A stretch of DNA of 64,000 bases from positions 1 through 64,000 of the forward strand of contig JACREZ010000045.1 of the NCBI GenBank assembly GCA_016212665.1. The letters are read 5' to 3'. The number at the start of each line of letters is the position of its first letter. The stretch's first letter is position 1. The DNA comes from Ignavibacteriota bacterium (GTDB lineage: Bacteria; Bacteroidota; Ignavibacteria; UBA10030; SZUA-254). A program made the translations under genes and the position numbers. The notes below the pieces were generated by a model, which was not told the origin of the DNA, ran no database searches, and worked only from the letters and a program-made list of their open reading frames with translations. This document shows positions 1 to 64,000 of the stretch, in pieces.

Positions 1-262
1 AATCAGGTAATAACACTAATTCCACGACTGTCACTTGCTCTTGAGAAGTACCGTAAATATAGTACGGAGTGTGTTCATCCACATAATTTCATAAAACTTG
101 TTTTATTCCTCTTCTCGCAATGACCATTCGGCAACACGCTCATCATAAACCTATCCGCCTACACATTACACACCTTCGATTGAACTCACGAACAAGATAC
201 ATTCTCTTTTCAATTCGATTATATCTCAAGTAATATTTTTTTTACAGTTTCATATGTGATAC

Positions 263-304
263 CACTCTCAATCATTCATCATCAATGTTGAGAGAGTGTT
301 TTTG
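263..304 (+). terminator. probable intrinsic terminator of a gene left of the window
   Basis: The arms CACT-CTCAA-CATT and AATG-TTGAG-AGTG pair with two small bulges and a 7-nt loop, and a run of five T follows directly. This fits a Rho-independent terminator for rightward transcription entering from outside the window. Confidence 0.5.
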
Positions 305-331
305 ATTAAAGAAAAAAAATATGTATTTTTG
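301..331 (+). promoter_or_regulatory. possible Bacteroidetes-type promoter of the oxidase cluster
   Basis: TTTG at 301-304 and TATTTTTG at 324-331 are separated by 19 nt. This matches the known Bacteroidetes primary sigma consensus (TTTG / TAnnTTTG). It lies about 110 nt before the first gene of the cluster. The surrounding sequence is AT-rich, so a chance match is possible. Confidence 0.35.
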
Positions 332-438
332 CATCCCGAAAAGCGAAAGAAACTTCTGTCTCGGGAACCTTTTTCAGGCTTCAATCCTTTTCATTACAAC
401 GACAACGTTTAATTATTCAACACTTAGGATTTCATTCG

Positions 439-1140
439 ATGACTACCTCTATCAGTAAATTTGTTCTTCTCCTCTTACTCAGCGCTTCCATAGCCATTTC
501 AGGCAATGTAAGCGGTAAAATTAACTTCAAAGGCGCAAAACCTGCCCCCTCGAAAATAAAAATGTCAAGCGACCAGAAATGCATGAAGGTTCATTCAGGC
601 AAAGATGTCGTTTCCGACCAGGTTGTAGTCAATGCAAACAACACTCTTCGCTGGACGTTCGTCTATGTGAAAAAAGGATTGGAAGGAAAGAAATTTCCTC
701 AACCCAAAAACAAAGCAAGCATTGACCAACAAGGTTGTATGTACTCTCCGCACGTTCTCGGGATGATGGTCAACCAACCATTAGAAATTATCAACAGCGA
801 CCCGACGATGCACAACATCCATGCACTTCCGAAAAACAGTCCGCAATTCAATATCGGGCAACCAATCAAAGGACAACGAACAACAAAAACATTTGCCAAA
901 GCAGAAACAATGGTTCGTGTCAAATGCGATGTCCACAACTGGATGGGCGCATGGGTTGGCGTACTTGACCATCCCTTCTTTGCAGTAAGTGATGGAGACG
1001 GAAATTTCGCCATCAAAGATTTACCTGCCGGTGATTATGAACTTGAAGCATGGCATGAAAAGTTCGGAACAAAAACAATGAAAGTCAAAGTCGGCGCATC
1101 CGACACACAAACAGCAGACTTTACCTTCGAAGGTAAGTAA
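439..1140 (+). CDS. secreted cupredoxin-like protein with regulatory-like C-terminal domain
   Basis: The protein has 233 residues and an N-terminal signal peptide (hydrophobic stretch at about 8-20). The middle part resembles plastocyanin/azurin-like domains seen in methylamine-utilisation-type proteins. It carries the segment CDVHNWMGAW with Cys, His and Met that could bind copper, and a second His-rich segment (MHNIHALP) upstream. The last 60 residues look like a carboxypeptidase regulatory-like beta-sandwich (DGDGNFAIKDLPAGDYELEAW). It sits directly before the oxidase subunit genes, so a role as a periplasmic electron carrier or copper protein for the oxidase is plausible but inferred. Confidence 0.7.
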   Translation: MTTSISKFVLLLLLSASIAISGNVSGKINFKGAKPAPSKIKMSSDQKCMKVHSGKDVVSDQVVVNANNTLRWTFVYVKKGLEGKKFPQPKNKASIDQQGCMYSPHVLGMMVNQPLEIINSDPTMHNIHALPKNSPQFNIGQPIKGQRTTKTFAKAETMVRVKCDVHNWMGAWVGVLDHPFFAVSDGDGNFAIKDLPAGDYELEAWHEKFGTKTMKVKVGASDTQTADFTFEGK

Positions 1141-1213
1141 CTAATTTTATAATTCACCCGGATGCAGAGGCAATCAGTCTCTGCATCTTGTTCTTTCATC
1201 ATAGAAGAGTCTC

Positions 1214-3100
1214 ATGAGCACATCTTCCCACTCTCACACCGCTGACGCGCACATCCACCATGATGCACACCATCATGAGCAAGGATTTTGGAGCAAATAC
1301 GTTTTCTCCACCGACCACAAAGTCATCGGTATCCAGTACGGAGTAACCTCCCTCCTTTTTCTATTTCTCGGTTTTACTTTGATGATGATAATGCGATGGC
1401 AACTCGCGTATCCCGGCGAACCTTTTCCCGTGATACGGTTTGTCCTACCAATCGGCATCATCGGTTTGCTGACGATGTTTGTTTCCGGTTTCAAACCTTC
1501 ACTCGGAACGACAGTCGGAGTGTTGTTCATGGCAATGGCGGCGTTGGTCTGGTATCTCGCTACCGGTGAAGAACGAATGCCGATGGGAATTATGGCGCCT
1601 GAATATTACAACTCGCTCGGCGCTATGCACGGAACAATCATGATATTTCTTGGAGTCGTTCCGCTTGGCGTCGGCGCATTCGGAAATTATGTCATGCCGT
1701 TGCAAATCGGCGCACCGGATATGGCATTCCCAAAACTCAATATGATGAGTTATTGGATTTACCTCGTCGGCGGAATTATCATGGTTATCAGTTTCTTCGT
1801 CCCCGGCGGCGCGGCAAACTCAGGTTGGACATCCTATCCTCCGCTTTCGGAGATAGCAACGACCGGGCAAACGTGGTGGCTCGTCGGAATGGTCTTTCTT
1901 ATTACCTCTTCTCTCCTCGGCTCCGTGAATTTCATCGTTACGATATTACAACTTCGGGCGAAGGGATTAAGTTTTATGAAACTCCCGTTCTTTGTTTGGG
2001 CGCAGTTAGTTACATCGTTCCTTCTTCTCCTTGCTTTCCCTCCACTCGAAGCGGCGGGGATTTTACAACTGCTCGATAGAGTTGCAGGAACTAGTTTCTT
2101 CCTCCCAAGCGGATTAGTCATCAGCGGAGAGAAACTTATGAACGCCGGCGGCGGAACTCCGATTCTCTGGCAACATCTGTTCTGGTTCCTTGCACACCCG
2201 GAAGTGTATGTTCTGATTCTCCCTGCGATGGGAATCATCTCTGAAATTATCGCGAACAATACCCGCAAACCTCTCTGGGGATATAAATACATTGTCTATT
2301 CCGCGCTCTTTATCGGGTTCATGTCCTTCATCGTCTGGGCGCATCACATGTACATCACCGGAATGGGAACAACCATCAGCGCGTTCTTTCAAACGACGAC
2401 GATGATTATCTCCGTCCCCTCCATCGTTATTTTGACCTCGCTCGCAATTTCGTTATACGGCGGCTCGATTCGATATAACACGGCAATGCTCTTTGCTCTT
2501 GCCTTCATCCCGATGTTCGGAATCGGCGGCTTGACAGGATTACCTCTCGGCTTAGCAACCTCCGATTTACATTTACACGACACGTACTATGTTATCGGGC
2601 ATTTCCACTATGTCGTAGCGCCTGGAACTATCTTTGCCCTCTTTGCAGGTATCTATTGGTGGTTTCCAAAACTCACCGGTAGAACGATGAACGAAACACT
2701 CGGCAAGATTCATTTCTGGGGTTCATTCGTCTGTATGAATTTTATTTTCTTCCCGATGTTGATTCAAGGTATGGCAGGGCTTTCCCGCCGTCTTTACGAT
2801 GGCGGCGAACAATACTCCCATTCCGCAAATGTCATTTACCTTAACGAAGTAATGTCTATCGCCGCATGGGTGATGGCGATTTTCCAAATCTTCTTTATTG
2901 TCAACGTCTTTCTCAGTATGAAAAAAGGAAAGAAGACAACCGATAATCATTGGGAAGCAACAACATTAGAGTGGTCTGCAACAACCGCGCCGCCGCTCGC
3001 ACACGGAAACTTTGTCACACTACCAACGGTCTATCACGGTCCGTACGAGTACAGCGTCCCCGGTGCGAAAAAAGATTTTACTCCTCAAAATGAAAAATAG
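1214..3100 (+). CDS. ctaD: cytochrome c oxidase subunit I
   Basis: This is the catalytic haem-copper subunit of an A-type terminal oxidase in the inner membrane. Ligand motifs are visible: His139 for the low-spin haem, HPEVY at 328-332 giving the CuB His and the cross-linked Tyr, HH at 377-378 for CuB, and His463/His465 for the haems. The protein has 628 residues. Two features are odd. The first 21 residues contain eight His. Between the first transmembrane helix and the AMHG helix there are about 55 residues that hold two extra hydrophobic stretches (about 74-92 and 97-117), where the family normally has a short loop. Genes for subunits III, IV and II follow. Confidence 0.97.
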   Translation: MSTSSHSHTADAHIHHDAHHHEQGFWSKYVFSTDHKVIGIQYGVTSLLFLFLGFTLMMIMRWQLAYPGEPFPVIRFVLPIGIIGLLTMFVSGFKPSLGTTVGVLFMAMAALVWYLATGEERMPMGIMAPEYYNSLGAMHGTIMIFLGVVPLGVGAFGNYVMPLQIGAPDMAFPKLNMMSYWIYLVGGIIMVISFFVPGGAANSGWTSYPPLSEIATTGQTWWLVGMVFLITSSLLGSVNFIVTILQLRAKGLSFMKLPFFVWAQLVTSFLLLLAFPPLEAAGILQLLDRVAGTSFFLPSGLVISGEKLMNAGGGTPILWQHLFWFLAHPEVYVLILPAMGIISEIIANNTRKPLWGYKYIVYSALFIGFMSFIVWAHHMYITGMGTTISAFFQTTTMIISVPSIVILTSLAISLYGGSIRYNTAMLFALAFIPMFGIGGLTGLPLGLATSDLHLHDTYYVIGHFHYVVAPGTIFALFAGIYWWFPKLTGRTMNETLGKIHFWGSFVCMNFIFFPMLIQGMAGLSRRLYDGGEQYSHSANVIYLNEVMSIAAWVMAIFQIFFIVNVFLSMKKGKKTTDNHWEATTLEWSATTAPPLAHGNFVTLPTVYHGPYEYSVPGAKKDFTPQNEK

Positions 3101-3110
3101 GTGAACAAGA

Positions 3111-3701
3111 ATGCAAATACCATATACAAGTGAACACCATCCCGAAACCGGCTTGTACAATGCCAAGTTGGGGATCTGGTTATTTCTTGCTTCAGAAGTG
3201 ATGCTCTTCGGAGCGTTGTTCACTTCGTACATCCTCCTCCGCATGGGCGCACCAACATGGCCCCACGGATGGGAGATACTCAACATTCCTCTTGCAACGG
3301 TAAATACTGTTGTTCTTATTGCATCAAGCGTAACGATGGTTATGTCGTGGGCTTCGCTCATGATGAACGACTTCAAAAAATATAAGATGTACATGGGAAT
3401 CACCGTCGTATGCGGTTTGATATTCCTTGTCATAAAAGGATTTGAATACGCTGCAAAATTTGAACATGGATATTTTCCGAGTACGAATAACTTTTTCGCC
3501 ACCTATTTTACACTAACAGGTTTACACGGATTACACGTCATCGGTGGTATTATCGTCAACGCATACTTCTGGGGTCCCGGAAGCAAAATGTGGAAAACAG
3601 AACCGCAACGGTTTGTCAACCGTATTGAAGTTGCCGGGTTGTACTGGCACTTCGTTGACCTTGTCTGGATTTTCCTTTTCCCATCACTGTATTTACTGTA
3701 G
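3111..3701 (+). CDS. ctaE: cytochrome c oxidase subunit III
   Basis: This 196-residue integral membrane protein has five predicted helices, which is the short bacterial form of subunit III. Typical segments are visible, such as LGIWLFLASEVMLFGALFTSY near the start and GLHGLHVIGG, and the C-terminal YWHFVDLVWIFLFPSLYL. It begins 10 nt after ctaD and is followed after 6 nt by the subunit IV gene, so the genes are very likely cotranscribed. Confidence 0.95.
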   Translation: MQIPYTSEHHPETGLYNAKLGIWLFLASEVMLFGALFTSYILLRMGAPTWPHGWEILNIPLATVNTVVLIASSVTMVMSWASLMMNDFKKYKMYMGITVVCGLIFLVIKGFEYAAKFEHGYFPSTNNFFATYFTLTGLHGLHVIGGIIVNAYFWGPGSKMWKTEPQRFVNRIEVAGLYWHFVDLVWIFLFPSLYLL

Positions 3702-3707
3702 GAAATT

Positions 3708-4019
3708 ATGGAACACTCACACGCAGAAATAAAAAAACACGTCCGAAAATATATTTTCGTTTTTGTCGCGCTCATGGCGTTGACCGTCGTAACGGTTGCA
3801 GTCTCGTACCTGCATCTTACCATGACCACCGCGGTGATTGTTGCGTTATTTATCGCTTCAATCAAAGGCGCTCTTGTTGCCGGCTATTTTATGCACTTGA
3901 TTTCTGAAAAGAAAGTTATTTATCTGACGCTTGCTTTTACTCTCTTCTTTTTCATCGGAATGATTGTGCTTACGATGTCTTCAATCTCAGACCAGGTAAT
4001 GATGCCCCATGTCTCTTAA
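3708..4019 (+). CDS. ctaF: cytochrome c oxidase subunit IV (prokaryotic type)
   Basis: The 103-residue protein has three predicted membrane helices and the typical prokaryotic COX4 pattern, including the segment IKGALVAGYFMHL. Its position between subunit III and subunit II genes supports the call. The start ATG lies 6 nt after the ctaE stop. The 3' end overlaps the next gene by 11 nt. Confidence 0.88.
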   Translation: MEHSHAEIKKHVRKYIFVFVALMALTVVTVAVSYLHLTMTTAVIVALFIASIKGALVAGYFMHLISEKKVIYLTLAFTLFFFIGMIVLTMSSISDQVMMPHVS

Positions 4020-4215
4020 ATCGTTTCACATATTTTTTATTACCGTCTCGACATTGTTCGCCTTCGGTTTCGCCGCATGGTTTATTAAATCATATAACAC
4101 GTCGGAAGAGGTGAGCAATCTATTTGCCGCACTGCTTTCTGCTATAAGCGGCGTCGGGCTGATTATCTATGGCATTCGTTTCCTGAAGAAACTGCAACAC
4201 GTCCGGTTTCTATGA
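4009..4215 (+). CDS. small two-helix membrane protein of the oxidase operon
   Basis: The 68-residue product has two hydrophobic helices (about 6-26 and 36-56) and a basic tail. I do not recognise the family. It overlaps ctaF by 11 nt and the next gene by 4 nt, which suggests translational coupling and a real gene. A role in oxidase assembly or as an accessory subunit is inferred from position only. Confidence 0.6.
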   Translation: MSLKSFHIFFITVSTLFAFGFAAWFIKSYNTSEEVSNLFAALLSAISGVGLIIYGIRFLKKLQHVRFL

Positions 4216-4514
4216 TTCGACATTTTCTTATCATCGCCCTTCTCGTTCTCACAATTCCATCGTCAAACGGAATTGCGTGTCCGAGTTGTTTCGGGGCGGC
4301 AGATAATGCAACAATGGATGCGGCGAACACTGCCGTATGGGTGTTGCTTGGCATTACCGGTTTTGTGTTACTGAGCGTCGTCGGCTTTTCCTTCTTTGTC
4401 TGGAAACGGACGAAACGTTTACACACTCAACTTTCACACGACTCTTATATTGACGATAACGGAATTATACATCTGAAAAATAACAAAGGAATTTTTGAAT
4501 GGAACAATTCTTAG
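4212..4514 (+). CDS. membrane-anchored CxxC protein of the oxidase operon
   Basis: The 100-residue protein starts with a signal peptide or signal anchor. A CPSC motif lies at the presumed mature N-terminus, followed by a second transmembrane helix (about 45-65) and a charged tail. The CxxC pair would face the periplasm and could bind copper or take part in thiol chemistry needed for CuA assembly; this is an inference. The gene overlaps its neighbours by 4 and 16 nt. The family was not recognised. Confidence 0.6.
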   Translation: MIRHFLIIALLVLTIPSSNGIACPSCFGAADNATMDAANTAVWVLLGITGFVLLSVVGFSFFVWKRTKRLHTQLSHDSYIDDNGIIHLKNNKGIFEWNNS

Positions 4515-5863
4515 GACTTCCACCAATCGCTTCTGAACATGGAATTGAAGTTGACCACCTGCTTGTGCTTTTGCACTGGCTCATGCTCATCTTGTTCGTG
4601 GGTTGGACTTCATACTTTCTCTATGCACTTATTCGATTTCGAAAAAAGAGCCAACCGGTCGCGAACTATGTTGGCACAAAAAGTAAAATCGTTCTCTATC
4701 TCGCGTTAGCAATTGCAATATTCGAAGTTGTCCTTGATGTTGCCTACTCCGTTCCGGTTTGGGAAAAGCGCATCAACGAATTTCCATCGGAGAAGGAAGC
4801 CACCGTTGTGCGTATCGTTGCAGAACAGTTTGCATGGAATATTCACTATCCGGGACCGGATGGAATTTTCGGCAAAACGTCACTTAATTTAATTGACCCC
4901 GATAATCCGCTCGGTCTTGACAGAAACGACCCGGGTGCGAAAGATGACATTATTACTATCAATCAACTCAATGTCCCGGTGAATAAACCGGTGATTGTTC
5001 GTCTGACTTCAAAAGATGTTATTCACAGTCTCAATCTTCCGTTTCTTCGTTTGAAACAAGATGCAATTCCGGGAATGATGATTCCGTTGTGGTTCATGCC
5101 GAACAAGACGACAGCGGAAATCCAACAAACTCTTGCTCACAAAGTTCAACTCAAACCGTTTATTGAAAAAACGAAATCTGTTACAATTCCACCTGAACAA
5201 ACGCTCTCAATCAGTGGCAGCGCTCTGGATGGATTTGTTCTCACGCAGGACGCGATAGATAATACGGGCGCATCCATTCTTAGTGCAGGAGAATTGTTAA
5301 ATTCGGACAACGTTAAGCGTCTTATTGAAAATAACGTCACCTCCGTGAAAGCAAGAGAAGTTGCTCAACTCGATAAGTACCTCTCAACTCAGGAAATCAA
5401 AGATAAAGATGGTAATCCTGTATTAATGAAAGGCGAACCGATGATGGAGGAAGCGGTAACACGTGCAATGAAAGCAGGCGCTACACAACTTTCCGTTCGT
5501 CCATCTGCCAAACTCGATACATACGTGGCGATGGAGGAGTACAAAGACAACTCCGGGAATGTCATTCTTGAAAAGAACGGTTTCGTTGACGATGCCATCA
5601 TAGATAAATTAGTTGAAGCAGGAATTATGGAAATTACTATTTCTACTTCCACTCCGACAGAGATTGCCTGCGCTCAGTTATGCGGACTCGGTCATTACAG
5701 AATGCGCGGCTACATGATCATTCAAACTCCCGAAGAATTTAACGCGTGGATGACGGAACAGTTATCTTCGTTGCAACCTGTTGAAGAGCCGGTTGATTCA
5801 ACTTCAATGATGACTGATTCAACAACCATCAGTACGGAAACACCACAGGAGAATAATCAGTGA
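4499..5863 (+). CDS. ctaC: cytochrome c oxidase subunit II with a large insertion in the CuA domain
   Basis: Two N-terminal helices (about 20-46 and 64-86) anchor a periplasmic cupredoxin domain. CuA ligands are present: His176 in DVIHSLNLP, and Cys391, Cys395, His399 and Met402 in CAQLCGLGHYRM. In normal subunit II the segment WFMP is followed within a few residues by the CxxxC loop. Here about 180 residues (roughly 206-386) are inserted between them. The insert contains three similar modules of about 48 residues, each with a pattern of the kind DxxGxxI, glycine, then a helix and 'AGxxxxxVR'. The C-terminal tail is Ser/Thr/Glu-rich. The gene overlaps ctaA by 4 nt. Confidence 0.93.
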   Translation: MEQFLGLPPIASEHGIEVDHLLVLLHWLMLILFVGWTSYFLYALIRFRKKSQPVANYVGTKSKIVLYLALAIAIFEVVLDVAYSVPVWEKRINEFPSEKEATVVRIVAEQFAWNIHYPGPDGIFGKTSLNLIDPDNPLGLDRNDPGAKDDIITINQLNVPVNKPVIVRLTSKDVIHSLNLPFLRLKQDAIPGMMIPLWFMPNKTTAEIQQTLAHKVQLKPFIEKTKSVTIPPEQTLSISGSALDGFVLTQDAIDNTGASILSAGELLNSDNVKRLIENNVTSVKAREVAQLDKYLSTQEIKDKDGNPVLMKGEPMMEEAVTRAMKAGATQLSVRPSAKLDTYVAMEEYKDNSGNVILEKNGFVDDAIIDKLVEAGIMEITISTSTPTEIACAQLCGLGHYRMRGYMIIQTPEEFNAWMTEQLSSLQPVEEPVDSTSMMTDSTTISTETPQENNQ

Positions 5864-6903
5864 GAGGTTACAGCAAAGCCCTTAATCGTTTTGCAATTAT
5901 CGTTGCCTGCTCAACATTTTTTCTGATTATCGCAGGCGGCTATGTAACAAGCACACAATCCGGATTGTCCGTTCCCGATTGGCCCAACACGTACGGACAT
6001 TTCATGTTCTCCTTTCCGCTTGACCAAATGGTCGGTGGAATCTTTTATGAACATTCTCATCGTTTGATTGCTTCCGTTGTAGGTTTCCTAACAGTTATTC
6101 TTGCATTTTGGCTTTGGAAAAAAGATGACAGAAAGTGGGTCAGAGTTTTAGGCTTTGTCGCTCTTGGTTCTGTCATTACGCAAGGAATTCTCGGTGGCTT
6201 GACTGTACTTTTTTTCCTACCGACAGCAATCTCGGTTTCTCATGCAACACTTGCTCAATCATTCTTTGGCATTGTTGCTTCAATTGCGCTTTTTACATCT
6301 AAATGGTGGCGGGATGAACAACCTAAATTGAAGGATTCATCAAACAATCTTACAAGATTGACGATGTTCACCACTGCCGCGATTTTCATTCAACTTATAC
6401 TCGGCGCATTGATGAGACACTCGGAAGCAGGACTTGCTGTTCCTGATTTTCCTTTTGCGTACGGTCAGTGGCTTCCTTCTTTCAGTCCTGAAGCGATGCG
6501 AACATACAACGAATATCTTGAATCAATCGGTCTTCGCATCTTTGCTGATGAGCCGATTACTGCTTCACAAGTTCTCGTTCACATGCTTCACAGAGTTTGG
6601 GCGTTCGTCGTTGCCGGTCTTGCAATCTGGACAGCATTCCAATTGCAAAAGCATGCCGTAAAAAGCAAACGGCTCTCCCGCCTCTCGCTTCTGTTGTTTG
6701 TTTTGATTTTGATTCAAATAACACTCGGCGCGTTCACCGTTCTTTCTCAAAAAGCAATTGATGTTACAACTGCACATGTTGCAACCGGCGCGCTCCTCCT
6801 TATCATTTCTGTTCTGACAACATTGCACACTGTGAAGTTGTTCGGATTTTCAGAGAAGAAACATGTTGCTTATTCATTCAAAACAAAAGAAGTGACCGCA
6901 TGA
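5860..6903 (+). CDS. ctaA: heme A synthase
   Basis: This COX15/CtaA-family membrane protein (347 residues, eight predicted helices) oxidises a methyl group of haem O to give haem A for the oxidase. The paired half-molecule architecture is visible, with haem-ligand His in EHSHRL, SHATLAQ, VHMLHR and TAHVATGA. PDWPNTYG and PDFPFAYGQWLP mark the two equivalent periplasmic loops. The ATG overlaps the ctaC stop by 4 nt and its own stop overlaps ctaB by 4 nt. Confidence 0.95.
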   Translation: MRGYSKALNRFAIIVACSTFFLIIAGGYVTSTQSGLSVPDWPNTYGHFMFSFPLDQMVGGIFYEHSHRLIASVVGFLTVILAFWLWKKDDRKWVRVLGFVALGSVITQGILGGLTVLFFLPTAISVSHATLAQSFFGIVASIALFTSKWWRDEQPKLKDSSNNLTRLTMFTTAAIFIQLILGALMRHSEAGLAVPDFPFAYGQWLPSFSPEAMRTYNEYLESIGLRIFADEPITASQVLVHMLHRVWAFVVAGLAIWTAFQLQKHAVKSKRLSRLSLLLFVLILIQITLGAFTVLSQKAIDVTTAHVATGALLLIISVLTTLHTVKLFGFSEKKHVAYSFKTKEVTA

Positions 6904-7829
6904 ACACACAGGCAAATGTGTTATCACAACCGATGACAAGAACCCGCTCCCGCTTTCTCGATTACATTGAATTGATGAAACCGGAATTGACGTTCCTTTC
7001 TGTTTTGACTACGCTCTGCGGTTTCTATCTTGCAACACAAGGCGAAATGGATTGGTGGCTGTTCATCAACGTTGCGATTGGAACCACACTCGTCGGCGGC
7101 GGTGCAGGCGCGCTCAATCAATACATCGAACGCGCATACGATGCGATGATGAAAAGAACGGAACGCCGGCCACTACCCGCTGGGAGATTATTTCCCATCG
7201 AAGTCTTGGTCTTCGGTGTTCTGATTTCTGTCTTCGGAATTTTGCAATTAACAATTCTTGTGAATGTGCTGACCGGATTTCTCGCGTTCCTCACATGGAG
7301 TTCCTATTTATTTCTCTACACACCGTTGAAACGCATCTCTCCCATTTCAACCCTCATCGGCGGCATCCCCGGCGCACTTCCACCAATGATGGGATGGACT
7401 GCAGTTCGAAATGAAATTACGATTGAAGCATGGGTTCTCTTTGCTATTTTATTCTTTTGGCAGATGCCGCACTTCTTCTCACTCGCTTGGATGTATAGAA
7501 AAGATTACGCAAAAGCCGGCTTTAAAATTCTCTCTGTCGTTGATGAATCGGGAAAACGAACAAGCCGACAAATCTTTGCATACCTCCTTGCTCTGATTCC
7601 GGCAAGCATCGCTCCGACAGTTATCGGAATGACCGGCTCGCTCTCCGTTATCAGCGCGTTGTTCCTTGGATTCGGTTTTCTTATATTTGGCGTAGCGTTG
7701 ATGAAGTTTTCACGTCAACACTCAGGAGATTCACTGAGCAAAGTCAATTATTATTCGCGCAAACTATTTTTTGCATCGCTTGTGTATCTGCCTGTTCTGA
7801 TGATTATGTTGAGTTTAGATAAATTGTAA
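6900..7829 (+). CDS. ctaB: protoheme IX farnesyltransferase (heme O synthase)
   Basis: This UbiA-family prenyltransferase (309 residues, multiple helices) farnesylates haem B to haem O, the substrate of CtaA. The characteristic motif NQYIERAYDAMMKRTERRPLP is the polyprenyl-diphosphate/Mg-binding loop, and YTPLKR and the second polar loop MYRKDYAKAG are also typical. It is tightly linked to ctaA (4-nt overlap) and to the ABC gene (TAATG overlap). Confidence 0.95.
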   Translation: MNTQANVLSQPMTRTRSRFLDYIELMKPELTFLSVLTTLCGFYLATQGEMDWWLFINVAIGTTLVGGGAGALNQYIERAYDAMMKRTERRPLPAGRLFPIEVLVFGVLISVFGILQLTILVNVLTGFLAFLTWSSYLFLYTPLKRISPISTLIGGIPGALPPMMGWTAVRNEITIEAWVLFAILFFWQMPHFFSLAWMYRKDYAKAGFKILSVVDESGKRTSRQIFAYLLALIPASIAPTVIGMTGSLSVISALFLGFGFLIFGVALMKFSRQHSGDSLSKVNYYSRKLFFASLVYLPVLMIMLSLDKL

Positions 7830-8770
7830 TGAATCCTGTTGTAGATATAAAAAACCTCTCCCACTCCTACCCGCCAACCCGAAAACAATTAGAACCACGC
7901 CAAGCGCTCAAGAACGTTTCACTGCAAATTCACAAGGCAGAAATATTTTGCCTGCTCGGTCCGAACGGGAGTGGCAAAAGTACGCTCTTCAAGATTCTCT
8001 CGACACTCATTACGCCGGGCGAGGGTTCGGTCAATATTCTCAATTACGACTTGGCTACTCAGCCTGATGATGTTCGAAAACAGATTGGTGTTGTGTTTCA
8101 GCATCCGAGTTTAGATATCAAACTCACAGCACGTGAGAATCTTCTTCATCAAGGACATCTTTATGGATTGCGTGGCGCAGAACTACGCAACAGAATTTCT
8201 GAAATGCTTTGCCGCGTCGGTTTAACCGAACGAACGAACGACCTCGTCGAACATCTTTCCGGCGGAAACCAACGACGTGTTGAACTTGCAAAAGGATTAC
8301 TCCATTATCCGAAATTGATGTTCCTCGATGAACCAAGCACCGGCGTTGACCCCGGCGCACGTCGTGACTTTATGAACTATCTCAAAGAGTTGAGAGACAA
8401 AAATGAAATCACCATCATTCTCACAACACACATTCTTGAAGAAGCGGATGCATGCGATAGAATTGCGATTCTCGATAACGGAAATTTGGTTGCGCTCGGT
8501 ACGCCGCAAGAGTTGAAGCATGAAATCGGCGGCGATGTTATCACGCTGACCTCTACCAATTCCACAACATTATCTGAGGAAATTAAAAACCGTTTCGGAG
8601 ATTCGTCAACAGTGATAGACAACGTCGTTCACATCGAACGAAGAAACGGAAGCGAATTCATCCCCGACCTTGTCCACGCCTTTCCCGATTTGATTGAAAG
8701 TGTTACACTTAAAAAGCCCTCACTTGAAGATGTATTCATTCATAAAACGGGGCATCGGTTTTGGAATTAA
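7829..8770 (+). CDS. ABC transporter ATP-binding protein
   Basis: The 313-residue protein has a Walker A motif (GPNGSGKST), an ABC signature (LSGGNQRRVELAKG), Walker B (LMFLDEPSTGVDP) and the His switch (TTHILEEA). A C-terminal extension resembles the DrrA-type exporter ATPases. It starts within the ctaB stop codon and pairs with the permease gene 149 nt downstream. The position among oxidase biogenesis genes suggests export of something needed for oxidase or cytochrome assembly, in the manner of NosFY, but the substrate is not visible. Confidence 0.9.
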   Translation: MNPVVDIKNLSHSYPPTRKQLEPRQALKNVSLQIHKAEIFCLLGPNGSGKSTLFKILSTLITPGEGSVNILNYDLATQPDDVRKQIGVVFQHPSLDIKLTARENLLHQGHLYGLRGAELRNRISEMLCRVGLTERTNDLVEHLSGGNQRRVELAKGLLHYPKLMFLDEPSTGVDPGARRDFMNYLKELRDKNEITIILTTHILEEADACDRIAILDNGNLVALGTPQELKHEIGGDVITLTSTNSTTLSEEIKNRFGDSSTVIDNVVHIERRNGSEFIPDLVHAFPDLIESVTLKKPSLEDVFIHKTGHRFWN

Positions 8771-8918
8771 TTACACATGGCATCTGTCAATCGTCATTGG
8801 TCATTTGTCATTTGTGTTATAATCATCAGCAACCAGAAATCGGCAATCATCAATCGAAAATGATTCATTCAGAATTTATTAACCTCAAACCCCTAACCAC
8901 GAACCCGTAACCAAGACC
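8771..8918. repeat. intergenic short-period degenerate repeats
   Basis: The spacer between the two ABC genes is made of related short words such as TCATTGGTCATTTGTCATTTG, AATCGGCAATCATCAATCG and AACCCCTAACCACGAACCCGTAACC. Each word recurs with a period of about 7-9 nt. Similar words occur in other spacers of this window (10326-10497, 17950-18112, 30342-30412). No gene or terminator is visible. Confidence 0.55.
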
Positions 8919-9692
8919 ATGCTCGCAACACTAACTCTCTGTCGCCGTGAACTCGTCCGCTTCTACCGTCAACGCAGCCGGATGATTGGCGTTATCGGTT
9001 CACCTCTTGTGTTTTGGTTTTTGATTGGTTCAGGTTTATCGAAATCATTCCATCATCCTGCCGCGCCGCCGGAGATGAATTACCTTGAATATTTCTTTCC
9101 AGGAACAATCGTCTTGATAGTTCTCTTCACTTCTATTTTTTCAACAATGTCCATCATCGAAGATAGAAAAGAAGGATTTTTGCAATCAGTAATTGTTGCC
9201 CCGATTTCCGGCATCAGTATCGCCATGGGAAAAATACTTGGAGGAACTGCGCTTTCCTTAATTCAGGCGACCATTCTTTTATTGATTGCCCCATTTCTTG
9301 GAATACAATTTTCGTTACTGAGTTTGCTTTTAATCTTTTTGGTTTTATTCATCATCGCCTTCGGTTTGACAGGACTCGGCTTTCTGCTCGCATGGCGAAT
9401 GGATTCCACACAAGGATTTCACGCCATCATGAATTTGTTTCTTATTCCGTTGTGGCTTCTCTCCGGCGCATTGTTTCCTGCTTCCGGAGCGGCAGGTTGG
9501 CTTAGTACATTGATGCAACTCAATCCGCTCAGTTACGGAATCGCCTCACTCCGACAAGCATTGTATTTCAACGGGCATATTGCGACACAGGAACTCACGC
9601 CTCTCAGCATCAATCTTCTTATCGTTATCGCTTTTGCTGCGGTGATGTTGTATCTCTCTGCTGTCTCAGTCCGAAAGAAAACAATACTTTGA
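8919..9692 (+). CDS. ABC-2 type transporter permease
   Basis: The 257-residue protein has six predicted membrane helices and the ABC-2 membrane signature, including EDRKEGFLQSVIVAPIS in the first cytoplasmic loop and LNPLSYGIASLRQAL near the end. It is the membrane partner of the ATPase encoded just before. It most likely forms a homodimeric exporter with that ATPase; the substrate is unknown. Confidence 0.9.
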   Translation: MLATLTLCRRELVRFYRQRSRMIGVIGSPLVFWFLIGSGLSKSFHHPAAPPEMNYLEYFFPGTIVLIVLFTSIFSTMSIIEDRKEGFLQSVIVAPISGISIAMGKILGGTALSLIQATILLLIAPFLGIQFSLLSLLLIFLVLFIIAFGLTGLGFLLAWRMDSTQGFHAIMNLFLIPLWLLSGALFPASGAAGWLSTLMQLNPLSYGIASLRQALYFNGHIATQELTPLSINLLIVIAFAAVMLYLSAVSVRKKTIL

Positions 9693-9734
9693 AATTACCT
9701 TTGCGTTCTTCGCGTCTTTGCGGTTTATACACTC

Positions 9735-10325
9735 ATGAATAAAAAGCAAATAGTCTTGCTCATTGCGGTTATAGTAGTTGGACTTACCTCTGCAATACTC
9801 AAACTATACCGAACCAATACTGATGCGTCTTCTTCATTGCCTCAAATAGGAACCGTCCCGGAATTTTCTCTTTTCACACAAGACAGTGTTTCCTTCACAA
9901 AAGAAAATCTCCTTGGACATATCACCATCGCTGACTTCATCTTCACAAGTTGCGGCGGTCCCTGCCCGTTGATGAGCGCAAAGATGCAAGAGTTACAGGA
10001 ACAATTACCAAATGCAAACATCAAACTCCTCTCCTTCTCCGTTGACCCGGAATACGATACACCAAACATCCTCAAAGAATACGGACATAAGTTCAATGCA
10101 CAACAAAACAAATGGACATTCCTCACCGGCGAACGAAAGGCAATCTACTCCCTTGCACGCTACGGATTCAAACTAACAGTCGAAGATGAAGAAAACGCCA
10201 TCCTCCACAGCACCAAATTCATTTTAATTGATGATAAAGCAATCATTCGCGGCTACTACGATTATGAAGACTCAACTGCCTTACAGCGGCTAATTGTTGA
10301 TGCACAGACGTTAAGTGAAATGTGA
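9735..10325 (+). CDS. SCO1/SenC family copper chaperone
   Basis: The 196-residue protein has an N-terminal membrane anchor (about 5-22) and a thioredoxin-like fold. The copper-binding CxxxC motif is present as TSCGGPCP, and the conserved distal His is in HSTKFILID. Sco proteins deliver copper to the CuA site of subunit II or keep its cysteines reduced in the periplasm, which fits its place in this cluster. A spacer with the word CTTTGCGTTCTTCGCGTC precedes the gene. Confidence 0.93.
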   Translation: MNKKQIVLLIAVIVVGLTSAILKLYRTNTDASSSLPQIGTVPEFSLFTQDSVSFTKENLLGHITIADFIFTSCGGPCPLMSAKMQELQEQLPNANIKLLSFSVDPEYDTPNILKEYGHKFNAQQNKWTFLTGERKAIYSLARYGFKLTVEDEENAILHSTKFILIDDKAIIRGYYDYEDSTALQRLIVDAQTLSEM

Positions 10326-10497
10326 GTGGTAATTGGTGAGTAGTGATTGGTGAATTGTAATTTGTTATTGGTCAATTGTCATTTGTCATTCGGCTTTTGT
10401 ACTTGGTAATTAGTTCCTTGTACTTTGCAGTTAATTCTCTGTACTCATAATCTCAACTACTTATCTACTCAACGACTCAACTACTTTTTAATTGATA
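10326..10497. repeat. intergenic short-period degenerate repeats
   Basis: The spacer consists of ATTGGTGAGTAGTGATTGG, TTGTCATTTGTCATTCGG and CTCAACTACTTATCTACTCA-type words. The 21-nt block at 10451-10471 is repeated exactly at 45874-45894 in another spacer, where the same word goes on for several more periods. Confidence 0.55.
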
Positions 10498-10917
10498 ATG
10501 GATTTCCTCCCTACTCTCAACGCTCTTCTCAACTCGACAAGCGCTATTTTACTGTTAGCGGGTCGTTACTTCATCAAACAGAATAACAGAGATGCGCACA
10601 AGAAATTGATGCTTGGCGCGTTCAGCGTCTCAGTTCTGTTTTTGATTTCATACCTCACCTATCATTTCTTTCACGGCTCGACGAAATTTCAAGGGGAAGG
10701 AATTATTCGGACGGTGTATTTCATCATTCTCATAAGCCATACAATTCTCGCGGCGGTTCTTGCGCCGATGGTTATTTTTACTCTGCGTCGCGGTTTAAAA
10801 CAAAAGTTCGCTCTCCACAAAAAACTCGCCCGTTGGACGTATCCGATTTGGCTGTATGTTTCCGTTACGGGTGTGGTGATTTATTTGATGTTGTATCAGA
10901 TTTTTCCAGCACAATAA
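10498..10917 (+). CDS. DUF420 family membrane protein
   Basis: The protein of about 139 residues has four predicted helices and His residues in conserved DUF420 positions (NRDAHKKLM, YHFFHGS, SHTILAA, ALHKKLARWTYPIW). DUF420 (YozB-like) genes commonly accompany cytochrome c oxidase and Sco genes. The exact function is unknown. The ATG at 10498 is preferred over the in-frame TTG six bases earlier. Confidence 0.85.
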   Translation: MDFLPTLNALLNSTSAILLLAGRYFIKQNNRDAHKKLMLGAFSVSVLFLISYLTYHFFHGSTKFQGEGIIRTVYFIILISHTILAAVLAPMVIFTLRRGLKQKFALHKKLARWTYPIWLYVSVTGVVIYLMLYQIFPAQ

Positions 10918-10956
10918 TTTGTAGCATGACAAAAGAGAATTTGTTATCTTTAAATT

Positions 10957-11484
10957 GTGAAAAATGTAAAACATCATTTCCTTGATTTCATTATTGACAG
11001 ATTGACGAACTCAATCTTCAATACTATTTCAGGTGATAGTTTCCCAACAGAAATATCGCGTTTAACGTTGTCTGACCTTCATCATATTTCGAAGAAAAAT
11101 GGATGGGTATTTGATTGGAGAAAAGAATTAGATGACAATTCAAAAGAAGTTTACAAACTTTCTGTTACATACAATCCAAATGTCATCCAAGGGATTGTTA
11201 GTTTTACAATCAAATCCGACCATGTTTTTATTGACCTGCTTGAAAGCGCTCCATTTAACAGGGGAGCAAATAAACTTTATGAAGGAGTTCCCGGCAATTT
11301 AGTCGCCTATGTATGTAAAACTTCTTTTCAACATGGTTATGATGGATATGTTTCGTTCATGGCAAAAACTAATCTTATTGAGCATTATAACAAAACTTTA
11401 GATGCGTACCATCTTGGCGGAAATCTGATGATAATACAAACAACAACAGCACAAAAACTTATTGACAAATATTTCAAGAGCTAA
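10957..11484 (+). CDS. GNAT-like hypothetical protein, possibly toxin-like partner of the next gene
   Basis: The 175-residue soluble protein is not securely recognised. Residues about 60-170 have the look of an acetyltransferase (GNAT) fold: beta strands around QGIVSFTI and VFIDLLESAP, and the later segment YDGYVSFMAKTNLIEHYNKTLDAYHLGG. It is followed after only 4 nt by a small basic protein gene. This two-gene layout resembles toxin-antitoxin modules, but that is inferred from size and arrangement. Confidence 0.45.
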   Translation: MKNVKHHFLDFIIDRLTNSIFNTISGDSFPTEISRLTLSDLHHISKKNGWVFDWRKELDDNSKEVYKLSVTYNPNVIQGIVSFTIKSDHVFIDLLESAPFNRGANKLYEGVPGNLVAYVCKTSFQHGYDGYVSFMAKTNLIEHYNKTLDAYHLGGNLMIIQTTTAQKLIDKYFKS

Positions 11485-11488
11485 CATT

Positions 11489-11659
11489 ATGGGATACATT
11501 AAAGAACCTGCCGGAGTTGACCTCTACATTAAAAGTAAACCTCTGACAAAGGATGAAGAAAAAGCTATTAGCGAATTTATTAAAGCAGATAAATTGAAAC
11601 GAAGTAAGGTCACATACAAAAGAGTAAAGAACCCTACGAAGAAAATTGCTGTGGCATGA
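11489..11659 (+). CDS. small basic protein, possible antitoxin
   Basis: The ATG at 11489 gives 56 residues, beginning MGYIKEPAGVDLYIKSKPLT and ending in a Lys-rich tail. No known domain was identified. The short distance to the GNAT-like gene suggests cotranscription. An upstream in-frame start inside the previous gene is less likely. Confidence 0.45.
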   Translation: MGYIKEPAGVDLYIKSKPLTKDEEKAISEFIKADKLKRSKVTYKRVKNPTKKIAVA

Positions 11660-11742
11660 GCAAAAATAATACAGAGCAAGAAACTTCCCGCTCTGTACTA
11701 CTAATCCACAAAGGTGTTACCATCTCTCCATTGACATGTGTA

Positions 11743-11821
11743 TGTGCGACTCACTTTCCCTGTTAAGATTAAAGATAATATGAACTTTAATTACAATTCA
11801 AAACGAGAAGTGAGTCGCACA
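11743..11821. repeat. 79-bp inverted-repeat element, copy 1
   Basis: The ends TGTGCGACTCACTT (11743-11756) and AAGTGAGTCGCACA (11808-11821) form a perfect 14-bp inverted repeat around an AT-rich core of about 50 bp. A second copy with the same ends but a different core is at 50522-50596. No T-run follows and the loop is too long for an ordinary terminator. It sits between the convergent ends of two genes. Confidence 0.7.
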
Positions 11822-11829
11822 TTCTTAGG

Positions 11830-13188
11830 TCAGGGAATAATTATCTTCCCACCCGTATTCACCTTCACAAAATATCCTCTCCCCTTTCGTATCGTATCTG
11901 CCGGTTGATATATCAAATCAAATCCATAGAAAGGCGAGTCAATTATATTTGTCGGTAAAATGTTCAACTGTGAAACAGCAACATCGTGGTCTGATGCGCC
12001 GATAAGATTCCATCCGGTCGTGACATTGATTGTATCACTTCCTCGTACCTTGCCGAGAACCTGTATAGTATCAAACGAATTGAATTTAATCCAATACCCA
12101 ACTTTCGACCTGAGCGTTACATCATAAAAATACCCGTTTGGATTGTTGTAGTAATACGCATTTGAACCGGCATTGGGAAATACTGCTGTCTTGACTGGAT
12201 TATTTGGTGCTATTGGAAGCGATACGATATTCCATCCTGTTGCAACATTCATGCTTACAGAAACCGATGCAACCGTATCGGGAAAAGTAAAGTTGCAAAC
12301 GACAGGAATATGGTCGGCGGCGTAATATAATCCGTGAGCGACACTATCCGGCACAGCATAGTTCGGGAGACGATTGATGCTTGCATTGTAATGTTGTCCG
12401 TCGTTGCCAAATGCCTTGTAGGATGATACAATCATATTATCTTCATACAACGAGTACGACGGAAGAAGCATGTCGAAACGGTCATCCATGCCGCCGTTGG
12501 AAGATTGTGGAGCCTGTGTATGGTAAGCAGCATATGCAGATTGATTCCATGTTCCTGTCATGTTGAGCGGGTCTTTTACTCTTCCATCATTGTCTGAAGT
12601 ATTAGCAATCAACGTTTGGTATGCCGCTTCTGTACCTCCGTAGATATTGTAATCGCCTGCGATGATAAAATTTGTATTCGCCTGAAGTTGATTCAAATAA
12701 TCCCTGAGATACTCACTCTCCTGTCTCCTTCTTGCAGTGTCAGATGCACCTGCTTTTAAATGAAGTGAGTAGATTCTTAGTGATTCATCCGACCATTTTG
12801 GCTTGATTGTATATTCAGCGATGAAGCGGGTTAACACGCCGTTGGTTAAATAATTCACATTCACAATTTTTACTTTTGATGTATCATAGAAAATGGAATT
12901 GTCGGTATCCGGTCCATCGTAAAACTGCACTGTTGCATATTTGCCCGGCTGATAATAATTCATCACTTGGTTGAGGAACAGTGTAACTCCCGCCTGATTT
13001 ATTATTTCCTGCACTACAAGAACATCCGGTTTCATGTTGTGAATGACTTTTCGGAACTGTGTGTGCCGTGTCGAAGTATCGGAATAGTTCAGAATATTGT
13101 ATGAAGCGATCCGGAGTGTATCACCACCAAAGACCTGAGAACAAGTGAGAATAATAAGAGACAGAAGTAACGTATAAGAATTCTTCAT
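11830..13188 (-). CDS. secreted endonuclease/exonuclease/phosphatase family protein
   Basis: The ATG at 13188 gives about 452 residues with a clear signal peptide (MKNSYTLLLSLIILTCSQVFGG). The EEP fold is marked by RIASYNILNY, VVQEI, YSLHLKAGAS, IIAGDYNIYGG, a conserved MDDRFDMLLPS and the final ADHIPV, which together form the metal and catalytic site of DNase I-like phosphohydrolases. The last 130 residues hold two beta-rich repeats of the type 'TGWNIVSLP...GYWIKFN', common in secreted FCB-group proteins. No type IX sorting tail is visible. The substrate is unknown. Confidence 0.85.
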   Translation of the reverse strand: MKNSYTLLLSLIILTCSQVFGGDTLRIASYNILNYSDTSTRHTQFRKVIHNMKPDVLVVQEIINQAGVTLFLNQVMNYYQPGKYATVQFYDGPDTDNSIFYDTSKVKIVNVNYLTNGVLTRFIAEYTIKPKWSDESLRIYSLHLKAGASDTARRRQESEYLRDYLNQLQANTNFIIAGDYNIYGGTEAAYQTLIANTSDNDGRVKDPLNMTGTWNQSAYAAYHTQAPQSSNGGMDDRFDMLLPSYSLYEDNMIVSSYKAFGNDGQHYNASINRLPNYAVPDSVAHGLYYAADHIPVVCNFTFPDTVASVSVSMNVATGWNIVSLPIAPNNPVKTAVFPNAGSNAYYYNNPNGYFYDVTLRSKVGYWIKFNSFDTIQVLGKVRGSDTINVTTGWNLIGASDHDVAVSQLNILPTNIIDSPFYGFDLIYQPADTIRKGRGYFVKVNTGGKIIIP

Positions 13189-13273
13189 AACTGATTTCAA
13201 TATACAGAGATTGAAAAAGTAAGCCAAAGAAGTTCTTCACAGAAAATAATTTCACTCAAAGACGAAATTTCCC

Positions 13274-13302
13274 TTGACTAATTCAAAATTTCTTCGTATC
13301 CT
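13274..13302 (+). promoter_or_regulatory. trp operon promoter (sigma-70-like)
   Basis: TTGACT at 13274-13279 and TATCCT at 13297-13302 are separated by exactly 17 nt. Transcription would begin near 13308, just before the Trp-rich leader peptide and the attenuator hairpin. The fit to the consensus and the position make this a good candidate. Confidence 0.6.
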
Positions 13303-13331
13303 TATGCCAGATGAATTCTCAATCCAACGAT

Positions 13332-13409
13332 ATGATGTTGATGCGCACTTGGTACTGGTCATACTGGTATCAAATTCCGCGTTTTGTCGGTGGAAAGAGA
13401 AAGGCATAA
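13332..13409 (+). CDS. trpL: trp operon leader peptide
   Basis: A short open frame ends at TAA 13407-13409 and contains the run WYWSYWY, encoded by TGG TAC TGG TCA TAC TGG TAT at 13350-13370. Three Trp codons within six is the hallmark of a trp attenuation leader peptide. In-frame ATGs exist at 13311, 13332, 13335 and 13341; the exact start is unclear and no good Shine-Dalgarno sequence is visible. The stop lies 30 nt before a strong terminator hairpin, and trpE follows. Ribosome stalling at these codons in tryptophan shortage is expected to prevent terminator formation. Confidence 0.8.
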   Translation: MMLMRTWYWSYWYQIPRFVGGKRKA

Positions 13410-13439
13410 TTAGTTCTCCTAAAATAAAAAAAAATGAAG

Positions 13440-13469
13440 CCCTTCTTGGAACACCAAGAAGGGTTTTTT
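13440..13469 (+). terminator. trp attenuator (intrinsic terminator before trpE)
   Basis: CCCTTCTTGG (13440-13449) and CCAAGAAGGG (13454-13463) form a perfect 10-bp stem with a 4-nt loop, followed by six T. An A-rich stretch precedes it. An alternative antiterminator is possible: the segment at 13392-13405 (GGAAAGAGAAAGGC) can pair with the left arm of the stem. The trpE start codon lies 12 nt after the T-run. Confidence 0.85.
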
Positions 13470-13481
13470 GTTTCAACCGAA

Positions 13482-14945
13482 ATGACATTTGAAGAATTTG
13501 AAATATTAGGACAAACATACAACGTCATCCCCGTCAGCAAATCGTTGCTGGCAGATACGTTGACACCGGTCTCCGCCTATTTACGTTTGAGAAAAGAGAG
13601 CGATAAATCTTTTCTTTTTGAAAGCGTTGAAGGAGGAGAACGGATTGCGCGCTATTCATTCATCGGTAAAAATCCGATTGTGACATTGAAGTGTAAAGAG
13701 AAAACTACATGGATTTCGGAGAAAGGAATAACGTTCGAATCAAACAACAACTTCTTCGACATCATTGATAAAACGATAAGCAAGTACAAACAGCCAACAC
13801 TTCCGAATCTCCCCCGTTTTCGCGGCGGCTTGGTTGGATTTATCGGATACGATGCAATTCGGTTTGTTGAAAATATTCCCGCGTCAGTTTCGGACAGTTC
13901 TCCTATGTTCGACAGTATTCTCTCCCTCTACACAACTGTTCTTGCATTTGACCATCTCAAACATCAAATTATTATCATCGTCAATGTCGTTGTGAATCCA
14001 GATGAACCATTAATCGAACAATACAACAGCGCATTGAATGAGATTGCAACACTTGAATCACAACTTCGTGATTCAACTCCATCATCACATGAGTTCCATT
14101 CAGATTCAAACTCATTGAGGCATGAAATCGAACATGAACAATTTCTACAATCAGTTGAACAAGCAAAACATCACATCCATGAAGGAGATATTTTTCAAGT
14201 TGTTCTCTCGCAACGGTTCTCAACGTCGTATCATGGTGACTTGTTCAACGTGTATCGCGCGCTTCGCATCGTTAATCCTTCTCCCTATTTATATTATTTG
14301 TCGTTCGATGATTTTACTGTGATTGGTTCATCGCCTGAAATTCTTGTCCGTGTGGAAAACGGAGCGACAGAAGTTTATCCCATCGCCGGAACACGCAGGC
14401 GCGGCGCTACCGACGAAGAAGACAAACGGCTCGAAGCCGAACTTCTTGCCGACACGAAAGAACGAGCAGAACATATCATGCTTGTTGATTTAGGGAGGAA
14501 TGATTTGGGACGAGTGTGTGAAGTCGGCACAGTCAAAGTTGACCAACTGATGTTTGTGGTTCGATATTCTCACGTCATGCACATTGCTTCACGGGTTACC
14601 GGAAAAGTGGACAAAGAAAAATCGTGCGTGGATGTTTTGAAAGCAACATTTCCTGCCGGAACGGTGAGCGGAGCGCCAAAAATTCGCGCAATGGAAATTA
14701 TTGATAAACTCGAAAAGAGTCGAAGAGGAATTTATGCAGGCGGAGTCGGCTATTTTGATTTTTCGGGGAATATGGATATATGTATTGCCATCAGAACCAT
14801 GTTTGCAACAAACGATACGATATATCTTCAATCGGGCGCGGGCATCGTCGCCGATTCAAATCCTGAATCGGAGTATCGGGAAACAATCAACAAAGCACAG
14901 GCGCTTGTTGAAGCGCTCAAACTTGCCGAAGGAATGATGCGATGA
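13482..14945 (+). CDS. trpE: anthranilate synthase component I
   Basis: TrpE (488 residues) converts chorismate and ammonia or glutamine-derived nitrogen to anthranilate. The chorismate-binding domain is clear (GSSPEILVR, TRRRG, LLADTKERAEHIMLVDLGRNDLGRVCE, FPAGTVSGAPKIRAMEII, GYFDFSGNMDICIAIRT). The N-terminal region with SFLFESVEGGERIARYSFIG carries the usual tryptophan feedback-site pattern. I chose the ATG at 13482; an upstream in-frame ATG at 13434 would lie inside the attenuator hairpin. It overlaps trpG by 4 nt. Confidence 0.96.
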   Translation: MTFEEFEILGQTYNVIPVSKSLLADTLTPVSAYLRLRKESDKSFLFESVEGGERIARYSFIGKNPIVTLKCKEKTTWISEKGITFESNNNFFDIIDKTISKYKQPTLPNLPRFRGGLVGFIGYDAIRFVENIPASVSDSSPMFDSILSLYTTVLAFDHLKHQIIIIVNVVVNPDEPLIEQYNSALNEIATLESQLRDSTPSSHEFHSDSNSLRHEIEHEQFLQSVEQAKHHIHEGDIFQVVLSQRFSTSYHGDLFNVYRALRIVNPSPYLYYLSFDDFTVIGSSPEILVRVENGATEVYPIAGTRRRGATDEEDKRLEAELLADTKERAEHIMLVDLGRNDLGRVCEVGTVKVDQLMFVVRYSHVMHIASRVTGKVDKEKSCVDVLKATFPAGTVSGAPKIRAMEIIDKLEKSRRGIYAGGVGYFDFSGNMDICIAIRTMFATNDTIYLQSGAGIVADSNPESEYRETINKAQALVEALKLAEGMMR

Positions 14946-15505
14946 TTCTTCTGATTGACAATTACGATTCATTCACATACAACCTCGTTCAACTCATCGG
15001 GCAAATCCGAAGCGATATTCATGTCGTTCGCAATGATAAAATTTCAGTGAACGAAATCAAGCAATTGAATCCTGAACGAATCGTCATCTCACCCGGACCC
15101 GGGCGTCCCGAAAACGCAGGCATTTGTATTCAAGTTATCAAAGAGCTTGGAAAAACCATTCCGACACTTGGCGTTTGTCTTGGACATCAGGCAATAGGTT
15201 GCGCGTTCAATGGAACAATTACCTACGCGCCAACACTGATGCACGGCAAAACTTCAATGATACTTCACCAAGGCGAAGGAATATTTCGTTCGCTTGAAAA
15301 TCCTTTTGAAGCCACACGATATCATTCACTCGTGATTGCTAAAGAGAATTTCCCGAACGAATTGCTCATCACCGCAACGACGGACGACGGTGTCATCATG
15401 GCTATTCGACATAAAGAATTTCCGATTCAAGGAATTCAGTTTCACCCCGAATCTGTTCTAACAAAATCCGGTTACAAGTTAATGTCTAATTGGTTTGAAT
15501 CATGA
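14942..15505 (+). CDS. trpG: anthranilate synthase component II (glutamine amidotransferase)
   Basis: This class I glutamine amidotransferase (187 residues) supplies ammonia to TrpE. The active-site Cys lies in GVCLGHQAIG, the His-Glu pair in QFHPESVLT, and the oxyanion motif is SPGPGRPENAG. Overlaps of 4 nt with trpE and trpD point to translational coupling. Confidence 0.96.
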   Translation: MILLIDNYDSFTYNLVQLIGQIRSDIHVVRNDKISVNEIKQLNPERIVISPGPGRPENAGICIQVIKELGKTIPTLGVCLGHQAIGCAFNGTITYAPTLMHGKTSMILHQGEGIFRSLENPFEATRYHSLVIAKENFPNELLITATTDDGVIMAIRHKEFPIQGIQFHPESVLTKSGYKLMSNWFES

Positions 15506-16512
15506 AAGAATATCTTCAAAAACTTTGTGAGCTCGGTTCATTAACACAACTGGAAGCTAAATCTGCGATGAACATCATCATGGAAGGGGGAGCAACCGAT
15601 GCCCAAATCGCTGCGTTTCTGTTCGCCTTGAAAGCAAAGGGCGAGGCAGTGAGTGAGATTTCCGGTTTCGTGGAAGTGATGCGCGAAAAAGCAATTCACA
15701 TCAACGTTGATGACCCGAACGCGATTGATATGTGCGGAACCGGCGGTGACGGTTCGATGTCATTCAACATTTCGACTCTTGCATCAATCGTTGTTGCGGG
15801 CGGAGGTGTGACCGTTGCAAAACATGGTAACCGGGCGGTTTCAAGTTTAAGCGGAAGTGCAGGAATATTGAAAGCGCTTGGTGTGAATATCGAATTGGAA
15901 GTTCCGAAAACAGAAGCGTGTGTGAATTCAATCGGCATCGGGTTTTTGTACGCGCCACTTTTTCATCCGGCGATGAAACATGTTGCAAAAGTACGTTCGG
16001 AACTTGGCGTGAGAACAGTCTTCAATCTTCTCGGACCACTTACAAATCCCGCAGGAGTGGAGCGCCAATTACTCGGAGTTTTTAACAAAAAGGTTTCGAG
16101 AAGTATAACCGACGTAATGACTTCTTTGAAACCTGACCATGTTTGCGTTGTTTATTCGCTTGATGGATTGGATGAAGTGTCTCTCGGTGCGAATACGGTC
16201 GTCCGGGAAATCAAAAAGAAAACTGCGCCACGTCTTTTTGAGATTGAGCCGTCATCTTTTGGGTTGAATCAATCGCCGCCTTCATCTGTTCGCGGAGATT
16301 CACCTGAACATAATGCGAAAATTGCATTGACTATCCTTCAAGGCGAGAAAAGTCCGTACAGAGATTATGTTGTGGCAAATGCGGCAGCCGGATTTTATGT
16401 TGCAGGAAAAGTCGAAACAATTCAAGGCGGAGTTCCGCTCGCTCAGGAATCAATTGATTCAGGAAGAGCGTTGGAGAAATTGAAGCAACTCATTGAGTTC
16501 ACAAACCGATGA
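15502..16512 (+). CDS. trpD: anthranilate phosphoribosyltransferase
   Basis: TrpD (336 residues) joins anthranilate to PRPP, the second step of tryptophan synthesis. The PRPP-binding glycine loop CGTGGDGSMSFNIST and the KHGNRAVSS motif are present, with the anthranilate-site segment LGVRTVFNLLGPLTNP. It overlaps trpG and trpC by 4 nt each. Confidence 0.96.
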   Translation: MKEYLQKLCELGSLTQLEAKSAMNIIMEGGATDAQIAAFLFALKAKGEAVSEISGFVEVMREKAIHINVDDPNAIDMCGTGGDGSMSFNISTLASIVVAGGGVTVAKHGNRAVSSLSGSAGILKALGVNIELEVPKTEACVNSIGIGFLYAPLFHPAMKHVAKVRSELGVRTVFNLLGPLTNPAGVERQLLGVFNKKVSRSITDVMTSLKPDHVCVVYSLDGLDEVSLGANTVVREIKKKTAPRLFEIEPSSFGLNQSPPSSVRGDSPEHNAKIALTILQGEKSPYRDYVVANAAAGFYVAGKVETIQGGVPLAQESIDSGRALEKLKQLIEFTNR

Positions 16513-17297
16513 ACATTCTTCAACAAATTGTCGAATATAAACGGGATGAAGTCGCCAAGTTGAAACAGAAATATTCAATTTCTGATTTTCAATCATTTGA
16601 ATTCTTTCAAAGAAAAACTATTTCACTCCGACATTCACTGAACACCACAACGCCTTTTGCTGTGATTGCAGAAATCAAACGCGCATCTCCATCCGCAGGA
16701 AGTTTACGGATTGATATTCGACCACAAACCATTGCCGGCGAGTATGAATCTAATGGCGCGGCAGGAATATCTGTCCTGACTGATGAGAAATTTTTTTCCG
16801 GTACAATCAAAGATTTATCTGAAGTTAGAAATGTTGTCAGACTTCCGCTTCTCCGAAAAGATTTTATCATTGATGAGCACCAACTTCACGAAGCGAAAGT
16901 TGCCGGCGCGGATGCTGTGTTACTTATTGCCGTTATTCTTGAGAAGCAACAACTATCTGATTTACACTCTGCTGCATCAGAACTTGGTTTGGAATCCCTT
17001 GTAGAACTCTACGAAGAAAGAGAAATTGAAAAACTCGATTTCGACTCGATGAAACTTGTCGGCATCAACAACCGAGATTTGAAAACGATGACGATTGATA
17101 TTAACCATTCGATTGAATTATCCCGCTTCATTCCAAAAGATACTACGTTGGTAAGTGAAAGCGGAATTCATTCTACCGATGGTCTCCGAAAATTAAAAGA
17201 TGCCGGAATAAAGGCGGCGTTGATTGGTGAGTACCTTATGAAATCAAAACAACCCGGACTTGCATTGAAACAATTGTTAGAAAGTACGGAACGATGA
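16509..17297 (+). CDS. trpC: indole-3-glycerol phosphate synthase
   Basis: TrpC (262 residues) is a beta/alpha-barrel enzyme that closes the indole ring. Conserved segments are FAVIAEIKRASPSAG, SVLTDEKFFSG, LLRKDFIIDEHQ (catalytic Lys), LVELYEEREIE, VGINNRDLKT and VSESGI. It is a separate protein here, not fused to TrpF. Confidence 0.96.
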   Translation: MNILQQIVEYKRDEVAKLKQKYSISDFQSFEFFQRKTISLRHSLNTTTPFAVIAEIKRASPSAGSLRIDIRPQTIAGEYESNGAAGISVLTDEKFFSGTIKDLSEVRNVVRLPLLRKDFIIDEHQLHEAKVAGADAVLLIAVILEKQQLSDLHSAASELGLESLVELYEEREIEKLDFDSMKLVGINNRDLKTMTIDINHSIELSRFIPKDTTLVSESGIHSTDGLRKLKDAGIKAALIGEYLMKSKQPGLALKQLLESTER

Positions 17298-17337
17298 CTT
17301 CGAGTAGCTTTGTGTTTCTTCGTGCTCTTAGTGGTTT

Positions 17338-17949
17338 ATGAAGCCATTGGTAAAAATCTGTGGTATCACGAACTTTGCTGATGCGCTCTTCTGTGCAACT
17401 GCCGGAGCGAACTATTTAGGATTTATTTTTTATGAAAATAGTCCCCGATATATTCAGCCATCGAAAGCGAGAGAGATTATCAGAAATCTCCCGTCGAGTG
17501 CTACACCCGTAGGAGTGTTCGTCAACGAGATGCGGGAAATCATTGAACGAACAATTCGGGAAACGACCATCAAACTCATTCAACTCAGCGGAGATGAATC
17601 TCCCGATGACTGTTCTGAATTTTCAGTTGAAGTGTGGAAAGCGTTTCGTCTGTCAAAGCATGATGAAGTAAATCAAACAAAGGAATATAAAATATCTGCC
17701 GCGTTACTTGATGGCTCGAGCAATGGGTTGTACGGCGGAACAGGAAACCATGCGGATTATTCAATTGCACAGGAACTGAAAAAGATTCACCGTCTTGTAT
17801 TTGCCGGTGGTTTAAATCCTGACAACATTTGTGAAGCAATCCACACTGTTCAACCATTCGCTGTGGATATAAACAGCGGAATCGAACTTGTTCCCGGAAA
17901 GAAAAACCATCAAAAAGTAAAATTATTATTTGATAAACTGAACCAATAA
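17338..17949 (+). CDS. trpF: phosphoribosylanthranilate isomerase
   Basis: TrpF (203 residues) isomerises N-(5'-phosphoribosyl)anthranilate. The start VKICGITNFADALFCATAGANYLGFIFYENSPRYI and the end FAGGLNPDNICEAI...DINSGIE are typical, with the catalytic Cys in KICGIT and the Asp in DINSGIE. A 40-nt spacer with the word TTTGTGTTTCTTCGTGCTC separates it from trpC. Confidence 0.95.
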   Translation: MKPLVKICGITNFADALFCATAGANYLGFIFYENSPRYIQPSKAREIIRNLPSSATPVGVFVNEMREIIERTIRETTIKLIQLSGDESPDDCSEFSVEVWKAFRLSKHDEVNQTKEYKISAALLDGSSNGLYGGTGNHADYSIAQELKKIHRLVFAGGLNPDNICEAIHTVQPFAVDINSGIELVPGKKNHQKVKLLFDKLNQ

Positions 17950-18112
17950 AAAATGGTCAATAGTGAATTGCCAACTGTCAATTGTCAATGTTTTGATTTA
18001 CCATTGATAATTGACCGTTCAGAACTGACAATTTGAAACATCAAAACTACAAACCCAAAACGAATATTATTTCACTTTTAACTTTGAACTTTAAACTTTT
18101 AACTCTGCAAGC
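17950..18112. repeat. intergenic short-period degenerate repeats
   Basis: The spacer between trpF and aroF is built of words like GTCAATTGTCAATG, TTGATAATTGACCG and AACTTTGAACTTTAAACTTTTAACT, with periods of 8-9 nt. Related words occur at 58150-58180 and in other spacers. No promoter or terminator stands out. Confidence 0.5.
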
Positions 18113-19135
18113 ATGCTTATTTTAATGAAATTAGACGCGCCTCGTTCCGACATTGAGCGGGTGAAAGAAAAAATATCAAGCCTCGGCTACGCGCCGCATG
18201 AAATCCCAGGCGAAGCACGAATGGCAATAGGCGTCACCGGAAACCGCGGCAAGATTGACCCCGAACTTTTCCTCAATCTCCCCGGAGTTCTTGATGCAAT
18301 TCCGGTTACAAAGCCGTACAAACTTGCAAGCAAAGATTTCAAAGCATTAAGTACGACTGTTCAAATCGGAAATGAGTTTGTCGGGGCGAATGAATTGACG
18401 ATTATTGCAGGACCTTGTTCTGTCGAAAGTCGTCAACAGATTGTTGATACGGCAGGAATTTTGAAAGAACTTGGAATTAGGTTTCTGCGCGGCGGAGCGT
18501 ATAAGCCGCGAACTTCTCCCTACGCGTTTCAGGGATTGAAACAAGAAGCATTACAGTATTTAAAGGATGCACGTACCGCAACGGGATTGAATATTGTCAC
18601 CGAAGTAAAAGATACTGAAACGCTTCCGCTCGTTTCAGAGTGTGCGGATGTTCTTCAAATCGGCGCAAGGAACATGCAAAACTATTCTTTGCTTGAAGCG
18701 GTTGGCGCGCTGCAAAAGCCCGTTCTTCTTAAACGGGGACTTTCTGCAACTATCGAAGAATGGCTGATGGCGGCAGAATATATTTTGAACGGCGGCAATC
18801 CGAATGTTATTTTGTGCGAGCGTGGCATCAGAACATTTGAAACGGCAACACGCAACACGCTCGATTTGAACGCCGTCCCGATAGTGAAGAAACTTTCTCA
18901 CCTTCCCATCATCGTTGACCCGAGCCACGGCATTGGTGTGTGGGAAGGAGTGATTCCGATGTCGCTCGCCTCTGTTGCGGCAGGTGCGGATGGATTGATG
19001 ATTGAAGTTCACCACAATCCTGAAACTGCTTTGTCAGATGGTTACCAATCGCTTAAGCCATCAAAAATGAAATTGCTGTTGGAACAATTACGACAACTCG
19101 CGCCGATTATGAACAGAACATTGACGCTCAAATAA
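18113..19135 (+). CDS. aroF: 3-deoxy-7-phosphoheptulonate (DAHP) synthase, type I-beta
   Basis: The 340-residue enzyme condenses phosphoenolpyruvate and erythrose 4-phosphate, the first step of the shikimate pathway. An N-terminal ferredoxin-like regulatory domain (about 1-70) precedes the barrel, as in the Thermotoga-type enzyme, where it mediates feedback control. Barrel motifs include [56 protein letters not shown] and EVHHNPE. It lies 2 nt before trpB inside the operon. Confidence 0.95.
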
Positions 19136-19137
19136 TC

Positions 19138-20334
19138 ATGGCAGATATACAATCACTTCCTGATTCATCCGGTCACTTCGGCAAATACGGCGGGCGATTC
19201 GTTCCCGAAACATTGATGTCCGCCTTGTTTGAATTGGAACATGCCTACAATTCAATCAAACATGATGAGACATTTCAAAACAGATTTAATGACTTACTGA
19301 AAAACTATGTCGGTCGTCCGACTCCACTCTATTTTGCTGAACGACTAACACAAAGATTCGGCAAAGCAAAAATCTATTTGAAGCGTGAAGACTTGTGTCA
19401 TACCGGCGCACACAAAATTAATAATACAATCGGACAGATTCTTCTTGCAAAGCGAATCGGGAAAACAAGAATCATTGCCGAAACCGGAGCGGGACAGCAC
19501 GGAGTCGCCACAGCAACTGTTGCCGCTATGATGGGTTTGGAGTGCATCGTCTATATGGGAACGGAAGACATGCAACGACAGGAAATCAACGTAACGAGAA
19601 TGAGATTGCTCGGCGCCGAAGTTCGCCCTGTCAGTTCGGGAACCGGAACGTTAAAGGACGCAATCAACGAGGCGTTGCGTGATTGGGTAACAAATGTTCG
19701 AAACACGTTTTATGTGATTGGTTCTGTCGTTGGTCCGCATCCGTATCCAATGATGGTGAGAGATTTTCAATCAGTGATTGGAAAAGAGACGAAACAACAA
19801 ATGTTGGAGAAAGAACATCGCTTACCCGATTATTTAGTTGCGTGTGTCGGCGGCGGCAGTAATTCGATTGGTTTGTTTTATGATTTTCTCCAAGATTTAT
19901 CTGTGAAGATTTTTGGAGTTGAAGCAGCGGGACACGGAATTGAAACAGGTAAACACGCAGCAACTCTCACAGCGGGAAAACCCGGAGCGCTTCACGGCTC
20001 ATTCAGTTACATTTTGCAAGATGAAGACGGACAAGTAATTCCCGCTCACTCTATCTCTGCCGGACTTGATTATCCCGGTGTCGGACCTGAACATAGTTAT
20101 TTGAAAGATTCAGGTCGAGTTCAATATGTTTCCATCCAAGATGATGAAGCATTGAAAGCCGGACTTGAGTTAACCCGACTCGAAGGAATTCTCCCTGCGT
20201 TAGAATCATCTCATGCGTTGGCGTATCTTGAATATCTGATACCGAAGACAAATCCAAACGAAATTGTGGTTGTAAATCTTTCTGGACGCGGGGAGAAGGA
20301 TTTACCGACGATAATTCGAAATACCCTAACATAA
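19138..20334 (+). CDS. trpB: tryptophan synthase beta chain
   Basis: TrpB (398 residues) is the PLP enzyme that joins indole and serine. The PLP lysine lies in [13 protein letters not shown], the phosphate-binding loop is [10 protein letters not shown], and [10 protein letters not shown] and [12 protein letters not shown] are typical. It is separated from trpA by about 700 nt containing a toxin-antitoxin pair, although the two gene products form one complex. Confidence 0.97.
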
Positions 20335-20401
20335 TCCTGACTTTCTTTTGTTTTTCAAAATTCATGCTTATCTTGTTAAAGACTTTCATTCAGAGTGAAC
20401 A

Positions 20402-20659
20402 ATGGAAATACTTTCAAAAGCAATAGAAACGACTGCTCAGTTTACCACTAAACGCAACCTTATCTTAGATAAGCCATTATTAAATGTGAAAGACGGGAGT
20501 AAAGTTAGAGTCATTATTTTACTTCCGGATGAAGATGACATTGATGAACTGTTGTGGCTAAAAGCCGCATCCTCGAACGAAGCATTTGCATTCTTAAAAG
20601 AGCCTGATGAGGACATTTATACTGTAAAAGACGGTAAACCATTCAATGATAAAGAATAA
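20402..20659 (+). CDS. probable antitoxin of a MazF/PemK-type module
   Basis: The 85-residue acidic protein starts with a short region that looks like an AbrB/PHD-type beta segment (TKRNLILDKPLLNVKDGSKVRVIILL) and ends with a flexible acidic tail. It overlaps the MazF/PemK-like gene by 14 nt, the usual antitoxin-first order. A possible promoter (TTTG at 20347-20350 and TATCTTG at 20369-20375, 18 nt apart) lies upstream. Confidence 0.65.
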   Translation: MEILSKAIETTAQFTTKRNLILDKPLLNVKDGSKVRVIILLPDEDDIDELLWLKAASSNEAFAFLKEPDEDIYTVKDGKPFNDKE

Positions 20660-20987
20660 GATTGTCCTTGTACAATTCCCTTTTGATGATTTGTCATCAT
20701 TCAAAGTCCGTCCCGCAGTTTGTTTGACCAATACAATCGGTTCACACAATCATGTTATCGTAGGTTTCATCACCAGCAAGATACCTTCCGACATCTTGCC
20801 TTCCGATGTCATACTTACAACCAGTGATAAGGATTTTGAAATTACCGGGCTCCGTGTTTCCTCAACCCTACGACTTCACCGACTCCTGACAGTTTCAAAG
20901 TCAAATTTCATTCGTGAATTAGGCATAATCCCAGAGAGAATTCAAAATACTGTTTCAACGAAATTAAAACTTCTATTTGAGTTTTAA
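20646..20987 (+). CDS. MazF/PemK family toxin
   Basis: The 113-residue protein fits the PemK/MazF fold of endoribonuclease toxins: NKIVLVQFPFDDLSSFKVRPAVCLTN at the start, HVIVGFITSKIP in the middle and SSTLRLHRLLTVSKSNFIRELGIIPE near the end. The conserved RPA and S/T-x-L-R-L-x-R-type elements are visible. It is encoded between trpB and trpA, which normally are adjacent. Confidence 0.75.
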   Translation: MIKNKIVLVQFPFDDLSSFKVRPAVCLTNTIGSHNHVIVGFITSKIPSDILPSDVILTTSDKDFEITGLRVSSTLRLHRLLTVSKSNFIRELGIIPERIQNTVSTKLKLLFEF

Positions 20988-21026
20988 AGTTTTTTCCCCG
21001 AATTATTTTGCTATTGTTAATACTGA

Positions 21027-21815
21027 ATGAACAAGTTATCTACTTACGTTCACAAACTAAACCACAAAACCCTTTCTCTCTTCATCACCGCCGGTTTCCC
21101 AACACTCGAAACCACTGTTCCACTTGTTGTTGAACTTGCGAACGCCGGTGCAGATGTGATTGAACTTGGCATTCCATTTTCTGATCCGGTTGCTGATGGA
21201 CCCGTAATTCAAATGAGTTCAGAAGTTGCGCTTAGGAATGGAGTAACTCTTCAAAATACTTTTGAAATGGTTGCAGAGATTCGAAAGGAAACCAACATTC
21301 CGCTTGTGTTGATGGGTTATGCAAATCCGATTTTTGCTTTCGGATTAGAAAAATTTCTTTCCACTTGCAAACAACTCGGAGTTAATGGTACAATCATCGC
21401 AGACCTGCCGATTGAAGAAAGTACAGAATATCGAACGCTGGCAAAGCAATATGATATTTCTATAATCTTCCTCGCAACACCAACCACTCCCGATGAACGA
21501 TTGAAATTGCTCGATGAAGCATCGAATGGATTTCTTTATTGTGTTTCTATTACGGGAGTGACGGGAGAACGTCAGCAGATTTCACAACAGGCGAAGGATT
21601 TTCTAACTCGTGCGAGAAAGGTCGTAACGAAAAATCCGTTGTTTGTCGGCTTCGGGATTTCGACTCCTGAAGATGCGAAAGAACTTGCTCAATATGCGGA
21701 CGGCATCATCATCGGAAGTGCGCTCATCAAGATTCTTCAGTCTGCAAAAGATGGAAATGCTATTGCAGATGCGAAAAAGTTTGTACATTCCATTCGTCAA
21801 TCTCTCGATTCGTAA
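21027..21815 (+). CDS. trpA: tryptophan synthase alpha chain
   Basis: TrpA (262 residues) cleaves indole-3-glycerol phosphate and passes indole to TrpB. The catalytic Glu lies in ELGIPFSDPVADGPVIQ and the catalytic Asp in IIADLPIEES. GFGISTPEDA and the glycine-rich phosphate site are present. After the inserted toxin gene, weak promoter-like elements (TTTG at 20976, TATTTTG at 21004) precede it, so it may have its own start. It is 6 nt from aroB. Confidence 0.96.
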   Translation: MNKLSTYVHKLNHKTLSLFITAGFPTLETTVPLVVELANAGADVIELGIPFSDPVADGPVIQMSSEVALRNGVTLQNTFEMVAEIRKETNIPLVLMGYANPIFAFGLEKFLSTCKQLGVNGTIIADLPIEESTEYRTLAKQYDISIIFLATPTTPDERLKLLDEASNGFLYCVSITGVTGERQQISQQAKDFLTRARKVVTKNPLFVGFGISTPEDAKELAQYADGIIIGSALIKILQSAKDGNAIADAKKFVHSIRQSLDS

Positions 21816-21821
21816 ATCCAC

Positions 21822-22901
21822 ATGAAACTCAGAGTACATCTCAAAAAAACAATTGACGATTCCTACGATATTCATATCGGCATACGGCTTGCAGATGCTG
21901 TGAAGCAGATTGCCAAGATGAAACTTGGGAGTAAGTACTTCATTATCACCGATACAAATGTTCAGAAATTGTATGGAAAAAAGTTCTGCCGATTGATGAC
22001 GGAATGGAAATTAGAAACCGTCCTCCTCTCTATTCATTCCGGAGAAGAATATAAAAACCGACAGACGAAGGCGTTACTTGAAAATGAAGTGCTGAAGTTG
22101 AACGCAGGTCGGGATTCTGTTTTCATTGCACTCGGTGGCGGAGTTGTCGGAGATATTACAGGATTTGTCGCAGCGACTCTTCATCGCGGAGTTCCGTTCT
22201 TACAAATTCCAACCACACTTCTTGCACAGGTTGATAGCTCCATCGGCGGGAAAGTTGCTGTTGACCATCCGCTTGGGAAGAATTTGATTGGCGCGTTTTA
22301 TCAACCGAAAGCAGTCTTTATTGATACAACAACACTACATACGTTGCCTGATTCAGAATTCTCAAATGGAATGGCGGAAATTATCAAGTACGCGGCAATC
22401 ATGGATGCGGACTTGTTTGAGTTCCTTGATGCAAATTCAAAAAAGATTTTGAACAACGATGAACGAGTTCTCAATAAAATTATCAAGCGATGTTGTGAGT
22501 TGAAACGTTACGTTGTCGAACGAGATGAAAAAGAAACAGACCTGAGGCGAATTCTGAATTTCGGACATACGATTGGTCATGCACTCGAATCATTAATGAA
22601 TTATAAAATGTCACACGGACAGGCAGTTGCAATCGGGATGGTAGCAGAGACAAAAATCTCTGTTGCGCTTGGATTGATTGAGCCGGATGCAGTTGAGTGT
22701 ATCGAATATATGCTTCGTAAATACAATCTGCCGACAGAAATTCCATCGAACATTGATTTGAAGAAATTGTTCGAAGCAACTCTTCAAGACAAGAAAGCAA
22801 AGTCAGGAATTGTTCATTACTCCTTGCTTCAAGAAATCGGAAAAGCAAAGGTTGGAGTTCCGCTTACACATTTGGAAGCTTTGAAATTGTTCAGGCAATG
22901 A
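21822..22901 (+). CDS. aroB: 3-dehydroquinate synthase
   Basis: AroB (359 residues) converts DAHP to 3-dehydroquinate using NAD and a divalent metal. Motifs are ALGGGVVGDITGFVAATLHRGVPFLQIPTTLLAQVDSSIGGK split into its usual parts, NGMAEIIKYA, and the metal His in LNFGHTIGHALE and SHGQAVAIGM. The gene overlaps the next one by 4 nt. Confidence 0.96.
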   Translation: MKLRVHLKKTIDDSYDIHIGIRLADAVKQIAKMKLGSKYFIITDTNVQKLYGKKFCRLMTEWKLETVLLSIHSGEEYKNRQTKALLENEVLKLNAGRDSVFIALGGGVVGDITGFVAATLHRGVPFLQIPTTLLAQVDSSIGGKVAVDHPLGKNLIGAFYQPKAVFIDTTTLHTLPDSEFSNGMAEIIKYAAIMDADLFEFLDANSKKILNNDERVLNKIIKRCCELKRYVVERDEKETDLRRILNFGHTIGHALESLMNYKMSHGQAVAIGMVAETKISVALGLIEPDAVECIEYMLRKYNLPTEIPSNIDLKKLFEATLQDKKAKSGIVHYSLLQEIGKAKVGVPLTHLEALKLFRQ

Positions 22902-24313
22902 AGATTTGTTGCTCAATCGCTCCGTCAACCATGAACGAAGCGTTTCAGAAAATCAAACAAGCAGTAAAAGAGACTGAACTCATCGAGATTCGGGTTGATG
23001 GAATTTCTGACCTCGATATTTCAAAACTTCTCCAAAAGCCACGTCCCAAATTCATCATAACAAATAGAAGAATTGAAGAAGGCGGAAAGTTCTCCGGTTC
23101 TTTGAATGAGAATTTGAAAATACTTGCAGAGGCAGTCAAACATCAAACAGAATATGTTGACATAGAATTGAGTTGGGGAACAAATGCGGTACAACAACTC
23201 GTTGCTCAATCTGCTAAAACAAAGATTATTGTTTCATACCATAACTTTGATGAGACTCCTTCCAACCTTTTCAACATCTACAAGAAAATGAAAACAACGG
23301 GCGCGCATGTTTTCAAAATCGTAACGATGGCGAAGGATATATCTGACAACAAAACAATGTTTGATTTATTAACGCTTGCACGAAGTGAAAAGCGAAAACT
23401 TCTTGCATTCTGCATGGGAGAACGGGGACAAATCAGCAGAATTCTGCAAGGTAAATTTGGCGGACAGTTTATGTATGCTCCAATTTCTGTTGACGAGGAG
23501 ACAGCCCCCGGGCAGTTGAACATTCAGGATTTGAAAAATACATTCCGAGTTCATATTTTGAACTCACGAACTAAGGTTTTTGGACTCATTGGTAATCCGG
23601 TCTCGCAAAGCAAAGGGATTTATTTTCACAATTCAATCTTTGCTCGGAAAAACCTCAACGCAGTTTACGTCAACTTTCTTGTTGATAATCTTCCACTGTT
23701 TTTCAAATCATATCGCGATATGATTTGCGGACTCAGTGTAACGATGCCATTCAAACAAGAAATTCTTCCGATGCTTGATGAAGTTGAAACAGATGCGAAC
23801 GAACTTCGAGCCGTCAATACAGTCATCAAAAAAAGAAAGAAACTGTACGGGACAAACACGGATTTGCCTGCCATCTTACAATGTTTGAAAAAGCGAACGT
23901 CACTCAGAAACAAACGAGTAACAGTTCTCGGAACAGGCGGCACAGCACGCACGATGGCGTATGCGGCAATACTCATTGGAGCCAAAACAACAATTATCGG
24001 AAGAAACGAAAATAAATCACGCACGCTTGCAAACGAATTGGGTTGCGAGTGGGCAAAACCAAAATCATTTTCAGAAGTACACACAGATATTTTGATGAAC
24101 GGAACGAGCGTCGGCATGAACTCGACAGAAATTCCGTTCAATGTTCATAACCATCTCCGTCACACCATGACAGTTTTTGATGCAGTATATTCACCTCCAA
24201 TGACATCCCTCCTTGTCGCCGCAAAAGCAGCGGGCTGCAAGATTATTACCGGATTAGAATTTTTTCAAACTCAAGCAAAGTTACAATCAAAGTTGTTCAC
24301 CGAATCATTATGA
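22898..24313 (+). CDS. aroDE: bifunctional 3-dehydroquinate dehydratase (type I) / shikimate dehydrogenase
   Basis: This 471-residue fusion carries out two successive steps. Residues about 1-220 are a type I dehydroquinase, with the catalytic His in VSYHNFDETP, the Schiff-base Lys in VFKIVTMAKD and the closing segment APGQL. Residues about 226-471 are shikimate dehydrogenase, with GLIGNPVSQSKG, the catalytic Lys in VTMPFKQ, NTDLPA, the NADP loop LGTGGTART and TGLEFFQTQA. Similar fusions are known in plants and some bacteria. Overlaps of 4 nt flank it on both sides. Confidence 0.93.
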   Translation: MKICCSIAPSTMNEAFQKIKQAVKETELIEIRVDGISDLDISKLLQKPRPKFIITNRRIEEGGKFSGSLNENLKILAEAVKHQTEYVDIELSWGTNAVQQLVAQSAKTKIIVSYHNFDETPSNLFNIYKKMKTTGAHVFKIVTMAKDISDNKTMFDLLTLARSEKRKLLAFCMGERGQISRILQGKFGGQFMYAPISVDEETAPGQLNIQDLKNTFRVHILNSRTKVFGLIGNPVSQSKGIYFHNSIFARKNLNAVYVNFLVDNLPLFFKSYRDMICGLSVTMPFKQEILPMLDEVETDANELRAVNTVIKKRKKLYGTNTDLPAILQCLKKRTSLRNKRVTVLGTGGTARTMAYAAILIGAKTTIIGRNENKSRTLANELGCEWAKPKSFSEVHTDILMNGTSVGMNSTEIPFNVHNHLRHTMTVFDAVYSPPMTSLLVAAKAAGCKIITGLEFFQTQAKLQSKLFTESL

Positions 24314-25587
24314 ATGAAGTTCCATCTCGTTCAATACGAACCATCGAGACGTTAGACGCCGAGGTTCGTGTCCCTCCATCAAAAAGTTACACCAACCGTG
24401 CGCTCATCGTTGCATCGCTTGCCGATGGAATTACGATTCTCTCCAATACATCAAGCAGTGATGATTCAAAATATCTCGTCGAAGCGTTGAAACAATTTGG
24501 CATCGGAATTACCAATCAGGATAACCTCATTCAAGTTGAGGGCACGTCAGGAAATCTCACCGCACCGCATCAAGAAGTGTTTGTGGGAAATGCAGGAACT
24601 GCTATCCGCTTTCTCGCGACGTTCTCTTGTTTAGCAAACGGTGAAGTAACTCTTACTGGCGATGAGGCAATGCAAAAACGTCCCATCAAAGATTTGCTTG
24701 ATGCGTTGACAATGGCAGGAATTAGATCTTCAAGCAACAATGGCTGTCCTCCGGTTAAAATTCAAGGCGGTAATTTCAAAGGCGGAGTAATTTCACTCTC
24801 TGCAAACATCAGCAGTCAGTTTGTCTCTTCGATTTTGCTTTCTGCGCCGTACTCAAAATATCCGGTCACCCTCAACATCAAAAATAAATTAAGTTCAACT
24901 CCGTATGTTGATATGTCGCTTCACGTGATGCGTTCATTCGGCGCTGAGATTGAAGTTATCGAACCGTACACTTCATACTATATTTCAAACACTGAACGGT
25001 ATATCGCTGAGCCGTTTCATATCGAAGCGGATGCTTCTGCAGTAACATACTTTGCCGCAGCGGCGGCAATCACCGGTGGAAAAGTTTCCGTTGCTGATGT
25101 TTCTCTTGATTCACTTCAAGGTGACATTCGATTTCTAAGTGTTTTGAAAGAGATGGGTTGCAAAATTATTAAACGTGAAAACGTTGTTGAGATTCAGGGA
25201 AATGGACTCAGAGGAATCGAAGTTGACATGAACGATATTCCTGATTGTGTTCCGACACTTGCAGTTGTCGCCGCATTTGCTGAAGGTGAAACGACAATTT
25301 CAAACGTTGCACATCTACAGTTTAAAGAATCAAACAGATTAATTGCGCTTGCCGCTCAACTTACCAAACTCGGTGCGAAGGTGAAAGTACTTGAAGACGG
25401 ATTGCTCATTCGACCTCAGCCGTTGCATGGAGCGACAATTGAAACATATAACGACCACCGGATTGCAATGAGTTTTGCAATCGCGGGGTTGAAAGTTCCG
25501 GGAGTTGAAATTCTCAATCCGATGTGCGTGACAAAATCATTCCCGAATTTTTGGGATGAATTCAAAAAGTTAGAAGAAAGTTGTTAA
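24310..25587 (+). CDS. aroA: 3-phosphoshikimate 1-carboxyvinyltransferase (EPSP synthase)
   Basis: AroA (425 residues) adds enolpyruvate to shikimate 3-phosphate. Conserved parts are VPPSKSYTNRALIVASLA, GNAGTAIRFL, DEAMQKRPIKDLLDAL, QFVSSILLSAPY, DASAVTYFAAAAAI and the C-terminal LQFKESNRL and YNDHRIAMSFAIAGL. A separate shikimate kinase gene is not seen in this window. Confidence 0.96.
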   Translation: MNEVPSRSIRTIETLDAEVRVPPSKSYTNRALIVASLADGITILSNTSSSDDSKYLVEALKQFGIGITNQDNLIQVEGTSGNLTAPHQEVFVGNAGTAIRFLATFSCLANGEVTLTGDEAMQKRPIKDLLDALTMAGIRSSSNNGCPPVKIQGGNFKGGVISLSANISSQFVSSILLSAPYSKYPVTLNIKNKLSSTPYVDMSLHVMRSFGAEIEVIEPYTSYYISNTERYIAEPFHIEADASAVTYFAAAAAITGGKVSVADVSLDSLQGDIRFLSVLKEMGCKIIKRENVVEIQGNGLRGIEVDMNDIPDCVPTLAVVAAFAEGETTISNVAHLQFKESNRLIALAAQLTKLGAKVKVLEDGLLIRPQPLHGATIETYNDHRIAMSFAIAGLKVPGVEILNPMCVTKSFPNFWDEFKKLEESC

Positions 25588-25589
25588 TC

Positions 25590-26927
25590 ATGGCTGGAAA
25601 TTCATTCGGCAAGTTCTTTCGTATCACCACGTTCGGGGAAAGTCACGGTAAGGCAGTTGGAGTTTTGATTGACGGAGTGAAACCCAATCTCCCTTTTTCG
25701 CTCGATGGAATTCAAAAAGAATTGAACAGACGACGACCGGGGCAGAGTGGCGTTACAACTCCGCGAAACGAAACCGACCAAGTTCAAGTATTGAGCGGCG
25801 TGTTTGAAGGAAAGACTCTCGGCACCCCAATCTGTCTTTTGATTTGGAACAAAGACCAAAACTCGAAAGCATACGAAAGTATCAAGAATTTATTCCGACC
25901 CGGACACGCGGCGTTCACATACTTGTCGAAATATGGAATTCAGGATTATCGAGGCGGCGGTCGTTCATCAGCAAGAGAAACCGCCGGACGTGTTGCGGCA
26001 GGTGCGTTGGCAAAACAAATTCTCGCTAAACGCGGGATTAAAATTTATGCTTACACAAAACAAGTCGGCAACATTACCGCGAAAGAAATTGATTTTTCTG
26101 AAATTGAAAAGAATCCTGTTCGATGCGCTGATGCAAAAGTCGCGAAGAAAATGGAGAGGGCAATTCTTAAAGTAAAAAAAGAAGGCGACTCGCTCGGCGG
26201 CGTTGTTGAAGCAGTCATCACGGGAGTTCCTGCGGGACTTGGAGAGCCGGTGTTCGATAAACTCGAAGCTGATTTGGCGAAAGCACTCCTCTCTATTCCG
26301 GCAATTAAAGGCTTTGAAATCGGTTCAGGATTTGCCGCCGCGAAAATGAAAGCGAGCGAACACAACGACGAGTTTTACAAAGAGAAGAAAAGCGGCAAAG
26401 TTCGAACCAAAACAAATTTTGCCGGAGGAATTCTCGGCGGAATTTCCAACGGCGAAGATATTGTCGTTCGTGTTGCAGTGAAGCCGCCGTCGTCAATCCT
26501 TAAAACTCAGGAAACAGTTGACACCAAAGGGAAGAAACGAACCATCAAAGTTGAAGGTCGCCACGACCCATGTCTTTGTCCGCGTGCTGTCCCTGTCGTT
26601 GAATCAATGCTCGCTCTCGTTCTTGCCGACCATCTGATGCGACAAACCTTGACCAAACATCAAACAGGACTTGCACGAATCAGGGAAGAAATTGATATTG
26701 TAGATGACATGCTTTTGCTTCTACTCGCCCAACGCATGGAATTAGTTTCAGAAGTCGGCAAATGGAAGAAGAACAACAGCAAACCAATTCCTGACAAAAA
26801 ACGGGAACAAGACATCATAAAAAAACGATTACGTGTTGCCCAATCATCAGGGCTTGATGAAACATTTATTCGGAAATTATACCACCTCATTCTTACTCAA
26901 GGAAAAACCATTCAAGCAATAGTATGA
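25590..26927 (+). CDS. aroC: chorismate synthase fused to a C-terminal chorismate mutase domain
   Basis: Residues about 1-350 are FMN-dependent chorismate synthase (FFRITTFGESHGKAVGVLIDG, RRRPGQS, FRPGHAAFTY, YRGGGRSSARETAGRVAAG, GGISNGEDIVVRVAVKPPSS, EGRHDPCLCPRAVPVVESM). Residues about 355-445 form an AroQ-type chorismate mutase, with the pattern RIREEIDIVDDMLLLLLAQRMELVSEVGKWKK and the C-terminal helices. The protein would make chorismate and turn it directly into prephenate, the substrate of the next gene, tyrA. The ATG at 25590 is preferred; an earlier TTG adds three residues. Confidence 0.93.
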   Translation: MAGNSFGKFFRITTFGESHGKAVGVLIDGVKPNLPFSLDGIQKELNRRRPGQSGVTTPRNETDQVQVLSGVFEGKTLGTPICLLIWNKDQNSKAYESIKNLFRPGHAAFTYLSKYGIQDYRGGGRSSARETAGRVAAGALAKQILAKRGIKIYAYTKQVGNITAKEIDFSEIEKNPVRCADAKVAKKMERAILKVKKEGDSLGGVVEAVITGVPAGLGEPVFDKLEADLAKALLSIPAIKGFEIGSGFAAAKMKASEHNDEFYKEKKSGKVRTKTNFAGGILGGISNGEDIVVRVAVKPPSSILKTQETVDTKGKKRTIKVEGRHDPCLCPRAVPVVESMLALVLADHLMRQTLTKHQTGLARIREEIDIVDDMLLLLLAQRMELVSEVGKWKKNNSKPIPDKKREQDIIKKRLRVAQSSGLDETFIRKLYHLILTQGKTIQAIV

Positions 26928-27661
26928 GAACAGAAATCGGATTAATCGGATTCGGAAGATTCGGTCAGTATGCATCACGAAAATTACGGAGACATTTTAA
27001 CGTTTGTTACTACGACCCCAAATCAGTGAAAACCATTGACCCGGGAGAACGGGAAGTAACACTCGATGAAGCGGCTTCGAAAGATTATGTCGTGCTTGCA
27101 GTTCCAATCAACCAGATGCCTGCAATACTCAAGGCAATATCGAAAAAAGTGAAACCAGGCGCCATCATCTTCGATGTTTGCTCGGTCAAAGAATTGCCGG
27201 TACAATGGATGAAGGATTCACTCCCCCAATCTGTTTCTATCGTCGGAACACATCCGCTCTTCGGTCCGGATAGCGCAGTAACTTCCTTAGCAGGCAAACT
27301 AATATTTCTCACCCCTGTAAGAATAAAACGGGAATTATTTGAAATCGTTCGGATACAATTAACCTCCAATAGTCTCGTCGTTCACGAAATCTCTCCGACC
27401 GAACATGACTTACTTATGGCAAAAACATTATTCATGACACAATTTGTCGGACGAAGTCTCATCAACCTTGATTTGCCGCAAACAATGTACTCGACAGAAA
27501 ATTACAAAAATCTTCGTCAAATCATCGAGTACGCTGATAACGACACGGAAGAATTATTTAAAGATATGTACGGTTATAACCGTTACGCGCGAAAAATTTG
27601 CCAGCGGTACTCACAGGAACTGCAACAACTCTTCACAAAATTAGAGCACCAGGGGATGTAA
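26924..27661 (+). CDS. tyrA: prephenate dehydrogenase
   Basis: The 245-residue protein has an N-terminal NAD-binding Rossmann fold (GLIGFGRFGQYASRKL) and the prephenate-binding segment VGTHPLFGPDSAV with the catalytic His. It lacks a chorismate mutase or ACT domain, consistent with the mutase being attached to AroC upstream. It overlaps aroC by 4 nt. An arogenate dehydrogenase activity cannot be excluded. Confidence 0.88.
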   Translation: MRTEIGLIGFGRFGQYASRKLRRHFNVCYYDPKSVKTIDPGEREVTLDEAASKDYVVLAVPINQMPAILKAISKKVKPGAIIFDVCSVKELPVQWMKDSLPQSVSIVGTHPLFGPDSAVTSLAGKLIFLTPVRIKRELFEIVRIQLTSNSLVVHEISPTEHDLLMAKTLFMTQFVGRSLINLDLPQTMYSTENYKNLRQIIEYADNDTEELFKDMYGYNRYARKICQRYSQELQQLFTKLEHQGM

Positions 27662-27699
27662 CGAAATGGTTAATCATAACGAAACTTGTAATTTATTTT

Positions 27700-28428
27700 A
27701 TGCAACTTGACATACTTGCAATCGGCGCACACCCAGATGATGTTGAACTTTCATGCGGCGGAACTGTTGCAAAATGTGTGAAACTCGGATACAGTGTCGG
27801 CATTGCAGATTTGACCCGCGGCGAAACCGGAACACGCGGCACTGCACGCATCCGTGCAAAAGAAGCGCTCGATGCGGCGAATATTCTTGGCGTCAACATC
27901 CGGGAGAATTTAGATTTACCCGACGGACGATTTGAAGTTACTGAAAAGAATCGCTTGAAAGTTGTTCAACTGTACCGGAAATATCGTCCGAAAATACTTC
28001 TTATTCCCCATTGGCACGAGCGGCATCCTGACCACGTTCATGCTCATCACCTTTGTCGTGAAGCGTGGTTTTATTCGGGCTTGGCGAAAATCAATACCAC
28101 GCTGAACGGGAAAAAACAACTGCCATGGCGTCCGAATAACTATTTCCATTTCATGCAGAAATATGAATTTGAACCAAGTTTCATTGTTGATATTTCAGAC
28201 GTGTATGAATTACGCGTTGCAGCAATCAAAGCACACAAATCTCAGTTCTACAATCCTGAATCATCCGAGCCGGAAACATTCCTCAGTCAGAAATCATTCC
28301 TCGACTTTATGGAGACACGAATGAAATATTATGGGACAAAAATTGGAGTGAAGTACGGAGAACCGTTCTACTCAGTCGAAGCAATTGGTGTGAAAGATTT
28401 CTCTTCACTCGTTTTGTTTAAGGGATGA
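27700..28428 (+). CDS. bshB1: bacillithiol biosynthesis deacetylase BshB1
   Basis: The ATG at 27700 gives 242 residues of a PIG-L/LmbE-type zinc deacetylase. The metal motif AIGAHPDDVELSCGG and later HWHERHPDHVHAH are present, and DLTRGETGTRGT is characteristic of BshB1. It deacetylates GlcNAc-malate on the way to bacillithiol. The other bsh genes are not in this window. The end is convergent with mutL. Confidence 0.88.
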   Translation: MQLDILAIGAHPDDVELSCGGTVAKCVKLGYSVGIADLTRGETGTRGTARIRAKEALDAANILGVNIRENLDLPDGRFEVTEKNRLKVVQLYRKYRPKILLIPHWHERHPDHVHAHHLCREAWFYSGLAKINTTLNGKKQLPWRPNNYFHFMQKYEFEPSFIVDISDVYELRVAAIKAHKSQFYNPESSEPETFLSQKSFLDFMETRMKYYGTKIGVKYGEPFYSVEAIGVKDFSSLVLFKG

Positions 28429-28435
28429 AATTGCT

Positions 28436-28482
28436 ATATGAGATATGTGATGTGAGATGGTTGTATCACACATATCTCATAT
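28436..28482. repeat. inverted repeat between convergent genes
   Basis: ATATGAGATATGTG (28436-28449) pairs perfectly with CACATATCTCATAT (28469-28482) over 14 bp. No T-run follows on either strand, so it is not a classical terminator, though it lies between the convergent bshB1 and mutL ends. Similar words (CATATCTCAT, CGCATATC) recur at 44885-44925. Confidence 0.5.
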
Positions 28483-28499
28483 CCCAAATCGCATATCGC

Positions 28500-30341
28500 T
28501 CAGAGAATTCTCCTAAATCTCTTATCCAACTCCGGAAGTGAAAGTCGAATAATCGTCGGTCGTCCGTGCGGGCAAACGTACGGAATTTGTGTAAGAAATA
28601 ATTGGTCGAGCAAAGAACGCATTTCGGTTTCACTCAATGGGTCGCCTGCACGAATTGCGGCTTTGCAAGAGAACGATTTAACAAGTCGCTCTCGCTGTTC
28701 TAATTTCATTCCCGCTTGATTATCATCCTTGTACAAGTCAAGAACACTTTGAAGTATCGTCGCTTCGTTTCCTGATTTCACATCCGAAGGAACACCATCA
28801 ATGACAATTGTATTCTTCCCGAAGAATTTCAAACTGAATCCGATTCCCTCTAACACTGGATGAAGTTCTGTAACAAGCGCCGTATCGCTTGCCGAGAGTT
28901 CAACCGTTACGGGAAATAATAACTGTTGAGAAGATGGTTCGTTCACTTCAAACCGTTTTAATATTCGCTCATACATAACTCGCTCGTGCGCCGCGTGCTG
29001 GTCAACCAACATCAACCCTTCTTCAATCGGGATGAGTATATATTTGTTATGAAGTTGCCAGATTCGTACATCACTCAACAATGGTTTACTATTTATGGGT
29101 TGTACGTCACTCCGAACATTTTCTAATTGTTGATTAGTCTCCTGAAATTCCGGGAGAGTGTTGTACTCCCGACCAGTAATCTCTTGGGTATTTCCAAAAG
29201 GCAAACCCGAATCATCCCTTGTCGGCAACGTTCTCAATAAATCTTCCCATCCACTCGCACGTTGTTGACTGGAGGTCGGCGATGACGTAAACCTCACCCC
29301 GATTTCTGATGGTTGCTGTGAAGTTTGCTGGACAGAAATTGAAGGAATCAAATCATGTTCTGATAACGCCCGCCGCACACTGCTCAACACAAAGCGATAC
29401 ATTGTCTGTTCATCATCGAACTTCACTTCCATTTTTGAAGGATGAACGTTCACATCAACTTTCGTCGGGTCAATCTCGATGAACAACACAAAAAAGGGGA
29501 AGCTTCCCTTCTCCAACAAATTCTCGTATGCCTGAAATACTGCATGATTGAGACTTTTATTTTGGATGTATCTTCCGTTCAGGTAAAGATATTGCTCGGT
29601 TTTTCCTTTCCTCGCGAAATCCGGCTTCCCAAGAAAACCTGATACTCTTGCAAACGCGACTTCATCTTCAAAATAGAAAACCGTTTTACTAAGATTCTCA
29701 CCAAAAATATCTTTCAACCGTTCACTGAGTTCACCAGAACGAAAATTGAAAATCGTTTCGTCATCACTAATGAACTCAAACGTAATTTCCGGATGAGCAA
29801 GCGCGGCTCGTTGAATTGCATCAGCAATATGCTTGTATTCTGTCTGGTCGCTCTTCTGAAATTTTCTTCGTGCAGGTGTATTGTAGAAAAGATTTTTCAC
29901 ACGAATTGATGTCCCGACCGGCGCAGAATCTTCACCGATTTCCAAAATCAAACCTCCTTCAATTCGTACTTTTGTTGCAACTTCAGAACTTGTCTGCCGT
30001 GTTTTCATTTCGACCTGAGCAATGGCGGCAATCGTTGCCAACGCTTCGCCCCGAAAGCCAAATGTCTCGATACATTCCAAATCTTCTGCTTTCGAAATCT
30101 TACTCGTTGCATGTCGCCCAAACGCAACAGCCGCATCTTCCGCGCTCATCCCGCAACCGTCATCAATCACCTGAATTAATGACTTCCCGCTTTCTGCAAT
30201 TATTACTTTGATTGAATTCGCCCCCGCATCAAGCGAGTTTTCCAACAACTCTTTCACAGCAGATGCCGGACGTTGAATAACTTCACCGGCGGCAATTTTG
30301 CTTGCAACGACTTCGGGGAGAATATTTATAGTTCTAGACAT
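28500..30341 (-). CDS. mutL: DNA mismatch repair protein MutL
   Basis: MutL (613 residues) has a GHKL ATPase N-terminal domain (VVKELLENSLDAGA-type motif, DDGCGM, GFRGEALATIAAI, GTSIRVKNLFYNTPARRKF) and a C-terminal dimerisation domain. The C-terminal part contains the endonuclease motif DQHAAHERVMYE (DQHA-x2-E-x4-E) together with SCKAAIRAGD and CPHGRPT, so it is the nicking type of MutL, used where no MutH is present. Confidence 0.95.
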   Translation of the reverse strand: MSRTINILPEVVASKIAAGEVIQRPASAVKELLENSLDAGANSIKVIIAESGKSLIQVIDDGCGMSAEDAAVAFGRHATSKISKAEDLECIETFGFRGEALATIAAIAQVEMKTRQTSSEVATKVRIEGGLILEIGEDSAPVGTSIRVKNLFYNTPARRKFQKSDQTEYKHIADAIQRAALAHPEITFEFISDDETIFNFRSGELSERLKDIFGENLSKTVFYFEDEVAFARVSGFLGKPDFARKGKTEQYLYLNGRYIQNKSLNHAVFQAYENLLEKGSFPFFVLFIEIDPTKVDVNVHPSKMEVKFDDEQTMYRFVLSSVRRALSEHDLIPSISVQQTSQQPSEIGVRFTSSPTSSQQRASGWEDLLRTLPTRDDSGLPFGNTQEITGREYNTLPEFQETNQQLENVRSDVQPINSKPLLSDVRIWQLHNKYILIPIEEGLMLVDQHAAHERVMYERILKRFEVNEPSSQQLLFPVTVELSASDTALVTELHPVLEGIGFSLKFFGKNTIVIDGVPSDVKSGNEATILQSVLDLYKDDNQAGMKLEQRERLVKSFSCKAAIRAGDPLSETEMRSLLDQLFLTQIPYVCPHGRPTIIRLSLPELDKRFRRIL

Positions 30342-30412
30342 TTATTGTTTCAGGATTTAAGATTTCGGATTGCGGATTGGCGACGAATTGAATTAATACA
30401 AATGACCAATGA
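30342..30412. repeat. short-period words between mutL and the epimerase gene
   Basis: The spacer contains GATTTCGGATTGCGGATTGG and AATGACCAATGACTATTGACTAATGAC. Similar GGATTTCGGATTT words are at 35416-35450 and 61700-61725. No other element was recognised. Confidence 0.45.
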
Positions 30413-31426
30413 CTATTGACTAATGACTCCAAGCCCGGGCAAATCATTTAGAGTCAATTTACCGTTGATAACCTTAACTCCGCTGAACGGGTCATTCGAG
30501 ATAAGAATATTTCCATCGAGGTCAGCATAATCAACCATCGGAGAAAGTTGCGCGGCGGCGGAGATAGCAACTGAACTTTCAATCATACAACCGAGCATGA
30601 CTTTCAGGTTTGCTGCTTTTGCTGTGTGAATCATTCGCATTGCTTCTCGCAAGCCGGTACATTTCATCAGTTTGATGTTGATGCCATCAAACGCGCCGTA
30701 GAGTTTCGGAATGTCGTGCAAACTCACAACGCTTTCATCAGCGATGAGAGGAATGTGAACTTGTTCTCGTAACCACGCAATGTCATCAAGTTGCGAAGCA
30801 GGCATTGGTTGTTCAATGAACTCAACTCCCTGCTCCTCGAGCCAGAGGATTTTATCTCTCGCCTGAATTCTATCCTTCCATCCTTCATTCGCATCAACAC
30901 GAATCACTTTATCAGTAATTTTCCGAATTGTCTTGATGATTTCTTCATCGTTTGAAACACCAACTTTCACCTTGAGAATCGGATACGGCTCAGCTTCTCT
31001 CACCTTCTTTTCGATGACATCAAGCGAATCAATTCCAATTGTGAAGGAAGTGAGCGGAGTTTTCTCTTTGTTCAATCCCCACAATTTCCAGAGCGGAATG
31101 TTCAGTTTCTTCCCAATCCAATCATGGAGCGCAATATCAATCGCCGCCTTCGCTGATGTATTCCCTTCAGCAAGATTATTAACATAGGTAAGTATCTCAT
31201 CAAGTTGAAACGGTTCATCAAACTGTTGCAAATTGACTCGACCAAGAAATTGCATTACTGTTTCTGCTGTTTCTCCATATCGTTCAGATGGTGCGGCTTC
31301 TCCGTAACCGATAATTCCTTCGTGCTCAAGTTCAACAATTACACATGGTTCAACATCTTTCGAACTGCGCGAGATTGTGAAGGTGTGGAGGAGTTTTAAG
31401 TCAAAACATTTGTAGGATATTTTCAA
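30413..31426 (-). CDS. dipeptide epimerase (enolase superfamily)
   Basis: The 337-residue protein belongs to the muconate-lactonising subgroup of the enolase superfamily. The catalytic Lys pair is in LKVKVG, the metal ligands follow in RVDANEGW, IEQPMP and ADESV, and the second Lys is in NIKLMKCTG. Such proteins often epimerise L-Ala-D/L-Glu from peptidoglycan turnover. The exact dipeptide cannot be read from sequence alone. Confidence 0.85.
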   Translation of the reverse strand: MKISYKCFDLKLLHTFTISRSSKDVEPCVIVELEHEGIIGYGEAAPSERYGETAETVMQFLGRVNLQQFDEPFQLDEILTYVNNLAEGNTSAKAAIDIALHDWIGKKLNIPLWKLWGLNKEKTPLTSFTIGIDSLDVIEKKVREAEPYPILKVKVGVSNDEEIIKTIRKITDKVIRVDANEGWKDRIQARDKILWLEEQGVEFIEQPMPASQLDDIAWLREQVHIPLIADESVVSLHDIPKLYGAFDGINIKLMKCTGLREAMRMIHTAKAANLKVMLGCMIESSVAISAAAQLSPMVDYADLDGNILISNDPFSGVKVINGKLTLNDLPGLGVISQ

Positions 31427-31468
31427 ATTTGATGTCCAGTTGAAACAACAATAGCTCTGTTCAAAACG

Positions 31469-33631
31469 TTACTTCACCAAAACGAGTTTTTCTGTCAATG
31501 TTACTGATCCAGCATGAAGTCTGTAAAAATACACACCACTAGTTAAGTTGGTTGCATTCCAATTAATTGAATAATTCCCTTGCATTTTTTCTTCATTTAC
31601 TAACACTGCAATTTCTCTCCCTACTACATCATAAATTTTCAAAGAAACAAAAGATTTTTGAGGTATTGAATAATTTATCACTGTAATCGGGTTGAATGGA
31701 TTGGGATAATTCTGTTCAAGCGAAAAGTCTTGTGCCATTGAATAATTATCGTCTTGTCCAATAGCATTTACCCCTCCATTTGACGTGTGCAAAATTCCAT
31801 GTCCACCAACTATTGTTACAAAGTTATCATCAACAACCGAAAGTCCATAAAAAGTATTATTCACACCTGCTTCTTGTTTTATCCAAGTCAGACCCGAGTT
31901 TGTTGTTTTTAGAATTGAACCGAGATAACCAACCGCAAAACCCGTGTTGCTACTTCCAAAGGCAACTTTAGTTAGCCACCCAATTGTATCTGAAACAACG
32001 GACAACCATGAATTACCACCATCTGTAGTTCTTTGAATAACACCAGAGGTACCTCCTCCAACAGCAAATCCGATATCTGAATTTACAAAAAATACTGAAC
32101 GTAGTGTTGTAGTAGTATTACTTATTTTTTCAGTCCATGAACTTCCACCATTCGCAGTGTAAAATATTTTACCATTGTTTCCGACAACAATGCCATGATT
32201 CATATTTGTAAAGAAGAAGTCATTATTAGTATTGACATAATCGTTCGACACAATTCGGTTCCATGTCTCACCACCATTCGTTGTTTTTAATATTGTAAAA
32301 CCACCAAATGAAGTAGAATCTCTGTGATTTCCCATTACAAAACATGTGTTTGCATCAATACATCGAATTGATCGTCCAAAATACATGGAATCTTTTATCC
32401 AAGAATTTCCTCCATTGATAGTTCGAAGAATTGAATTATCTGTAATTATAATGCCTGTAAGATGTTCAATGAGAACAACATCATTAAGAAATCCTGTCCC
32501 GCTGATAGGAGTCTTGTTCCAATTGGTACCACCATCGGAAGTCGTTAAAATAAAGTTTCCTGTATTGTCTCCTAGATTTCCAATTGCTATCCCTTCACTT
32601 TTGTCAATAAACGACACACGAGATATTCCACCCGTCAAAACAATATCATCACTAAGTATTTCCCAAGTAACACCACTATTTGTTGTACGCAATAATGCTC
32701 CATTACTGCCTACCGCGAAGCCATTGTTTAGAGCAGTGAAATGAACTGAAGATAAACCGGAAACCTGAATGATCTGGCTTGTCCAATTACTACCGCCATC
32801 TGTCGTTTTATAGATCATTCCCCCCGCGAGACAAATTCCATTGACACAATAGGAGCCCACTCCAAAACCATTGTTGGTATCGGTAAAATGTAATTTTCTA
32901 ATATTCATACCATGTTGTGTAATCCAGGTATCGCCACCGTCGGTTGTTTTATAAATTGAATCACATGATGCGACCCAACCAACCAATGAGTCAACAAAAA
33001 ATATTGTTTTCAGACTACAACGTTGTGATGTAAATTGAATATTCCAATTCAAACCTCCATCCGTACTTTTCCAAATTCTTTGACCATTCGAGTTGGCACT
33101 ATCTCCGATAGCAATAATGTTATCTCGATTCAAAAAAACCACACCCCAGAGATCAGAACTAATGCTATTGCTCACCGGATTCCATGTTAAACCTCCGTTA
33201 TCCGAATGTAAAACTACTCCATCATATCCAACAGCGATAACGACATTTGAATCATAAAAGGAGACAGAATTTATCGTTTTTGTTGTGTGGCTCTCTTGAA
33301 GTGTCCATGTTTCACCAAAATTAGTCGTTAGCAAAATTGTACCCTGTTCTCCAACTGCCAGCCCTTTATCACCACTCAGAAACTGTAAGTCTCTCAAGTC
33401 ACTATCTCTATTGAAAATCGTATGTTTAATATCCCACGAACTTCCACCATCTGTAGATTTCATAATTGTACCAGAACTTCCTACAACAATAACTTCATTT
33501 TGGTTCCGGATAAAACAGTCGTACAACGAATTTCCTTGTGGCAATGGGTTTTGCCACTCCCATCCTGATTGACCAAAGAGCGTTACAGTTATTGATAAAA
33601 ATAGTAAAATAAAGGATAGAATATTTTTCAT
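31469..33631 (-). CDS. secreted YCF48-like beta-propeller protein with type IX sorting domain
   Basis: The 720-residue protein starts with a signal peptide (MKNILSFILLFLSITVTLFGQ) and contains about a dozen repeats of the type 'TTDGGSNW...VGxxGxIxxT', the signature of YCF48/BNR-like propellers. The C-terminal 80 residues hold EQNYPNPFNPITVINYSIP and SGVYFYRL, a type A sorting domain of the type IX secretion system. It is probably exported to the cell surface. The ligand or target is unknown. Confidence 0.9.
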   Translation of the reverse strand: MKNILSFILLFLSITVTLFGQSGWEWQNPLPQGNSLYDCFIRNQNEVIVVGSSGTIMKSTDGGSSWDIKHTIFNRDSDLRDLQFLSGDKGLAVGEQGTILLTTNFGETWTLQESHTTKTINSVSFYDSNVVIAVGYDGVVLHSDNGGLTWNPVSNSISSDLWGVVFLNRDNIIAIGDSANSNGQRIWKSTDGGLNWNIQFTSQRCSLKTIFFVDSLVGWVASCDSIYKTTDGGDTWITQHGMNIRKLHFTDTNNGFGVGSYCVNGICLAGGMIYKTTDGGSNWTSQIIQVSGLSSVHFTALNNGFAVGSNGALLRTTNSGVTWEILSDDIVLTGGISRVSFIDKSEGIAIGNLGDNTGNFILTTSDGGTNWNKTPISGTGFLNDVVLIEHLTGIIITDNSILRTINGGNSWIKDSMYFGRSIRCIDANTCFVMGNHRDSTSFGGFTILKTTNGGETWNRIVSNDYVNTNNDFFFTNMNHGIVVGNNGKIFYTANGGSSWTEKISNTTTTLRSVFFVNSDIGFAVGGGTSGVIQRTTDGGNSWLSVVSDTIGWLTKVAFGSSNTGFAVGYLGSILKTTNSGLTWIKQEAGVNNTFYGLSVVDDNFVTIVGGHGILHTSNGGVNAIGQDDNYSMAQDFSLEQNYPNPFNPITVINYSIPQKSFVSLKIYDVVGREIAVLVNEEKMQGNYSINWNATNLTSGVYFYRLHAGSVTLTEKLVLVK

Positions 33632-33794
33632 AATGAAGTCCTTAAAATAAAATTATTTTTTTGATACAATTCAAACCCATTTTCTTACTTCCCTTGTAAC
33701 ACAGAATTATTTTTTCTAATTGTGGATGCATATTTTTTCTTATAATGATTGAGTTTAATTAAAATAAAAACAAACCCAAAAATCACACGTGCAT

Positions 33795-33923
33795 TTACTT
33801 CCCAAACAACGCCTCCACAAACGCCTTCAGATTAAACGGCTGTAAATCATCAATCCGCTGACCGACACCAATATATTTCACAGGAGAATTCATTTCTTGA
33901 CTGATTCCGAGCATAACACCCTT
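33795..33923 (-). pseudogene. duplicated 3' end of ftsY
   Basis: Read on the minus strand, this 129-nt stretch encodes the last 42 codons of FtsY, from KGVMLG through VKYIGVGQRIDD to EALFGK and the stop. It matches the end of the intact ftsY at 34470-34598 with a few amino-acid changes, one missing codon and many more silent base changes. The first G of the remnant directly follows the toxin stop codon. The fragment has no start and cannot be functional. Confidence 0.9.
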
Positions 33924-34191
33924 ACTTGATTTTATAACGGTCAATAAGTTTATGAGCTCCAATTGTTAATAGTATATACTTATTTCCATCGCGTTGAAAA
34001 ATGCAGCGATAATGAATGTCAACATAGAATTCCCAATCACCGTTGAGTTTATGAATCTTCAAAGATGGATGTCGCGGGTCGAGGGATAAGAATCGAAGTT
34101 GCTTGTCGAACTTTTTCTGAATTTCAAGAGGAAGATTTCGGTATGACTCTTTCAATTCAGAAGTAAGAACAAGTTCTATTGGTTGAGCCAC
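33922..34191 (-). CDS. RelE/ParE-family toxin
   Basis: The 89-residue basic protein fits the RelE/ParE/YafQ-like fold: a helical hairpin with LPLEIQKKFDKQLRFL, then HPSLKIHKLNGDWEFYVDIHYRCIFQ and a final hydrophobic strand YILLTIGAH. It overlaps the upstream antitoxin gene by 16 nt. Its stop codon touches the duplicated ftsY fragment. Confidence 0.8.
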   Translation of the reverse strand: MAQPIELVLTSELKESYRNLPLEIQKKFDKQLRFLSLDPRHPSLKIHKLNGDWEFYVDIHYRCIFQRDGNKYILLTIGAHKLIDRYKIK

Positions 34192-34415
34192 TGAATCGCC
34201 TGTTCGACATTCTTGAATGATTTTGTTTTTTTGTCTTGAATTTGCTTTTTGGCTCGCTTCAGACTTTGTTGAACATCGTCTTGTTCATAAATCTCCATAC
34301 TTATTTTCATTTCAAGAAATTCCAGAAATAGTGTGTATGGAATAATGACATCGGTTTTTTTTCCGTTTGCATCATTCACAAACTTAATTCGTTTTTGCAT
34401 CTCTGCTGTACTCAT
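34176..34415 (-). CDS. antitoxin of the RelE/ParE-type module
   Basis: The 79-residue protein has a beta-rich N-terminal segment (KRIKFVNDANGKKTDVIIPYTLFLEFLEM) as in PHD/RelB-type antitoxins and a charged helical C-terminal half that would wrap the toxin. It precedes and overlaps the toxin gene. It begins 55 nt after the end of ftsY. Confidence 0.75.
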   Translation of the reverse strand: MSTAEMQKRIKFVNDANGKKTDVIIPYTLFLEFLEMKISMEIYEQDDVQQSLKRAKKQIQDKKTKSFKNVEQAIQWLNQ

Positions 34416-34469
34416 AAATTAATTCCTTTGTCGCTTTAGTATAATCACAATAATAACAAGTGCAAAATC

Positions 34470-35414
34470 TTACTTCCCAAACAACGCCTCCACAAACGCT
34501 TTCCGGTTGAACGGTTGTAAATCATCAATCCGCTCACCGACGCCAATATATTTCACGGGAAGATTCATCTCCTGACTGATGCCAAGAACGACTCCTCCCT
34601 TCGCTGTTCCGTCTAACTTTGTTACAACCAAACCCGTTACAGCCGCCGCCGCGCTGAATTGCTTTGCTTGCTGAATTGCGTTTTGTCCCGTCGTTGCATC
34701 CAACACCAAATAGACTTCATGCGGTGCACTCGCATCTAATTTTTGCAATACACGACTTATTTTTTTCAATTCTTCCATGAGATTGATTTTTGTATGAAGC
34801 CGTCCGGCAGTATCAATAATCATTACATCAGCGCTTTGCGATTGTGCCGACTTCAACGCATCGAACGCAACCGATGCCGGGTCAGCGCCATGTTGTTGCT
34901 GAATAATTGCAACTCCTGCTCGATTCGCCCAAATTTCAAGTTGTTCATTCGCCGCCGCACGAAACGTATCTGCCGCCGCAATGACAACATTCTTTCCGGC
35001 ATTTTTATAATTGAATGCGAGTTTCCCGATTGTCGTCGTCTTCCCGACTCCGTTCACGCCGACAATCATAATCACATGCGGTTTGTGATTGGATGGAATA
35101 ACAAACGGTTCTTCATCAGGTGCCGCGCTATTCACAAACAACGATTGAATCTCTTCTCTGATAAGCGAATCAAGTTGACTCGTCTCCTGATAGCCTTCCT
35201 TCTTCACTCGTTCGCGAATGCGTTCAAGAATTTTCATTGATGTTTCAACACCAACATCTCCGGCGATAAGCGCTTCTTCGATACTCTGAAGAACTTCTTC
35301 ATCAATCTTCGTTTTGCTGGTAAGAATTTTCTGAACTTTGCCAATGATGTTGTCCCGTGTTTTGGCAAGTCCTTCTTTTAGTCGTGATAATTTAAATGCG
35401 TCAAAAAAGCCCAT
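34470..35414 (-). CDS. ftsY: signal recognition particle receptor FtsY
   Basis: FtsY (314 residues) is the membrane-associated GTPase that receives SRP-ribosome complexes. The NG domain shows GVNGVGKTTTIGKLA (P-loop), DTFRAAA, DTAGRLHTK and TKLDGTAKGG. It lacks a long acidic N-terminal A domain. Its last 43 codons are duplicated downstream, beyond a toxin-antitoxin module. Confidence 0.96.
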   Translation of the reverse strand: MGFFDAFKLSRLKEGLAKTRDNIIGKVQKILTSKTKIDEEVLQSIEEALIAGDVGVETSMKILERIRERVKKEGYQETSQLDSLIREEIQSLFVNSAAPDEEPFVIPSNHKPHVIMIVGVNGVGKTTTIGKLAFNYKNAGKNVVIAAADTFRAAANEQLEIWANRAGVAIIQQQHGADPASVAFDALKSAQSQSADVMIIDTAGRLHTKINLMEELKKISRVLQKLDASAPHEVYLVLDATTGQNAIQQAKQFSAAAAVTGLVVTKLDGTAKGGVVLGISQEMNLPVKYIGVGERIDDLQPFNRKAFVEALFGK

Positions 35415-35507
35415 AGTCAGATTTCGGATTTCGGATTTGTGATTTCGGATTCAAGTTCCCTCACCTGTTCGCCTTTGGCGGGTGAAAGAGAGGATTTAGA
35501 AGTACGT

Positions 35508-36044
35508 TTACTTGATAAATTCAAGATATCTTTTCGCATAAGATATAAATGAAAATAGAAGCATCAAGGTAGTTCCATATAGTAAAATTGTTTTAATGAT
35601 TGTTAGAAAATCAAGATTCAAGACGGCAAGACTAACTAACATTGCAAGCACGCCTGCCGTCCACTTTCCCAACCAGTTCGATTGGAGTACAATTCCCTTT
35701 TTGTTTTTGATGTACATTCCGCCGGTAAAAATCAACACATCACGAAGCAGAACACAAACAATAAACCACACAGGAAGTATCTGAAGTACAGCAAGCATAA
35801 TTGCTAACACTCCAAGCGAAATTTTATCCGCAAGCGGGTCGAGAATTTTCCCAAGGTCTGTTACTTGATTGAATTTCCGTGCAAAGTAACCATCAAGAAA
35901 ATCTGTTATTGCTCCAACTCCAATCAATGTAAAAACATACCAGCGATTGCCTGATGCATCATTCGTCAACATAATAACAATCGGAATGAGAAGCACAACT
36001 CGCGAAATACTCAGAGCGTTAGAGATTGTCCATGTCTTGTTCAT
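35508..36044 (-). CDS. pgsA: CDP-diacylglycerol-glycerol-3-phosphate 3-phosphatidyltransferase
   Basis: The 178-residue membrane enzyme has the CDP-alcohol phosphotransferase motif DGYFARKFNQVTDLGKILDPLADK (D-G-x2-A-R-x8-G-x3-D-x3-D) and four to five helices. It makes phosphatidylglycerol phosphate. The spacer towards ftsY contains words of the GGATTTCGGATTT family and a CGCCTTTGGCG hairpin. Confidence 0.88.
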   Translation of the reverse strand: MNKTWTISNALSISRVVLLIPIVIMLTNDASGNRWYVFTLIGVGAITDFLDGYFARKFNQVTDLGKILDPLADKISLGVLAIMLAVLQILPVWFIVCVLLRDVLIFTGGMYIKNKKGIVLQSNWLGKWTAGVLAMLVSLAVLNLDFLTIIKTILLYGTTLMLLFSFISYAKRYLEFIK

Positions 36045-36058
36045 CCAAGTTTATCCAG

Positions 36059-36251
36059 TCAATCCCTCCCCTTTCGTTTGTAAGGGAAGGGGTTGGGGAA
36101 TGAGTTAAGAAATTTTGTCATTTCCACAAACATGACAGGCTCGAATGCCTGTCCTACCAACTTTTGAGGCAGCCCGCACGGGGATGAGTTAAGAAAAACA
36201 ATGGATACCAAATTCCTCGTCACCCTGAGTCCCCACTTTGTCGGGAAAGGG
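36059..36251. repeat. intergenic cluster of small palindromic elements
   Basis: The spacer holds several short structures: a hairpin CCCCTT...AAGGGAAGGGG near 36064-36092, a perfect hairpin GACAGGC-TCGAAT-GCCTGTC at 36134-36153 followed by CTACC, and two copies of GGGGATGAGTTAAGAA-type sequence (near 36096 and 36180). On the minus strand the central element reads GGTAGGACAGGCATTCGAG, similar in build to the hairpins at 48218-48296 and 58981-59000. No gene was seen. Confidence 0.6.
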
Positions 36252-37847
36252 TTAACACTCATACTCAGTCTTCGACCGTGACTCAACTTTCGTAGGATAC
36301 TTTCCGCTGAAGCACGCCGTACAATACGTTTCACCATTATTATGCGGAACGGTTTCGAGCAATTTTTCTAACGAAAGATAACCGAGACTATCAACGCCAA
36401 GATACTTTCCAATCTCATCCACATTTCCATCAAACACATTTGCAATCAATTCTTCCGAACTCGGAAAATCCATTCCATAGAAACAAGGATAATGTATCGG
36501 CGGCGAAGAAATTCTGAAATGAATCGCTTTCGCCCCCGCTTCACGAATCAACTCAACCAATTGTTTTGAAGTTGTCCCCCGCACAATCGAGTCATCAACA
36601 ATAACGACTTCCTTATCCTTCAATACACCTTTTACGGTGTTGAATTTCATTTTCACTTTTATGTCGCGCACTTCCTGTTCCGGCTGAATAAACGTTCTGC
36701 CGACATAGTGACTTCGTATCAACCCGATTTCGTATTTCGTTTTCTGTCCGTTCTTCTCATTTTCAGAAGCGAAACCGAGCGTTGCCGTGTTGCTCGAATC
36801 GGGAACGTTAATAACAATAACCTTCTCCGTTTCCTTAGGCTCAACCGGATGTTCCTGCGCAAGCGCTTTCCCCAATCTGCGGCGAACCCGGTTTACACTC
36901 TCTCCAAAGATTTTACTATCAGGACGCGAAAAATAAATATACTCGAAAATACAATGGTGTGGCTGTGCAACAGTTGTGTTCAACTTGTACGATTTTGGTT
37001 GACCGGTTCTCAACACTTCCTCATCAAACACCAGCACTTCACCTGCCTGCACATCACCGATATATTCCGCATTGATAATATCGAAAGCACACGTTTCGGA
37101 AGCAACGACGAACGCCCCATCAAGTTTCCCGACAGCAAGCGGTCGCCAACCGTACGGGTCACGCGCCGCAATCAATTTATCATCCGTCAGAATCACCAAC
37201 GAAAACGCACCTTCGACCTGATTCAACGCATCAACAATTTGTTTCACTTGGTCTTGCTCTTTGCTTTTTGCAATGAGATGAAGAATGATTTCCGTGTCCG
37301 ATGTCGTTTGGAAAATTGTCCCTTCATCCTGCAACCGCTTGCGAAGCGAATGGAAGTTTGTGAGATTTCCGTTGTGTGCAATCCCGACATTTCCTCCCCG
37401 ATAGTTCACCGTGATTGGCTGAACATTCACCTTGCTATCCGATGCGCCTGTGGTTGAGTAACGATTATGTCCGATTGCCGACTCCCCTTTCAACACATCG
37501 GCAAAGATTTTATCATCCCGAAATACATCGTTCACAAGTCCGAAATCTTTGTGGAAATTAAAACGATACTTCTTTGTCGAAGCATCAAATTCTGAGGTGA
37601 CAATTCCCGACCCTTCCTGCCCTCGATGTTGAAGCGCATGCAATCCGTAATACGTCATGTGCGATGCCTGCGGATGCCGGTAAATTCCGAAAATTCCGCA
37701 ATGGTCGTGGGGTTTATCGTGTAAAAGGGTATACCCGCCGTAGCCTTCGCGTAGGGGAACTTGCTCGTTGGAGTCCTCGCGTAGGTGGGCTTGTCTGCCG
37801 TAGCCTTGGCGAAGGCGGAGTTGGTCTAAATCAATTTCGTAAAACAT
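36252..37847 (-). CDS. purF: amidophosphoribosyltransferase
   Basis: PurF (531 residues) starts purine synthesis by transferring glutamine ammonia to PRPP. The catalytic Cys would be Cys50 in DHCGIFGIY, exposed after removal of a propeptide. The PRPP loop is VVIVDDSIVRGTTS. Four Cys in HHCIFEYIYF, YPCFYGMDFP and YCTACF match the iron-sulfur type known from Bacillus. The 49-residue leader is much longer than usual and contains the repeats LRQGYG and LREGYGG, encoded by an inserted repeat element (37735-37825). The 3' region overlaps no other gene. Confidence 0.93.
   Translation of the reverse strand: MFYEIDLDQLRLRQGYGRQAHLREDSNEQVPLREGYGGYTLLHDKPHDHCGIFGIYRHPQASHMTYYGLHALQHRGQEGSGIVTSEFDASTKKYRFNFHKDFGLVNDVFRDDKIFADVLKGESAIGHNRYSTTGASDSKVNVQPITVNYRGGNVGIAHNGNLTNFHSLRKRLQDEGTIFQTTSDTEIILHLIAKSKEQDQVKQIVDALNQVEGAFSLVILTDDKLIAARDPYGWRPLAVGKLDGAFVVASETCAFDIINAEYIGDVQAGEVLVFDEEVLRTGQPKSYKLNTTVAQPHHCIFEYIYFSRPDSKIFGESVNRVRRRLGKALAQEHPVEPKETEKVIVINVPDSSNTATLGFASENEKNGQKTKYEIGLIRSHYVGRTFIQPEQEVRDIKVKMKFNTVKGVLKDKEVVIVDDSIVRGTTSKQLVELIREAGAKAIHFRISSPPIHYPCFYGMDFPSSEELIANVFDGNVDEIGKYLGVDSLGYLSLEKLLETVPHNNGETYCTACFSGKYPTKVESRSKTEYEC
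37735..37825. repeat. repeat element inserted in the 5' end of purF
   Basis: On the plus strand the stretch has GCCGTAGCCTTCGCGTAGG and GCCGTAGCCTTGGCGAAGGC as two related halves, and the block CGCGTAGG-N4-CTTG twice (from 37749 and 37778). It stays in the purF frame and codes for the peptide repeats LRQGYGRQ and LREGYGG. Related CCGCC-GGCGG hairpins occur at 45848-45860, 58727-58741 and 59011-59023. Confidence 0.65.
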
Positions 37848-38005
37848 CGGGAGAGAAATTAGGAAAAATCCACCACAACAAAAAACATTGGTGAGTCGAA
37901 TCTAAAAAGTATTGTTTGAGTATTATTGGCTCCATTTTCTGTTTGTATTCAAAATGATTCTGTGCGTGATTACATTTTTTAGAGCAGACTCATTTGCATA
38001 GAATG

Positions 38006-38037
38006 AAAAAAGCCGACTCTTTTTCAAAGAATCGGCT
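38006..38037 (-). terminator. intrinsic terminator after the M6 protease gene
   Basis: On the minus strand AGCCGA and TCGGCT close a stem with one mismatch and five more pairs, and it ends in a run of six T. It lies 29 nt after the stop codon of the large gene at 38066-42202. Confidence 0.85.
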
Positions 38038-38065
38038 CTCTTCCTATGAATGTGAATAAATGAAT

Positions 38066-41000
38066 TTATTTCGTGAGTAACATTTTCTTTACTTCACTAA
38101 AATGACCAGCAGAGAGACGATAAAAATAGACACCACTCGGAACTTCTGTAGCGTTCCATTGTACAGACTTGTAACCTGCCAATTGCATTTCATTCACTAA
38201 CGTTATTACCTCTTGTCCAAGTATGTTGAACACTTTCAAACTCACATTCGCATCTTCCGGTAAGTCGTAATTGATGAGAGTAACTGGGTTAAAGGGATTG
38301 GGCATGTTTTGCTGCAATGCAAATTGTGACGGCTTAGTGTCCCCTTCATCCAACTTCAGTGTTGTTGTATATGGGTCGCAAGGTTGCAATGCTTGTGTCT
38401 CGACTACTAAATTACCATTTGAGGATGTTATGGCACGACTCCCATTTCCTGACAATTCTAAACGTTCGTACCCTCGACCCGTATGAAGCCAATAACTGAT
38501 TCTATTTTCAGGGCGAATATTCCACGATAGAGTTATCGGGTCAGCCGCGTTACTAACTACAATTGGAATTATCGAACGACCATTGTTTGGGTTTACTGTC
38601 TCAATAAATTTATTCGACAAAAATTTAGCATGAAACTTATTTCCCGGTAACTGCGGTGGCATTTCATCATCTTTAATGAGCCCATATTTCATAGGTCTTT
38701 CCATATTACGCACAAACAGCGATTGGGTATTGCCCTGTGCATCACTTACGATTAGCTGGTCAAACTCAATTGCTGTCGCTGTTGGAGAACATGGGTCAGG
38801 AGGGGGCGGAGCCGACTCAGTTGTAAACTTCCATACACATGACCATGAACTTGTTCCATTTTCATTCGTAGCATTCACACGCCAATAATATCGTGTACTG
38901 TATGTTAATCCTGTGATTTGTTTTGAAGTCATTGTTAGACCTGATTGATTAAATTTCAATGGAGGAGAAAAACTGGAATTACTGGAAACTTGTAATTGAT
39001 AACTACTAGAACCAATGACACTATTCCAAATCAACGTCGGTGAAAGTGAAATATCTATAGAATTATCAGTAGGAGAATTTAGCCGAGGAGCGGCTGGTTC
39101 TCCGGCAGGGGAGGCAGGCGGAGGTTCACACACAATAACCGTTCCTCCTCCCGATGGTGTAGCATCAAGAATAATTCTTCCGGGTTGATTTACTTTTACC
39201 CAATATGCACCTCCGGCAGTTAACACATCTGTCATCTTATATCCATTTTCATATTTGAAAAATGATGAAGTAACAATCCCAGAAGGAACAGTTAAAATCG
39301 TAGAAGTAGAAATTGGTTTTGAAATAGACCCGATAAGATTCCATTGCGTCGCGCTGTTTTTAAATACGCTTACTCCTATAGAATCAATGGGGTTACCAAG
39401 GTAGGTCATAGTACGTGATGAAGGAAATCGAATCCAATATCCCTCACCGTTAACAAGTGGGTCGGCGGCAACATAATGAGCGGTAGAATCCCACTTCCAT
39501 GCTGGAGAAGTTGAGCCAGCCCAAACAATATCTTTCGTATAGCTTCCGGATAAAAAATTAGGAACGCTGCTCATGTTATAGTTAGTATTCATAAATGAAA
39601 GCACCGCGCTTTGTGATGCTTCCGCCGTGTTGCCATAATGTCCTTGGTTGATCCTAAAACCGTTTGGTGCAGGTTCCAGGTTGTATGCATCCGATGGGTC
39701 ACCAGCATCTACAGATGGTGAACCGAGTTGAAGATGAAAATCTCCAGTAGCGGAATTCACAAACATAGGATCGCGTTCAATATTTGTCGCCGGTGGAGTG
39801 TATGTAGCTGTGTCTTTGTTGTAAATGGTGTTATAGAGGAGTTGCCCTGAACCTTGTGGGGGATAGGTTCCTTCCAAAGTTTTATTATTCATGTATAAGA
39901 TATTATTTTTTACAGTATAAGAACGATTTGAAACGGTTTTAATAGCAACATTATAGTTTAAAAATGTGTTATTGGAAAATACAGTATATTGACCAAAATT
40001 TGAATTATTGTATATACCAACGTTGCCGTTTATAAATAAACAATTGTTGACGAAGGCACTACCTCCTGTAGTTATATGTATATCAGAAGAATCTGAAGAA
40101 GTAAAAGTAGAATAAGCAAATCGAGAATAAAAACCCTTGCACAATATAGCGGTACCATTATTAATAAAATTAGAATGTTTTATTTCAAGAAAACCGTCAT
40201 TACCTTCAATACCTATATCACAGTTGGTAAATGACAAGAACGAATATTTAAGAAGAGGACCAAAATGATACGTCAAATTGATCCCTTTTCTTGCATCATG
40301 AATTTCTGTATAATCAAGAAGGATAGGAGACACTCCTGTTAAAGATATACCACTCCAACTACCACGCGTTCCACTCATTGATTTGATAATAATATGTTGT
40401 GAATCATTTCCTTGAGAATATAATTCAGTGCTGTCTTCCATTATAAAACGGGGAAAGAATCTATTGTTGGAAGAAAAGATCAAATTTGTTCCAGGCGAAA
40501 GTGTAAGTGTATTATTTTTTTCAACAATTACATCCCCTTGAACTTGCATATAACCCGATAAAGTTGAATCAGATGATATTAAAATCGTTCCGCCTCCGTT
40601 TCTAATAGAAATAGTATCAATGCGTGTTGAGTAATCTGCTAAAGTTCTTATACCTTTCAATGAAATATTCGCGGAATATCCATTTCTAAGAACAGGAGAT
40701 GGAATATACAGATCACTAAAACTTTGGGTTCCCCCTTTTATTTTAGGATAAAAATCAGTTAGGAATTGTCCATCCGCAAGGTCATCTGCTTCTATCAAAT
40801 CGAACTTTTCAGCACTCTCACCACACAAAGTACCTAATGTTGGATGATTAGTTATTGATGAAAAATGATGCCAAATTAATAGTGTACCGGGTTGATTTGG
40901 AAATGTTGATGGTGGAGTCGGTACATAATAATCGAAACCTTCACGCAAACGAGTTTCAAAGATATAATGTTCACCTGGGCAACTTGGATCTTTGGGGGAA

Positions 41001-42202
41001 ATTTTATAAATGTTCGGACTACTATAATTGTAAGTTGCAACGAAGCTTACCGTGTCAGCAGTGATATCTATCGGTACCACCCAACCCATCTTTATTCTAT
41101 ACCACGGGGGCAACGATGCTGGACATTCTCCACGAGATAAAGGACCATTATCTAAGCCGTATGACATTAAATCGAAGGAGTATGAATCTTCAGGCTTATC
41201 TGCCATGTCTGGAAATCTGAAACCATGACCAATTTCGTGACAATGTGTTCCAATATGAGAGAACGAGGTGCTTGTAGATTTAGTCTGGCGTTCAGACATA
41301 ATATGTACTCGCGTTGAATCAGCGGGACCACCGAGAAAGGCTTGGGGCCACAACCAGTTGCTTCTTGTAAGCTGGGAATAAATGATTGCATAATTCCGGT
41401 ATGTTTGGGTTATCCAACCCGAATCTATCGCCTTTTGTTTCGCTTCATTCCACAAGTGTCTGTATCCCAAATATAAGTTATCGTAATATTCTACAGGCTG
41501 ATCCATTACTATCCATCGAGGTACTCCATTTGCATCCGCAGGATTAAGTACCTGACCTTGTATATCAAGATTTCCAACCGACATTTGCTCATAATAATCG
41601 CGTACACTTCCAAAAATTTGCTCGTGCTCAGGATGTATATTATTTCCCGCGGCACCTATCCAATAATTTCTTGAAAAGAATAAGCTATCAAAAGATGCCT
41701 TCTTATAACCAAAACGTAACAGAGAGTCATTTGTGTTGGTATAATGCTTTTGATTTGCAGGAGGGAATTCCACCAAAATCACACCCAATGTTCTTACAAT
41801 AGGGAAAGTGTTGCCTGACATGATTTCTTGATTTTGTCCCGCAAGGAACTCGAGTTCCTCGTTCGCGTCATCTCGCAGTTGTTCTAATTCAGTGATGCGT
41901 GACGCTGAGCGCTCCAGGTGATAGGAACTTGCCGGGGGAATATCAATTCCTACACGATAAATTGTTGGCGCAAACTCGCCGTAGGAGTCTAATGTAGCAT
42001 AGAAATACCAGTTGCTATCTCCTTGAACAAACCGGTAGCCCGAGTCTGTTTCGCACCAATGAAAAAACTCATCACCCCACATACGCCCCATGAATGTTAC
42101 TCCATTCGGCTGCATCCATTGCACCATTTTTGTGTCGAGTGGGGCGGAGTACATATTCATGCAGATGATAACCGTGAAAAATAATATTGTTAAATAACGC
42201 AT
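38066..42202 (-). CDS. secreted M6-type metalloprotease with type IX sorting domain
   Basis: This 1378-residue protein has a signal peptide, then a peptidase M6-like domain with the zinc motif HEIGH at 322-326 followed by DLMSYG. Residues about 530-880 resemble a right-handed beta-helix. Next comes a beta-rich domain (about 900-1040), a fibronectin type III-like domain (about 1050-1150, APRLNSPTDNSI...YYWRVNATN), and a C-terminal sorting domain with QQNMPNPFNPVTLINYDLP and PSGVYFYRL. It is probably a surface or released protease. It lies 10 nt after the next T9SS gene and has its own terminator. Confidence 0.9.
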   Translation of the reverse strand: MRYLTILFFTVIICMNMYSAPLDTKMVQWMQPNGVTFMGRMWGDEFFHWCETDSGYRFVQGDSNWYFYATLDSYGEFAPTIYRVGIDIPPASSYHLERSASRITELEQLRDDANEELEFLAGQNQEIMSGNTFPIVRTLGVILVEFPPANQKHYTNTNDSLLRFGYKKASFDSLFFSRNYWIGAAGNNIHPEHEQIFGSVRDYYEQMSVGNLDIQGQVLNPADANGVPRWIVMDQPVEYYDNLYLGYRHLWNEAKQKAIDSGWITQTYRNYAIIYSQLTRSNWLWPQAFLGGPADSTRVHIMSERQTKSTSTSFSHIGTHCHEIGHGFRFPDMADKPEDSYSFDLMSYGLDNGPLSRGECPASLPPWYRIKMGWVVPIDITADTVSFVATYNYSSPNIYKISPKDPSCPGEHYIFETRLREGFDYYVPTPPSTFPNQPGTLLIWHHFSSITNHPTLGTLCGESAEKFDLIEADDLADGQFLTDFYPKIKGGTQSFSDLYIPSPVLRNGYSANISLKGIRTLADYSTRIDTISIRNGGGTILISSDSTLSGYMQVQGDVIVEKNNTLTLSPGTNLIFSSNNRFFPRFIMEDSTELYSQGNDSQHIIIKSMSGTRGSWSGISLTGVSPILLDYTEIHDARKGINLTYHFGPLLKYSFLSFTNCDIGIEGNDGFLEIKHSNFINNGTAILCKGFYSRFAYSTFTSSDSSDIHITTGGSAFVNNCLFINGNVGIYNNSNFGQYTVFSNNTFLNYNVAIKTVSNRSYTVKNNILYMNNKTLEGTYPPQGSGQLLYNTIYNKDTATYTPPATNIERDPMFVNSATGDFHLQLGSPSVDAGDPSDAYNLEPAPNGFRINQGHYGNTAEASQSAVLSFMNTNYNMSSVPNFLSGSYTKDIVWAGSTSPAWKWDSTAHYVAADPLVNGEGYWIRFPSSRTMTYLGNPIDSIGVSVFKNSATQWNLIGSISKPISTSTILTVPSGIVTSSFFKYENGYKMTDVLTAGGAYWVKVNQPGRIILDATPSGGGTVIVCEPPPASPAGEPAAPRLNSPTDNSIDISLSPTLIWNSVIGSSSYQLQVSSNSSFSPPLKFNQSGLTMTSKQITGLTYSTRYYWRVNATNENGTSSWSCVWKFTTESAPPPPDPCSPTATAIEFDQLIVSDAQGNTQSLFVRNMERPMKYGLIKDDEMPPQLPGNKFHAKFLSNKFIETVNPNNGRSIIPIVVSNAADPITLSWNIRPENRISYWLHTGRGYERLELSGNGSRAITSSNGNLVVETQALQPCDPYTTTLKLDEGDTKPSQFALQQNMPNPFNPVTLINYDLPEDANVSLKVFNILGQEVITLVNEMQLAGYKSVQWNATEVPSGVYFYRLSAGHFSEVKKMLLTK

Positions 42203-42212
42203 ACAACGGCTC

Positions 42213-43856
42213 CTATTTTATTATTGTAAATGGCTTGGTTAGTGTTTCATGCTCTGTGATTAAGCGATAAAAATACGTTCCGCTAGGCAGTTCTTTTCCA
42301 ATAAATACAACTCTATGATTTCCTCGATATTGAAATTCATTAATCAGTACCTTGATTGATTGTCCAAGCGTGCTCAATAATTCTAACCGTACTTGAGAAT
42401 TGTTTTTTAACTGGTATTCAATCGTTGTAGAAGGATTGAATGGATTCGGATAATTTTGGTAGAGAATGTGAGTTTGGGGATAAGTATTAGAGGGGTTGTC
42501 GATAATCCCCGTTATAGTTTCACCTAGATTTCCGTTCCGGCTACATTGCTGAACTCGTATGGAAAAATCCGGTTGGTCAAAGCCTATGATGATAATACCT
42601 CCCCTGCTATCTGATATTGCATCAACATAACCTAGGTGACGATAACTTATTCCAATGTCATTATTTGACCAGAGAAATATTCCACTAGAATCCATTCTTT
42701 GGGCAAAAAGTGAGCCCCCATTTCTGCTATCAGAATTGAAATATATTTTTGAATCATCAAAACTCGAGATTATTTTTATAGTACCATTTTCACTACTATC
42801 GTACCCGCTTGTTTTTTTTCCGCCATTCTGAAAAACAAGTGTTCCATTTCCCCTTATTCTCTGAGAGTAACCTTTAACTCCTCCCTTTAACCAGGCAAAG
42901 GTAGCTCCCCCATCAGAGTTGGTTATAGAAGAATAAGTAAACCAGGAGATGCCCCCAGTGTCTGACAATACTATATAAGGAAAAGACCAAATATAGTTAC
43001 CCGATGAATCTACTTTTTGGGCAACAGCGAACGTGCCAACACCCTCTAAAAAATCTATACCTCCTATTATTAATTCTCCCTTTCCATTTCCAAGTAAACC
43101 TAATATTCCAAACCCTGCATCAATATCTTGCTCTCTCCACAAGATATTACCATTATCATTTACTCCCTTTAAGTGTGATCCATACGCAACTGCAAAAGAA
43201 GTAGCCGAAGTTTTTTCAACGAGCGGTGAGTATTGTGAGTTTTCAGCAATTATAATACCTGTGTCAGACCATACTCTCTCTCCCTGATTATTAATCCATT
43301 GCGCTTTTATCATTTCTAAGGTATCTTTCCAAGCCAAAAAACACCCTCCCGCTCCATCCGAAACAATAGAAATATATCCCTCTCCTTGATTATTTTCTGC
43401 CAGTGAAACACGCATTCCCTTTTCTCCCCACAACAAGTTTCCACTGCTATCAACCCGTTGCATGCGAATGCGCCAGTAGTTAAAGGTACGGTGTCCCGTG
43501 CTATCAACTATTCTAATTTCTATGCCGTCTTTGTATGCTATGATTACACCGTTTGAGCCATCGGAGACAAGAGTTGCCGTGCCGGTATTGGGCCACTCTC
43601 CAACGATAAGCCGTGAAGTATCCCATGCCATATATCCATATTGGTTAATTCGTTTTAATACAAGCTGGCGCGGATAGACAATATTCTTTTCGTATGTTAT
43701 GTATGCCCCGCCTGTACTATCACTACATATCTCAGGCAACAATCCATAACCGACAATAAGATTATTTGAAGGATCTTTTGACCATTGAGAAAAACTTTTC
43801 GTGGTTAAGAAAATTACCATAAAACACAGAACTTGCCACAGGGGATAAAAATTCAT
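42213..43856 (-). CDS. secreted protein with type IX sorting domain
   Basis: The ATG at 43856 gives about 547 residues with a signal peptide (MNFYPLWQVLCFMVIFLTTKSFSQ). The body has repeats of the type 'WGxxGxxI...SDGxGGxxxAW' and 'QRMDSSGxxLW', which may form a propeller; no known enzyme motif was seen. The tail with YQNYPNPFNPSTTIEYQL and SGTYFYRL is a type IX sorting domain. The open frame continues upstream to 44021, but that part is encoded by a repeat hairpin and is unlikely to be translated. Confidence 0.85.
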   Translation of the reverse strand: MNFYPLWQVLCFMVIFLTTKSFSQWSKDPSNNLIVGYGLLPEICSDSTGGAYITYEKNIVYPRQLVLKRINQYGYMAWDTSRLIVGEWPNTGTATLVSDGSNGVIIAYKDGIEIRIVDSTGHRTFNYWRIRMQRVDSSGNLLWGEKGMRVSLAENNQGEGYISIVSDGAGGCFLAWKDTLEMIKAQWINNQGERVWSDTGIIIAENSQYSPLVEKTSATSFAVAYGSHLKGVNDNGNILWREQDIDAGFGILGLLGNGKGELIIGGIDFLEGVGTFAVAQKVDSSGNYIWSFPYIVLSDTGGISWFTYSSITNSDGGATFAWLKGGVKGYSQRIRGNGTLVFQNGGKKTSGYDSSENGTIKIISSFDDSKIYFNSDSRNGGSLFAQRMDSSGIFLWSNNDIGISYRHLGYVDAISDSRGGIIIIGFDQPDFSIRVQQCSRNGNLGETITGIIDNPSNTYPQTHILYQNYPNPFNPSTTIEYQLKNNSQVRLELLSTLGQSIKVLINEFQYRGNHRVVFIGKELPSGTYFYRLITEHETLTKPFTIIK

Positions 43857-43975
43857 CAACATGTTCCTACATGCCATAAAGCAATTATTCAATATTTCCT
43901 TTTTACAAATAATATTTTTACTCATATAATCAACCCTAAAAAATCTTTCCATCATCCATTCACAAAATCCCTTTT

Positions 43976-44007
43976 GTCCCTCTCCCCCATAAAAAGGGGA
44001 GAGGGAC
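43976..44007. repeat. perfect 12-bp hairpin element
   Basis: GTCCCTCTCCCC and GGGGAGAGGGAC form a perfect 12-bp stem with an 8-nt loop. No T-run follows on either side. It lies 11 nt downstream of the stop of the gene at 44018-44731. A weaker relative is at 36064-36092, so this is a dispersed element and not simply a terminator. Confidence 0.6.
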
Positions 44008-44017
44008 AGGGTAATGG

Positions 44018-44731
44018 TCAAGCCGCCGGTGGCGGCGGTTCCGTCGGTTTACTTCTCGCCCCTCCAATATCCCGTATCACCCTCGCCGCATAATACGCGT
44101 TATAAAAATCCGGCTGACTTTCCATCAGGGTATTCACCATCTTATCAACATATTCGCTCAGGAAAACGCTTGCCTCCTTAAACTGTTGCTCCAGCGACTT
44201 CACCGCGCTCGTCACACTCGTCGAACCCGCCGCAACACCAGATTTCGCACCCCGGTAACTATTCAACTGCGCTTCAAGTGCCGCAACCACCTCATCGCTC
44301 ACTCCATGCTTCTTCGCAACGTCATCCGCTTTATACTCATTCCCCAACTTCAACATCGCATCCCCCTTCTCAATCAGATCCGCATCGCGCATCCTGTCCA
44401 AATCGCTCAGCACAAAATGCGCCTTCGCCTTCAACTCGATATTCTCCGTCTTAAAAGCAAACGCGCTCAACGCCGAAGACACCGCAAACATCGAACGCCC
44501 GAGTTGCAACTCGGCGCTCTCCTTCGTATCCGATCTCCCCTCCTTCGCCCCCTTTTTCGCCTGTACTGTTGCCGAAATCCCGTTCACCTTCAAGCGAAAA
44601 ATTTCCCGCGCTTCGCCCAACGGCACAAACGATGCATACAATGCTTGGTTATCATCCAAACACTTCAGCGTAACGCCATACATGTTGAATGTATTATTTT
44701 GTTCCTTTGTAAATACTGCTACGTTCCCCAT
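44018..44731 (-). CDS. uncharacterised helical protein with Pro-rich tail
   Basis: The 237-residue protein is not recognised. It has no signal peptide or membrane segment. Residues about 60-210 look helical and include LGRSMFAVSSALSAFAFKTENIELK and KAHFVLSDLDRMRDADLIEKG; the end is PTEPPPPAA. Similar helical proteins of unknown role are common in this bacterial group, as far as I recall. Its DNA looks more GC-rich at third positions than its neighbours, so transfer is possible. It stands beside the 21-nt array. Confidence 0.6.
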   Translation of the reverse strand: MGNVAVFTKEQNNTFNMYGVTLKCLDDNQALYASFVPLGEAREIFRLKVNGISATVQAKKGAKEGRSDTKESAELQLGRSMFAVSSALSAFAFKTENIELKAKAHFVLSDLDRMRDADLIEKGDAMLKLGNEYKADDVAKKHGVSDEVVAALEAQLNSYRGAKSGVAAGSTSVTSAVKSLEQQFKEASVFLSEYVDKMVNTLMESQPDFYNAYYAARVIRDIGGARSKPTEPPPPAA

Positions 44732-44937
44732 AGCAAACCTTTCAATACATTGTTAATGAAAAATTAATTAAAAACGATACCTACAAAACTCAAGAAAAAA
44801 TCCTAAAAAAATCTCCGCGTCTCCGCGCTGAACCCAAACTCCAACACTCCATTACTCCAACAATCCACCATTCCACCATATATACACATCATATCACATT
44901 TCGCACATCGCATATCTCATTTCCAGCCCATTTTCCA
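44732..44937. repeat. spacer with short-period words before the 21-nt array
   Basis: After an AT-rich part the spacer shows TCTCCGCGTCTCCGCG, ACTCCAACACTCCATTACTCC and CACATCATATCACATTTCGCAC-type words, each with a period of about 8-9 nt. No promoter, terminator or gene stood out. Confidence 0.5.
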
Positions 44938-45483
44938 CGATTGAACTCCCCCGTTTCTCAATTGAATACATCGGTTTTTCAATTGGAGACATCCGGTTTT
45001 CAATTGAAGACACCCGCTTTTCAATTGAAGAAGAGCGGATTTGAATTGAACCATCCGGCTTTTGAATTGAAGAAGTCTGGATTTGAGTTGAACCAACCGG
45101 CTTTTGAATTGAAGAAGACGGGATTTGAATTGAACCATCCGACGTTTGAATTGAAGAAGACGGGATTTGAATTGAACCATCCGGCTTTTCAATTGAAGAG
45201 AACGGGATCTGAATTGAACCCTCCGGTTTTTGAATTGAAGAGAACGGGATTTGAATTGAACCCTCCGGTTTTTCGATTGAACTCAATCGGTTTTGAATTG
45301 AAGTTCCAGATTTCTCAATTGAAGACACCCGGTTTTGGTTCGAACCAAACCCGTTGACAATTGAAGTGAGAGGAATTTGAATTGAAAGAAAAAAATATTG
45401 AAATGAACCAAACGGTAGTACGCTCGAACGCTCCCGTTGCCCAACCGAAGTGAATCTGTGATAAATTGAAGTGAAGCCGCTCT
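44938..45483. repeat. array of about 26 units of exactly 21 nt
   Basis: Nineteen well-kept units (44938-45336) and about seven decayed ones (45337-45483) follow each other without spacers. Each unit begins with GAATTGAA or CAATTGAA and most end in TTT. From the sixth unit two subtypes alternate, GAATTGAAGAAGACGGGATTT and GAATTGAACCATCCGGCTTTT with variants, giving a 42-nt higher order. As 21 is divisible by 3 and no unit carries a stop, three frames are open: a plus frame with FELKKTGFELNHP heptads (44941-45357) and two minus frames (44894-45667 with SSIQKPDGSIQIP heptads). No strand can be shown to be coding. Confidence 0.85.
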
Positions 45484-45911
45484 TCCCCGAAGAATCCTCA
45501 TTAGACTTCTTCACCGACCGGAACAACGCCCGACGAAGAATCTTAGAAAACGAAAAACACGTAGAACGGGAACAAACAGAAGTGAGCGTACTTATCCCCT
45601 CCCGGAAATTCTCCCAAGTCAAACTGCCAAACAAAAATCTAAAATGACATGCTAAGTGTAACAACATCCAACACTCCGCGCCACGTTCTCCAAAAGTTGA
45701 ACAAACTGTTATTTAACTGTGGCAAGTTTAAGAATAAAATTGAACAAAAGCAAGCAAAAAAAACAAAAAAAATCTGTTTTTTTCAAGATTCCCCCTACAC
45801 CCCCTCTCCCCGCACCCCCGCGTCATCTAAAAACTCATATCTGTACCCGCCGTAGGCGGGCGTTCATCTCAAATCTCAACTACTTATCTACTCACCTACT
45901 CACCTACTCAT
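45484..45911. other. spacer between the 21-nt array and nadB
   Basis: The minus-strand open frame that crosses the array continues here to 45667, without known domains. The rest is A-rich (45720-45790), then C-rich, then carries a CCCGCC-GTA-GGCGGG hairpin near 45847-45861, and ends with repeated CTACTCA-type words (45874-45928) that include a 21-nt block identical to 10451-10471. Confidence 0.45.
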
Positions 45912-47549
45912 CTACTCAACTACTTTCAAGTCAAATATCGAAACCAAAGTATCATGCAACTGCCTCTCATCATCCCTCAAAGGATAATCCGTCGTCCAAT
46001 GCAACCCGCGAGATTCCTTTCTCTTCTGGGCGCTTTCAACTATCAGCAACGCAACAGTTGCAAGATTCCTCAACTCAATCAATCCTTCAGTTACTTTCGT
46101 TCGCTTGTAAAAATTCTCAATTTCATCACTGATGAGTTTGATGCGACGCTCCGCCCGGTCAAGCCGAACATCCGAACGAACTATGCCGACATAATCCCAC
46201 ATTATTTCCTGAATCTCTCTCCGGTCATGTTCAATCAACACCCACTCTTCCGCATTAAACGTCCCGCTCTCATCCCAATCCGGAATTTCAGGAACTACAT
46301 CAATGCTGAACTTCTGCTTCTGTGAATCAACAAACGCCCGCTCCGAAAACACAACTGCCTCGAGCAACGAGTTACTTGCAAGCCGGTTCGCTCCATGAAC
46401 ACCCGTCATTGCAACTTCACCGCACGCATACAAATTCAACAACGAAGTCTTTCCGTTCAAATCAGTAACAACACCGCCGCAAGCATAGTGCGCCGCAGGA
46501 ACAACAGGAATTGGCTCCTTCGTAATATCGAGTTTGAATTTCTTCAAACATGTTTCGTAAATCAAAGGAAATTCTTCTTTGATTCGGTCAGGCATGCTTC
46601 GACTTCGCTCAGCATGACGGAGGTCGAGAAGTACAAAATCATCTCCCCGTTTTTTTAATTCCATATCTATCGCCCGTGCAACAATATCCCTCGGCGCAAG
46701 AGACGCGCGTTCATCGTATCGTTGCATGAACTCAACACCGTCTTTCGTTTTCAGCACGCCGCCAAATCCTCGCACTGCTTCCGAAATCAGAAACGTGGGG
46801 GAGCCGGAATTGTACAACGTCGTCGGGTGAAACTGAATAAACTCCATATTCCCAATCGCCGCGCCTGCACGGTACGACATCGCAACACCATCCCCTGTTG
46901 CAATCAAAGGATTTGTTGTGTGAAGATACACTTGTCCAAGTCCGCCTGTACAAAGCACGGTCGTTCGCGAAAGAAATTTCTTCACAATATTAGCATTAAC
47001 ATCGAGCGCATACACGCCCCAACAATGAATCGGTGTTTCTTTGGATACTTGTTTATGCAACTGATGCTCGGTAATCAAATCAATTGCTTGATGATGCTCA
47101 AAGACTGTAATATTCGGGTGAGCAGAAATTCGCGCAAGCAATGCTCGCTCAATTTCCGCACCGCTGAAATCATGTGCATGAACTATCCGATTGCGAGTAT
47201 GTCCCCCTTCCCGTCCCAAATCAAGTTCTCCTTCTCTCTGTGTAAATTGCACTCCAAGTTCAATCAATTCCCGAACGCGTGTCGGACCTTCCTTCACTAA
47301 AATATCTACAGCATCCCGGTGGCACAATCCTACTCCGGCAGAAAGTGTATCCTGCACATGCAAATCAAACGAATCATTCTTCGCAACCACTGCCGCAATC
47401 CCTCCTTGTGCAAGATTGGTGTTCGATGTAGCCTTCTCTTTCTTCGTGATGATGACAACCGTCCCCACTTCCGCCGCTCTGAGCGCGAACGAAAGCCCCG
47501 CAATCCCGCTTCCAACAATCAAAAAGTCCGAACGAATTTCTTTACTCAT
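45912..47549 (-). CDS. nadB: L-aspartate oxidase
   Basis: NadB (545 residues) oxidises L-aspartate to iminoaspartate for NAD synthesis. The FAD-binding start [32 protein letters not shown], the active-site region [35 protein letters not shown] and [12 protein letters not shown] are typical. Compared with my memory of the E. coli protein, an extra stretch [10 protein letters not shown] sits after FVLLDL; it is encoded by a palindromic element (46593-46616). NadA and NadC are not in this window. Confidence 0.95.
46593..46616. repeat. palindromic element inserted in frame in nadB
   Basis: On the minus strand CATGCT and AGCATG flank GAGCGAAGTCGA; with the preceding CGT the unit reads CGTCATGCTGAGCGAAGTCG, the form of a very common dispersed element in FCB-group genomes (from general experience). 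It encodes [10 protein letters not shown] in NadB without breaking the frame. The hairpin at 61587-61607 (CGTCATGCCGAA) is a similar element between genes. Confidence 0.65.
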
Positions 47550-47583
47550 GAGAATGTAACCCGTAACCCCAAACCTGTAACCA

Positions 47584-48213
47584 TCACTTAACCATGTTCA
47601 ATAGTTGATAAACGAACTCCACTTTCCCCTTCAACTCTTTCATCGTTCCTATGTTGTGAATGACAAAATCCACTTTGCCTGCTTTTCTCTTCTGGTCAAT
47701 CTGCGACTTCATTCGTTTCATCACTTCTTCCCGGGATGAATTGTCCCGCTTCATCACACGCCTGATGCAATCTTCCTCATCTGCCACAACGACGATGAGG
47801 TACTCGAACATGTTTTCGATTCCCGCCTCAAAAATAAGCGCGGCTTCAACGATGAACAAAGAATACGTTCCGGTTTTCTCCTCACGGCTAATTTGTTTTT
47901 CTATTGATTGAATCACGGCAGGATGAACAATGGAATTCAACAATTTTAATTGTTGTGTATCGGCAAATACTTTCTTGGCAAGAAATGAACGGTTGATGGA
48001 ACCATCTGACAGATAAGATTCTTCTCCAAACTCCTCTCGAATGGTCTTCCGAACAGATGTATCGGAAACCATCAAGTCCTTCGCTAAGGCATCGGCTGAA
48101 ATCACCTTCGCACCAAGTTGCTCAAACATCCGAGCAACTTCGGATTTCCCGCTTCCGATGTTGCCCGTTAATCCGATAACGAGAAGTGTATGTGGTTGAT
48201 GTTTTGTTTCCAT
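47584..48213 (-). CDS. coaE: dephospho-CoA kinase
   Basis: CoaE performs the last step of coenzyme A synthesis. The P-loop [17 protein letters not shown], the SADALAKDL segment and the C-terminal DFVIHNIG are typical. I start at ATG 48213 (209 residues). An in-frame start at 48243 would add ten residues encoded by a hairpin repeat element and is less likely. Confidence 0.93.
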
Positions 48214-48217
48214 AAAA

Positions 48218-48296
48218 GTAGAGTCCGATTCGTAATCGGACACAATGAAAAATCACAAAGCCATACCTGAAAGTCCATTTGCGAAATGGACTCTAC
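48218..48296. repeat. pair of inverted hairpin elements between coaE and rny
   Basis: The outer ends GTAGAGTCC (48218-48226) and GGACTCTAC (48288-48296) are inverted repeats. Inside lie two clean hairpins, GTCCGATT-CGT-AATCGGAC (48223-48241) and GTCCATTT-GCG-AAATGGAC (48273-48291). Seen on their own strands, both elements start with GTAGAGTCC and then differ in the stem while keeping the pairing. This two-copy inverted layout resembles REP doublets. Confidence 0.75.
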
Positions 48297-48310
48297 ATCG
48301 GGGCATTATC

Positions 48311-49873
48311 TTACCGGGCGAACGCAACTGACCGCTTCTCCCGAATCACTGTCACTTTCACCTGACCGGGATAATCCATATCGGTTTGAATTTTTGCAGC
48401 AATATCGTTCGCGAGCATATCGGACATTGCATCGTCAACTTTGTCACACTCGACGATGACACGTATTTCCCGGCCTGCCTGAATTGCGTATGTTTTCTCT
48501 ACTCCGCTAAATGATTTAGCAAGATTTTCCAATCGCTCCAATCGTTTAGCATACGCCTCAACCGATTCACGTCGTGCGCCGGGGCGAGCGCCGCTGATTG
48601 CATCAGCAGATTGTACTAGCGCGGCAATCGGGTGTTCCATGGGAATATCTTCGTGGTGCGAGCCGACGGCATTAATAACTATCGGGTTTTCATTGTGTCG
48701 CTTCAGAAAATCAAAACCAATTAACGCGTGCGGACCCTCGACATTTTTGTTCATCGTCTTCCCGATATCATGCAACAAACCGGCGCGCTTCGCGAGACTT
48801 GTATCAATGCCAAGTTCCGCCGCCATCAATCCGGTAAGGTGTGCAACTTCAATGCTGTGTGCGAGCAAATTCTGTCCGTAACTCCAACGATATTTCATCA
48901 ATCCGATTTGACGCAACACTTCCTCGTGTCCGCCATGTAACCCCAACTCCATCAACGCGCCTTCACCGACACGGAGAATTTCTTCGTCAATATCCTTTCG
49001 AACATTCTCGACAATTTCTTCAATCCGCGCGGGATGAATTCTTCCATCGGCAATAAGTCGTTCAAGCGAAATCTTCGCGACTTCCCGTCGTAACGGATCG
49101 AACGCTGAAAGTATCACCGCTTCCGGTGTGTCATCAACAATAACATCAACGCCGGTCGAACCTTCAAACGAGCGGATGTTGCGTCCCTCTTTGCCGATGA
49201 TGCGCCCCTTCACTTCGTCGCTTCCAAGGTGCAACACGCTGACGGTTGATTCGACACAATAATCCGAAGCCACTCGTTGAATCGCCTGCACGATAATTTT
49301 TTGTGCGTCCCGCTTTGCATCTAACTTTGCTGTGTCACGGATCTGTTTTACCGACTGAGCAACATCCGAGCGCGCGTCGTTTACCATATTTGTCATAAGC
49401 GCTTTTTTAGCATCGTCCCGGGACATACCCGCAACACGCTCTAAGCGTTGCGTCTCTTCTGAAATTAATTTTTGAAGGATAATATTCTTTTCATCGTGCT
49501 GTTTTGCTTTCTCCTCAATCTCCCTTCGCAGGTTGTTCAGGTCTTTCTCTTTTTTATCCATCAACTCCACGCGGCGTTCGAGATTTTCTTCCCGCGCATC
49601 TAACTGCCGCTCGAATGCTTGTTGTTTATTTCGCTTCTGGTTGATGTCCTGTTCGGCTTCCTGTTTCTTCTTGTACCATTCATCTTTAACTTCAAGGAGT
49701 TTTTCTTTTTTCAGGTTAGTCGCATCCCGGTCAGCATCAGCGAGAATTTGTTTTGCACGCGCCTCTGCATTGGCAATTTTATTCTGCCCGATACGGGAAT
49801 TAATGTACCATCCCGCGGCGAAAGAAATTCCCGTAAGAACAACTGTAATGATTATGAGTAATTCAACTTGCAT
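48311..49873 (-). CDS. rny: ribonuclease Y
   Basis: RNase Y (520 residues) is a membrane-anchored endoribonuclease. It has an N-terminal transmembrane helix (about 3-22), a long coiled coil (about 30-190), a KH domain (about 205-270 with GRIIGKEGRNIRSFE) and an HD domain with the catalytic pair in LLHDIGK and SHHEDIP. Transcription is away from the candidate 6S RNA upstream. Confidence 0.95.
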   Translation of the reverse strand: MQVELLIIITVVLTGISFAAGWYINSRIGQNKIANAEARAKQILADADRDATNLKKEKLLEVKDEWYKKKQEAEQDINQKRNKQQAFERQLDAREENLERRVELMDKKEKDLNNLRREIEEKAKQHDEKNIILQKLISEETQRLERVAGMSRDDAKKALMTNMVNDARSDVAQSVKQIRDTAKLDAKRDAQKIIVQAIQRVASDYCVESTVSVLHLGSDEVKGRIIGKEGRNIRSFEGSTGVDVIVDDTPEAVILSAFDPLRREVAKISLERLIADGRIHPARIEEIVENVRKDIDEEILRVGEGALMELGLHGGHEEVLRQIGLMKYRWSYGQNLLAHSIEVAHLTGLMAAELGIDTSLAKRAGLLHDIGKTMNKNVEGPHALIGFDFLKRHNENPIVINAVGSHHEDIPMEHPIAALVQSADAISGARPGARRESVEAYAKRLERLENLAKSFSGVEKTYAIQAGREIRVIVECDKVDDAMSDMLANDIAAKIQTDMDYPGQVKVTVIREKRSVAFAR

Positions 49874-49894
49874 ACATACTCTTCAGTATTATTT

Positions 49895-50152
49895 TCATAA
49901 AATACAAAACCGCACTTGCCATGTCAGGCATTTGAAAGAATCTCTCTCTGAATGCACAGTGGGTACCCGCCTGAACATTTCTTGTATCTACCGTCGCTCA
50001 GGTGTTACCCAAAAACGATTCCGTAAACGGAGTGTAGCCCGCAATACGATGCTCACGAGTCAAGTTCCCTATTCGTATCACTTGTCAGATTCTTCTACGA
50101 TTGACATTTCGCATGAGGAAACCTCATGCGCCGGCGTAAAGTGCGGTTTAAT
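49895..50152 (-). ncRNA. ssrS: candidate 6S RNA
   Basis: The region between zapA and rny has no gene but can fold as one long interrupted hairpin on the minus strand. The closing stem AAACCGCACTT (50139-50149) pairs perfectly over 11 bp with AAGTGCGGTTT (49907-49917). Inner helices include GAAGAATCT with AGATTCTTTC and a distal GGGTA-CCTGA / TCAGG-TACCC stem, plus a side hairpin GCATGAGG-TTT-CCTCATGC. A rod with an internal bubble and a position beside zapA are typical of 6S RNA, which binds RNA polymerase. A sigma-70-like promoter precedes it, and a T-rich stretch follows the closing stem. The length of about 245 nt is above the usual size. Confidence 0.6.
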
Positions 50153-50159
50153 GTGTTGC

Positions 50160-50188
50160 ACTATGTATGAAAAGAACAATGCTGTCAA
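50160..50188 (-). promoter_or_regulatory. promoter of the candidate 6S RNA
   Basis: On the minus strand the perfect -35 box TTGACA (50183-50188) and CATAGT (50160-50165) are 17 nt apart. Transcription would start near 50152, a few bases before the closing stem of the predicted RNA. Confidence 0.55.
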
Positions 50189-50482
50189 TTATGCAGTACG
50201 CAAGCACTCGTCCAGATACGAGTGCATCTTCCCCAACTCGGTCTCTACAACCGTCGTCATCGAACGATTCTTCTCACGTTCCTTCAGCAAATCTTCCGTG
50301 ATGTTCAATGCTGAAAGAACAGCCACCGTCAGCGGCGGTTGTTCCGGGATGCGTTGATGAATTGCTTGTATCATCTCATCAACATACGATGCGACTTTTT
50401 TTGTGAGTTCTTCGCTCTCACCGCGTAATGGATATTCCGAGCCAAAGATTTTTACTTTGATGCTTTTTCCGTCAGTTGGCAT
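50189..50482 (-). CDS. zapA: cell division protein ZapA
   Basis: The 97-residue protein fits the ZapA family: a small beta-rich N-terminal part (KSIKVKIFGSEYPLRGESEE) with the usual spacing, a VASYVDEMI segment and a C-terminal coiled coil. ZapA binds FtsZ and stabilises the Z ring. It lies after a coiled-coil gene and before the candidate 6S RNA. Confidence 0.85.
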   Translation of the reverse strand: MPTDGKSIKVKIFGSEYPLRGESEELTKKVASYVDEMIQAIHQRIPEQPPLTVAVLSALNITEDLLKEREKNRSMTTVVETELGKMHSYLDECLRTA

Positions 50483-50521
50483 AGTTTCTTGTTTGATTGT
50501 TCTTCACATTACCTTGTCAAA

Positions 50522-50596
50522 GTGCGACTCACTTTTATTTTCAAAATTATCTTCTTGTAATTTTTCGTTTGCTTTTGAAGATGAAGTGAGTCGCAC
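50522..50596. repeat. 75-bp inverted-repeat element, copy 2
   Basis: GTGCGACTCACTT (50522-50534) and AAGTGAGTCGCAC (50584-50596) form a perfect 13-bp inverted repeat around an AT-rich core of 49 bp. The ends are identical to those of the element at 11743-11821, the cores are not. It lies between the start of zapA and the end of the upstream coiled-coil gene. Confidence 0.7.
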
Positions 50597-50608
50597 GTTA
50601 GTCCGGTT

Positions 50609-51382
50609 TTATAAATGAGAATTGATTTTTGCTATCAACTCCCGAATTCGATTTTGAAGGACTTCTTTCTCTTCCTTCGTGAACAGGATGTTTTCTTCCG
50701 TGTTGTTCAACTGAGCGTTTTCCGCCTTCAGCCGTTTCATGTCCTGTTCTTTCGTGCTTAATAAACTTTTGATGGAATTCAATTCCGATTCGTACTGATT
50801 TTTCAATTGGGAAATTTCAGTCTCTAAACTTGACCGCGTGTTCTGAAGTTCAGAAGTAGCCCTGCTACGAGTAGAAGCAAGTTCATCTTCGTACTTGCTT
50901 TTCAATGATGTCACCTCAGCCGCTTGCTGGGCGAACAAGGAATTCAATTCGGAATCTAATTGATTTTTTAACTGCTGAATCTCGGTTTCTAATTTCGTTT
51001 TGGTGCTCAGTAGTTCTGCCTCTGAAGTGGTACGAGTTACTTGTAACTCATCCTCGTACTTACTTTTCAGTGACGTAACTTCTGCCGAATGTTTCGCGTG
51101 AAGCGAATTCATTTCAGATTCTTGCTGAGATTTCAACGCTTTTACTTCGCGTTCGCTTTGACTTCGCAAACTTGTAAGTTGATTTTCAAACTGAACTTTC
51201 GCCCGTTGAAATTCAGCGGTTAGTTGCTGATGTCGTTCGACCAAGGCAGTATTATCTGCGCGCAATTGGTTGATGAGTTCAACACTGAACCGAATCTTCT
51301 CCCACAACGATTTGAGGGATGATTCTACCGAGTTCGTTTCGAGTATGACCTGATTTTCTGTTTCTATCTGAACCTGACTCAC
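50609..51382 (-). CDS. coiled-coil protein, possibly ZapB-like
   Basis: The 257-residue protein is almost entirely coiled coil. A block of about 57 residues is repeated: both copies contain AEVTSLKSKYEDEL, followed by LETEIQQLKNQLDSELNSL in one and LETEISQLKNQYESELNSI in the other. The last 30 residues (FTKEEKEVLQNRIRELIAKINSHL) resemble short cell-division coiled coils. The neighbouring zapA suggests a Z-ring accessory role; that is inferred. Confidence 0.6.
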   Translation of the reverse strand: MSQVQIETENQVILETNSVESSLKSLWEKIRFSVELINQLRADNTALVERHQQLTAEFQRAKVQFENQLTSLRSQSEREVKALKSQQESEMNSLHAKHSAEVTSLKSKYEDELQVTRTTSEAELLSTKTKLETEIQQLKNQLDSELNSLFAQQAAEVTSLKSKYEDELASTRSRATSELQNTRSSLETEISQLKNQYESELNSIKSLLSTKEQDMKRLKAENAQLNNTEENILFTKEEKEVLQNRIRELIAKINSHL

Positions 51383-51394
51383 AACGTTCCTTTC

Positions 51395-53830
51395 TTATGT
51401 TCGGAGCGAGGCATTCAACTTTTCCGATAAATGCTTGACTATCAATTGAATTTGTTTATCTATTTCATCTTGTGTGAGAGTGTGGTCTTCCGAGGTTAAC
51501 TCAAGTGCAAACGCACAACTCTTTTTCCCTGCCGAAATTTGGTCGCCGCTGTAAATATCGAACAGTTCAATCTGCTTCAATAGGGAACCGCCGTTCGCTG
51601 TGATTTCTTCAATCAATGTTCCAACAGGAATTTGTTCATCCACGACGACAGCAATGTCGCGCATAACCGATGGATATTTTGGCAAAGGTTGATACACATT
51701 CTTCATCCGTTTGTTTTGTTCAAGCAGTGCAAGATTCAATTCTGCAACGAAAACATCTTGCTCTATCTCAAATCGCTTCAACATATCGTGACGAATTTTA
51801 CCAACTTTTCCAATTGTCTGACCATTGATTTCAATTGTCAAACTGTCATCCATCAACAAATCGGCAATAGGATACGGAATAAATTTATAATTGTCAAGAA
51901 AAACTTTAGAGAAACATGCCTCAAGTTCACCTTTAAGTTCAAACATGTCAGATTTTTGAACCCGCCCGTCCCAATGTCGTCGTTCAGCCAAGCCGCTTAG
52001 AACGATTGCCAAGCGGTCTTCTTCATAAAACCCTGAAACATAATCTCCCTGTTTCGGGGCTTCCTTTTTGAAATACACTCGTCCGAATTCAAACAAACGA
52101 ACGTCTTTCGTTCCGTGAAAGATATTGCTTCGGACAGAATTCAAAAGTCCGGGCAACATGCTTGTTCGCAATGCAGCCATATCTTTGCTGATTGGATTTG
52201 CCACTTCGACAAATTCATTTGATGCCAATTTCGCTGTTTCAATATCATTCATCGAATTGATGACTGCTTCATGAAATCCACGACCCACAAACCACTCTCG
52301 CAGTTCGTTTTCAAAATCCCGTTTAGGCGGTTGGGAAGAAAAAGTAAACCTTGATGAAGTATCAGTTTGAATGTTATCGTAACCGAATACCCGCGCTACT
52401 TCTTCAATCAAATCAATTTCACGTTCAAGGTCAATGCGGTAGGTTGGAACTTCAAACTCTATGGTATCTTCGTTCGCGTTTTGCTTTGATGGTAAAGGAG
52501 TTAGTTCAATCTTCTTCAAAAGATTGACGACATCATTTCTTTCTAGGTTTGTTCCGAGCAGTTGATTGGTACGACTGACTCTAACCGGAACAATGCGCTG
52601 TTGAATTTTTTGAGGATAAACATCAAGCACGCCTTGAAGAACTTCCGCTCCGCATAATTCCTGAATGAGTTGAGCGGCTCTGTCAATTGCAACCGCTGTA
52701 ATATTCGGATTTGCTCCACGCTCAAATCGTTGTGAAGCATCGGAAGAGATGCCTAAATACTTTGCCGTACGTCTGACGCTTCTCGGATTGAAATACGCGC
52801 TTTCAAGCAACACATTTTTCGTCGTTTCTGTAATCTCGGTATTCTCTCCTCCCATCACTCCGGCGACTGCGATGTTCCTTTCGCCATCACAAATCATGAG
52901 CGTGTCGCTTTTCAGTGTTCGTTCTTTATGGTCAAGCGTTGTGAACTTCTCCCCTTCCTTCGCGCACTTCACAACAATCTTGTTTCCCGCCAATGTATCG
53001 TAATCAAAGGCATGAAGCGGATGACCGTATTCCATGAGAACATAATTAGTTACATCAACCACGTTATTCACGGGACGAATCCCGATTGCAGTCAATCTGT
53101 TTTGCAACCACTTGGGTGATTCTCCAACCTTCACATTCAGCAAAACCCGTCCCGAATATCTCGGGCAGTTTTCAATATCATTAATAATGATTGTAGCCGC
53201 TTCGGAAGTTTTTTTTGAACATTCTTGAAGATTGATTTTGGGATAGGCAATTTTTGATTCGAGAAGAGCGGCAACCTCTCTTGCGATTCCAATGTGACTG
53301 AGAGCGTCGGCTCGGTTCGGTGTAATTCCTACTTCAAATACAATGTCATCCTGACCTAAAAATTCTGCCAAGGGAGTTCCGGCTTTCGCCTCCGATTCAA
53401 ACACAATGATTCCGTCTTTATCCTCACCCAAACCGAGTTCGTATGCAGAACAAATCATTCCGAACGATTCGACGCCGCGGAGTTTGACATTGGAGAGAGT
53501 AAATGGCTTTCCATCTGGGTCGTGTTGGTTGTGCGGAACTACCGCGCCGGAAAGTCCGACGGCAACGACTTGTCCGAGAGCAACATTCGGCGCGCCGCAA
53601 ACAATTTGCAATACTTCGCTTCCGACATCAACCTTACAGACAGTTAACTTGTTTGCATTCGGATGTTTGCTCGCCTCAAGAACTTTTCCGACAACAAACT
53701 TTTCGTACTTCGCTCCGAGATATTCGATATCCTCAATCTCAAGACCGACCATTGTTAACTTATGCGCCAACTCCTCCGGCGAGATGATGATATTAACATA
53801 CTCTTGTAACCACTTTAACGAAACTTTCAT
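51395..53830 (-). CDS. pheT: phenylalanine-tRNA ligase beta subunit
   Basis: PheT (811 residues) pairs with PheS to charge tRNA-Phe. The N-terminal tRNA-binding domain (about 40-150, VGKVLEASKHPNANKLTVCKVDVG) is followed by B3/B4 (about 210-390, with the editing site), the B5 domain, the catalytic-like core and the C-terminal anticodon-binding ferredoxin fold (KYPSVMRDIAVVVDEQI). It starts 15 nt after pheS. Confidence 0.96.
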   Translation of the reverse strand: MKVSLKWLQEYVNIIISPEELAHKLTMVGLEIEDIEYLGAKYEKFVVGKVLEASKHPNANKLTVCKVDVGSEVLQIVCGAPNVALGQVVAVGLSGAVVPHNQHDPDGKPFTLSNVKLRGVESFGMICSAYELGLGEDKDGIIVFESEAKAGTPLAEFLGQDDIVFEVGITPNRADALSHIGIAREVAALLESKIAYPKINLQECSKKTSEAATIIINDIENCPRYSGRVLLNVKVGESPKWLQNRLTAIGIRPVNNVVDVTNYVLMEYGHPLHAFDYDTLAGNKIVVKCAKEGEKFTTLDHKERTLKSDTLMICDGERNIAVAGVMGGENTEITETTKNVLLESAYFNPRSVRRTAKYLGISSDASQRFERGANPNITAVAIDRAAQLIQELCGAEVLQGVLDVYPQKIQQRIVPVRVSRTNQLLGTNLERNDVVNLLKKIELTPLPSKQNANEDTIEFEVPTYRIDLEREIDLIEEVARVFGYDNIQTDTSSRFTFSSQPPKRDFENELREWFVGRGFHEAVINSMNDIETAKLASNEFVEVANPISKDMAALRTSMLPGLLNSVRSNIFHGTKDVRLFEFGRVYFKKEAPKQGDYVSGFYEEDRLAIVLSGLAERRHWDGRVQKSDMFELKGELEACFSKVFLDNYKFIPYPIADLLMDDSLTIEINGQTIGKVGKIRHDMLKRFEIEQDVFVAELNLALLEQNKRMKNVYQPLPKYPSVMRDIAVVVDEQIPVGTLIEEITANGGSLLKQIELFDIYSGDQISAGKKSCAFALELTSEDHTLTQDEIDKQIQLIVKHLSEKLNASLRT

Positions 53831-53845
53831 AAACTCAATCGCCGC

Positions 53846-54856
53846 TTAGAATTGTGACAGGAACCGGATGTCATTCTCAAACAATAGTCTGATGTCATCA
53901 ATGCCATACCTCAACATCGTGATGCGTTCAATTCCCATTCCGAACGCGTAGCCCGTGTACTTTTCCGTGTCGTATCTGACTGAAGTAAAGACATTCGGGT
54001 CAACCATCCCGCAACCAAGAATTTCAAGCCAACCTGAACCTTTACAAACACGGCATCCTTTTCCCTGGCAGAGAAAGCATGTAATATCCATTTCTGCGCT
54101 CGGCTCTGTGAATGGAAAGAAACTCGGACGGAAGCGATATTTCAAACTGCTCCCGTACAATTGTTTTGCAAATGCAACCAACGTTCCCTTCAACTCTGCA
54201 AAATTTACATGCGTGTCCACATACAATCCTTCGACCTGATGGAACAGGCAATAACTGCGCGCGCTTACCGCTTCATTCCGGTAAACACGGCCGGGAATGA
54301 TAACGCGAATCGGCGGCTGTTGCTTTTCCATAACGCGGATTTGAACAGGCGAGGTGTGCGTTCTGAGAAGAACTTTTTCTGTGATGAAAAAAGTATCCTG
54401 CATATCTCGCGCAGGATGGTCGGGTGGGAAGTTGAGCGCTTCAAAATTATGGTAATCATCTTCAATCTCAGGACCGGTTTCTACAGTGAATCCCATTCCC
54501 AAGAAAATGCGCTTGATTTCATCAAGCGTCTGCATGAGCGGATGCTTTGAACCAACCCAATGCGTTTTTCCCGGGAGCGATAAATCAATTTTTGAAGTCC
54601 GTTTTTGTGTTGTCTGTTCGAGAGCGGCTTTCTTTTCATCAAACTTTGTTTGAACAAGAACACGCAACTCATTCAACGCCTTTCCGACGGATGGTCGTTG
54701 GTCTGAAGGAACGTCCTTCAACTTGTCAAACAAATCAGCGATCTGTCCTTTACGGGCAAGAAAGTTGATTCTGAACGCATCGAGCAATTGAACATCGCTC
54801 ACTCCTTCGAGTTCATTCAAGGCGGTTTGTTTGATTGCGGTTATCGTATCAAGCAT
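53846..54856 (-). CDS. pheS: phenylalanine-tRNA ligase alpha subunit
   Basis: PheS (336 residues) carries the class II catalytic site. Motif 2 lies around [25 protein letters not shown] and motif 3 in [22 protein letters not shown] Cys-rich insert [24 protein letters not shown] is the usual one for this family. It follows rplT after a hairpin region. Confidence 0.96.
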
Positions 54857-54905
54857 GGCACAAGTTCATTTCAAAAATGAAAAATCTTCTTCAAAAATAA
54901 AGAAC

Positions 54906-54927
54906 GGGACGAGCAGATGCTCGTCCC
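54906..54927 (-). terminator. hairpin between rplT and pheS, terminator or attenuator
   Basis: GGGACGAGC and GCTCGTCCC form a perfect 9-bp stem with a 4-nt loop. On the minus strand it is followed by GTTCTTTATTTTTG, T-rich but interrupted. An outer helix between AAATCTTCTTTCAA and TTGAAGAAGATTT could enclose it. It may end the rplT transcript or control readthrough into pheST; no Phe-rich leader peptide was found. Confidence 0.55.
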
Positions 54928-54953
54928 TGATTTCAAATATCTTGAAAGAAGAT

Positions 54954-55301
54954 TTACGCTGTTGCAAATTTTACGACTTCAGCGAACGCGTTCGGATGAC
55001 GCGCTGCCAAATCGGCTAACACTTTTCTGTTGATGTCAACACTCTTTTTATTGAGAGCATCAATCAGGCGTGAGTATGTTGTTCCATACAATCGTGAGGC
55101 GGCATTGATACGCGCAATCCACAGTTGACGGAAATCCCGTTTCTTTTTTCTACGGTCGCGGTAGGCGTGTTGTCCCGCCTTATCAAGGTGATGTTTCGCG
55201 ATCGTGAGGACTTTACTTCGTGCGCCCCAATATCCTTTCGCGCGTTGCAGAAGACGTTTCCGTCTCCGATGCGATGCTACTTTATTTTGTGAACGTGGCA
55301 T
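54954..55301 (-). CDS. rplT: 50S ribosomal protein L20
   Basis: The 115-residue basic protein matches L20 ([54 protein letters not shown]). It is encoded in the standard order infC-rpmI-rplT, 21 nt after rpmI. L20 is needed early in 50S assembly and in many bacteria also represses its own operon; no control site was identified here. Confidence 0.97.
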
Positions 55302-55322
55302 TTCGTTTTCTCCTGTTCAAAG

Positions 55323-55517
55323 TTATGATTGAATCATGATTGCTATTTTTTTCGACTCGGTCTCATGAACGAGCGTTGATTTACGAAGGTGGCGCTTTCG
55401 CTTCGTCGTCTTCGATGTGAGGATATGACTGCGAAATGCTCGCTTACGTTTTACTTTTCCGCTTGCGGTGAGTTTGAAACGTTTTCTTGCACCTGAATTT
55501 GATTTTTGCTTTGGCAT
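55323..55517 (-). CDS. rpmI: 50S ribosomal protein L35
   Basis: The 64-residue basic protein matches L35 ([28 protein letters not shown] and the later [11 protein letters not shown]). It starts 7 nt after infC and precedes rplT. Confidence 0.96.
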
Positions 55518-55524
55518 AATTCAA

Positions 55525-56082
55525 CTATGATTGTGATTCTTTTGATTTAATACTACCTTTTTTCTTCGACCCGCGTTCCGGGGCGAATATCATCGCCATG
55601 CTTCGACCTTCTAATTTTGCTTCTTGGTCAACCTTGGCAAAGTCTGCTAAACTTTCCGCAATCCGGGCAAGCAGTACTCTGCCCTGCTCGGTGTACGTCA
55701 TCTCCCGACCTTTGAACACAACTGTCGCTTTGACTTTGTGTCCGTCTTCAAGAAATTGTTTTGCGTGACGAATTTTGAATTCCACATCGTGGTCATCGGT
55801 GTTCGGATGAAAACGCAATTCTTTCAGCAATGTTACTTGCTGATTTTTTCGTTGGATACGTTCTTTCTTTGATTGTTCGTACTTGTACTTGCCGATGTCC
55901 ATAATTTTACAGACAGGCGGTTGTGCATTCGGAACAATTTCAATCAGATCAAGACCTTGTTGTCTTGCCATGTTCAACGCCTCGGAAGGCGTCATGACTC
56001 CAAGCTGACCGCTTTCGTCAATTACCCTGACTTGCTTCGCTTTGATTTCTTCATTTATACGAACTTGATCTGAACCCTTAAT
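55525..56082 (-). CDS. infC: translation initiation factor IF-3 with AUU start
   Basis: The conserved N-terminus (SDQVRINEEIKAKQVRVIDESG) lies upstream of the first ATG and in frame. The start is therefore ATT at 56082, preceded by AGGAG at 56090-56094 with a 7-nt gap. This gives 185 residues. An AUU start is known for infC in E. coli, where IF-3 represses its own translation from it. The N- and C-domains are complete (PPVCKIMDIGKYKYEQSKK, LRFHPNTDDHDVEFKI, GREMTYTEQG). Confidence 0.93.
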   Translation of the reverse strand: MKGSDQVRINEEIKAKQVRVIDESGQLGVMTPSEALNMARQQGLDLIEIVPNAQPPVCKIMDIGKYKYEQSKKERIQRKNQQVTLLKELRFHPNTDDHDVEFKIRHAKQFLEDGHKVKATVVFKGREMTYTEQGRVLLARIAESLADFAKVDQEAKLEGRSMAMIFAPERGSKKKGSIKSKESQS

Positions 56083-56092
56083 AACGTATCTC

Positions 56093-58021
56093 CTATTGTG
56101 GTAACGATTTTGTTAAATATTCTTGTTTAATTTTTTCTGCTAATTCTGCTAATCCCATCACGCCAACATCACCCCGTTTATGTTGACGAACCGAGACTGT
56201 CGAAGTTTCTTTTTCTTTCTGACCAACAACAAGCATGAACGGGACTTTCTTGGTTTCCCAGTCACGAATTTTGTAATTAATTTTTTCACTCCGGTCATCC
56301 ATTTCAACACGGAGACCGTTCACTTTCAAGGCATCATAGACTGACTGAGCATATTCACGTTGTGCATCGGTAATCGGCATGACTGCAACTTGCACAGGCG
56401 CCAACCAAACAGGAAACGCTCCGGCAAAATGCTCTGTGATGATTCCGATGAAACGTTCGAATGAACCAAAGATAGCACGATGAATTGCAACAGGACGTTT
56501 CCGTGTTCCGTCTTCAGCGACATATTCGAGGTCGAAACGTTCCGGCAACATCACAAAATCAAGTTGAATTGTTGCAACTTGCCATTCACGTCCGATTGCA
56601 TCTTTAATTTGAATATCAATCTTCGGTCCGTAAAACGCGCCATCTTTTTCTTTGATGGAATATTTCAGACCATTGCTTTCGAGTGCACTTCGTAATGATG
56701 CTTCTGCCTGTTCCCACAACGCGGGTTCGCCCATTGCTTCGTCCGGCTTTGTCGAAAGTTTGAACTGCGCTTCTAATCCGAATATACGATAAACTTTCGT
56801 GACCAATCCTATCAGTCTGTTTATCTCTGAAAGAATTTGGTCGGGGCGACAGTAAATGTGTGCATCATCCATCGTGATTTGGCGAACACGAAACATTCCG
56901 CCAAGCGCACCTGAAATTTCATTCCGATGCAATCTTCCGATTTCTGAAAATCGTAATGGTAAATCTTTGTAACTACGCGTCTTGTACGAGAATGCGTATG
57001 TACTTTCCGGGCAGTTCATCGGCTTGAGACTGTACGTGGATTCACCTTCCTGTTCGAAGAAGAACATATTCTCCTTGTAGTGAGCCCAATGCCCTGAACG
57101 TTCCCACAAATCCTTTTTGACAAGAATCGGTGTATTGATTTCCAAATATCCTTCTCTGTCAAGTTCTTCGCGAATGAATTTTTCCAACTCGCGGAAGATT
57201 ATCATTCCTTTCGGTAACCAGAACGGCGCGCCGGGTGCGACATCATGAAACGCGAACAATTCAAGTTCTCTTCCTAACTTCCGATGGTCGCGACGTTTCG
57301 CCTCTTCGAGACGGAACATGTAATCATCTAATTCCTTCTTTGAAGGAAACGTGATTGCATAAATGCGTTGAAGCATTTTGTTCTTTTCGCTTCCCCGCCA
57401 ATACGCTCCGGCTACACTCAGCAATTTGATTGCTTTGATTTTTCCTGTCGAAGGCAAATGCGGACCATAGCATAAATCTGTAAACTTACCTGAATGATAA
57501 AAAGTAATTGTTTGACCTTTTAATTCATCCAATAATTCAAGTTTGTACTGATCGCCTTTTTGCTTGAAATATTCAACAGCATTTTCCCACTGTCGTTCTT
57601 CGCGTTTGTAAGTTGAATCTAACTTGGCAAGTTCAACCATCTTCGCCTCGATTTTCTGCAAATCTTCCGGCGTGAGTGAATGTCCGTTCGTATCAATGTC
57701 GTAATAGAAACCTTCTTCAATCGGTGGACCGATTCCGAATTTCGTTCCGGGGAAAATCGCCTCTACTGCTTCCGCCATCAAGTGCGCGGAACTATGCCAG
57801 AACGCGTACTTGCCGTTCGCATCATCCCACTTCAAAAGTTTCACTGAAGCGTCGGTCGGAAGCGGGCGCGATAAATCCCACACCTCGCCATTGACCTCAA
57901 TTGCGAGTGCTTCACGCGCTAATCCGGAACTAATGCTCTGTGCAACTTCGTATCCGGTAACACTTTGTTGAAATTCTCTGACGCTACCGTCAGGAAAAGT
58001 AAGTTTCGTTGCCATCTTCAA
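56093..58021 (-). CDS. thrS: threonine-tRNA ligase
   Basis: ThrS (642 residues) has the N-terminal TGS domain (LTFPDGSVREFQQ), the editing domain with HSSAHLMAEAV and the metal-binding YCGPHL-like CYGPHLPSTG, the class II core (FWLPKGMIIFRELEKFIR, motif 2 around RFSEIGRLHRNEISGALGG, motif 3 HRAIFGSFERFIGIITEH) and the anticodon-binding domain. Either ATG 58021 or the one two codons later may be used. Its stop overlaps the Shine-Dalgarno site of infC. Confidence 0.96.
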   Translation of the reverse strand: MKMATKLTFPDGSVREFQQSVTGYEVAQSISSGLAREALAIEVNGEVWDLSRPLPTDASVKLLKWDDANGKYAFWHSSAHLMAEAVEAIFPGTKFGIGPPIEEGFYYDIDTNGHSLTPEDLQKIEAKMVELAKLDSTYKREERQWENAVEYFKQKGDQYKLELLDELKGQTITFYHSGKFTDLCYGPHLPSTGKIKAIKLLSVAGAYWRGSEKNKMLQRIYAITFPSKKELDDYMFRLEEAKRRDHRKLGRELELFAFHDVAPGAPFWLPKGMIIFRELEKFIREELDREGYLEINTPILVKKDLWERSGHWAHYKENMFFFEQEGESTYSLKPMNCPESTYAFSYKTRSYKDLPLRFSEIGRLHRNEISGALGGMFRVRQITMDDAHIYCRPDQILSEINRLIGLVTKVYRIFGLEAQFKLSTKPDEAMGEPALWEQAEASLRSALESNGLKYSIKEKDGAFYGPKIDIQIKDAIGREWQVATIQLDFVMLPERFDLEYVAEDGTRKRPVAIHRAIFGSFERFIGIITEHFAGAFPVWLAPVQVAVMPITDAQREYAQSVYDALKVNGLRVEMDDRSEKINYKIRDWETKKVPFMLVVGQKEKETSTVSVRQHKRGDVGVMGLAELAEKIKQEYLTKSLPQ

Positions 58022-58027
58022 ATTTTG

Positions 58028-58101
<74 letters not shown>

Positions 58102-58186
58102 GGAACAATGAAAAATGCAAAATTAAAAATTAAAAAAGGTACATCAATTTTTAACTTATCACTGATAACTTTTAACTTTGCGTTTG
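58102..58186. repeat. spacer between tRNA-Val and tRNA-Leu with short words
   Basis: The spacer has AATGAAAAATGCAAAATTAAAAA (58107-58129), repeated exactly at 58767-58789, and TAACTTATCACTGATAACTTTTAACT. These belong to the short-period word families seen in other spacers. Confidence 0.5.
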
Positions 58187-58272
58187 TGCCGGGGATCGGA
58201 ATCGAACCGACACTCTCCTTGCGAAGAACAGGATTTTAAGTCCTGTGCGTCTACCAGTTTCGCCACCCCGGC
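58187..58272 (-). tRNA. tRNA-Leu (anticodon TAA)
   Basis: The 86-nt minus-strand sequence has acceptor GCCGGGG/CCCCGGC, anticodon stem CAGGA/TCCTG around CTTAAAA, the long variable arm of class II tRNAs and a T-arm with GGTTCGATTCC. CCA is not encoded. Confidence 0.93.
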
Positions 58273-58394
58273 ATTGCTTGGTGACTTGTTAATTGATGAT
58301 TAGTTAACTCATGAGTAGTTAATTAGTTTCATACAGAACACAACACATTCAAATCACAAATCACTAATTAACGAATTATCCAATCACTAACCAG

Positions 58395-58466
58395 AGGTGC
58401 CGAGCGGATTCGAACCGCTGCATAAAAGTTTTGCAGACTTCTCCCTTACCACTTGGGTACGGCACC
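58395..58466 (-). tRNA. tRNA-Cys (anticodon GCA)
   Basis: The minus strand gives acceptor GGTGCCG/CGGCACC with discriminator U, D-arm, anticodon stem GAAGT/ACTTT around CTGCAAA, and T-arm GCGGTTCGAATCCGC. The first 11 nt and 6 nt of leader are duplicated upstream at 58745-58761, beyond a GIY-YIG gene whose last codons lie inside this tRNA. Confidence 0.93.
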
Positions 58467-58703
58467 AGTCAAAATATTCTTCAATTCTTCTCTCCCCTTT
58501 CCACTTGTTAAATATCTCTCCCGTTGTTTTGCATCGTCCTCTGTCACATATTCTTCAGTATAAATCAAAACAAACGGACGTCTTCGTTTAGTTGATTCTG
58601 TTTTACCGCCGTTATGTTCCTTTAACCGTCTTTCGATATCAACCGTATAACCTGTATAATTCTTTCCATCCTTCAAACTTTTCAGAACATAAACTGTAAA
58701 CAT
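58446..58703 (-). CDS. GIY-YIG nuclease family protein
   Basis: The ATG at 58703 gives 85 residues of the small UvrC/Uri-like GIY-YIG type: TVYVLKSLKDGKNYTGYTVDIERRLKEHN with the Tyr pair and catalytic Arg, a mid STKRRRPFVLIYTEE, and EDDAKQRERYLTS with the catalytic Glu. The last codons for GAVPKW and the TAA stop are the first 21 nt of tRNA-Cys. The gene lies in a segment flanked by a 17-bp direct repeat, which suggests insertion. Confidence 0.85.
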   Translation of the reverse strand: MFTVYVLKSLKDGKNYTGYTVDIERRLKEHNGGKTESTKRRRPFVLIYTEEYVTEDDAKQRERYLTSGKGREELKNILTGAVPKW

Positions 58704-58761
58704 CGTATATCCACTTACCACTCTTCCCCGCCTTCGGCGGGTGCGGTACGGCACCAGTCAA
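58456..58761. mobile_element. small GIY-YIG insertion at the 5' end of tRNA-Cys
   Basis: GGTACGGCACCAGTCAA occurs at 58456-58472, across the tRNA-Cys 5' end, and again at 58745-58761. The 272 nt between them hold almost the whole GIY-YIG gene and a CCCGCC-TTC-GGCGGG hairpin at 58727-58741 next to one end. The tRNA remains complete. The layout fits a target-site duplication or an attachment-site pair of a tiny homing-like element. Confidence 0.6.
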
Positions 58762-58875
58762 TTCAAAATGAAAAATGCAAAATTAAAAAAGCCCGTTTGC
58801 TCGGAAAGTAAGAAGTTACAACTCTACTTTTCCATTTTCTCTACGAGCCGTAGGCATTTTTACTTTTGCATTGAG

Positions 58876-58948
<73 letters not shown>

Positions 58949-58980
58949 ATTTTAATTTAATTCACAAAACCAGCGACTTC

Positions 58981-59023
58981 AATCCCGCTTGAACGGGATT
59001 ACTCTCTACTCCGCCTATGGCGG
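58981..59023. repeat. two small hairpin elements
   Basis: AATCCCG-CTTGAA-CGGGATT (58981-59000) and CCGCC-TAT-GGCGG (59011-59023) stand side by side. On the minus strand the first is preceded by GTAGAGAG, similar to the GTAGAG head of the elements at 48218-48296. The second belongs to the CCGCC-GGCGG family. Confidence 0.55.
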
Positions 59024-59112
59024 AAGTTATTCCCCAATTTTATGGGTGCAAATATAGCAAATTAACCTAAACCAAGCAAGAAGACTTGAAAAAGACTGAA
59101 TTAAGTAAGAAG

Positions 59113-59622
59113 TTACCTCCTCTCCAATAACAAATCGGAATAAGAGTGTTTGAAATAATCCTCATCTTTGATTCTAAAACTTTGAACCAAGTAGTTCATT
59201 GTTCGCTTTGCCTGTTCAGGCGAATCGCTAACAGGTACTTCAAACTCAATAAACATCCCCAATCCTGTTACTTCATCGAAATGAATCCTTGTCGAATCAA
59301 ACATGAACAACGTCCTGTACTTTTCAACTCGCTCTTTGACTCCAAGCGATAGCGTCAAAGCCTCTTTCAACTCTTGCCATTCGACAAGATGAATCACTTT
59401 GAAATCACTCATCCTCTGATTTTCAGATTCAGGACGGTGATAGAAAATCAATTCTGCTTCTTTATCATCAATCTCTCGCAGTTTCAATCTCCCTTGATTG
59501 ACATTGAAATACGTGTCAACCTGTTTCATCTTACAAATAAACTTCGCTTGAAGCGAGCATGCCATTGATTCCGCCGCTTCAATGCTTTGTATCTTTGCTT
59601 TGACTTCTAAATTCTTCGGCAC
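59113..59622 (-). CDS. CYTH domain protein (class IV adenylate cyclase/phosphatase-like)
   Basis: The 169-residue protein has the CYTH start NLEVKAKI and later VDTYFNVNQGRLKLRE, ELIFYHRPE and FIEFEVPV, which line the triphosphate tunnel with basic and acidic residues. The family includes CyaB-type adenylate cyclases and inorganic triphosphatases, and the exact activity cannot be told. It lies 29 nt after greA. Confidence 0.8.
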   Translation of the reverse strand: MPKNLEVKAKIQSIEAAESMACSLQAKFICKMKQVDTYFNVNQGRLKLREIDDKEAELIFYHRPESENQRMSDFKVIHLVEWQELKEALTLSLGVKERVEKYRTLFMFDSTRIHFDEVTGLGMFIEFEVPVSDSPEQAKRTMNYLVQSFRIKDEDYFKHSYSDLLLERR

Positions 59623-59651
59623 GGAAACACAATCGCTTTTACATCGGGAAC

Positions 59652-60143
59652 TTATCTCGTAATATCTAAAATTTCATATTCAAGAAAACCGGCAGGAACG
59701 GTAATTTTTACTTTGTCTCCTTTTACTTTTCCCATCAATCCTTTGCCGATTGGTGATGTGACAGAAATTTTATTCGCATCAAAATCTGCTTCTTCGGGTG
59801 CTACGAGTAAGTATGTAACTTCGTCACCGAAACGTAAATCTTTAAGCCGGACATTTGAGAGAATATATACTTTATCATTCGGAAGATCTTTACTCTCAAT
59901 AATTCGCGTACGCGCCAACGTATTTTCCATCTTGGAAATACGGAGTTCTAACAGACCTTGTTCTTCTTTCGCCGCATCGTATTCTGCATTTTCAGAAAGG
60001 TCGCCATGGCTTCGTGCCTCACCGATTTTTTGAGACAATTCAGAGCGCCCTTTTGTTTTGAGTTCTTGCAACTCACGTTCGAGTTCACGAAGTCGCTCTT
60101 TCGTTAAATACACGTACCCGTTATTTTTATTTGATTCATTCAT
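59652..60143 (-). CDS. greA: transcription elongation factor GreA
   Basis: GreA (163 residues) rescues backtracked RNA polymerase by stimulating transcript cleavage. The N-terminal coiled coil with its acidic tip is clear (LRELERELQELKTKGRSELSQKIGEARSHGDLSENAEYDAAKEEQ) and the C-terminal FKBP-like domain contains SPIGKGLMGK. The leading residues are Asn-rich. Confidence 0.95.
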   Translation of the reverse strand: MNESNKNNGYVYLTKERLRELERELQELKTKGRSELSQKIGEARSHGDLSENAEYDAAKEEQGLLELRISKMENTLARTRIIESKDLPNDKVYILSNVRLKDLRFGDEVTYLLVAPEEADFDANKISVTSPIGKGLMGKVKGDKVKITVPAGFLEYEILDITR

Positions 60144-60174
60144 AAATGATAAAACATAATATTTTAGTTAGCTC

Positions 60175-60213
60175 AAAGAAAAGAAACAGCCACCACTCCG
60201 AAGAATGGTGGCT
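60175..60213 (-). terminator. intrinsic terminator after ribBA
   Basis: AGCCACCA (60188-60195) and TGGTGGCT (60206-60213) form an 8-bp stem. On the minus strand the sequence after it is GTTTCTTTTCTTTG, T-rich. It lies 47 nt downstream of the ribBA stop and upstream of greA. Confidence 0.7.
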
Positions 60214-60259
60214 ATTCTTAATTAAGACTGATTGAATTTACGATAAGAAATTCAGAAAA

Positions 60260-61498
60260 TCAAGTGCCGGATGCTTTTTTCTTGTCAACAAGAATTAGGT
60301 GCCCGAGTTTGTCCCGTTTTGTTTTGAGATATTTTTCGTTTGAATCGCTTGCTTCCATCTCCAATGGAACACGTTCAACGATTTCCAAACCGTAGCCATG
60401 CAACCCGACAACTTTTTTCGGATTGTTGGTCATGAGACGCATTTTGGCAACACCAAGGTCACGAAGTATTTGCGCGCCGATTCCATAATCGCGCAAGTCA
60501 GGTCGGAAGCCGAGTTTCTCATTTGCTTCAACCGTATCGAGTCCCTCGTCTTGCAGTTTGTATGCTTTGAGTTTGTTTGATAATCCAATACCGCGTCCTT
60601 CCTGTCGCATGTAGAGTATAACTCCGGTTCCTTCTTTTGCAACAAGTTTCATCGCCGCGTTAAGTTGGTCGTGGCAATCGCATCGAATAGAACTGAACAC
60701 ATCTCCTGTCAGACACTCCGAGTGTACGCGAACGAGAGTAGGTTTGGAGGGCGATATTTCTCCACGTACAAGTGCGATGTGTTCGTGGTTGTCCGTTTCG
60801 CTTTTGTAAAGATTGATTTCAAAGTCACCATACTGCGTTGGCAATGTCGTCGAAACAATGCGTTGAACTAATTTCTCGCGTTGCATCCTGTATTCAATCA
60901 AGTTTCGAACGCTGATAATTTTTAGTGAATGTTTCTGAGCGAGTTCAGTCAATTCAGGCAAACGAGCCATTGAACCATCTTCATTCAAAATTTCACACAA
61001 TACACCTGATGGATACAATCCTGCAAACTTGCACAAATCCACTACTGCTTCCGTGTGTCCGGCGCGACGAAGAACTCCGCCTTCCATAGCACGCAACGGA
61101 AAGATATGTCCGGGACGAGCAAGGTCACTTGGTTTCGTCTTTGAGTCAATCAGCGCTTTCACCGTTGCATTTCGGTCGGGGGCGGAAACTCCTGTGGACG
61201 TTCCGTGAATATAATCCACCGAAACAGTAAACGGCGTTTCATGAAGCGCAGTGTTTGTTTCAACCATTAACTCAAGATTCAATTCCTTCGCACGTTGAGT
61301 CGTGAGCGCAGCGCAGACAATTCCGCCCGCTTTTTTGATGATGAAGTTCATGATTTGCGGTGTACATTTTTCCGCCGCGACAATCATGTCGCCTTCGTTT
61401 TCGCGGTCTTCATCATCAACGACGATGACGATTTTTCCCGCCTGTAAATCGGCGATGCCTTCTTCAATCGTGCTGAGTTTTGTTTTATCGTGAGCCAT
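60260..61498 (-). CDS. ribBA: 3,4-dihydroxy-2-butanone-4-phosphate synthase / GTP cyclohydrolase II
   Basis: This 412-residue bifunctional enzyme supplies both precursors of riboflavin. The N-terminal DHBP synthase part has [29 protein letters not shown] and [24 protein letters not shown]. The C-terminal GTP cyclohydrolase II part has the zinc site [21 protein letters not shown] and the [13 protein letters not shown] motif. No FMN riboswitch was found in the 230 nt upstream. Confidence 0.96.
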
Positions 61499-61573
61499 AA
61501 TTTAAAATATCTACTTGCTAAACTCTAAATACTAAACAATCTTTACTATCGAAATCCCAAATAGTCATAATTC

Positions 61574-61607
61574 AAAAAAATCGTCATGCCGAATTTATTT
61601 CGGCATC
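61574..61607 (-). terminator. terminator-like hairpin after yajC
   Basis: ATGCCGAA (61587-61594) and TTCGGCAT (61600-61607) form a perfect 8-bp stem. On the minus strand a short GACGA is followed by seven T. It lies in the 230-nt spacer between yajC and ribBA, which otherwise holds only AT-rich sequence. It also resembles the dispersed CGTCATGC palindrome found inside nadB. Confidence 0.55.
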
Positions 61608-61728
61608 TAAACTCACGTGAAATTGACAATGAAACAAGCTCATGTGACAGTTTTATATTTTGAATTTAGACTATGCTCAGTCAACGACCCGTAAGGAATT
61701 ACGATATTCGGATTTCGAATTTCAAGAG

Positions 61729-62067
61729 TTAGCTCGTTTTTCCTACTTTCTCTTCCGATGGTCGGTCAATTGTTTGAACTGCTGTTTTTTCAAACTTTAA
61801 CTTTACGTCATCAGCAACCTGAATGAGTAATGTTTTTTCTTCGACGCCAATGACTGTTCCGTGAAGACCGCCAACGGTGACAATCTTATCACCCTTCTTC
61901 ACTCCGTCCAAAAGTTGCTGACGTTCCTTTGCTCGCTTCTGTTGCGGACGAATAATCATGAAATAAAAAATAAAAATGATGAGCGAAAACATGACAAGCG
62001 TGCTAATCATGCTTCCACCGCCACCATCACCGGAAGGCGCCATTGCAAATAAATCAAATGTGTTCAA
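61729..62067 (-). CDS. yajC: preprotein translocase subunit YajC
   Basis: The 112-residue protein has one N-terminal helix (about 20-40) followed by the typical RPQQKRAKERQQLLDGVKKGDKIVTVGGLHGTV. YajC associates with SecDF. Gene order tgt-yajC is common in bacteria; secD and secF are not next to it here. Confidence 0.93.
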   Translation of the reverse strand: MNTFDLFAMAPSGDGGGGSMISTLVMFSLIIFIFYFMIIRPQQKRAKERQQLLDGVKKGDKIVTVGGLHGTVIGVEEKTLLIQVADDVKLKFEKTAVQTIDRPSEEKVGKTS

Positions 62068-62086
62068 ATGTTCTCCAAATAAATTG

Positions 62087-63226
<1,140 letters not shown>

Positions 63227-63257
63227 TTAACCAAACCCCGTTCAAATTCCAAAGCAC

Positions 63258-63665
63258 TCAATTCGCCACAAGTTTCTTATGGCGTCTCTTCATGAAAAAG
63301 TAAGAAATTCCAACAGCCACAATCGCGCCAATTGCATCGGCAAGCATATCGTATTTATCCAAATGTCTTCCGGGAACGAAACTCTGATGAACTTCATCTG
63401 CAACGCCGTAACTGATTGTGAGCAAGGAAGATAATACAACTCGCTTCCACGTTTTCATCGGTTCTTGTTTGTTTGATTCAAAAGCACGAAAGACCAAAAC
63501 TCCGAGAACGAAAAAGATTCCGATATGCAACAACTTGTCAACGGAAATCAACTCCAACTTTGGCAACCGAACTGATGGAATTGAGGATGCTATAAAAATA
63601 ATGATTGCCCAGACGAACGCCGGAAAACGATAGCGAAAAAAGTGTGAACGAATGAAACCGCTCAG
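63258..63665 (-). CDS. VanZ-like family protein
   Basis: The protein of about 135 residues has four helices and the VanZ-like motif YGVADEVHQSFVPGRHLDKYDMLADAIGA. The first ATG-like start gives a truncated N-terminus; similarity continues upstream through RYRFPAFVWAIIIFIASSIPSV. The only candidate start in that extension is CTG at 63665, overlapping the stop of the preceding gene in the sequence CTGA. An upstream start is therefore likely but not certain. The function is unknown. Confidence 0.75.
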   Translation of the reverse strand: MSGFIRSHFFRYRFPAFVWAIIIFIASSIPSVRLPKLELISVDKLLHIGIFFVLGVLVFRAFESNKQEPMKTWKRVVLSSLLTISYGVADEVHQSFVPGRHLDKYDMLADAIGAIVAVGISYFFMKRRHKKLVAN

Positions 63666-64000
63666 TGTAACCCCAACTCAACATGCCGAATCGCTTCCGG
63701 TACAAAGGTTTTAATATCTGTTGCCAACAGACTTTTCTCACCATACTTCACTTTTGCAAGGTCTCCCGCTTTTCCATGGAGAAACACGCCGCACCAAGCC
63801 GCTTCATCGGAGGTCATTCCTTGTCCCCACAATCCGGCAATAAGTCCTGCCAACACATCGCCTGAACCCGCCGTCGCCATTCCCGGATTTCCGGTTGAGT
63901 TGATAAATACTTTTCCTTCATGTGTTGCAGTCACTGTCGGTGCGCCTTTGAGGACCAACGTTACTTTGAATTCCTTCGCAACCCTTCGTGCAATTTCAAT
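63662..64000 (-). CDS. nnrD: ADP-dependent NAD(P)H-hydrate dehydratase, partial
   Basis: Only the last 112 residues are in the window; the gene continues past 64000. The segment VLKGAPTVTATHEGKVFINSTGNPGMATAGSGDVLAGLIAGL with the GSGD motif is typical of the ribokinase-like repair enzyme that dehydrates damaged NAD(P)H hydrates. Whether an epimerase domain is fused at the N-terminus cannot be seen. Confidence 0.88.
   Translation of the reverse strand: MEIARRVAKEFKVTLVLKGAPTVTATHEGKVFINSTGNPGMATAGSGDVLAGLIAGLWGQGMTSDEAAWCGVFLHGKAGDLAKVKYGEKSLLATDIKTFVPEAIRHVELGLH

Follow-up and report, generated by a model that had tools for sequence, protein, structure and literature searches.

A conserved Trp-codon leader and predicted transcription attenuator before a trp–aro–tyrA supraoperon in a deep-branching Bacteroidota lineage

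Comparison of related genomes makes it highly probable that a 14-gene operon for aromatic amino acid synthesis, in a deep-branching lineage of Bacteroidota, is controlled by classical ribosome-mediated transcription attenuation, with predicted readthrough into the entire supraoperon. The stretch of DNA analysed here (the window, 64,000 nucleotides) is part of contig G000:C45 of a 3.9-Mb genome, and all coordinates refer to its + strand unless noted. A promoter, a leader ORF, an antiterminator strand and an intrinsic terminator lie in that order before trpE in the window sequence. The first-pass annotation of this DNA had recognized the same succession, placing the promoter, the Trp-rich frame, a possible antiterminator and a 10-bp terminator with six T where we find them. 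Three observations point to Bacteroidota in the broad sense: this genome has at least 150 T9SS sorting domains, against an above-cut-off match in one of 14 control genomes; the 16S of a class member comes closest to Persicobacter, Aureibacter and similar plasmid-borne 16S; and the leader locus L032 is labelled as an uncultured Bacteroidetes, the only named match with the leader in a contig scan that returned mostly distant trpE genes.

The promoter combines a −35 box TTGACT (13274–13279) and a −10 box TATCCT (13297–13302) across a 17-nt spacer, matching at 9 of 12 positions; its equivalent in relatives reads TTGACA-N17-TATCCT/TATATT, and the majority of class leaders keep a promoter in the same position. 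The leader ORF (13311–13409) encodes a peptide of 32 residues, MNSQSNDMMLMRTWYWSYWYQIPRFVGGKRKA, and closes with a TAA stop codon at 13407–13409; its start, Trp cluster and C-terminus are conserved in relatives. The first-pass annotation had correctly identified three Trp codons within WYWSYWY, but its short peptide has to be extended, since alignment with the frames of relatives (MNSQSND..., MKSQSNN..., MNSTTEH..., MNSTTKY... or MNATIKH..., all sharing the C-terminus GGKRxA before the stop) sets the start at ATG 13311 and not within the Trp-rich part. The control codons W-Y-W-S-Y-W-Y occupy 13350–13370, with TGG at 13350, 13356 and 13365, TAC at 13353 and 13362, and TAT at 13368. The terminator (13440–13469) consists of a 10-bp stem (13440–13449 with 13454–13463) around the loop AACA, reading CCCTTCTTGG(AACA)CCAAGAAGGG over 13440–13463, followed by six T at 13464–13469; it is conserved in relatives and is the sole strong + strand terminator within 13200–28700. 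Folding of the leader RNA gave z = −4.5. Relatives place the start of TrpE at 13482; the ATG at 13434 proposed by the ORF finder, directly before the terminator stem, is not the start.

Two further structures were observed around these elements. The Trp/Tyr codons of the window can form an 11-bp hairpin of their own (13347–13374, UUGGUACUGGU-CAU-ACUGGUAUCAA), which recurs with G-U changes in the same-genus genome G002 and is not clear in other family members. The idea that this hairpin belongs to the conserved switch lost weight, the hairpin being strong only in the genus of the window. On the − strand, the hairpin at 13440–13463 is likewise followed by a T-rich run (CTTCATTTTTTTTT), and no − strand gene ends there.

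A Trp-rich short frame is not rare by itself: three TGG within six codons of a short frame occur twice in the 64-kb window, compared with 0–3 times in shuffled windows. This similar density of chance frames, together with a hairpin that also scores on the − strand, would be what one expects if the hairpin simply ended transcription of some adjacent gene and the Trp frame were a coincidence. We consider that explanation extremely improbable. The upstream neighbour (11830–13227) lies on the opposite strand, so that no + strand gene terminates at 13440–13469, and the joint conservation of leader and terminator through the class already contradicts it. It is this comparative evidence of conservation that we take as decisive for the reality of the arrangement.

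The family of the window comprises 15 genomes, ten of which carry this trpE; leader and terminator lie upstream of trpE in nine of the ten, and in the tenth (G001) the contig begins inside the 3′ arm of the terminator. The first-pass annotation held that absence of the Trp frame or of the terminator from this spacer in relatives would speak against attenuation, and both are present. Newly fetched loci of the class showed the same layout in 18 of 21 cases. In total, a Trp-cluster leader with a terminator was found in 33 genomes of the same class, the layout extending to families f2, f3, f5, f6, f9, f14 and f24 with clusters such as WAWFWY, WWWW and WFWWW. It accompanies complete trpEGDCF-trpBA operons. 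Among the fetched loci, those of f4, f12 and f20 and the remaining ones of f6 carry trpE with trpG only, and no leader before trpE was seen in those scanned. One family member, L023 (G007), encodes a divergent TrpE (47% identity, long branch), its leader having WW after YSYP and its terminator a different sequence.

Similar frames occur outside the class, where loci were scanned for frames and a terminator was recognized by a simple scan in only part of them. Trp leaders of the type ...NTWWWPNAYISSGIVA stand upstream of trpE in other classes of the phylum (L200–L228); a single family has WWW(P) leaders at 28 of 28 loci, and Trp-cluster frames were also present in f28, f34, f38, f47, f49, f52 and f54; the frame scan found none before trpE in f26, f29, f31, f33, f44 and f45.

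The operon behind the switch was identified gene by gene with NCBIfam models. It begins with trpE (13482–14945; TIGR00564 above cut-off, start set by relatives) and continues with trpG, trpD, trpC and trpF (14942–17949), a DAHP synthase of the B. subtilis type and trpB (18113–20334), trpA, aroB, aroD-aroE (aroDE) and aroA (21027–25587), and finally an aroC–chorismate mutase fusion and tyrA, the prephenate dehydrogenase gene (25581–27661). This bears out the large downstream gene set of the first-pass annotation, in which the DAHP synthase was called aroF and the fusion aroC-aroQ, and the set recurs as a unit in the family: gene order is the same in the five fetched members with long enough contigs. 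No chorismate synthase gene other than aroC was found in the genome, where tyrA likewise gives the sole PDH_N (prephenate dehydrogenase domain) match. An early view of the DAHP synthase of the trp operon as the sole one was dropped, the genome having three DAHP-type genes and one KDO8P-synthase-like match. Scanning 13200–28700 revealed no second strong + strand terminator inside the operon, and promoter-like matches within it are only slightly more frequent than expected from shuffled sequence; the 163 bp ahead of the DAHP synthase gene and the ~690-bp trpB–trpA interval, for example, may hold internal promoters. The latter interval holds a gene for a PemK/MazF-like toxin (20646–20987, PF02452), found in this genome only; trpB and trpA are adjacent in the five fetched family members, which are without it.

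Sequence comparison identifies, besides the parts and their conservation, a set of alternative helices. Strand 1 (13316–13341, codons 2–11 of the leader) is the partner of strand 2 in a protector or pause-type helix. Strand 2 (13389–13405) is the antiterminator strand and ends 1 nt before the stop codon; its segments GGUG (13389–13392), GAGAA (13397–13401) and GGC (13403–13405) pair in the window with CACC (13452–13455, in the loop and the start of the 3′ arm), UUCUU (13443–13447, in the 5′ arm) and GCC (13439–13441), respectively, so that its partner spans 13439–13455. The antiterminator proposed in the first-pass annotation, 13392–13405, was thus essentially right. Other families use different letters in the same antiterminator role (CCCGGUGAAU with AUUCACCGGG, CUCAGUGA with UCACUGAG and UUGGUGUUC with GAAUACCAA).

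Swapped and shuffled partners served as controls for these pairings. Among the 33 genomes, strand 2 paired with its own terminator at −18.0 kcal/mol and with swapped terminators at −13.0 kcal/mol (0 of 20,000 permutations), and strand 1 paired with its own strand 2 at −17.5 kcal/mol versus −12.2 kcal/mol with swapped ones (0 of 20,000 permutations). Tests at the level of families are given as well because kinship within families inflates such counts. When each family was represented by a single genome and all terminators were exchanged, pairing of strand 2 as good as the real one arose in 0 of 3000 draws when the full terminator strand was used, and in a fraction of 0.0007 (0.07%) when the loop and 3′ arm were used alone.

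Constrained co-transcriptional folding, in which the ribosome was taken to cover 30 nt, yielded the logic expected of an attenuator. When no ribosome was placed, the helix of strands 1 and 2 formed, followed by the terminator; a ribosome at the stop codon covered strand 2, the antiterminator was absent and the terminator followed; and with a ribosome at the Trp codon at 13365 and the 5′ side blocked, the antiterminator kept 10–12 bp up to RNA position 13460. Given this footprint, the stop codon lies where a terminating ribosome covers the antiterminator strand, whereas stalling at the cognate codons leaves that strand uncovered. Folded at full length to equilibrium, the terminator is always more stable than the antiterminator, which means that the switch must be kinetic; the attenuation decision in the E. 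coli trp operon is understood as kinetic too. Collectively, the sequence and structural features of a classical attenuator were found: an ORF with clustered codons, a terminator, a co-varying and exclusive antiterminator, a protector helix of strands 1 and 2 and a suitably placed stop codon. The helices sought by folding and their covariation across relatives, together with conservation, back the earlier reading of this region as Trp attenuation by a leader peptide.

From this arrangement we infer the start site, ribosome stalling and the response to tryptophan. Transcription would begin a few bases upstream of the AUG at 13311. If the leader were not translated, strand 1 at the start of the ORF would pair with strand 2 at its end, and the terminator would form. 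With ample charged tRNA-Trp, the ribosome would reach the stop codon at 13407, its footprint lying over 13389–13405, and the terminator at 13440–13463 would again form. Under scarcity of charged tRNA-Trp, the ribosome would stall at 13350–13367 and leave strand 2 free to pair with the emerging 5′ arm, the loop and the first bases of the 3′ arm of the terminator, allowing polymerase to read through trpEGDCF-DAHPS-trpBA-aroB-aroDE-aroA-aroCQ-tyrA. Through the Tyr codons interspersed with those for Trp, a shortage of tyrosine may open the switch too. Because strand 1 is located 5′ of the Trp codons, a single stalled ribosome does not cover it; what keeps it off strand 2 may be steric exclusion or a second ribosome waiting at the AUG, since the 39 nt between the AUG and the first Trp codon leave room for one.

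Could a different tryptophan-responsive RNA device, such as a TRAP-type site, a T-box or a riboswitch, occupy the same place? A terminator before trpE would fit such a device, and there is a weak Rfam similarity to the trpB motif (RF04312, 25.2 bits, below the cut-off of 59), a motif described from Firmicutes and Fusobacteria (PMC11109978). Rfam, however, gave no T-box or riboswitch match and no gathering-score match to its leader families, among which the trpB motif scored best and His_leader reached 24 bits (cut-off 49). Inspection of 13309–13480 by eye showed isolated (G/U)AG triplets (GAG/UAG) only, not a run of ~11 as a TRAP-type site would have. Such a device, moreover, would need neither a conserved Trp frame nor an antiterminator at the end of the ORF, and we judge it very unlikely.

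The distance from the −10 box to the leader AUG is only 8 nt in the window, and its median is 10 nt (range 4–17) across 30 class leaders whose promoters match at 8 or more of 12 positions. This short spacing suggests a nearly leaderless mRNA with little or no 5′ UTR. A near-leaderless start is also known from Sinorhizobium meliloti trpL (PMC7298713), whose released RNA and peptide, rnTrpL and peTrpL, act in trans. A comparable additional role for the leader RNA or peptide of the window would agree with this likeness and with the strong conservation of the peptide C-terminus GGKRxA in the family. The latter loses weight because the base pairing of strand 2 accounts for C-terminal conservation, and action in trans appears unlikely here.

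The leader of the window mixes Tyr with Trp codons, and the response to tyrosine is the least certain part of the attenuation model. When residues between the Trp codons or up to three codons away from the cluster were counted, Tyr stood at 21 of 86 positions and in 11 of 12 genomes of f1, f2 and f3, which have tyrA in the trp operon, versus 1 of 114 positions and 1 of 17 genomes of f5, f6, f14 and f24, which do not. Family f9 departs from this correspondence: Tyr makes up 10 of 30 residues, in 4 of 4 genomes, with no tyrA found in the trp cluster; G042 carries tyrA at another place in its genome, and the incomplete G087 yielded none. In the TrpE tree all Tyr-bearing leaders fall into one clade, f9 being nested next to f2, so that the Tyr leaders represent one evolutionary change and are phylogenetically unreplicated. 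One gain, with tyrA lost later in f9, would account for this distribution as a single event. The initial idea of Tyr codons as a general feature of the class was dropped, as they are confined to this clade.

The same genome carries a second leader with aromatic codons. In contig G000:C15 (L180:4149–4310), a Phe/Tyr leader, MNFRRFYFYYFYFSPISPSPDLERRS (short form MNFRRFYFYYFYF...), with a GC-rich terminator precedes two tandem DAHP synthase genes (L180:4314–6467), the second DAHP synthase pair. Its promoter, TTGACA/TATACT, lies ~7 nt from the AUG, again a near-leaderless spacing; the terminator was detected with a widened loop limit and missed with short ones. Tyr/Phe leaders with terminators also precede DAHP synthase genes, tyrA or aro clusters in G012, G008, G016, G021, G149, G018 and G161. 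Tyr/Phe-rich leader loci of the class comprise L194, L195, L196, L182, L189, L190 and L192, with clusters such as YYFYFYFYFF in L192 and YYDWYY in L194. Their occurrence in several genomes suggests that mixed aromatic leaders are a habit of these bacteria.

Two readings of the Tyr codons have to be weighed. The presence of tyrA and of the only chorismate synthase behind the switch suggests that these codons may serve tyrosine sensing, as the first-pass annotation had surmised; dual Trp/Tyr sensing is plausible, and we hold it about as probable as its opposite. The retention of Tyr codons throughout the clade, tyrA in the operon and the separate Tyr/Phe leaders favour that suggestion, whereas their restriction to one unreplicated clade counts against it. 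Alternatively, the leader may sense tryptophan only, with the Tyr codons incidental, reflecting constraints of RNA structure, relaxed positions or aromatic neighbours inherited by descent, a reading to which we give slightly less than an even chance. Trp clusters are universal and Tyr is limited to one clade, f9 keeps its Tyr codons with no tyrA found in its trp cluster, the codons sit in a hairpin in the genus of the window and may be constrained otherwise, and N-terminal Tyr codons of other families lie within the strand 1 pairing (AUAUUA with UAAUAU, for example). Set against this, Tyr adjoins the Trp cluster in 15 of the 16 genomes of f1, f2, f3 and f9 at changing positions, most of these Tyr-bearing genomes are without the hairpin, tyrA and the sole aroC lie inside the operon, and the second leader of the same genome uses Tyr/Phe codons. 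A broader proposal, with evenly divided prospects in our assessment, is that the Trp/Tyr leader on the trp-aro-tyrA supraoperon and the Phe/Tyr leader on the tandem DAHP synthases would each integrate two tRNA chargings, the codons having changed when tyrA entered the trp operon.

As far as sequence can tell, the window leader shares its mechanism with the trp attenuator of E. coli, every feature assessable here being present. Both have clustered Trp codons in a leader, a protector helix of strands 1 and 2, an antiterminator and an intrinsic terminator before trpE (textbook knowledge, cited in PMC4833913). Unlike E. coli trpL, to which it has no sequence relation or Rfam match, the window leader is near-leaderless, its strand 1 precedes the Trp codons instead of spanning them, its strand 2 is contained in the leader ORF, reaching to the stop codon, and also pairs with the loop and the 3′ arm of the terminator, it mixes in Tyr codons, and the operon behind it is much larger.

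Likenesses to other systems are partial. S. meliloti trpL shares a leader ORF at or near the 5′ end of the transcript (PMC7298713). It differs in being alphaproteobacterial, in its 14-aa peptide and in controlling trpE(G) only. To our knowledge it contains no Tyr codons, and we know of no described Trp/Tyr leader. Mixed codons, with several end products per leader, occur in the E. coli ilv and thr leaders, where they are branched-chain or Thr/Ile. The trp attenuators predicted in Corynebacterium and Streptomyces are classical, with double or triple UGG repeats, and likewise lie outside Proteobacteria; they belong to another phylum, and the parts of PMC1262725 that concern us report no Tyr mixing. 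The trp/aro supraoperon of Bacillus subtilis also unites trp genes with tyrA and aro genes, all governed by a single control that is based on a terminator (PMC1173090), but acts through the TRAP protein instead of a leader peptide. Putative attenuators have been listed for tyrA supraoperons, namely Bacteroides thetaiotaomicron pheA-tyrA and Desulfovibrio vulgaris aro-trp, the latter joined to the trp operon (PMC1173090, Table 7); these are database predictions of 2005 with another gene order, and leader peptides are not described in that part of the source.

A 2010 survey knew leader-peptide attenuation only from Proteobacteria and Actinobacteria, plus its own new his case in Firmicutes (PMC2965389). 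In the open literature we found nothing specific on trp leaders in Bacteroidota. Broader and older computational surveys of attenuation may list some. The Trp leader design appears conserved across much of Bacteroidota and hardly described there. Attenuation by leader peptide is conserved through a class, within which its co-varying helices were tested, and through several other Bacteroidota families; it appears to be a principal form of Trp control across a large part of the phylum. The near-leaderless start raises the question of how the first ribosome is timed with polymerase. The spread through the phylum and the mixed-codon leaders are the points that a specialist may not expect. In the lineage of the window, attenuation would extend to a whole aromatic supraoperon, and the mixed Trp/Tyr and Phe/Tyr leaders offer a naturally occurring example of leaders whose codons may follow the gene content of their operons.

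Follow-up and report, generated by a model that had tools for sequence, protein, structure and literature searches.

The window, a stretch of 64,000 nucleotides from an Ignavibacteriota bacterium (contig JACREZ010000045.1), contains a chromosomal tRNA cluster, not a phage genome, beside a gene that, going by its sequence, is presumably thrS. Within this cluster, the tRNA-Cys gene is adjoined by a small GIY-YIG nuclease gene and, across that gene, by a second, partial copy of itself. The features of the locus are the following:

58394..58466, minus strand: intact tRNA-Cys (GCA), the element's host gene (ARAGORN; Rfam tRNA, 65.1 bits)
58446..58703, minus strand: GIY-YIG nuclease gene, 85 aa (PF01541, E 3.5e-16; table of open reading frames; stop position)
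58456..58472, minus strand: repeat copy 1, made of 6 nt upstream plus nt 1-11 of the intact tRNA-Cys (sequence match)
58714..58761, minus strand: second copy of the 5' end of tRNA-Cys (nt -5 to 22), non-functional and with a hairpin inside it (alignment)
58745..58761, minus strand: repeat copy 2, the uninterrupted 17 nt of the second copy (sequence match)
58727..58741, no strand: palindrome CCCGCCTTCGGCGGG, 15 nt, inserted in the second copy (sequence)
58875..58948, minus strand: tRNA-Gly, upstream neighbour, which defines the empty site in relatives (ARAGORN and relatives' loci)
58186..58272, minus strand: tRNA-Leu, downstream neighbour in the syntenic Gly-Cys-Leu-Val cluster (ARAGORN and relatives' loci)

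An earlier note on this DNA had described a GIY-YIG gene between two copies of a 17-bp repeat at the ends of a 289-nt unit, with its C-terminus and stop drawn from the first 21 nt of a tRNA-Cys that stays intact, and all of this holds. The sequence GGTACGGCACCAGTCAA lies at 58456-58472 and again at 58745-58761, with a spacing of 289 nt; it has no third match with three or fewer mismatches, and two matches occurred in 0 of 100 shuffled windows. Read along the minus strand, the arrangement starts with TTGACT and tRNA-Cys nt 1-11, continues with the hairpin insert and tRNA nt 14-22 again, and then passes through an ATG and the 85-codon GIY-YIG gene into the intact tRNA-Cys, whose nt 1-21 form the last six codons and the TAA of the nuclease gene. 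The duplication itself was only partly captured by the earlier description: the repeat is real, but it is just the longest unbroken part of a copy of about 28 nt that is interrupted by a hairpin and picks up beyond it at tRNA nt 14-22 (58714-58722). This copy scores 29.3 on an alignment restricted to the tRNA (threshold 34) and 41.3 when the upstream flank is included. The 289-bp unit has room for the GIY gene only, with no integrase and no HUH (Y1) transposase, and an Rfam search at the locus returned only tRNAs, tRNA-Cys being uninterrupted, and two sub-threshold antisense matches. Short palindromes, CTCTACGAGCCGTAGG and TCCGCC...GGCGGA, recur in the intergenic DNA of this genome (in the window at 58794-58870 and 58980-59030); palindromes of these types are also found inside spoiled tRNA copies, as in the tRNA-Ala copy of locus L004.

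The window protein consists of a single GIY-YIG domain (59.7 bits against PF01541, curated cut-off 22.6), and the catalytic positions Y4, Y15, G17, R25, H29 and E61 are invariant in an alignment of 20 relatives. By comparison with PDB profiles, the nearest solved structures are those of other single-domain GIY-YIG proteins, the UPF0213 proteins 1zg2 and 1ywl and then SLX1 entries. SLX1 is a cellular repair nuclease; to our knowledge UPF0213 has no known function, and neither has been described as inserted at tRNA genes. The median Ka/Ks is 0.13 for 62 pairs, which take in non-tRNA lineages, with 61 of the 62 below 0.5; the nuclease is thus under purifying selection. There are nine PF01541 matches in the same genome, three of them at tRNAs (Cys, Pro, Ala), so that what had been taken for a single inserted unit is one of a family, with two further elements in its own genome. 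At tRNA-Pro(GGG) and tRNA-Ala(CGC) the order is reversed relative to the tRNA-Cys element: the intact tRNA comes first, the GIY gene follows a few nucleotides downstream, and a further copy of the tRNA's 3' part, interrupted by palindromes, closes the element.

Second tRNA copies and their hairpins

We quantified the association with tRNA genes in two samples. The first comprised 98 loci, namely 9 from the window's own genome, 29 from a search of 60 relatives of the same order (taken as the best-scoring places among the matches listed) and 60 fetched from the top of the list. Our own profile located 104 GIY domains in them, 50 of which have a tRNA within 400 nt, always on the same strand. The second sample, 80 loci from a GTDB scan with three proteins of the tRNA-Cys lineage, and hence chosen by likeness to that lineage, came from Bacteroidota, Chlorobiota/Ignavibacteria, several candidate phyla, Cloacimonadota, Elusimicrobia, Omnitrophota and others. 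It yielded 93 GIY domains, with 76 at most 400 nt from a tRNA and 0 on the opposite strand. Pooling both samples, 126 of 126 tRNA-adjacent GIY genes (within 400 nt) lie on the strand of the tRNA, a figure that counts two places twice, since L129 (two domains) repeats L018; L129 was kept in the adjacency and insert counts and dropped from the second-copy and inverted-repeat counts.

Across the gene from the adjacent tRNA, a second copy of that tRNA was detected (score of at least 34) for 96 of the 108 GIY genes that have enough flank and lie at most 250 nt from a tRNA, as against 28 of 800 flanks of other-isotype elements, some of which contain real tRNAs, and 0 of 108 shuffled flanks. This count leaves out hits < 200 nt and tRNA-??? 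calls; one of the 96 is a spurious tRNA-Gly match (L084), which was left out of the inverted-repeat count. The 12 elements without a copy at this score include that of the window, because its copy is short. Second copies correspond to the 5' part, the 3' part or the whole of the tRNA (whole in L166 and L151), and in L166 and others they start and finish near the tRNA ends. One locus (L131) holds three tandem 317-bp units closing with one intact tRNA. ARAGORN labels full-length tRNA-Arg copies bearing a hairpin either tRNA-??? or, falsely, tRNA-Cys of 94 nt (L198, L172), and such copies are a likely cause of tRNA misannotation.

The copies resemble the tRNA of the genome in which they lie. Among 41 tRNA-Arg loci, the 20 nt to the left of the hairpin show a mean identity of 93% to the intact tRNA of their own locus versus 58% to those of other loci, and the 14 nt to the right 85% versus 59%, means for own identity that are lowered by four mis-registered rows that were kept (L134, L156, L193, L202). 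The own identity of the right side was reached in 0 of 5000 permutations. Since the copies match the tRNA of their own genome, these identities indicate that the resident tRNA was duplicated, or else homogenised afterwards. They speak against a tRNA copy brought in from a donor, an origin that later gene conversion could mask.

Most copies are interrupted. Inserts of at least 8 nt are present in 86 of 99 copies (135 inserts in total), and 82 of 99 contain an inverted repeat whose arms measure 6 nt or more; random pieces do so in 105 of 495 cases and intact tRNAs in 35 of 99. The place of the insert is characteristic of the tRNA. At the 41 tRNA-Arg loci it falls exactly on the border of D-loop and D-stem, mostly as GGATA^GA and regardless of the anticodon, the commonest insert being the perfect palindrome CCTGCCTGCCGGCAGGCAGG; three tRNA-Met copies and one tRNA-His copy have their insert at the same place. 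The tRNA-Cys copies of the window's genome (G000) and of its relatives G003 and G028 share a palindrome at one place, the two relatives having a hairpin structure of the window's type there, and G024 has a different palindrome at that place. The pattern CCTGCC...GGCAGG occurs 53 times in the 80 loci, 41 times in a TA^GA context. Hairpins are also found at TA^G in more than one place of a tRNA (L134, L143, L147), and the T-loop receives inserts as well (TTC^GA). In locus L240 (G073), the hairpin CCTGCCTGCCGGCAGGCAGG sits in a tRNA-Leu copy adjoining a GIY gene, and one hairpin therefore occurs with more than one isotype. RNA folding of hairpin-bearing copies gave no clear signal (z -1.60 and -1.25).

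Genome-wide, the tRNA-Arg hairpin is rare, with 0-19 places in each of 19 genomes, and we therefore reject the decay of these copies through a common dispersed palindrome. It is not exclusive to tRNA elements, since 15 of the 20 places that were fetched lie away from them.

Many nuclease genes end within the tRNA. Among 65 genes that end close to a downstream tRNA, 47 have their stop codon inside it, in answer to the earlier suggestion of looking for other GIY-YIG C-termini encoded by tRNAs. The stop is at tRNA nt 8-10 in 20 of these genes and at nt 21-23 in 14. TAG is the stop at either place, and the window gene ends with TAA. The favoured hairpin sites read TA^G at these same two places.

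Occupied and empty sites, and nuclease lineages

The earlier note had proposed looking for empty tRNA-Cys sites in related genomes, and most tRNA-Cys loci of relatives proved to be empty. Of 60 relatives, 47 have the tRNA-Cys pattern. Among the 30 loci that were read, tRNA-Cys was called in 29, the remaining one (L117) being cut by a contig end. Only two of the 29, the window and G003, have a GIY gene, and the others are without it. The same cluster is occupied in G028, which belongs to another family. One relative (L121) has a hairpin-bearing remnant of a second tRNA-Cys copy upstream of tRNA-Cys and no nuclease gene; another (L124) perhaps has a more decayed one. Repeats left without a nuclease had been named as an observation that would tell against insertion, and L121 formally touches on this; it is best read as a case in which the gene was lost later.

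A second locus, YqeY-tRNA-Arg(UCG) in Flavobacterium, gave the same picture (41 genomes searched, 40 with a match, 30 loci read): 29 of the 30 are empty sites, holding a single tRNA without a GIY gene, and one is occupied. Nine further Flavobacterium species are occupied at this locus, as found by the GIY scan and thus selected for holding the gene. They show several layouts, with the hairpin copy before the gene, after it, or flanking the intact tRNA on both sides (L172, L175). Occupied and empty alleles are thus found at one site, as for a free-standing homing endonuclease gene.

In a tree of 100 proteins, nearly all tRNA-adjacent genes group together in a 53-member clade (support 98/88). 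The two genes adjoining tRNA-Asn fall with the other clade, and a clade of 44 is without any tRNA neighbour. Within the tRNA clade, lineages tend to track the isotype (Cys, Asp, Arg, Leu, Ser, Pro and others) across host families: isotype labels require 15 changes on the tree, while 300 shuffles required 30.2 on average and never fewer than 25. Layout, that is the side on which the intact tRNA lies, requires 12 changes versus a mean of 15.0 and a minimum of 10; being within the range of the shuffles, it is therefore not tied to lineage.

Some GIY genes of the tree lie in other kinds of repeat. A subfamily positioned near the tRNA-Cys lineage on the tree is found away from tRNAs, inside inverted repeats TTCACCCCGTGAGATA...TATCTCACGGGGTGAA (L059, L061, L069, L077, L092), and the copies in L061 and L092 appear to interrupt frames whose translation reads as integrase-like. 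Genes of the other large clade (L002, L003, L007, L016, L023, L038, L096) lie within long dispersed repeats, for example palindromes GTCATTCTGA and GTCATTGCGAATCCCG, often with the same repeat on both sides.

Relation to known systems

Elements that integrate at tRNA genes through a tyrosine integrase duplicate part of the tRNA and leave one tRNA intact. The present unit differs from them in holding a GIY gene only, without an integrase, and in that its copy can be the 5' end, the 3' end or the whole of the tRNA. A group I intron with its endonuclease was rejected, given the uninterrupted tRNA-Cys and the Rfam result, and an IS200/IS605 or REP/RAYT element is ruled out by the GIY-YIG gene being the only gene of the unit. 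Relatives in phages are weak (13 records, all below 60% identity), on which ground we reject a phage vector; with its chromosomal locus, the element does not correspond to a SegB-type phage endonuclease either.

SegB is a larger protein than the present domain of about 75 aa. According to the available part of the source, this free-standing endonuclease of T-even phages likewise has its GIY-YIG gene adjoining tRNA genes, breaks DNA within tRNA genes at the motif RAWTSGAAC, and its break leads to duplication of tRNA-containing DNA; the tRNA genes so amplified defeat tRNA-cutting defences (PMC13096335). On our reading, the motif in reverse complement corresponds to the tRNA T-loop, where inserts also occur (TTC^GA). 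SegB thus lends independent support to the idea of GIY-YIG breaks inside tRNA genes. SegB is phage-borne, whereas the present elements lie in bacterial chromosomes and have a single domain and lineages that follow isotypes; no hairpin-tagged second tRNA copy is described for SegB in the available part of the source (PMC13096335).

The available text on mobile endonuclease ORFs of fungal mitochondria describes a comparable arrangement, in which the ORF duplicates the 3' end of atp6, atp9, cox2 or nad3 and lies between a functional and a displaced partial copy of the host gene (PMC3630166). There, however, the targets are protein genes, the copy that functions is of foreign origin and the native one has been displaced, and that text describes no hairpin tag (PMC3630166); here both copies are of host type. 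An ORF of the mitochondrial type with a foreign functional copy does not agree with the 41 tRNA-Arg second copies, which match the tRNA of their own genome. The survey of the GIY-YIG superfamily from 2006 refers to tRNA just three times, in the available text through a fused tRNA methyltransferase domain (PMC1564403). In open-access published papers we found no description of GIY genes between tRNA copies.

Interpretation and significance

The elements, of about 290-320 bp per unit, consist of a single-domain GIY-YIG gene between two same-strand copies of the resident tRNA. One copy is intact; the other carries a hairpin, whose place is characteristic of the tRNA, and is often shortened on its inner side. 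The lineage of the nuclease tracks the isotype of the tRNA, and which copy is spoiled varies freely. We suggest, with moderate confidence, that the window element belongs to a widespread family of minimal, selfish endonuclease elements that live at tRNA genes. For cleavage, homing and the role of the hairpin, we infer the following course. The nuclease would break the tRNA gene at the site that is later marked by the hairpin, and repair would insert the nuclease gene and leave the resident tRNA duplicated, a duplication by which the host would keep a working tRNA. The hairpin would cost the redundant copy its cleavable site, ending cleavage there, and much of its homology to the intact copy, which would keep the repeats from recombining the element away. 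The gene draws its stop codon, and probably its transcription too, from the tRNA. The earlier idea of a nuclease gene accompanied by a copy of its target is thus borne out in structure and by the empty sites in relatives, but not in its details, both copies being of host type rather than donor type and the copy being found on either side of the gene.

Several points stand against the selfish endonuclease reading. Its weak point lies in the intact tRNA: the hairpin interrupts the second copy, yet the intact tRNA retains the same sequence, the proposed target site, so that a carrier has no obvious immunity to its own nuclease. Host-type copies also differ from what a donor-borne homing cassette would leave, and the fidelity to isotypes could stem from homology-driven recombination instead of cleavage specificity. 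Finally, 12 of the 108 elements have no copy by our criterion, and five related GIY genes lie inside inverted repeats away from tRNAs. We class the element as a free-standing endonuclease element in a new form, although a mobile element of a new kind is a serious possibility. The full version of the latter proposal, which we hold tentatively and would not yet favour, is that of a structure-specific single-domain GIY-YIG nuclease with isotype-tied lineages, which would duplicate the resident tRNA and, at the position where it cuts, tag the redundant copy with a hairpin. The hairpin and the nuclease gene would travel together, as components of a single system, among Bacteroidota, candidate phyla and other bacteria.

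It is conceivable, if rather unlikely, that the hairpin is the active part: a structure-specific nuclease like UPF0213 or SLX1 would mobilise hairpins together with its own gene, and the tRNA duplication would be a long target-site duplication from a tRNA cruciform nicked at both ends. This would suit the nearest solved relatives of the protein, the subfamily near the tRNA-Cys lineage that lies between inverted repeats, with two copies inside integrase-like frames, the full-length hairpin-bearing tRNA copies (L166, L151), the TA^G insertions at more than one place in a tRNA (L134, L143, L147) and the copies that start and finish near tRNA ends (L166 and others). However, the hairpin lies left or right of the gene depending on the member and is hence not a fixed element end. 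Moreover, genomes contain the tRNA-Arg hairpin at few places (0-19 in 19 genomes), and 15 of the 20 places sampled are not at tRNA elements.

Integration may instead have been passive, DNA with a tRNA and a GIY gene recombining with the resident tRNA in the manner of Campbell and gene conversion equalising the copies, with the nuclease as a passenger. We find this improbable: the direct repeats, the tandem arrays, both layouts and the isotype fidelity would all be explained, but not a hairpin at one fixed site in many genera, nor the strong selection on the nuclease. A domesticated function, in which the protein and the spoiled copy regulate or protect the tRNA (as decoy, in dosage or in defence), would accord with purifying selection and with the amplification of tRNA genes by SegB against tRNA-cutting defences, as given in the available part of that source (PMC13096335); its uneven distribution among close relatives (29 of 30 loci empty), the many isotypes occupied and the L121 remnant without a gene make it very improbable. 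The weakest account, a chance repeat beside an ordinary small nuclease gene, could appeal to the shortness of 17 bp and to the window copy being among the weakest, and is refuted by the shuffles (0 of 100) and by the comparative data, the same tRNA-Cys structure recurring in two other genomes and a tRNA copy in 96 of 108 elements.

Genes for tRNAs are among the most conserved and essential sequences. If the selfish endonuclease reading is true, the element would be a tRNA-gene parasite of about 300 bp, and one of the smallest autonomous selfish elements known, each lineage keeping to one isotype and the host being spared by the duplication of the gene. With such a system it can be tested how a nuclease selects its target when it has no separate DNA-binding domain, and how an essential gene that can be cut escapes in one of its copies. 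The element would also account for many genes annotated as 'GIY-YIG nuclease family' that adjoin tRNAs and for tRNA pseudogenes with odd hairpins in the genomes of Bacteroidota and candidate phyla. What emerges looks like a family of minimal parasites of tRNA genes, present in many bacteria and at many tRNA genes, and largely unnoticed.
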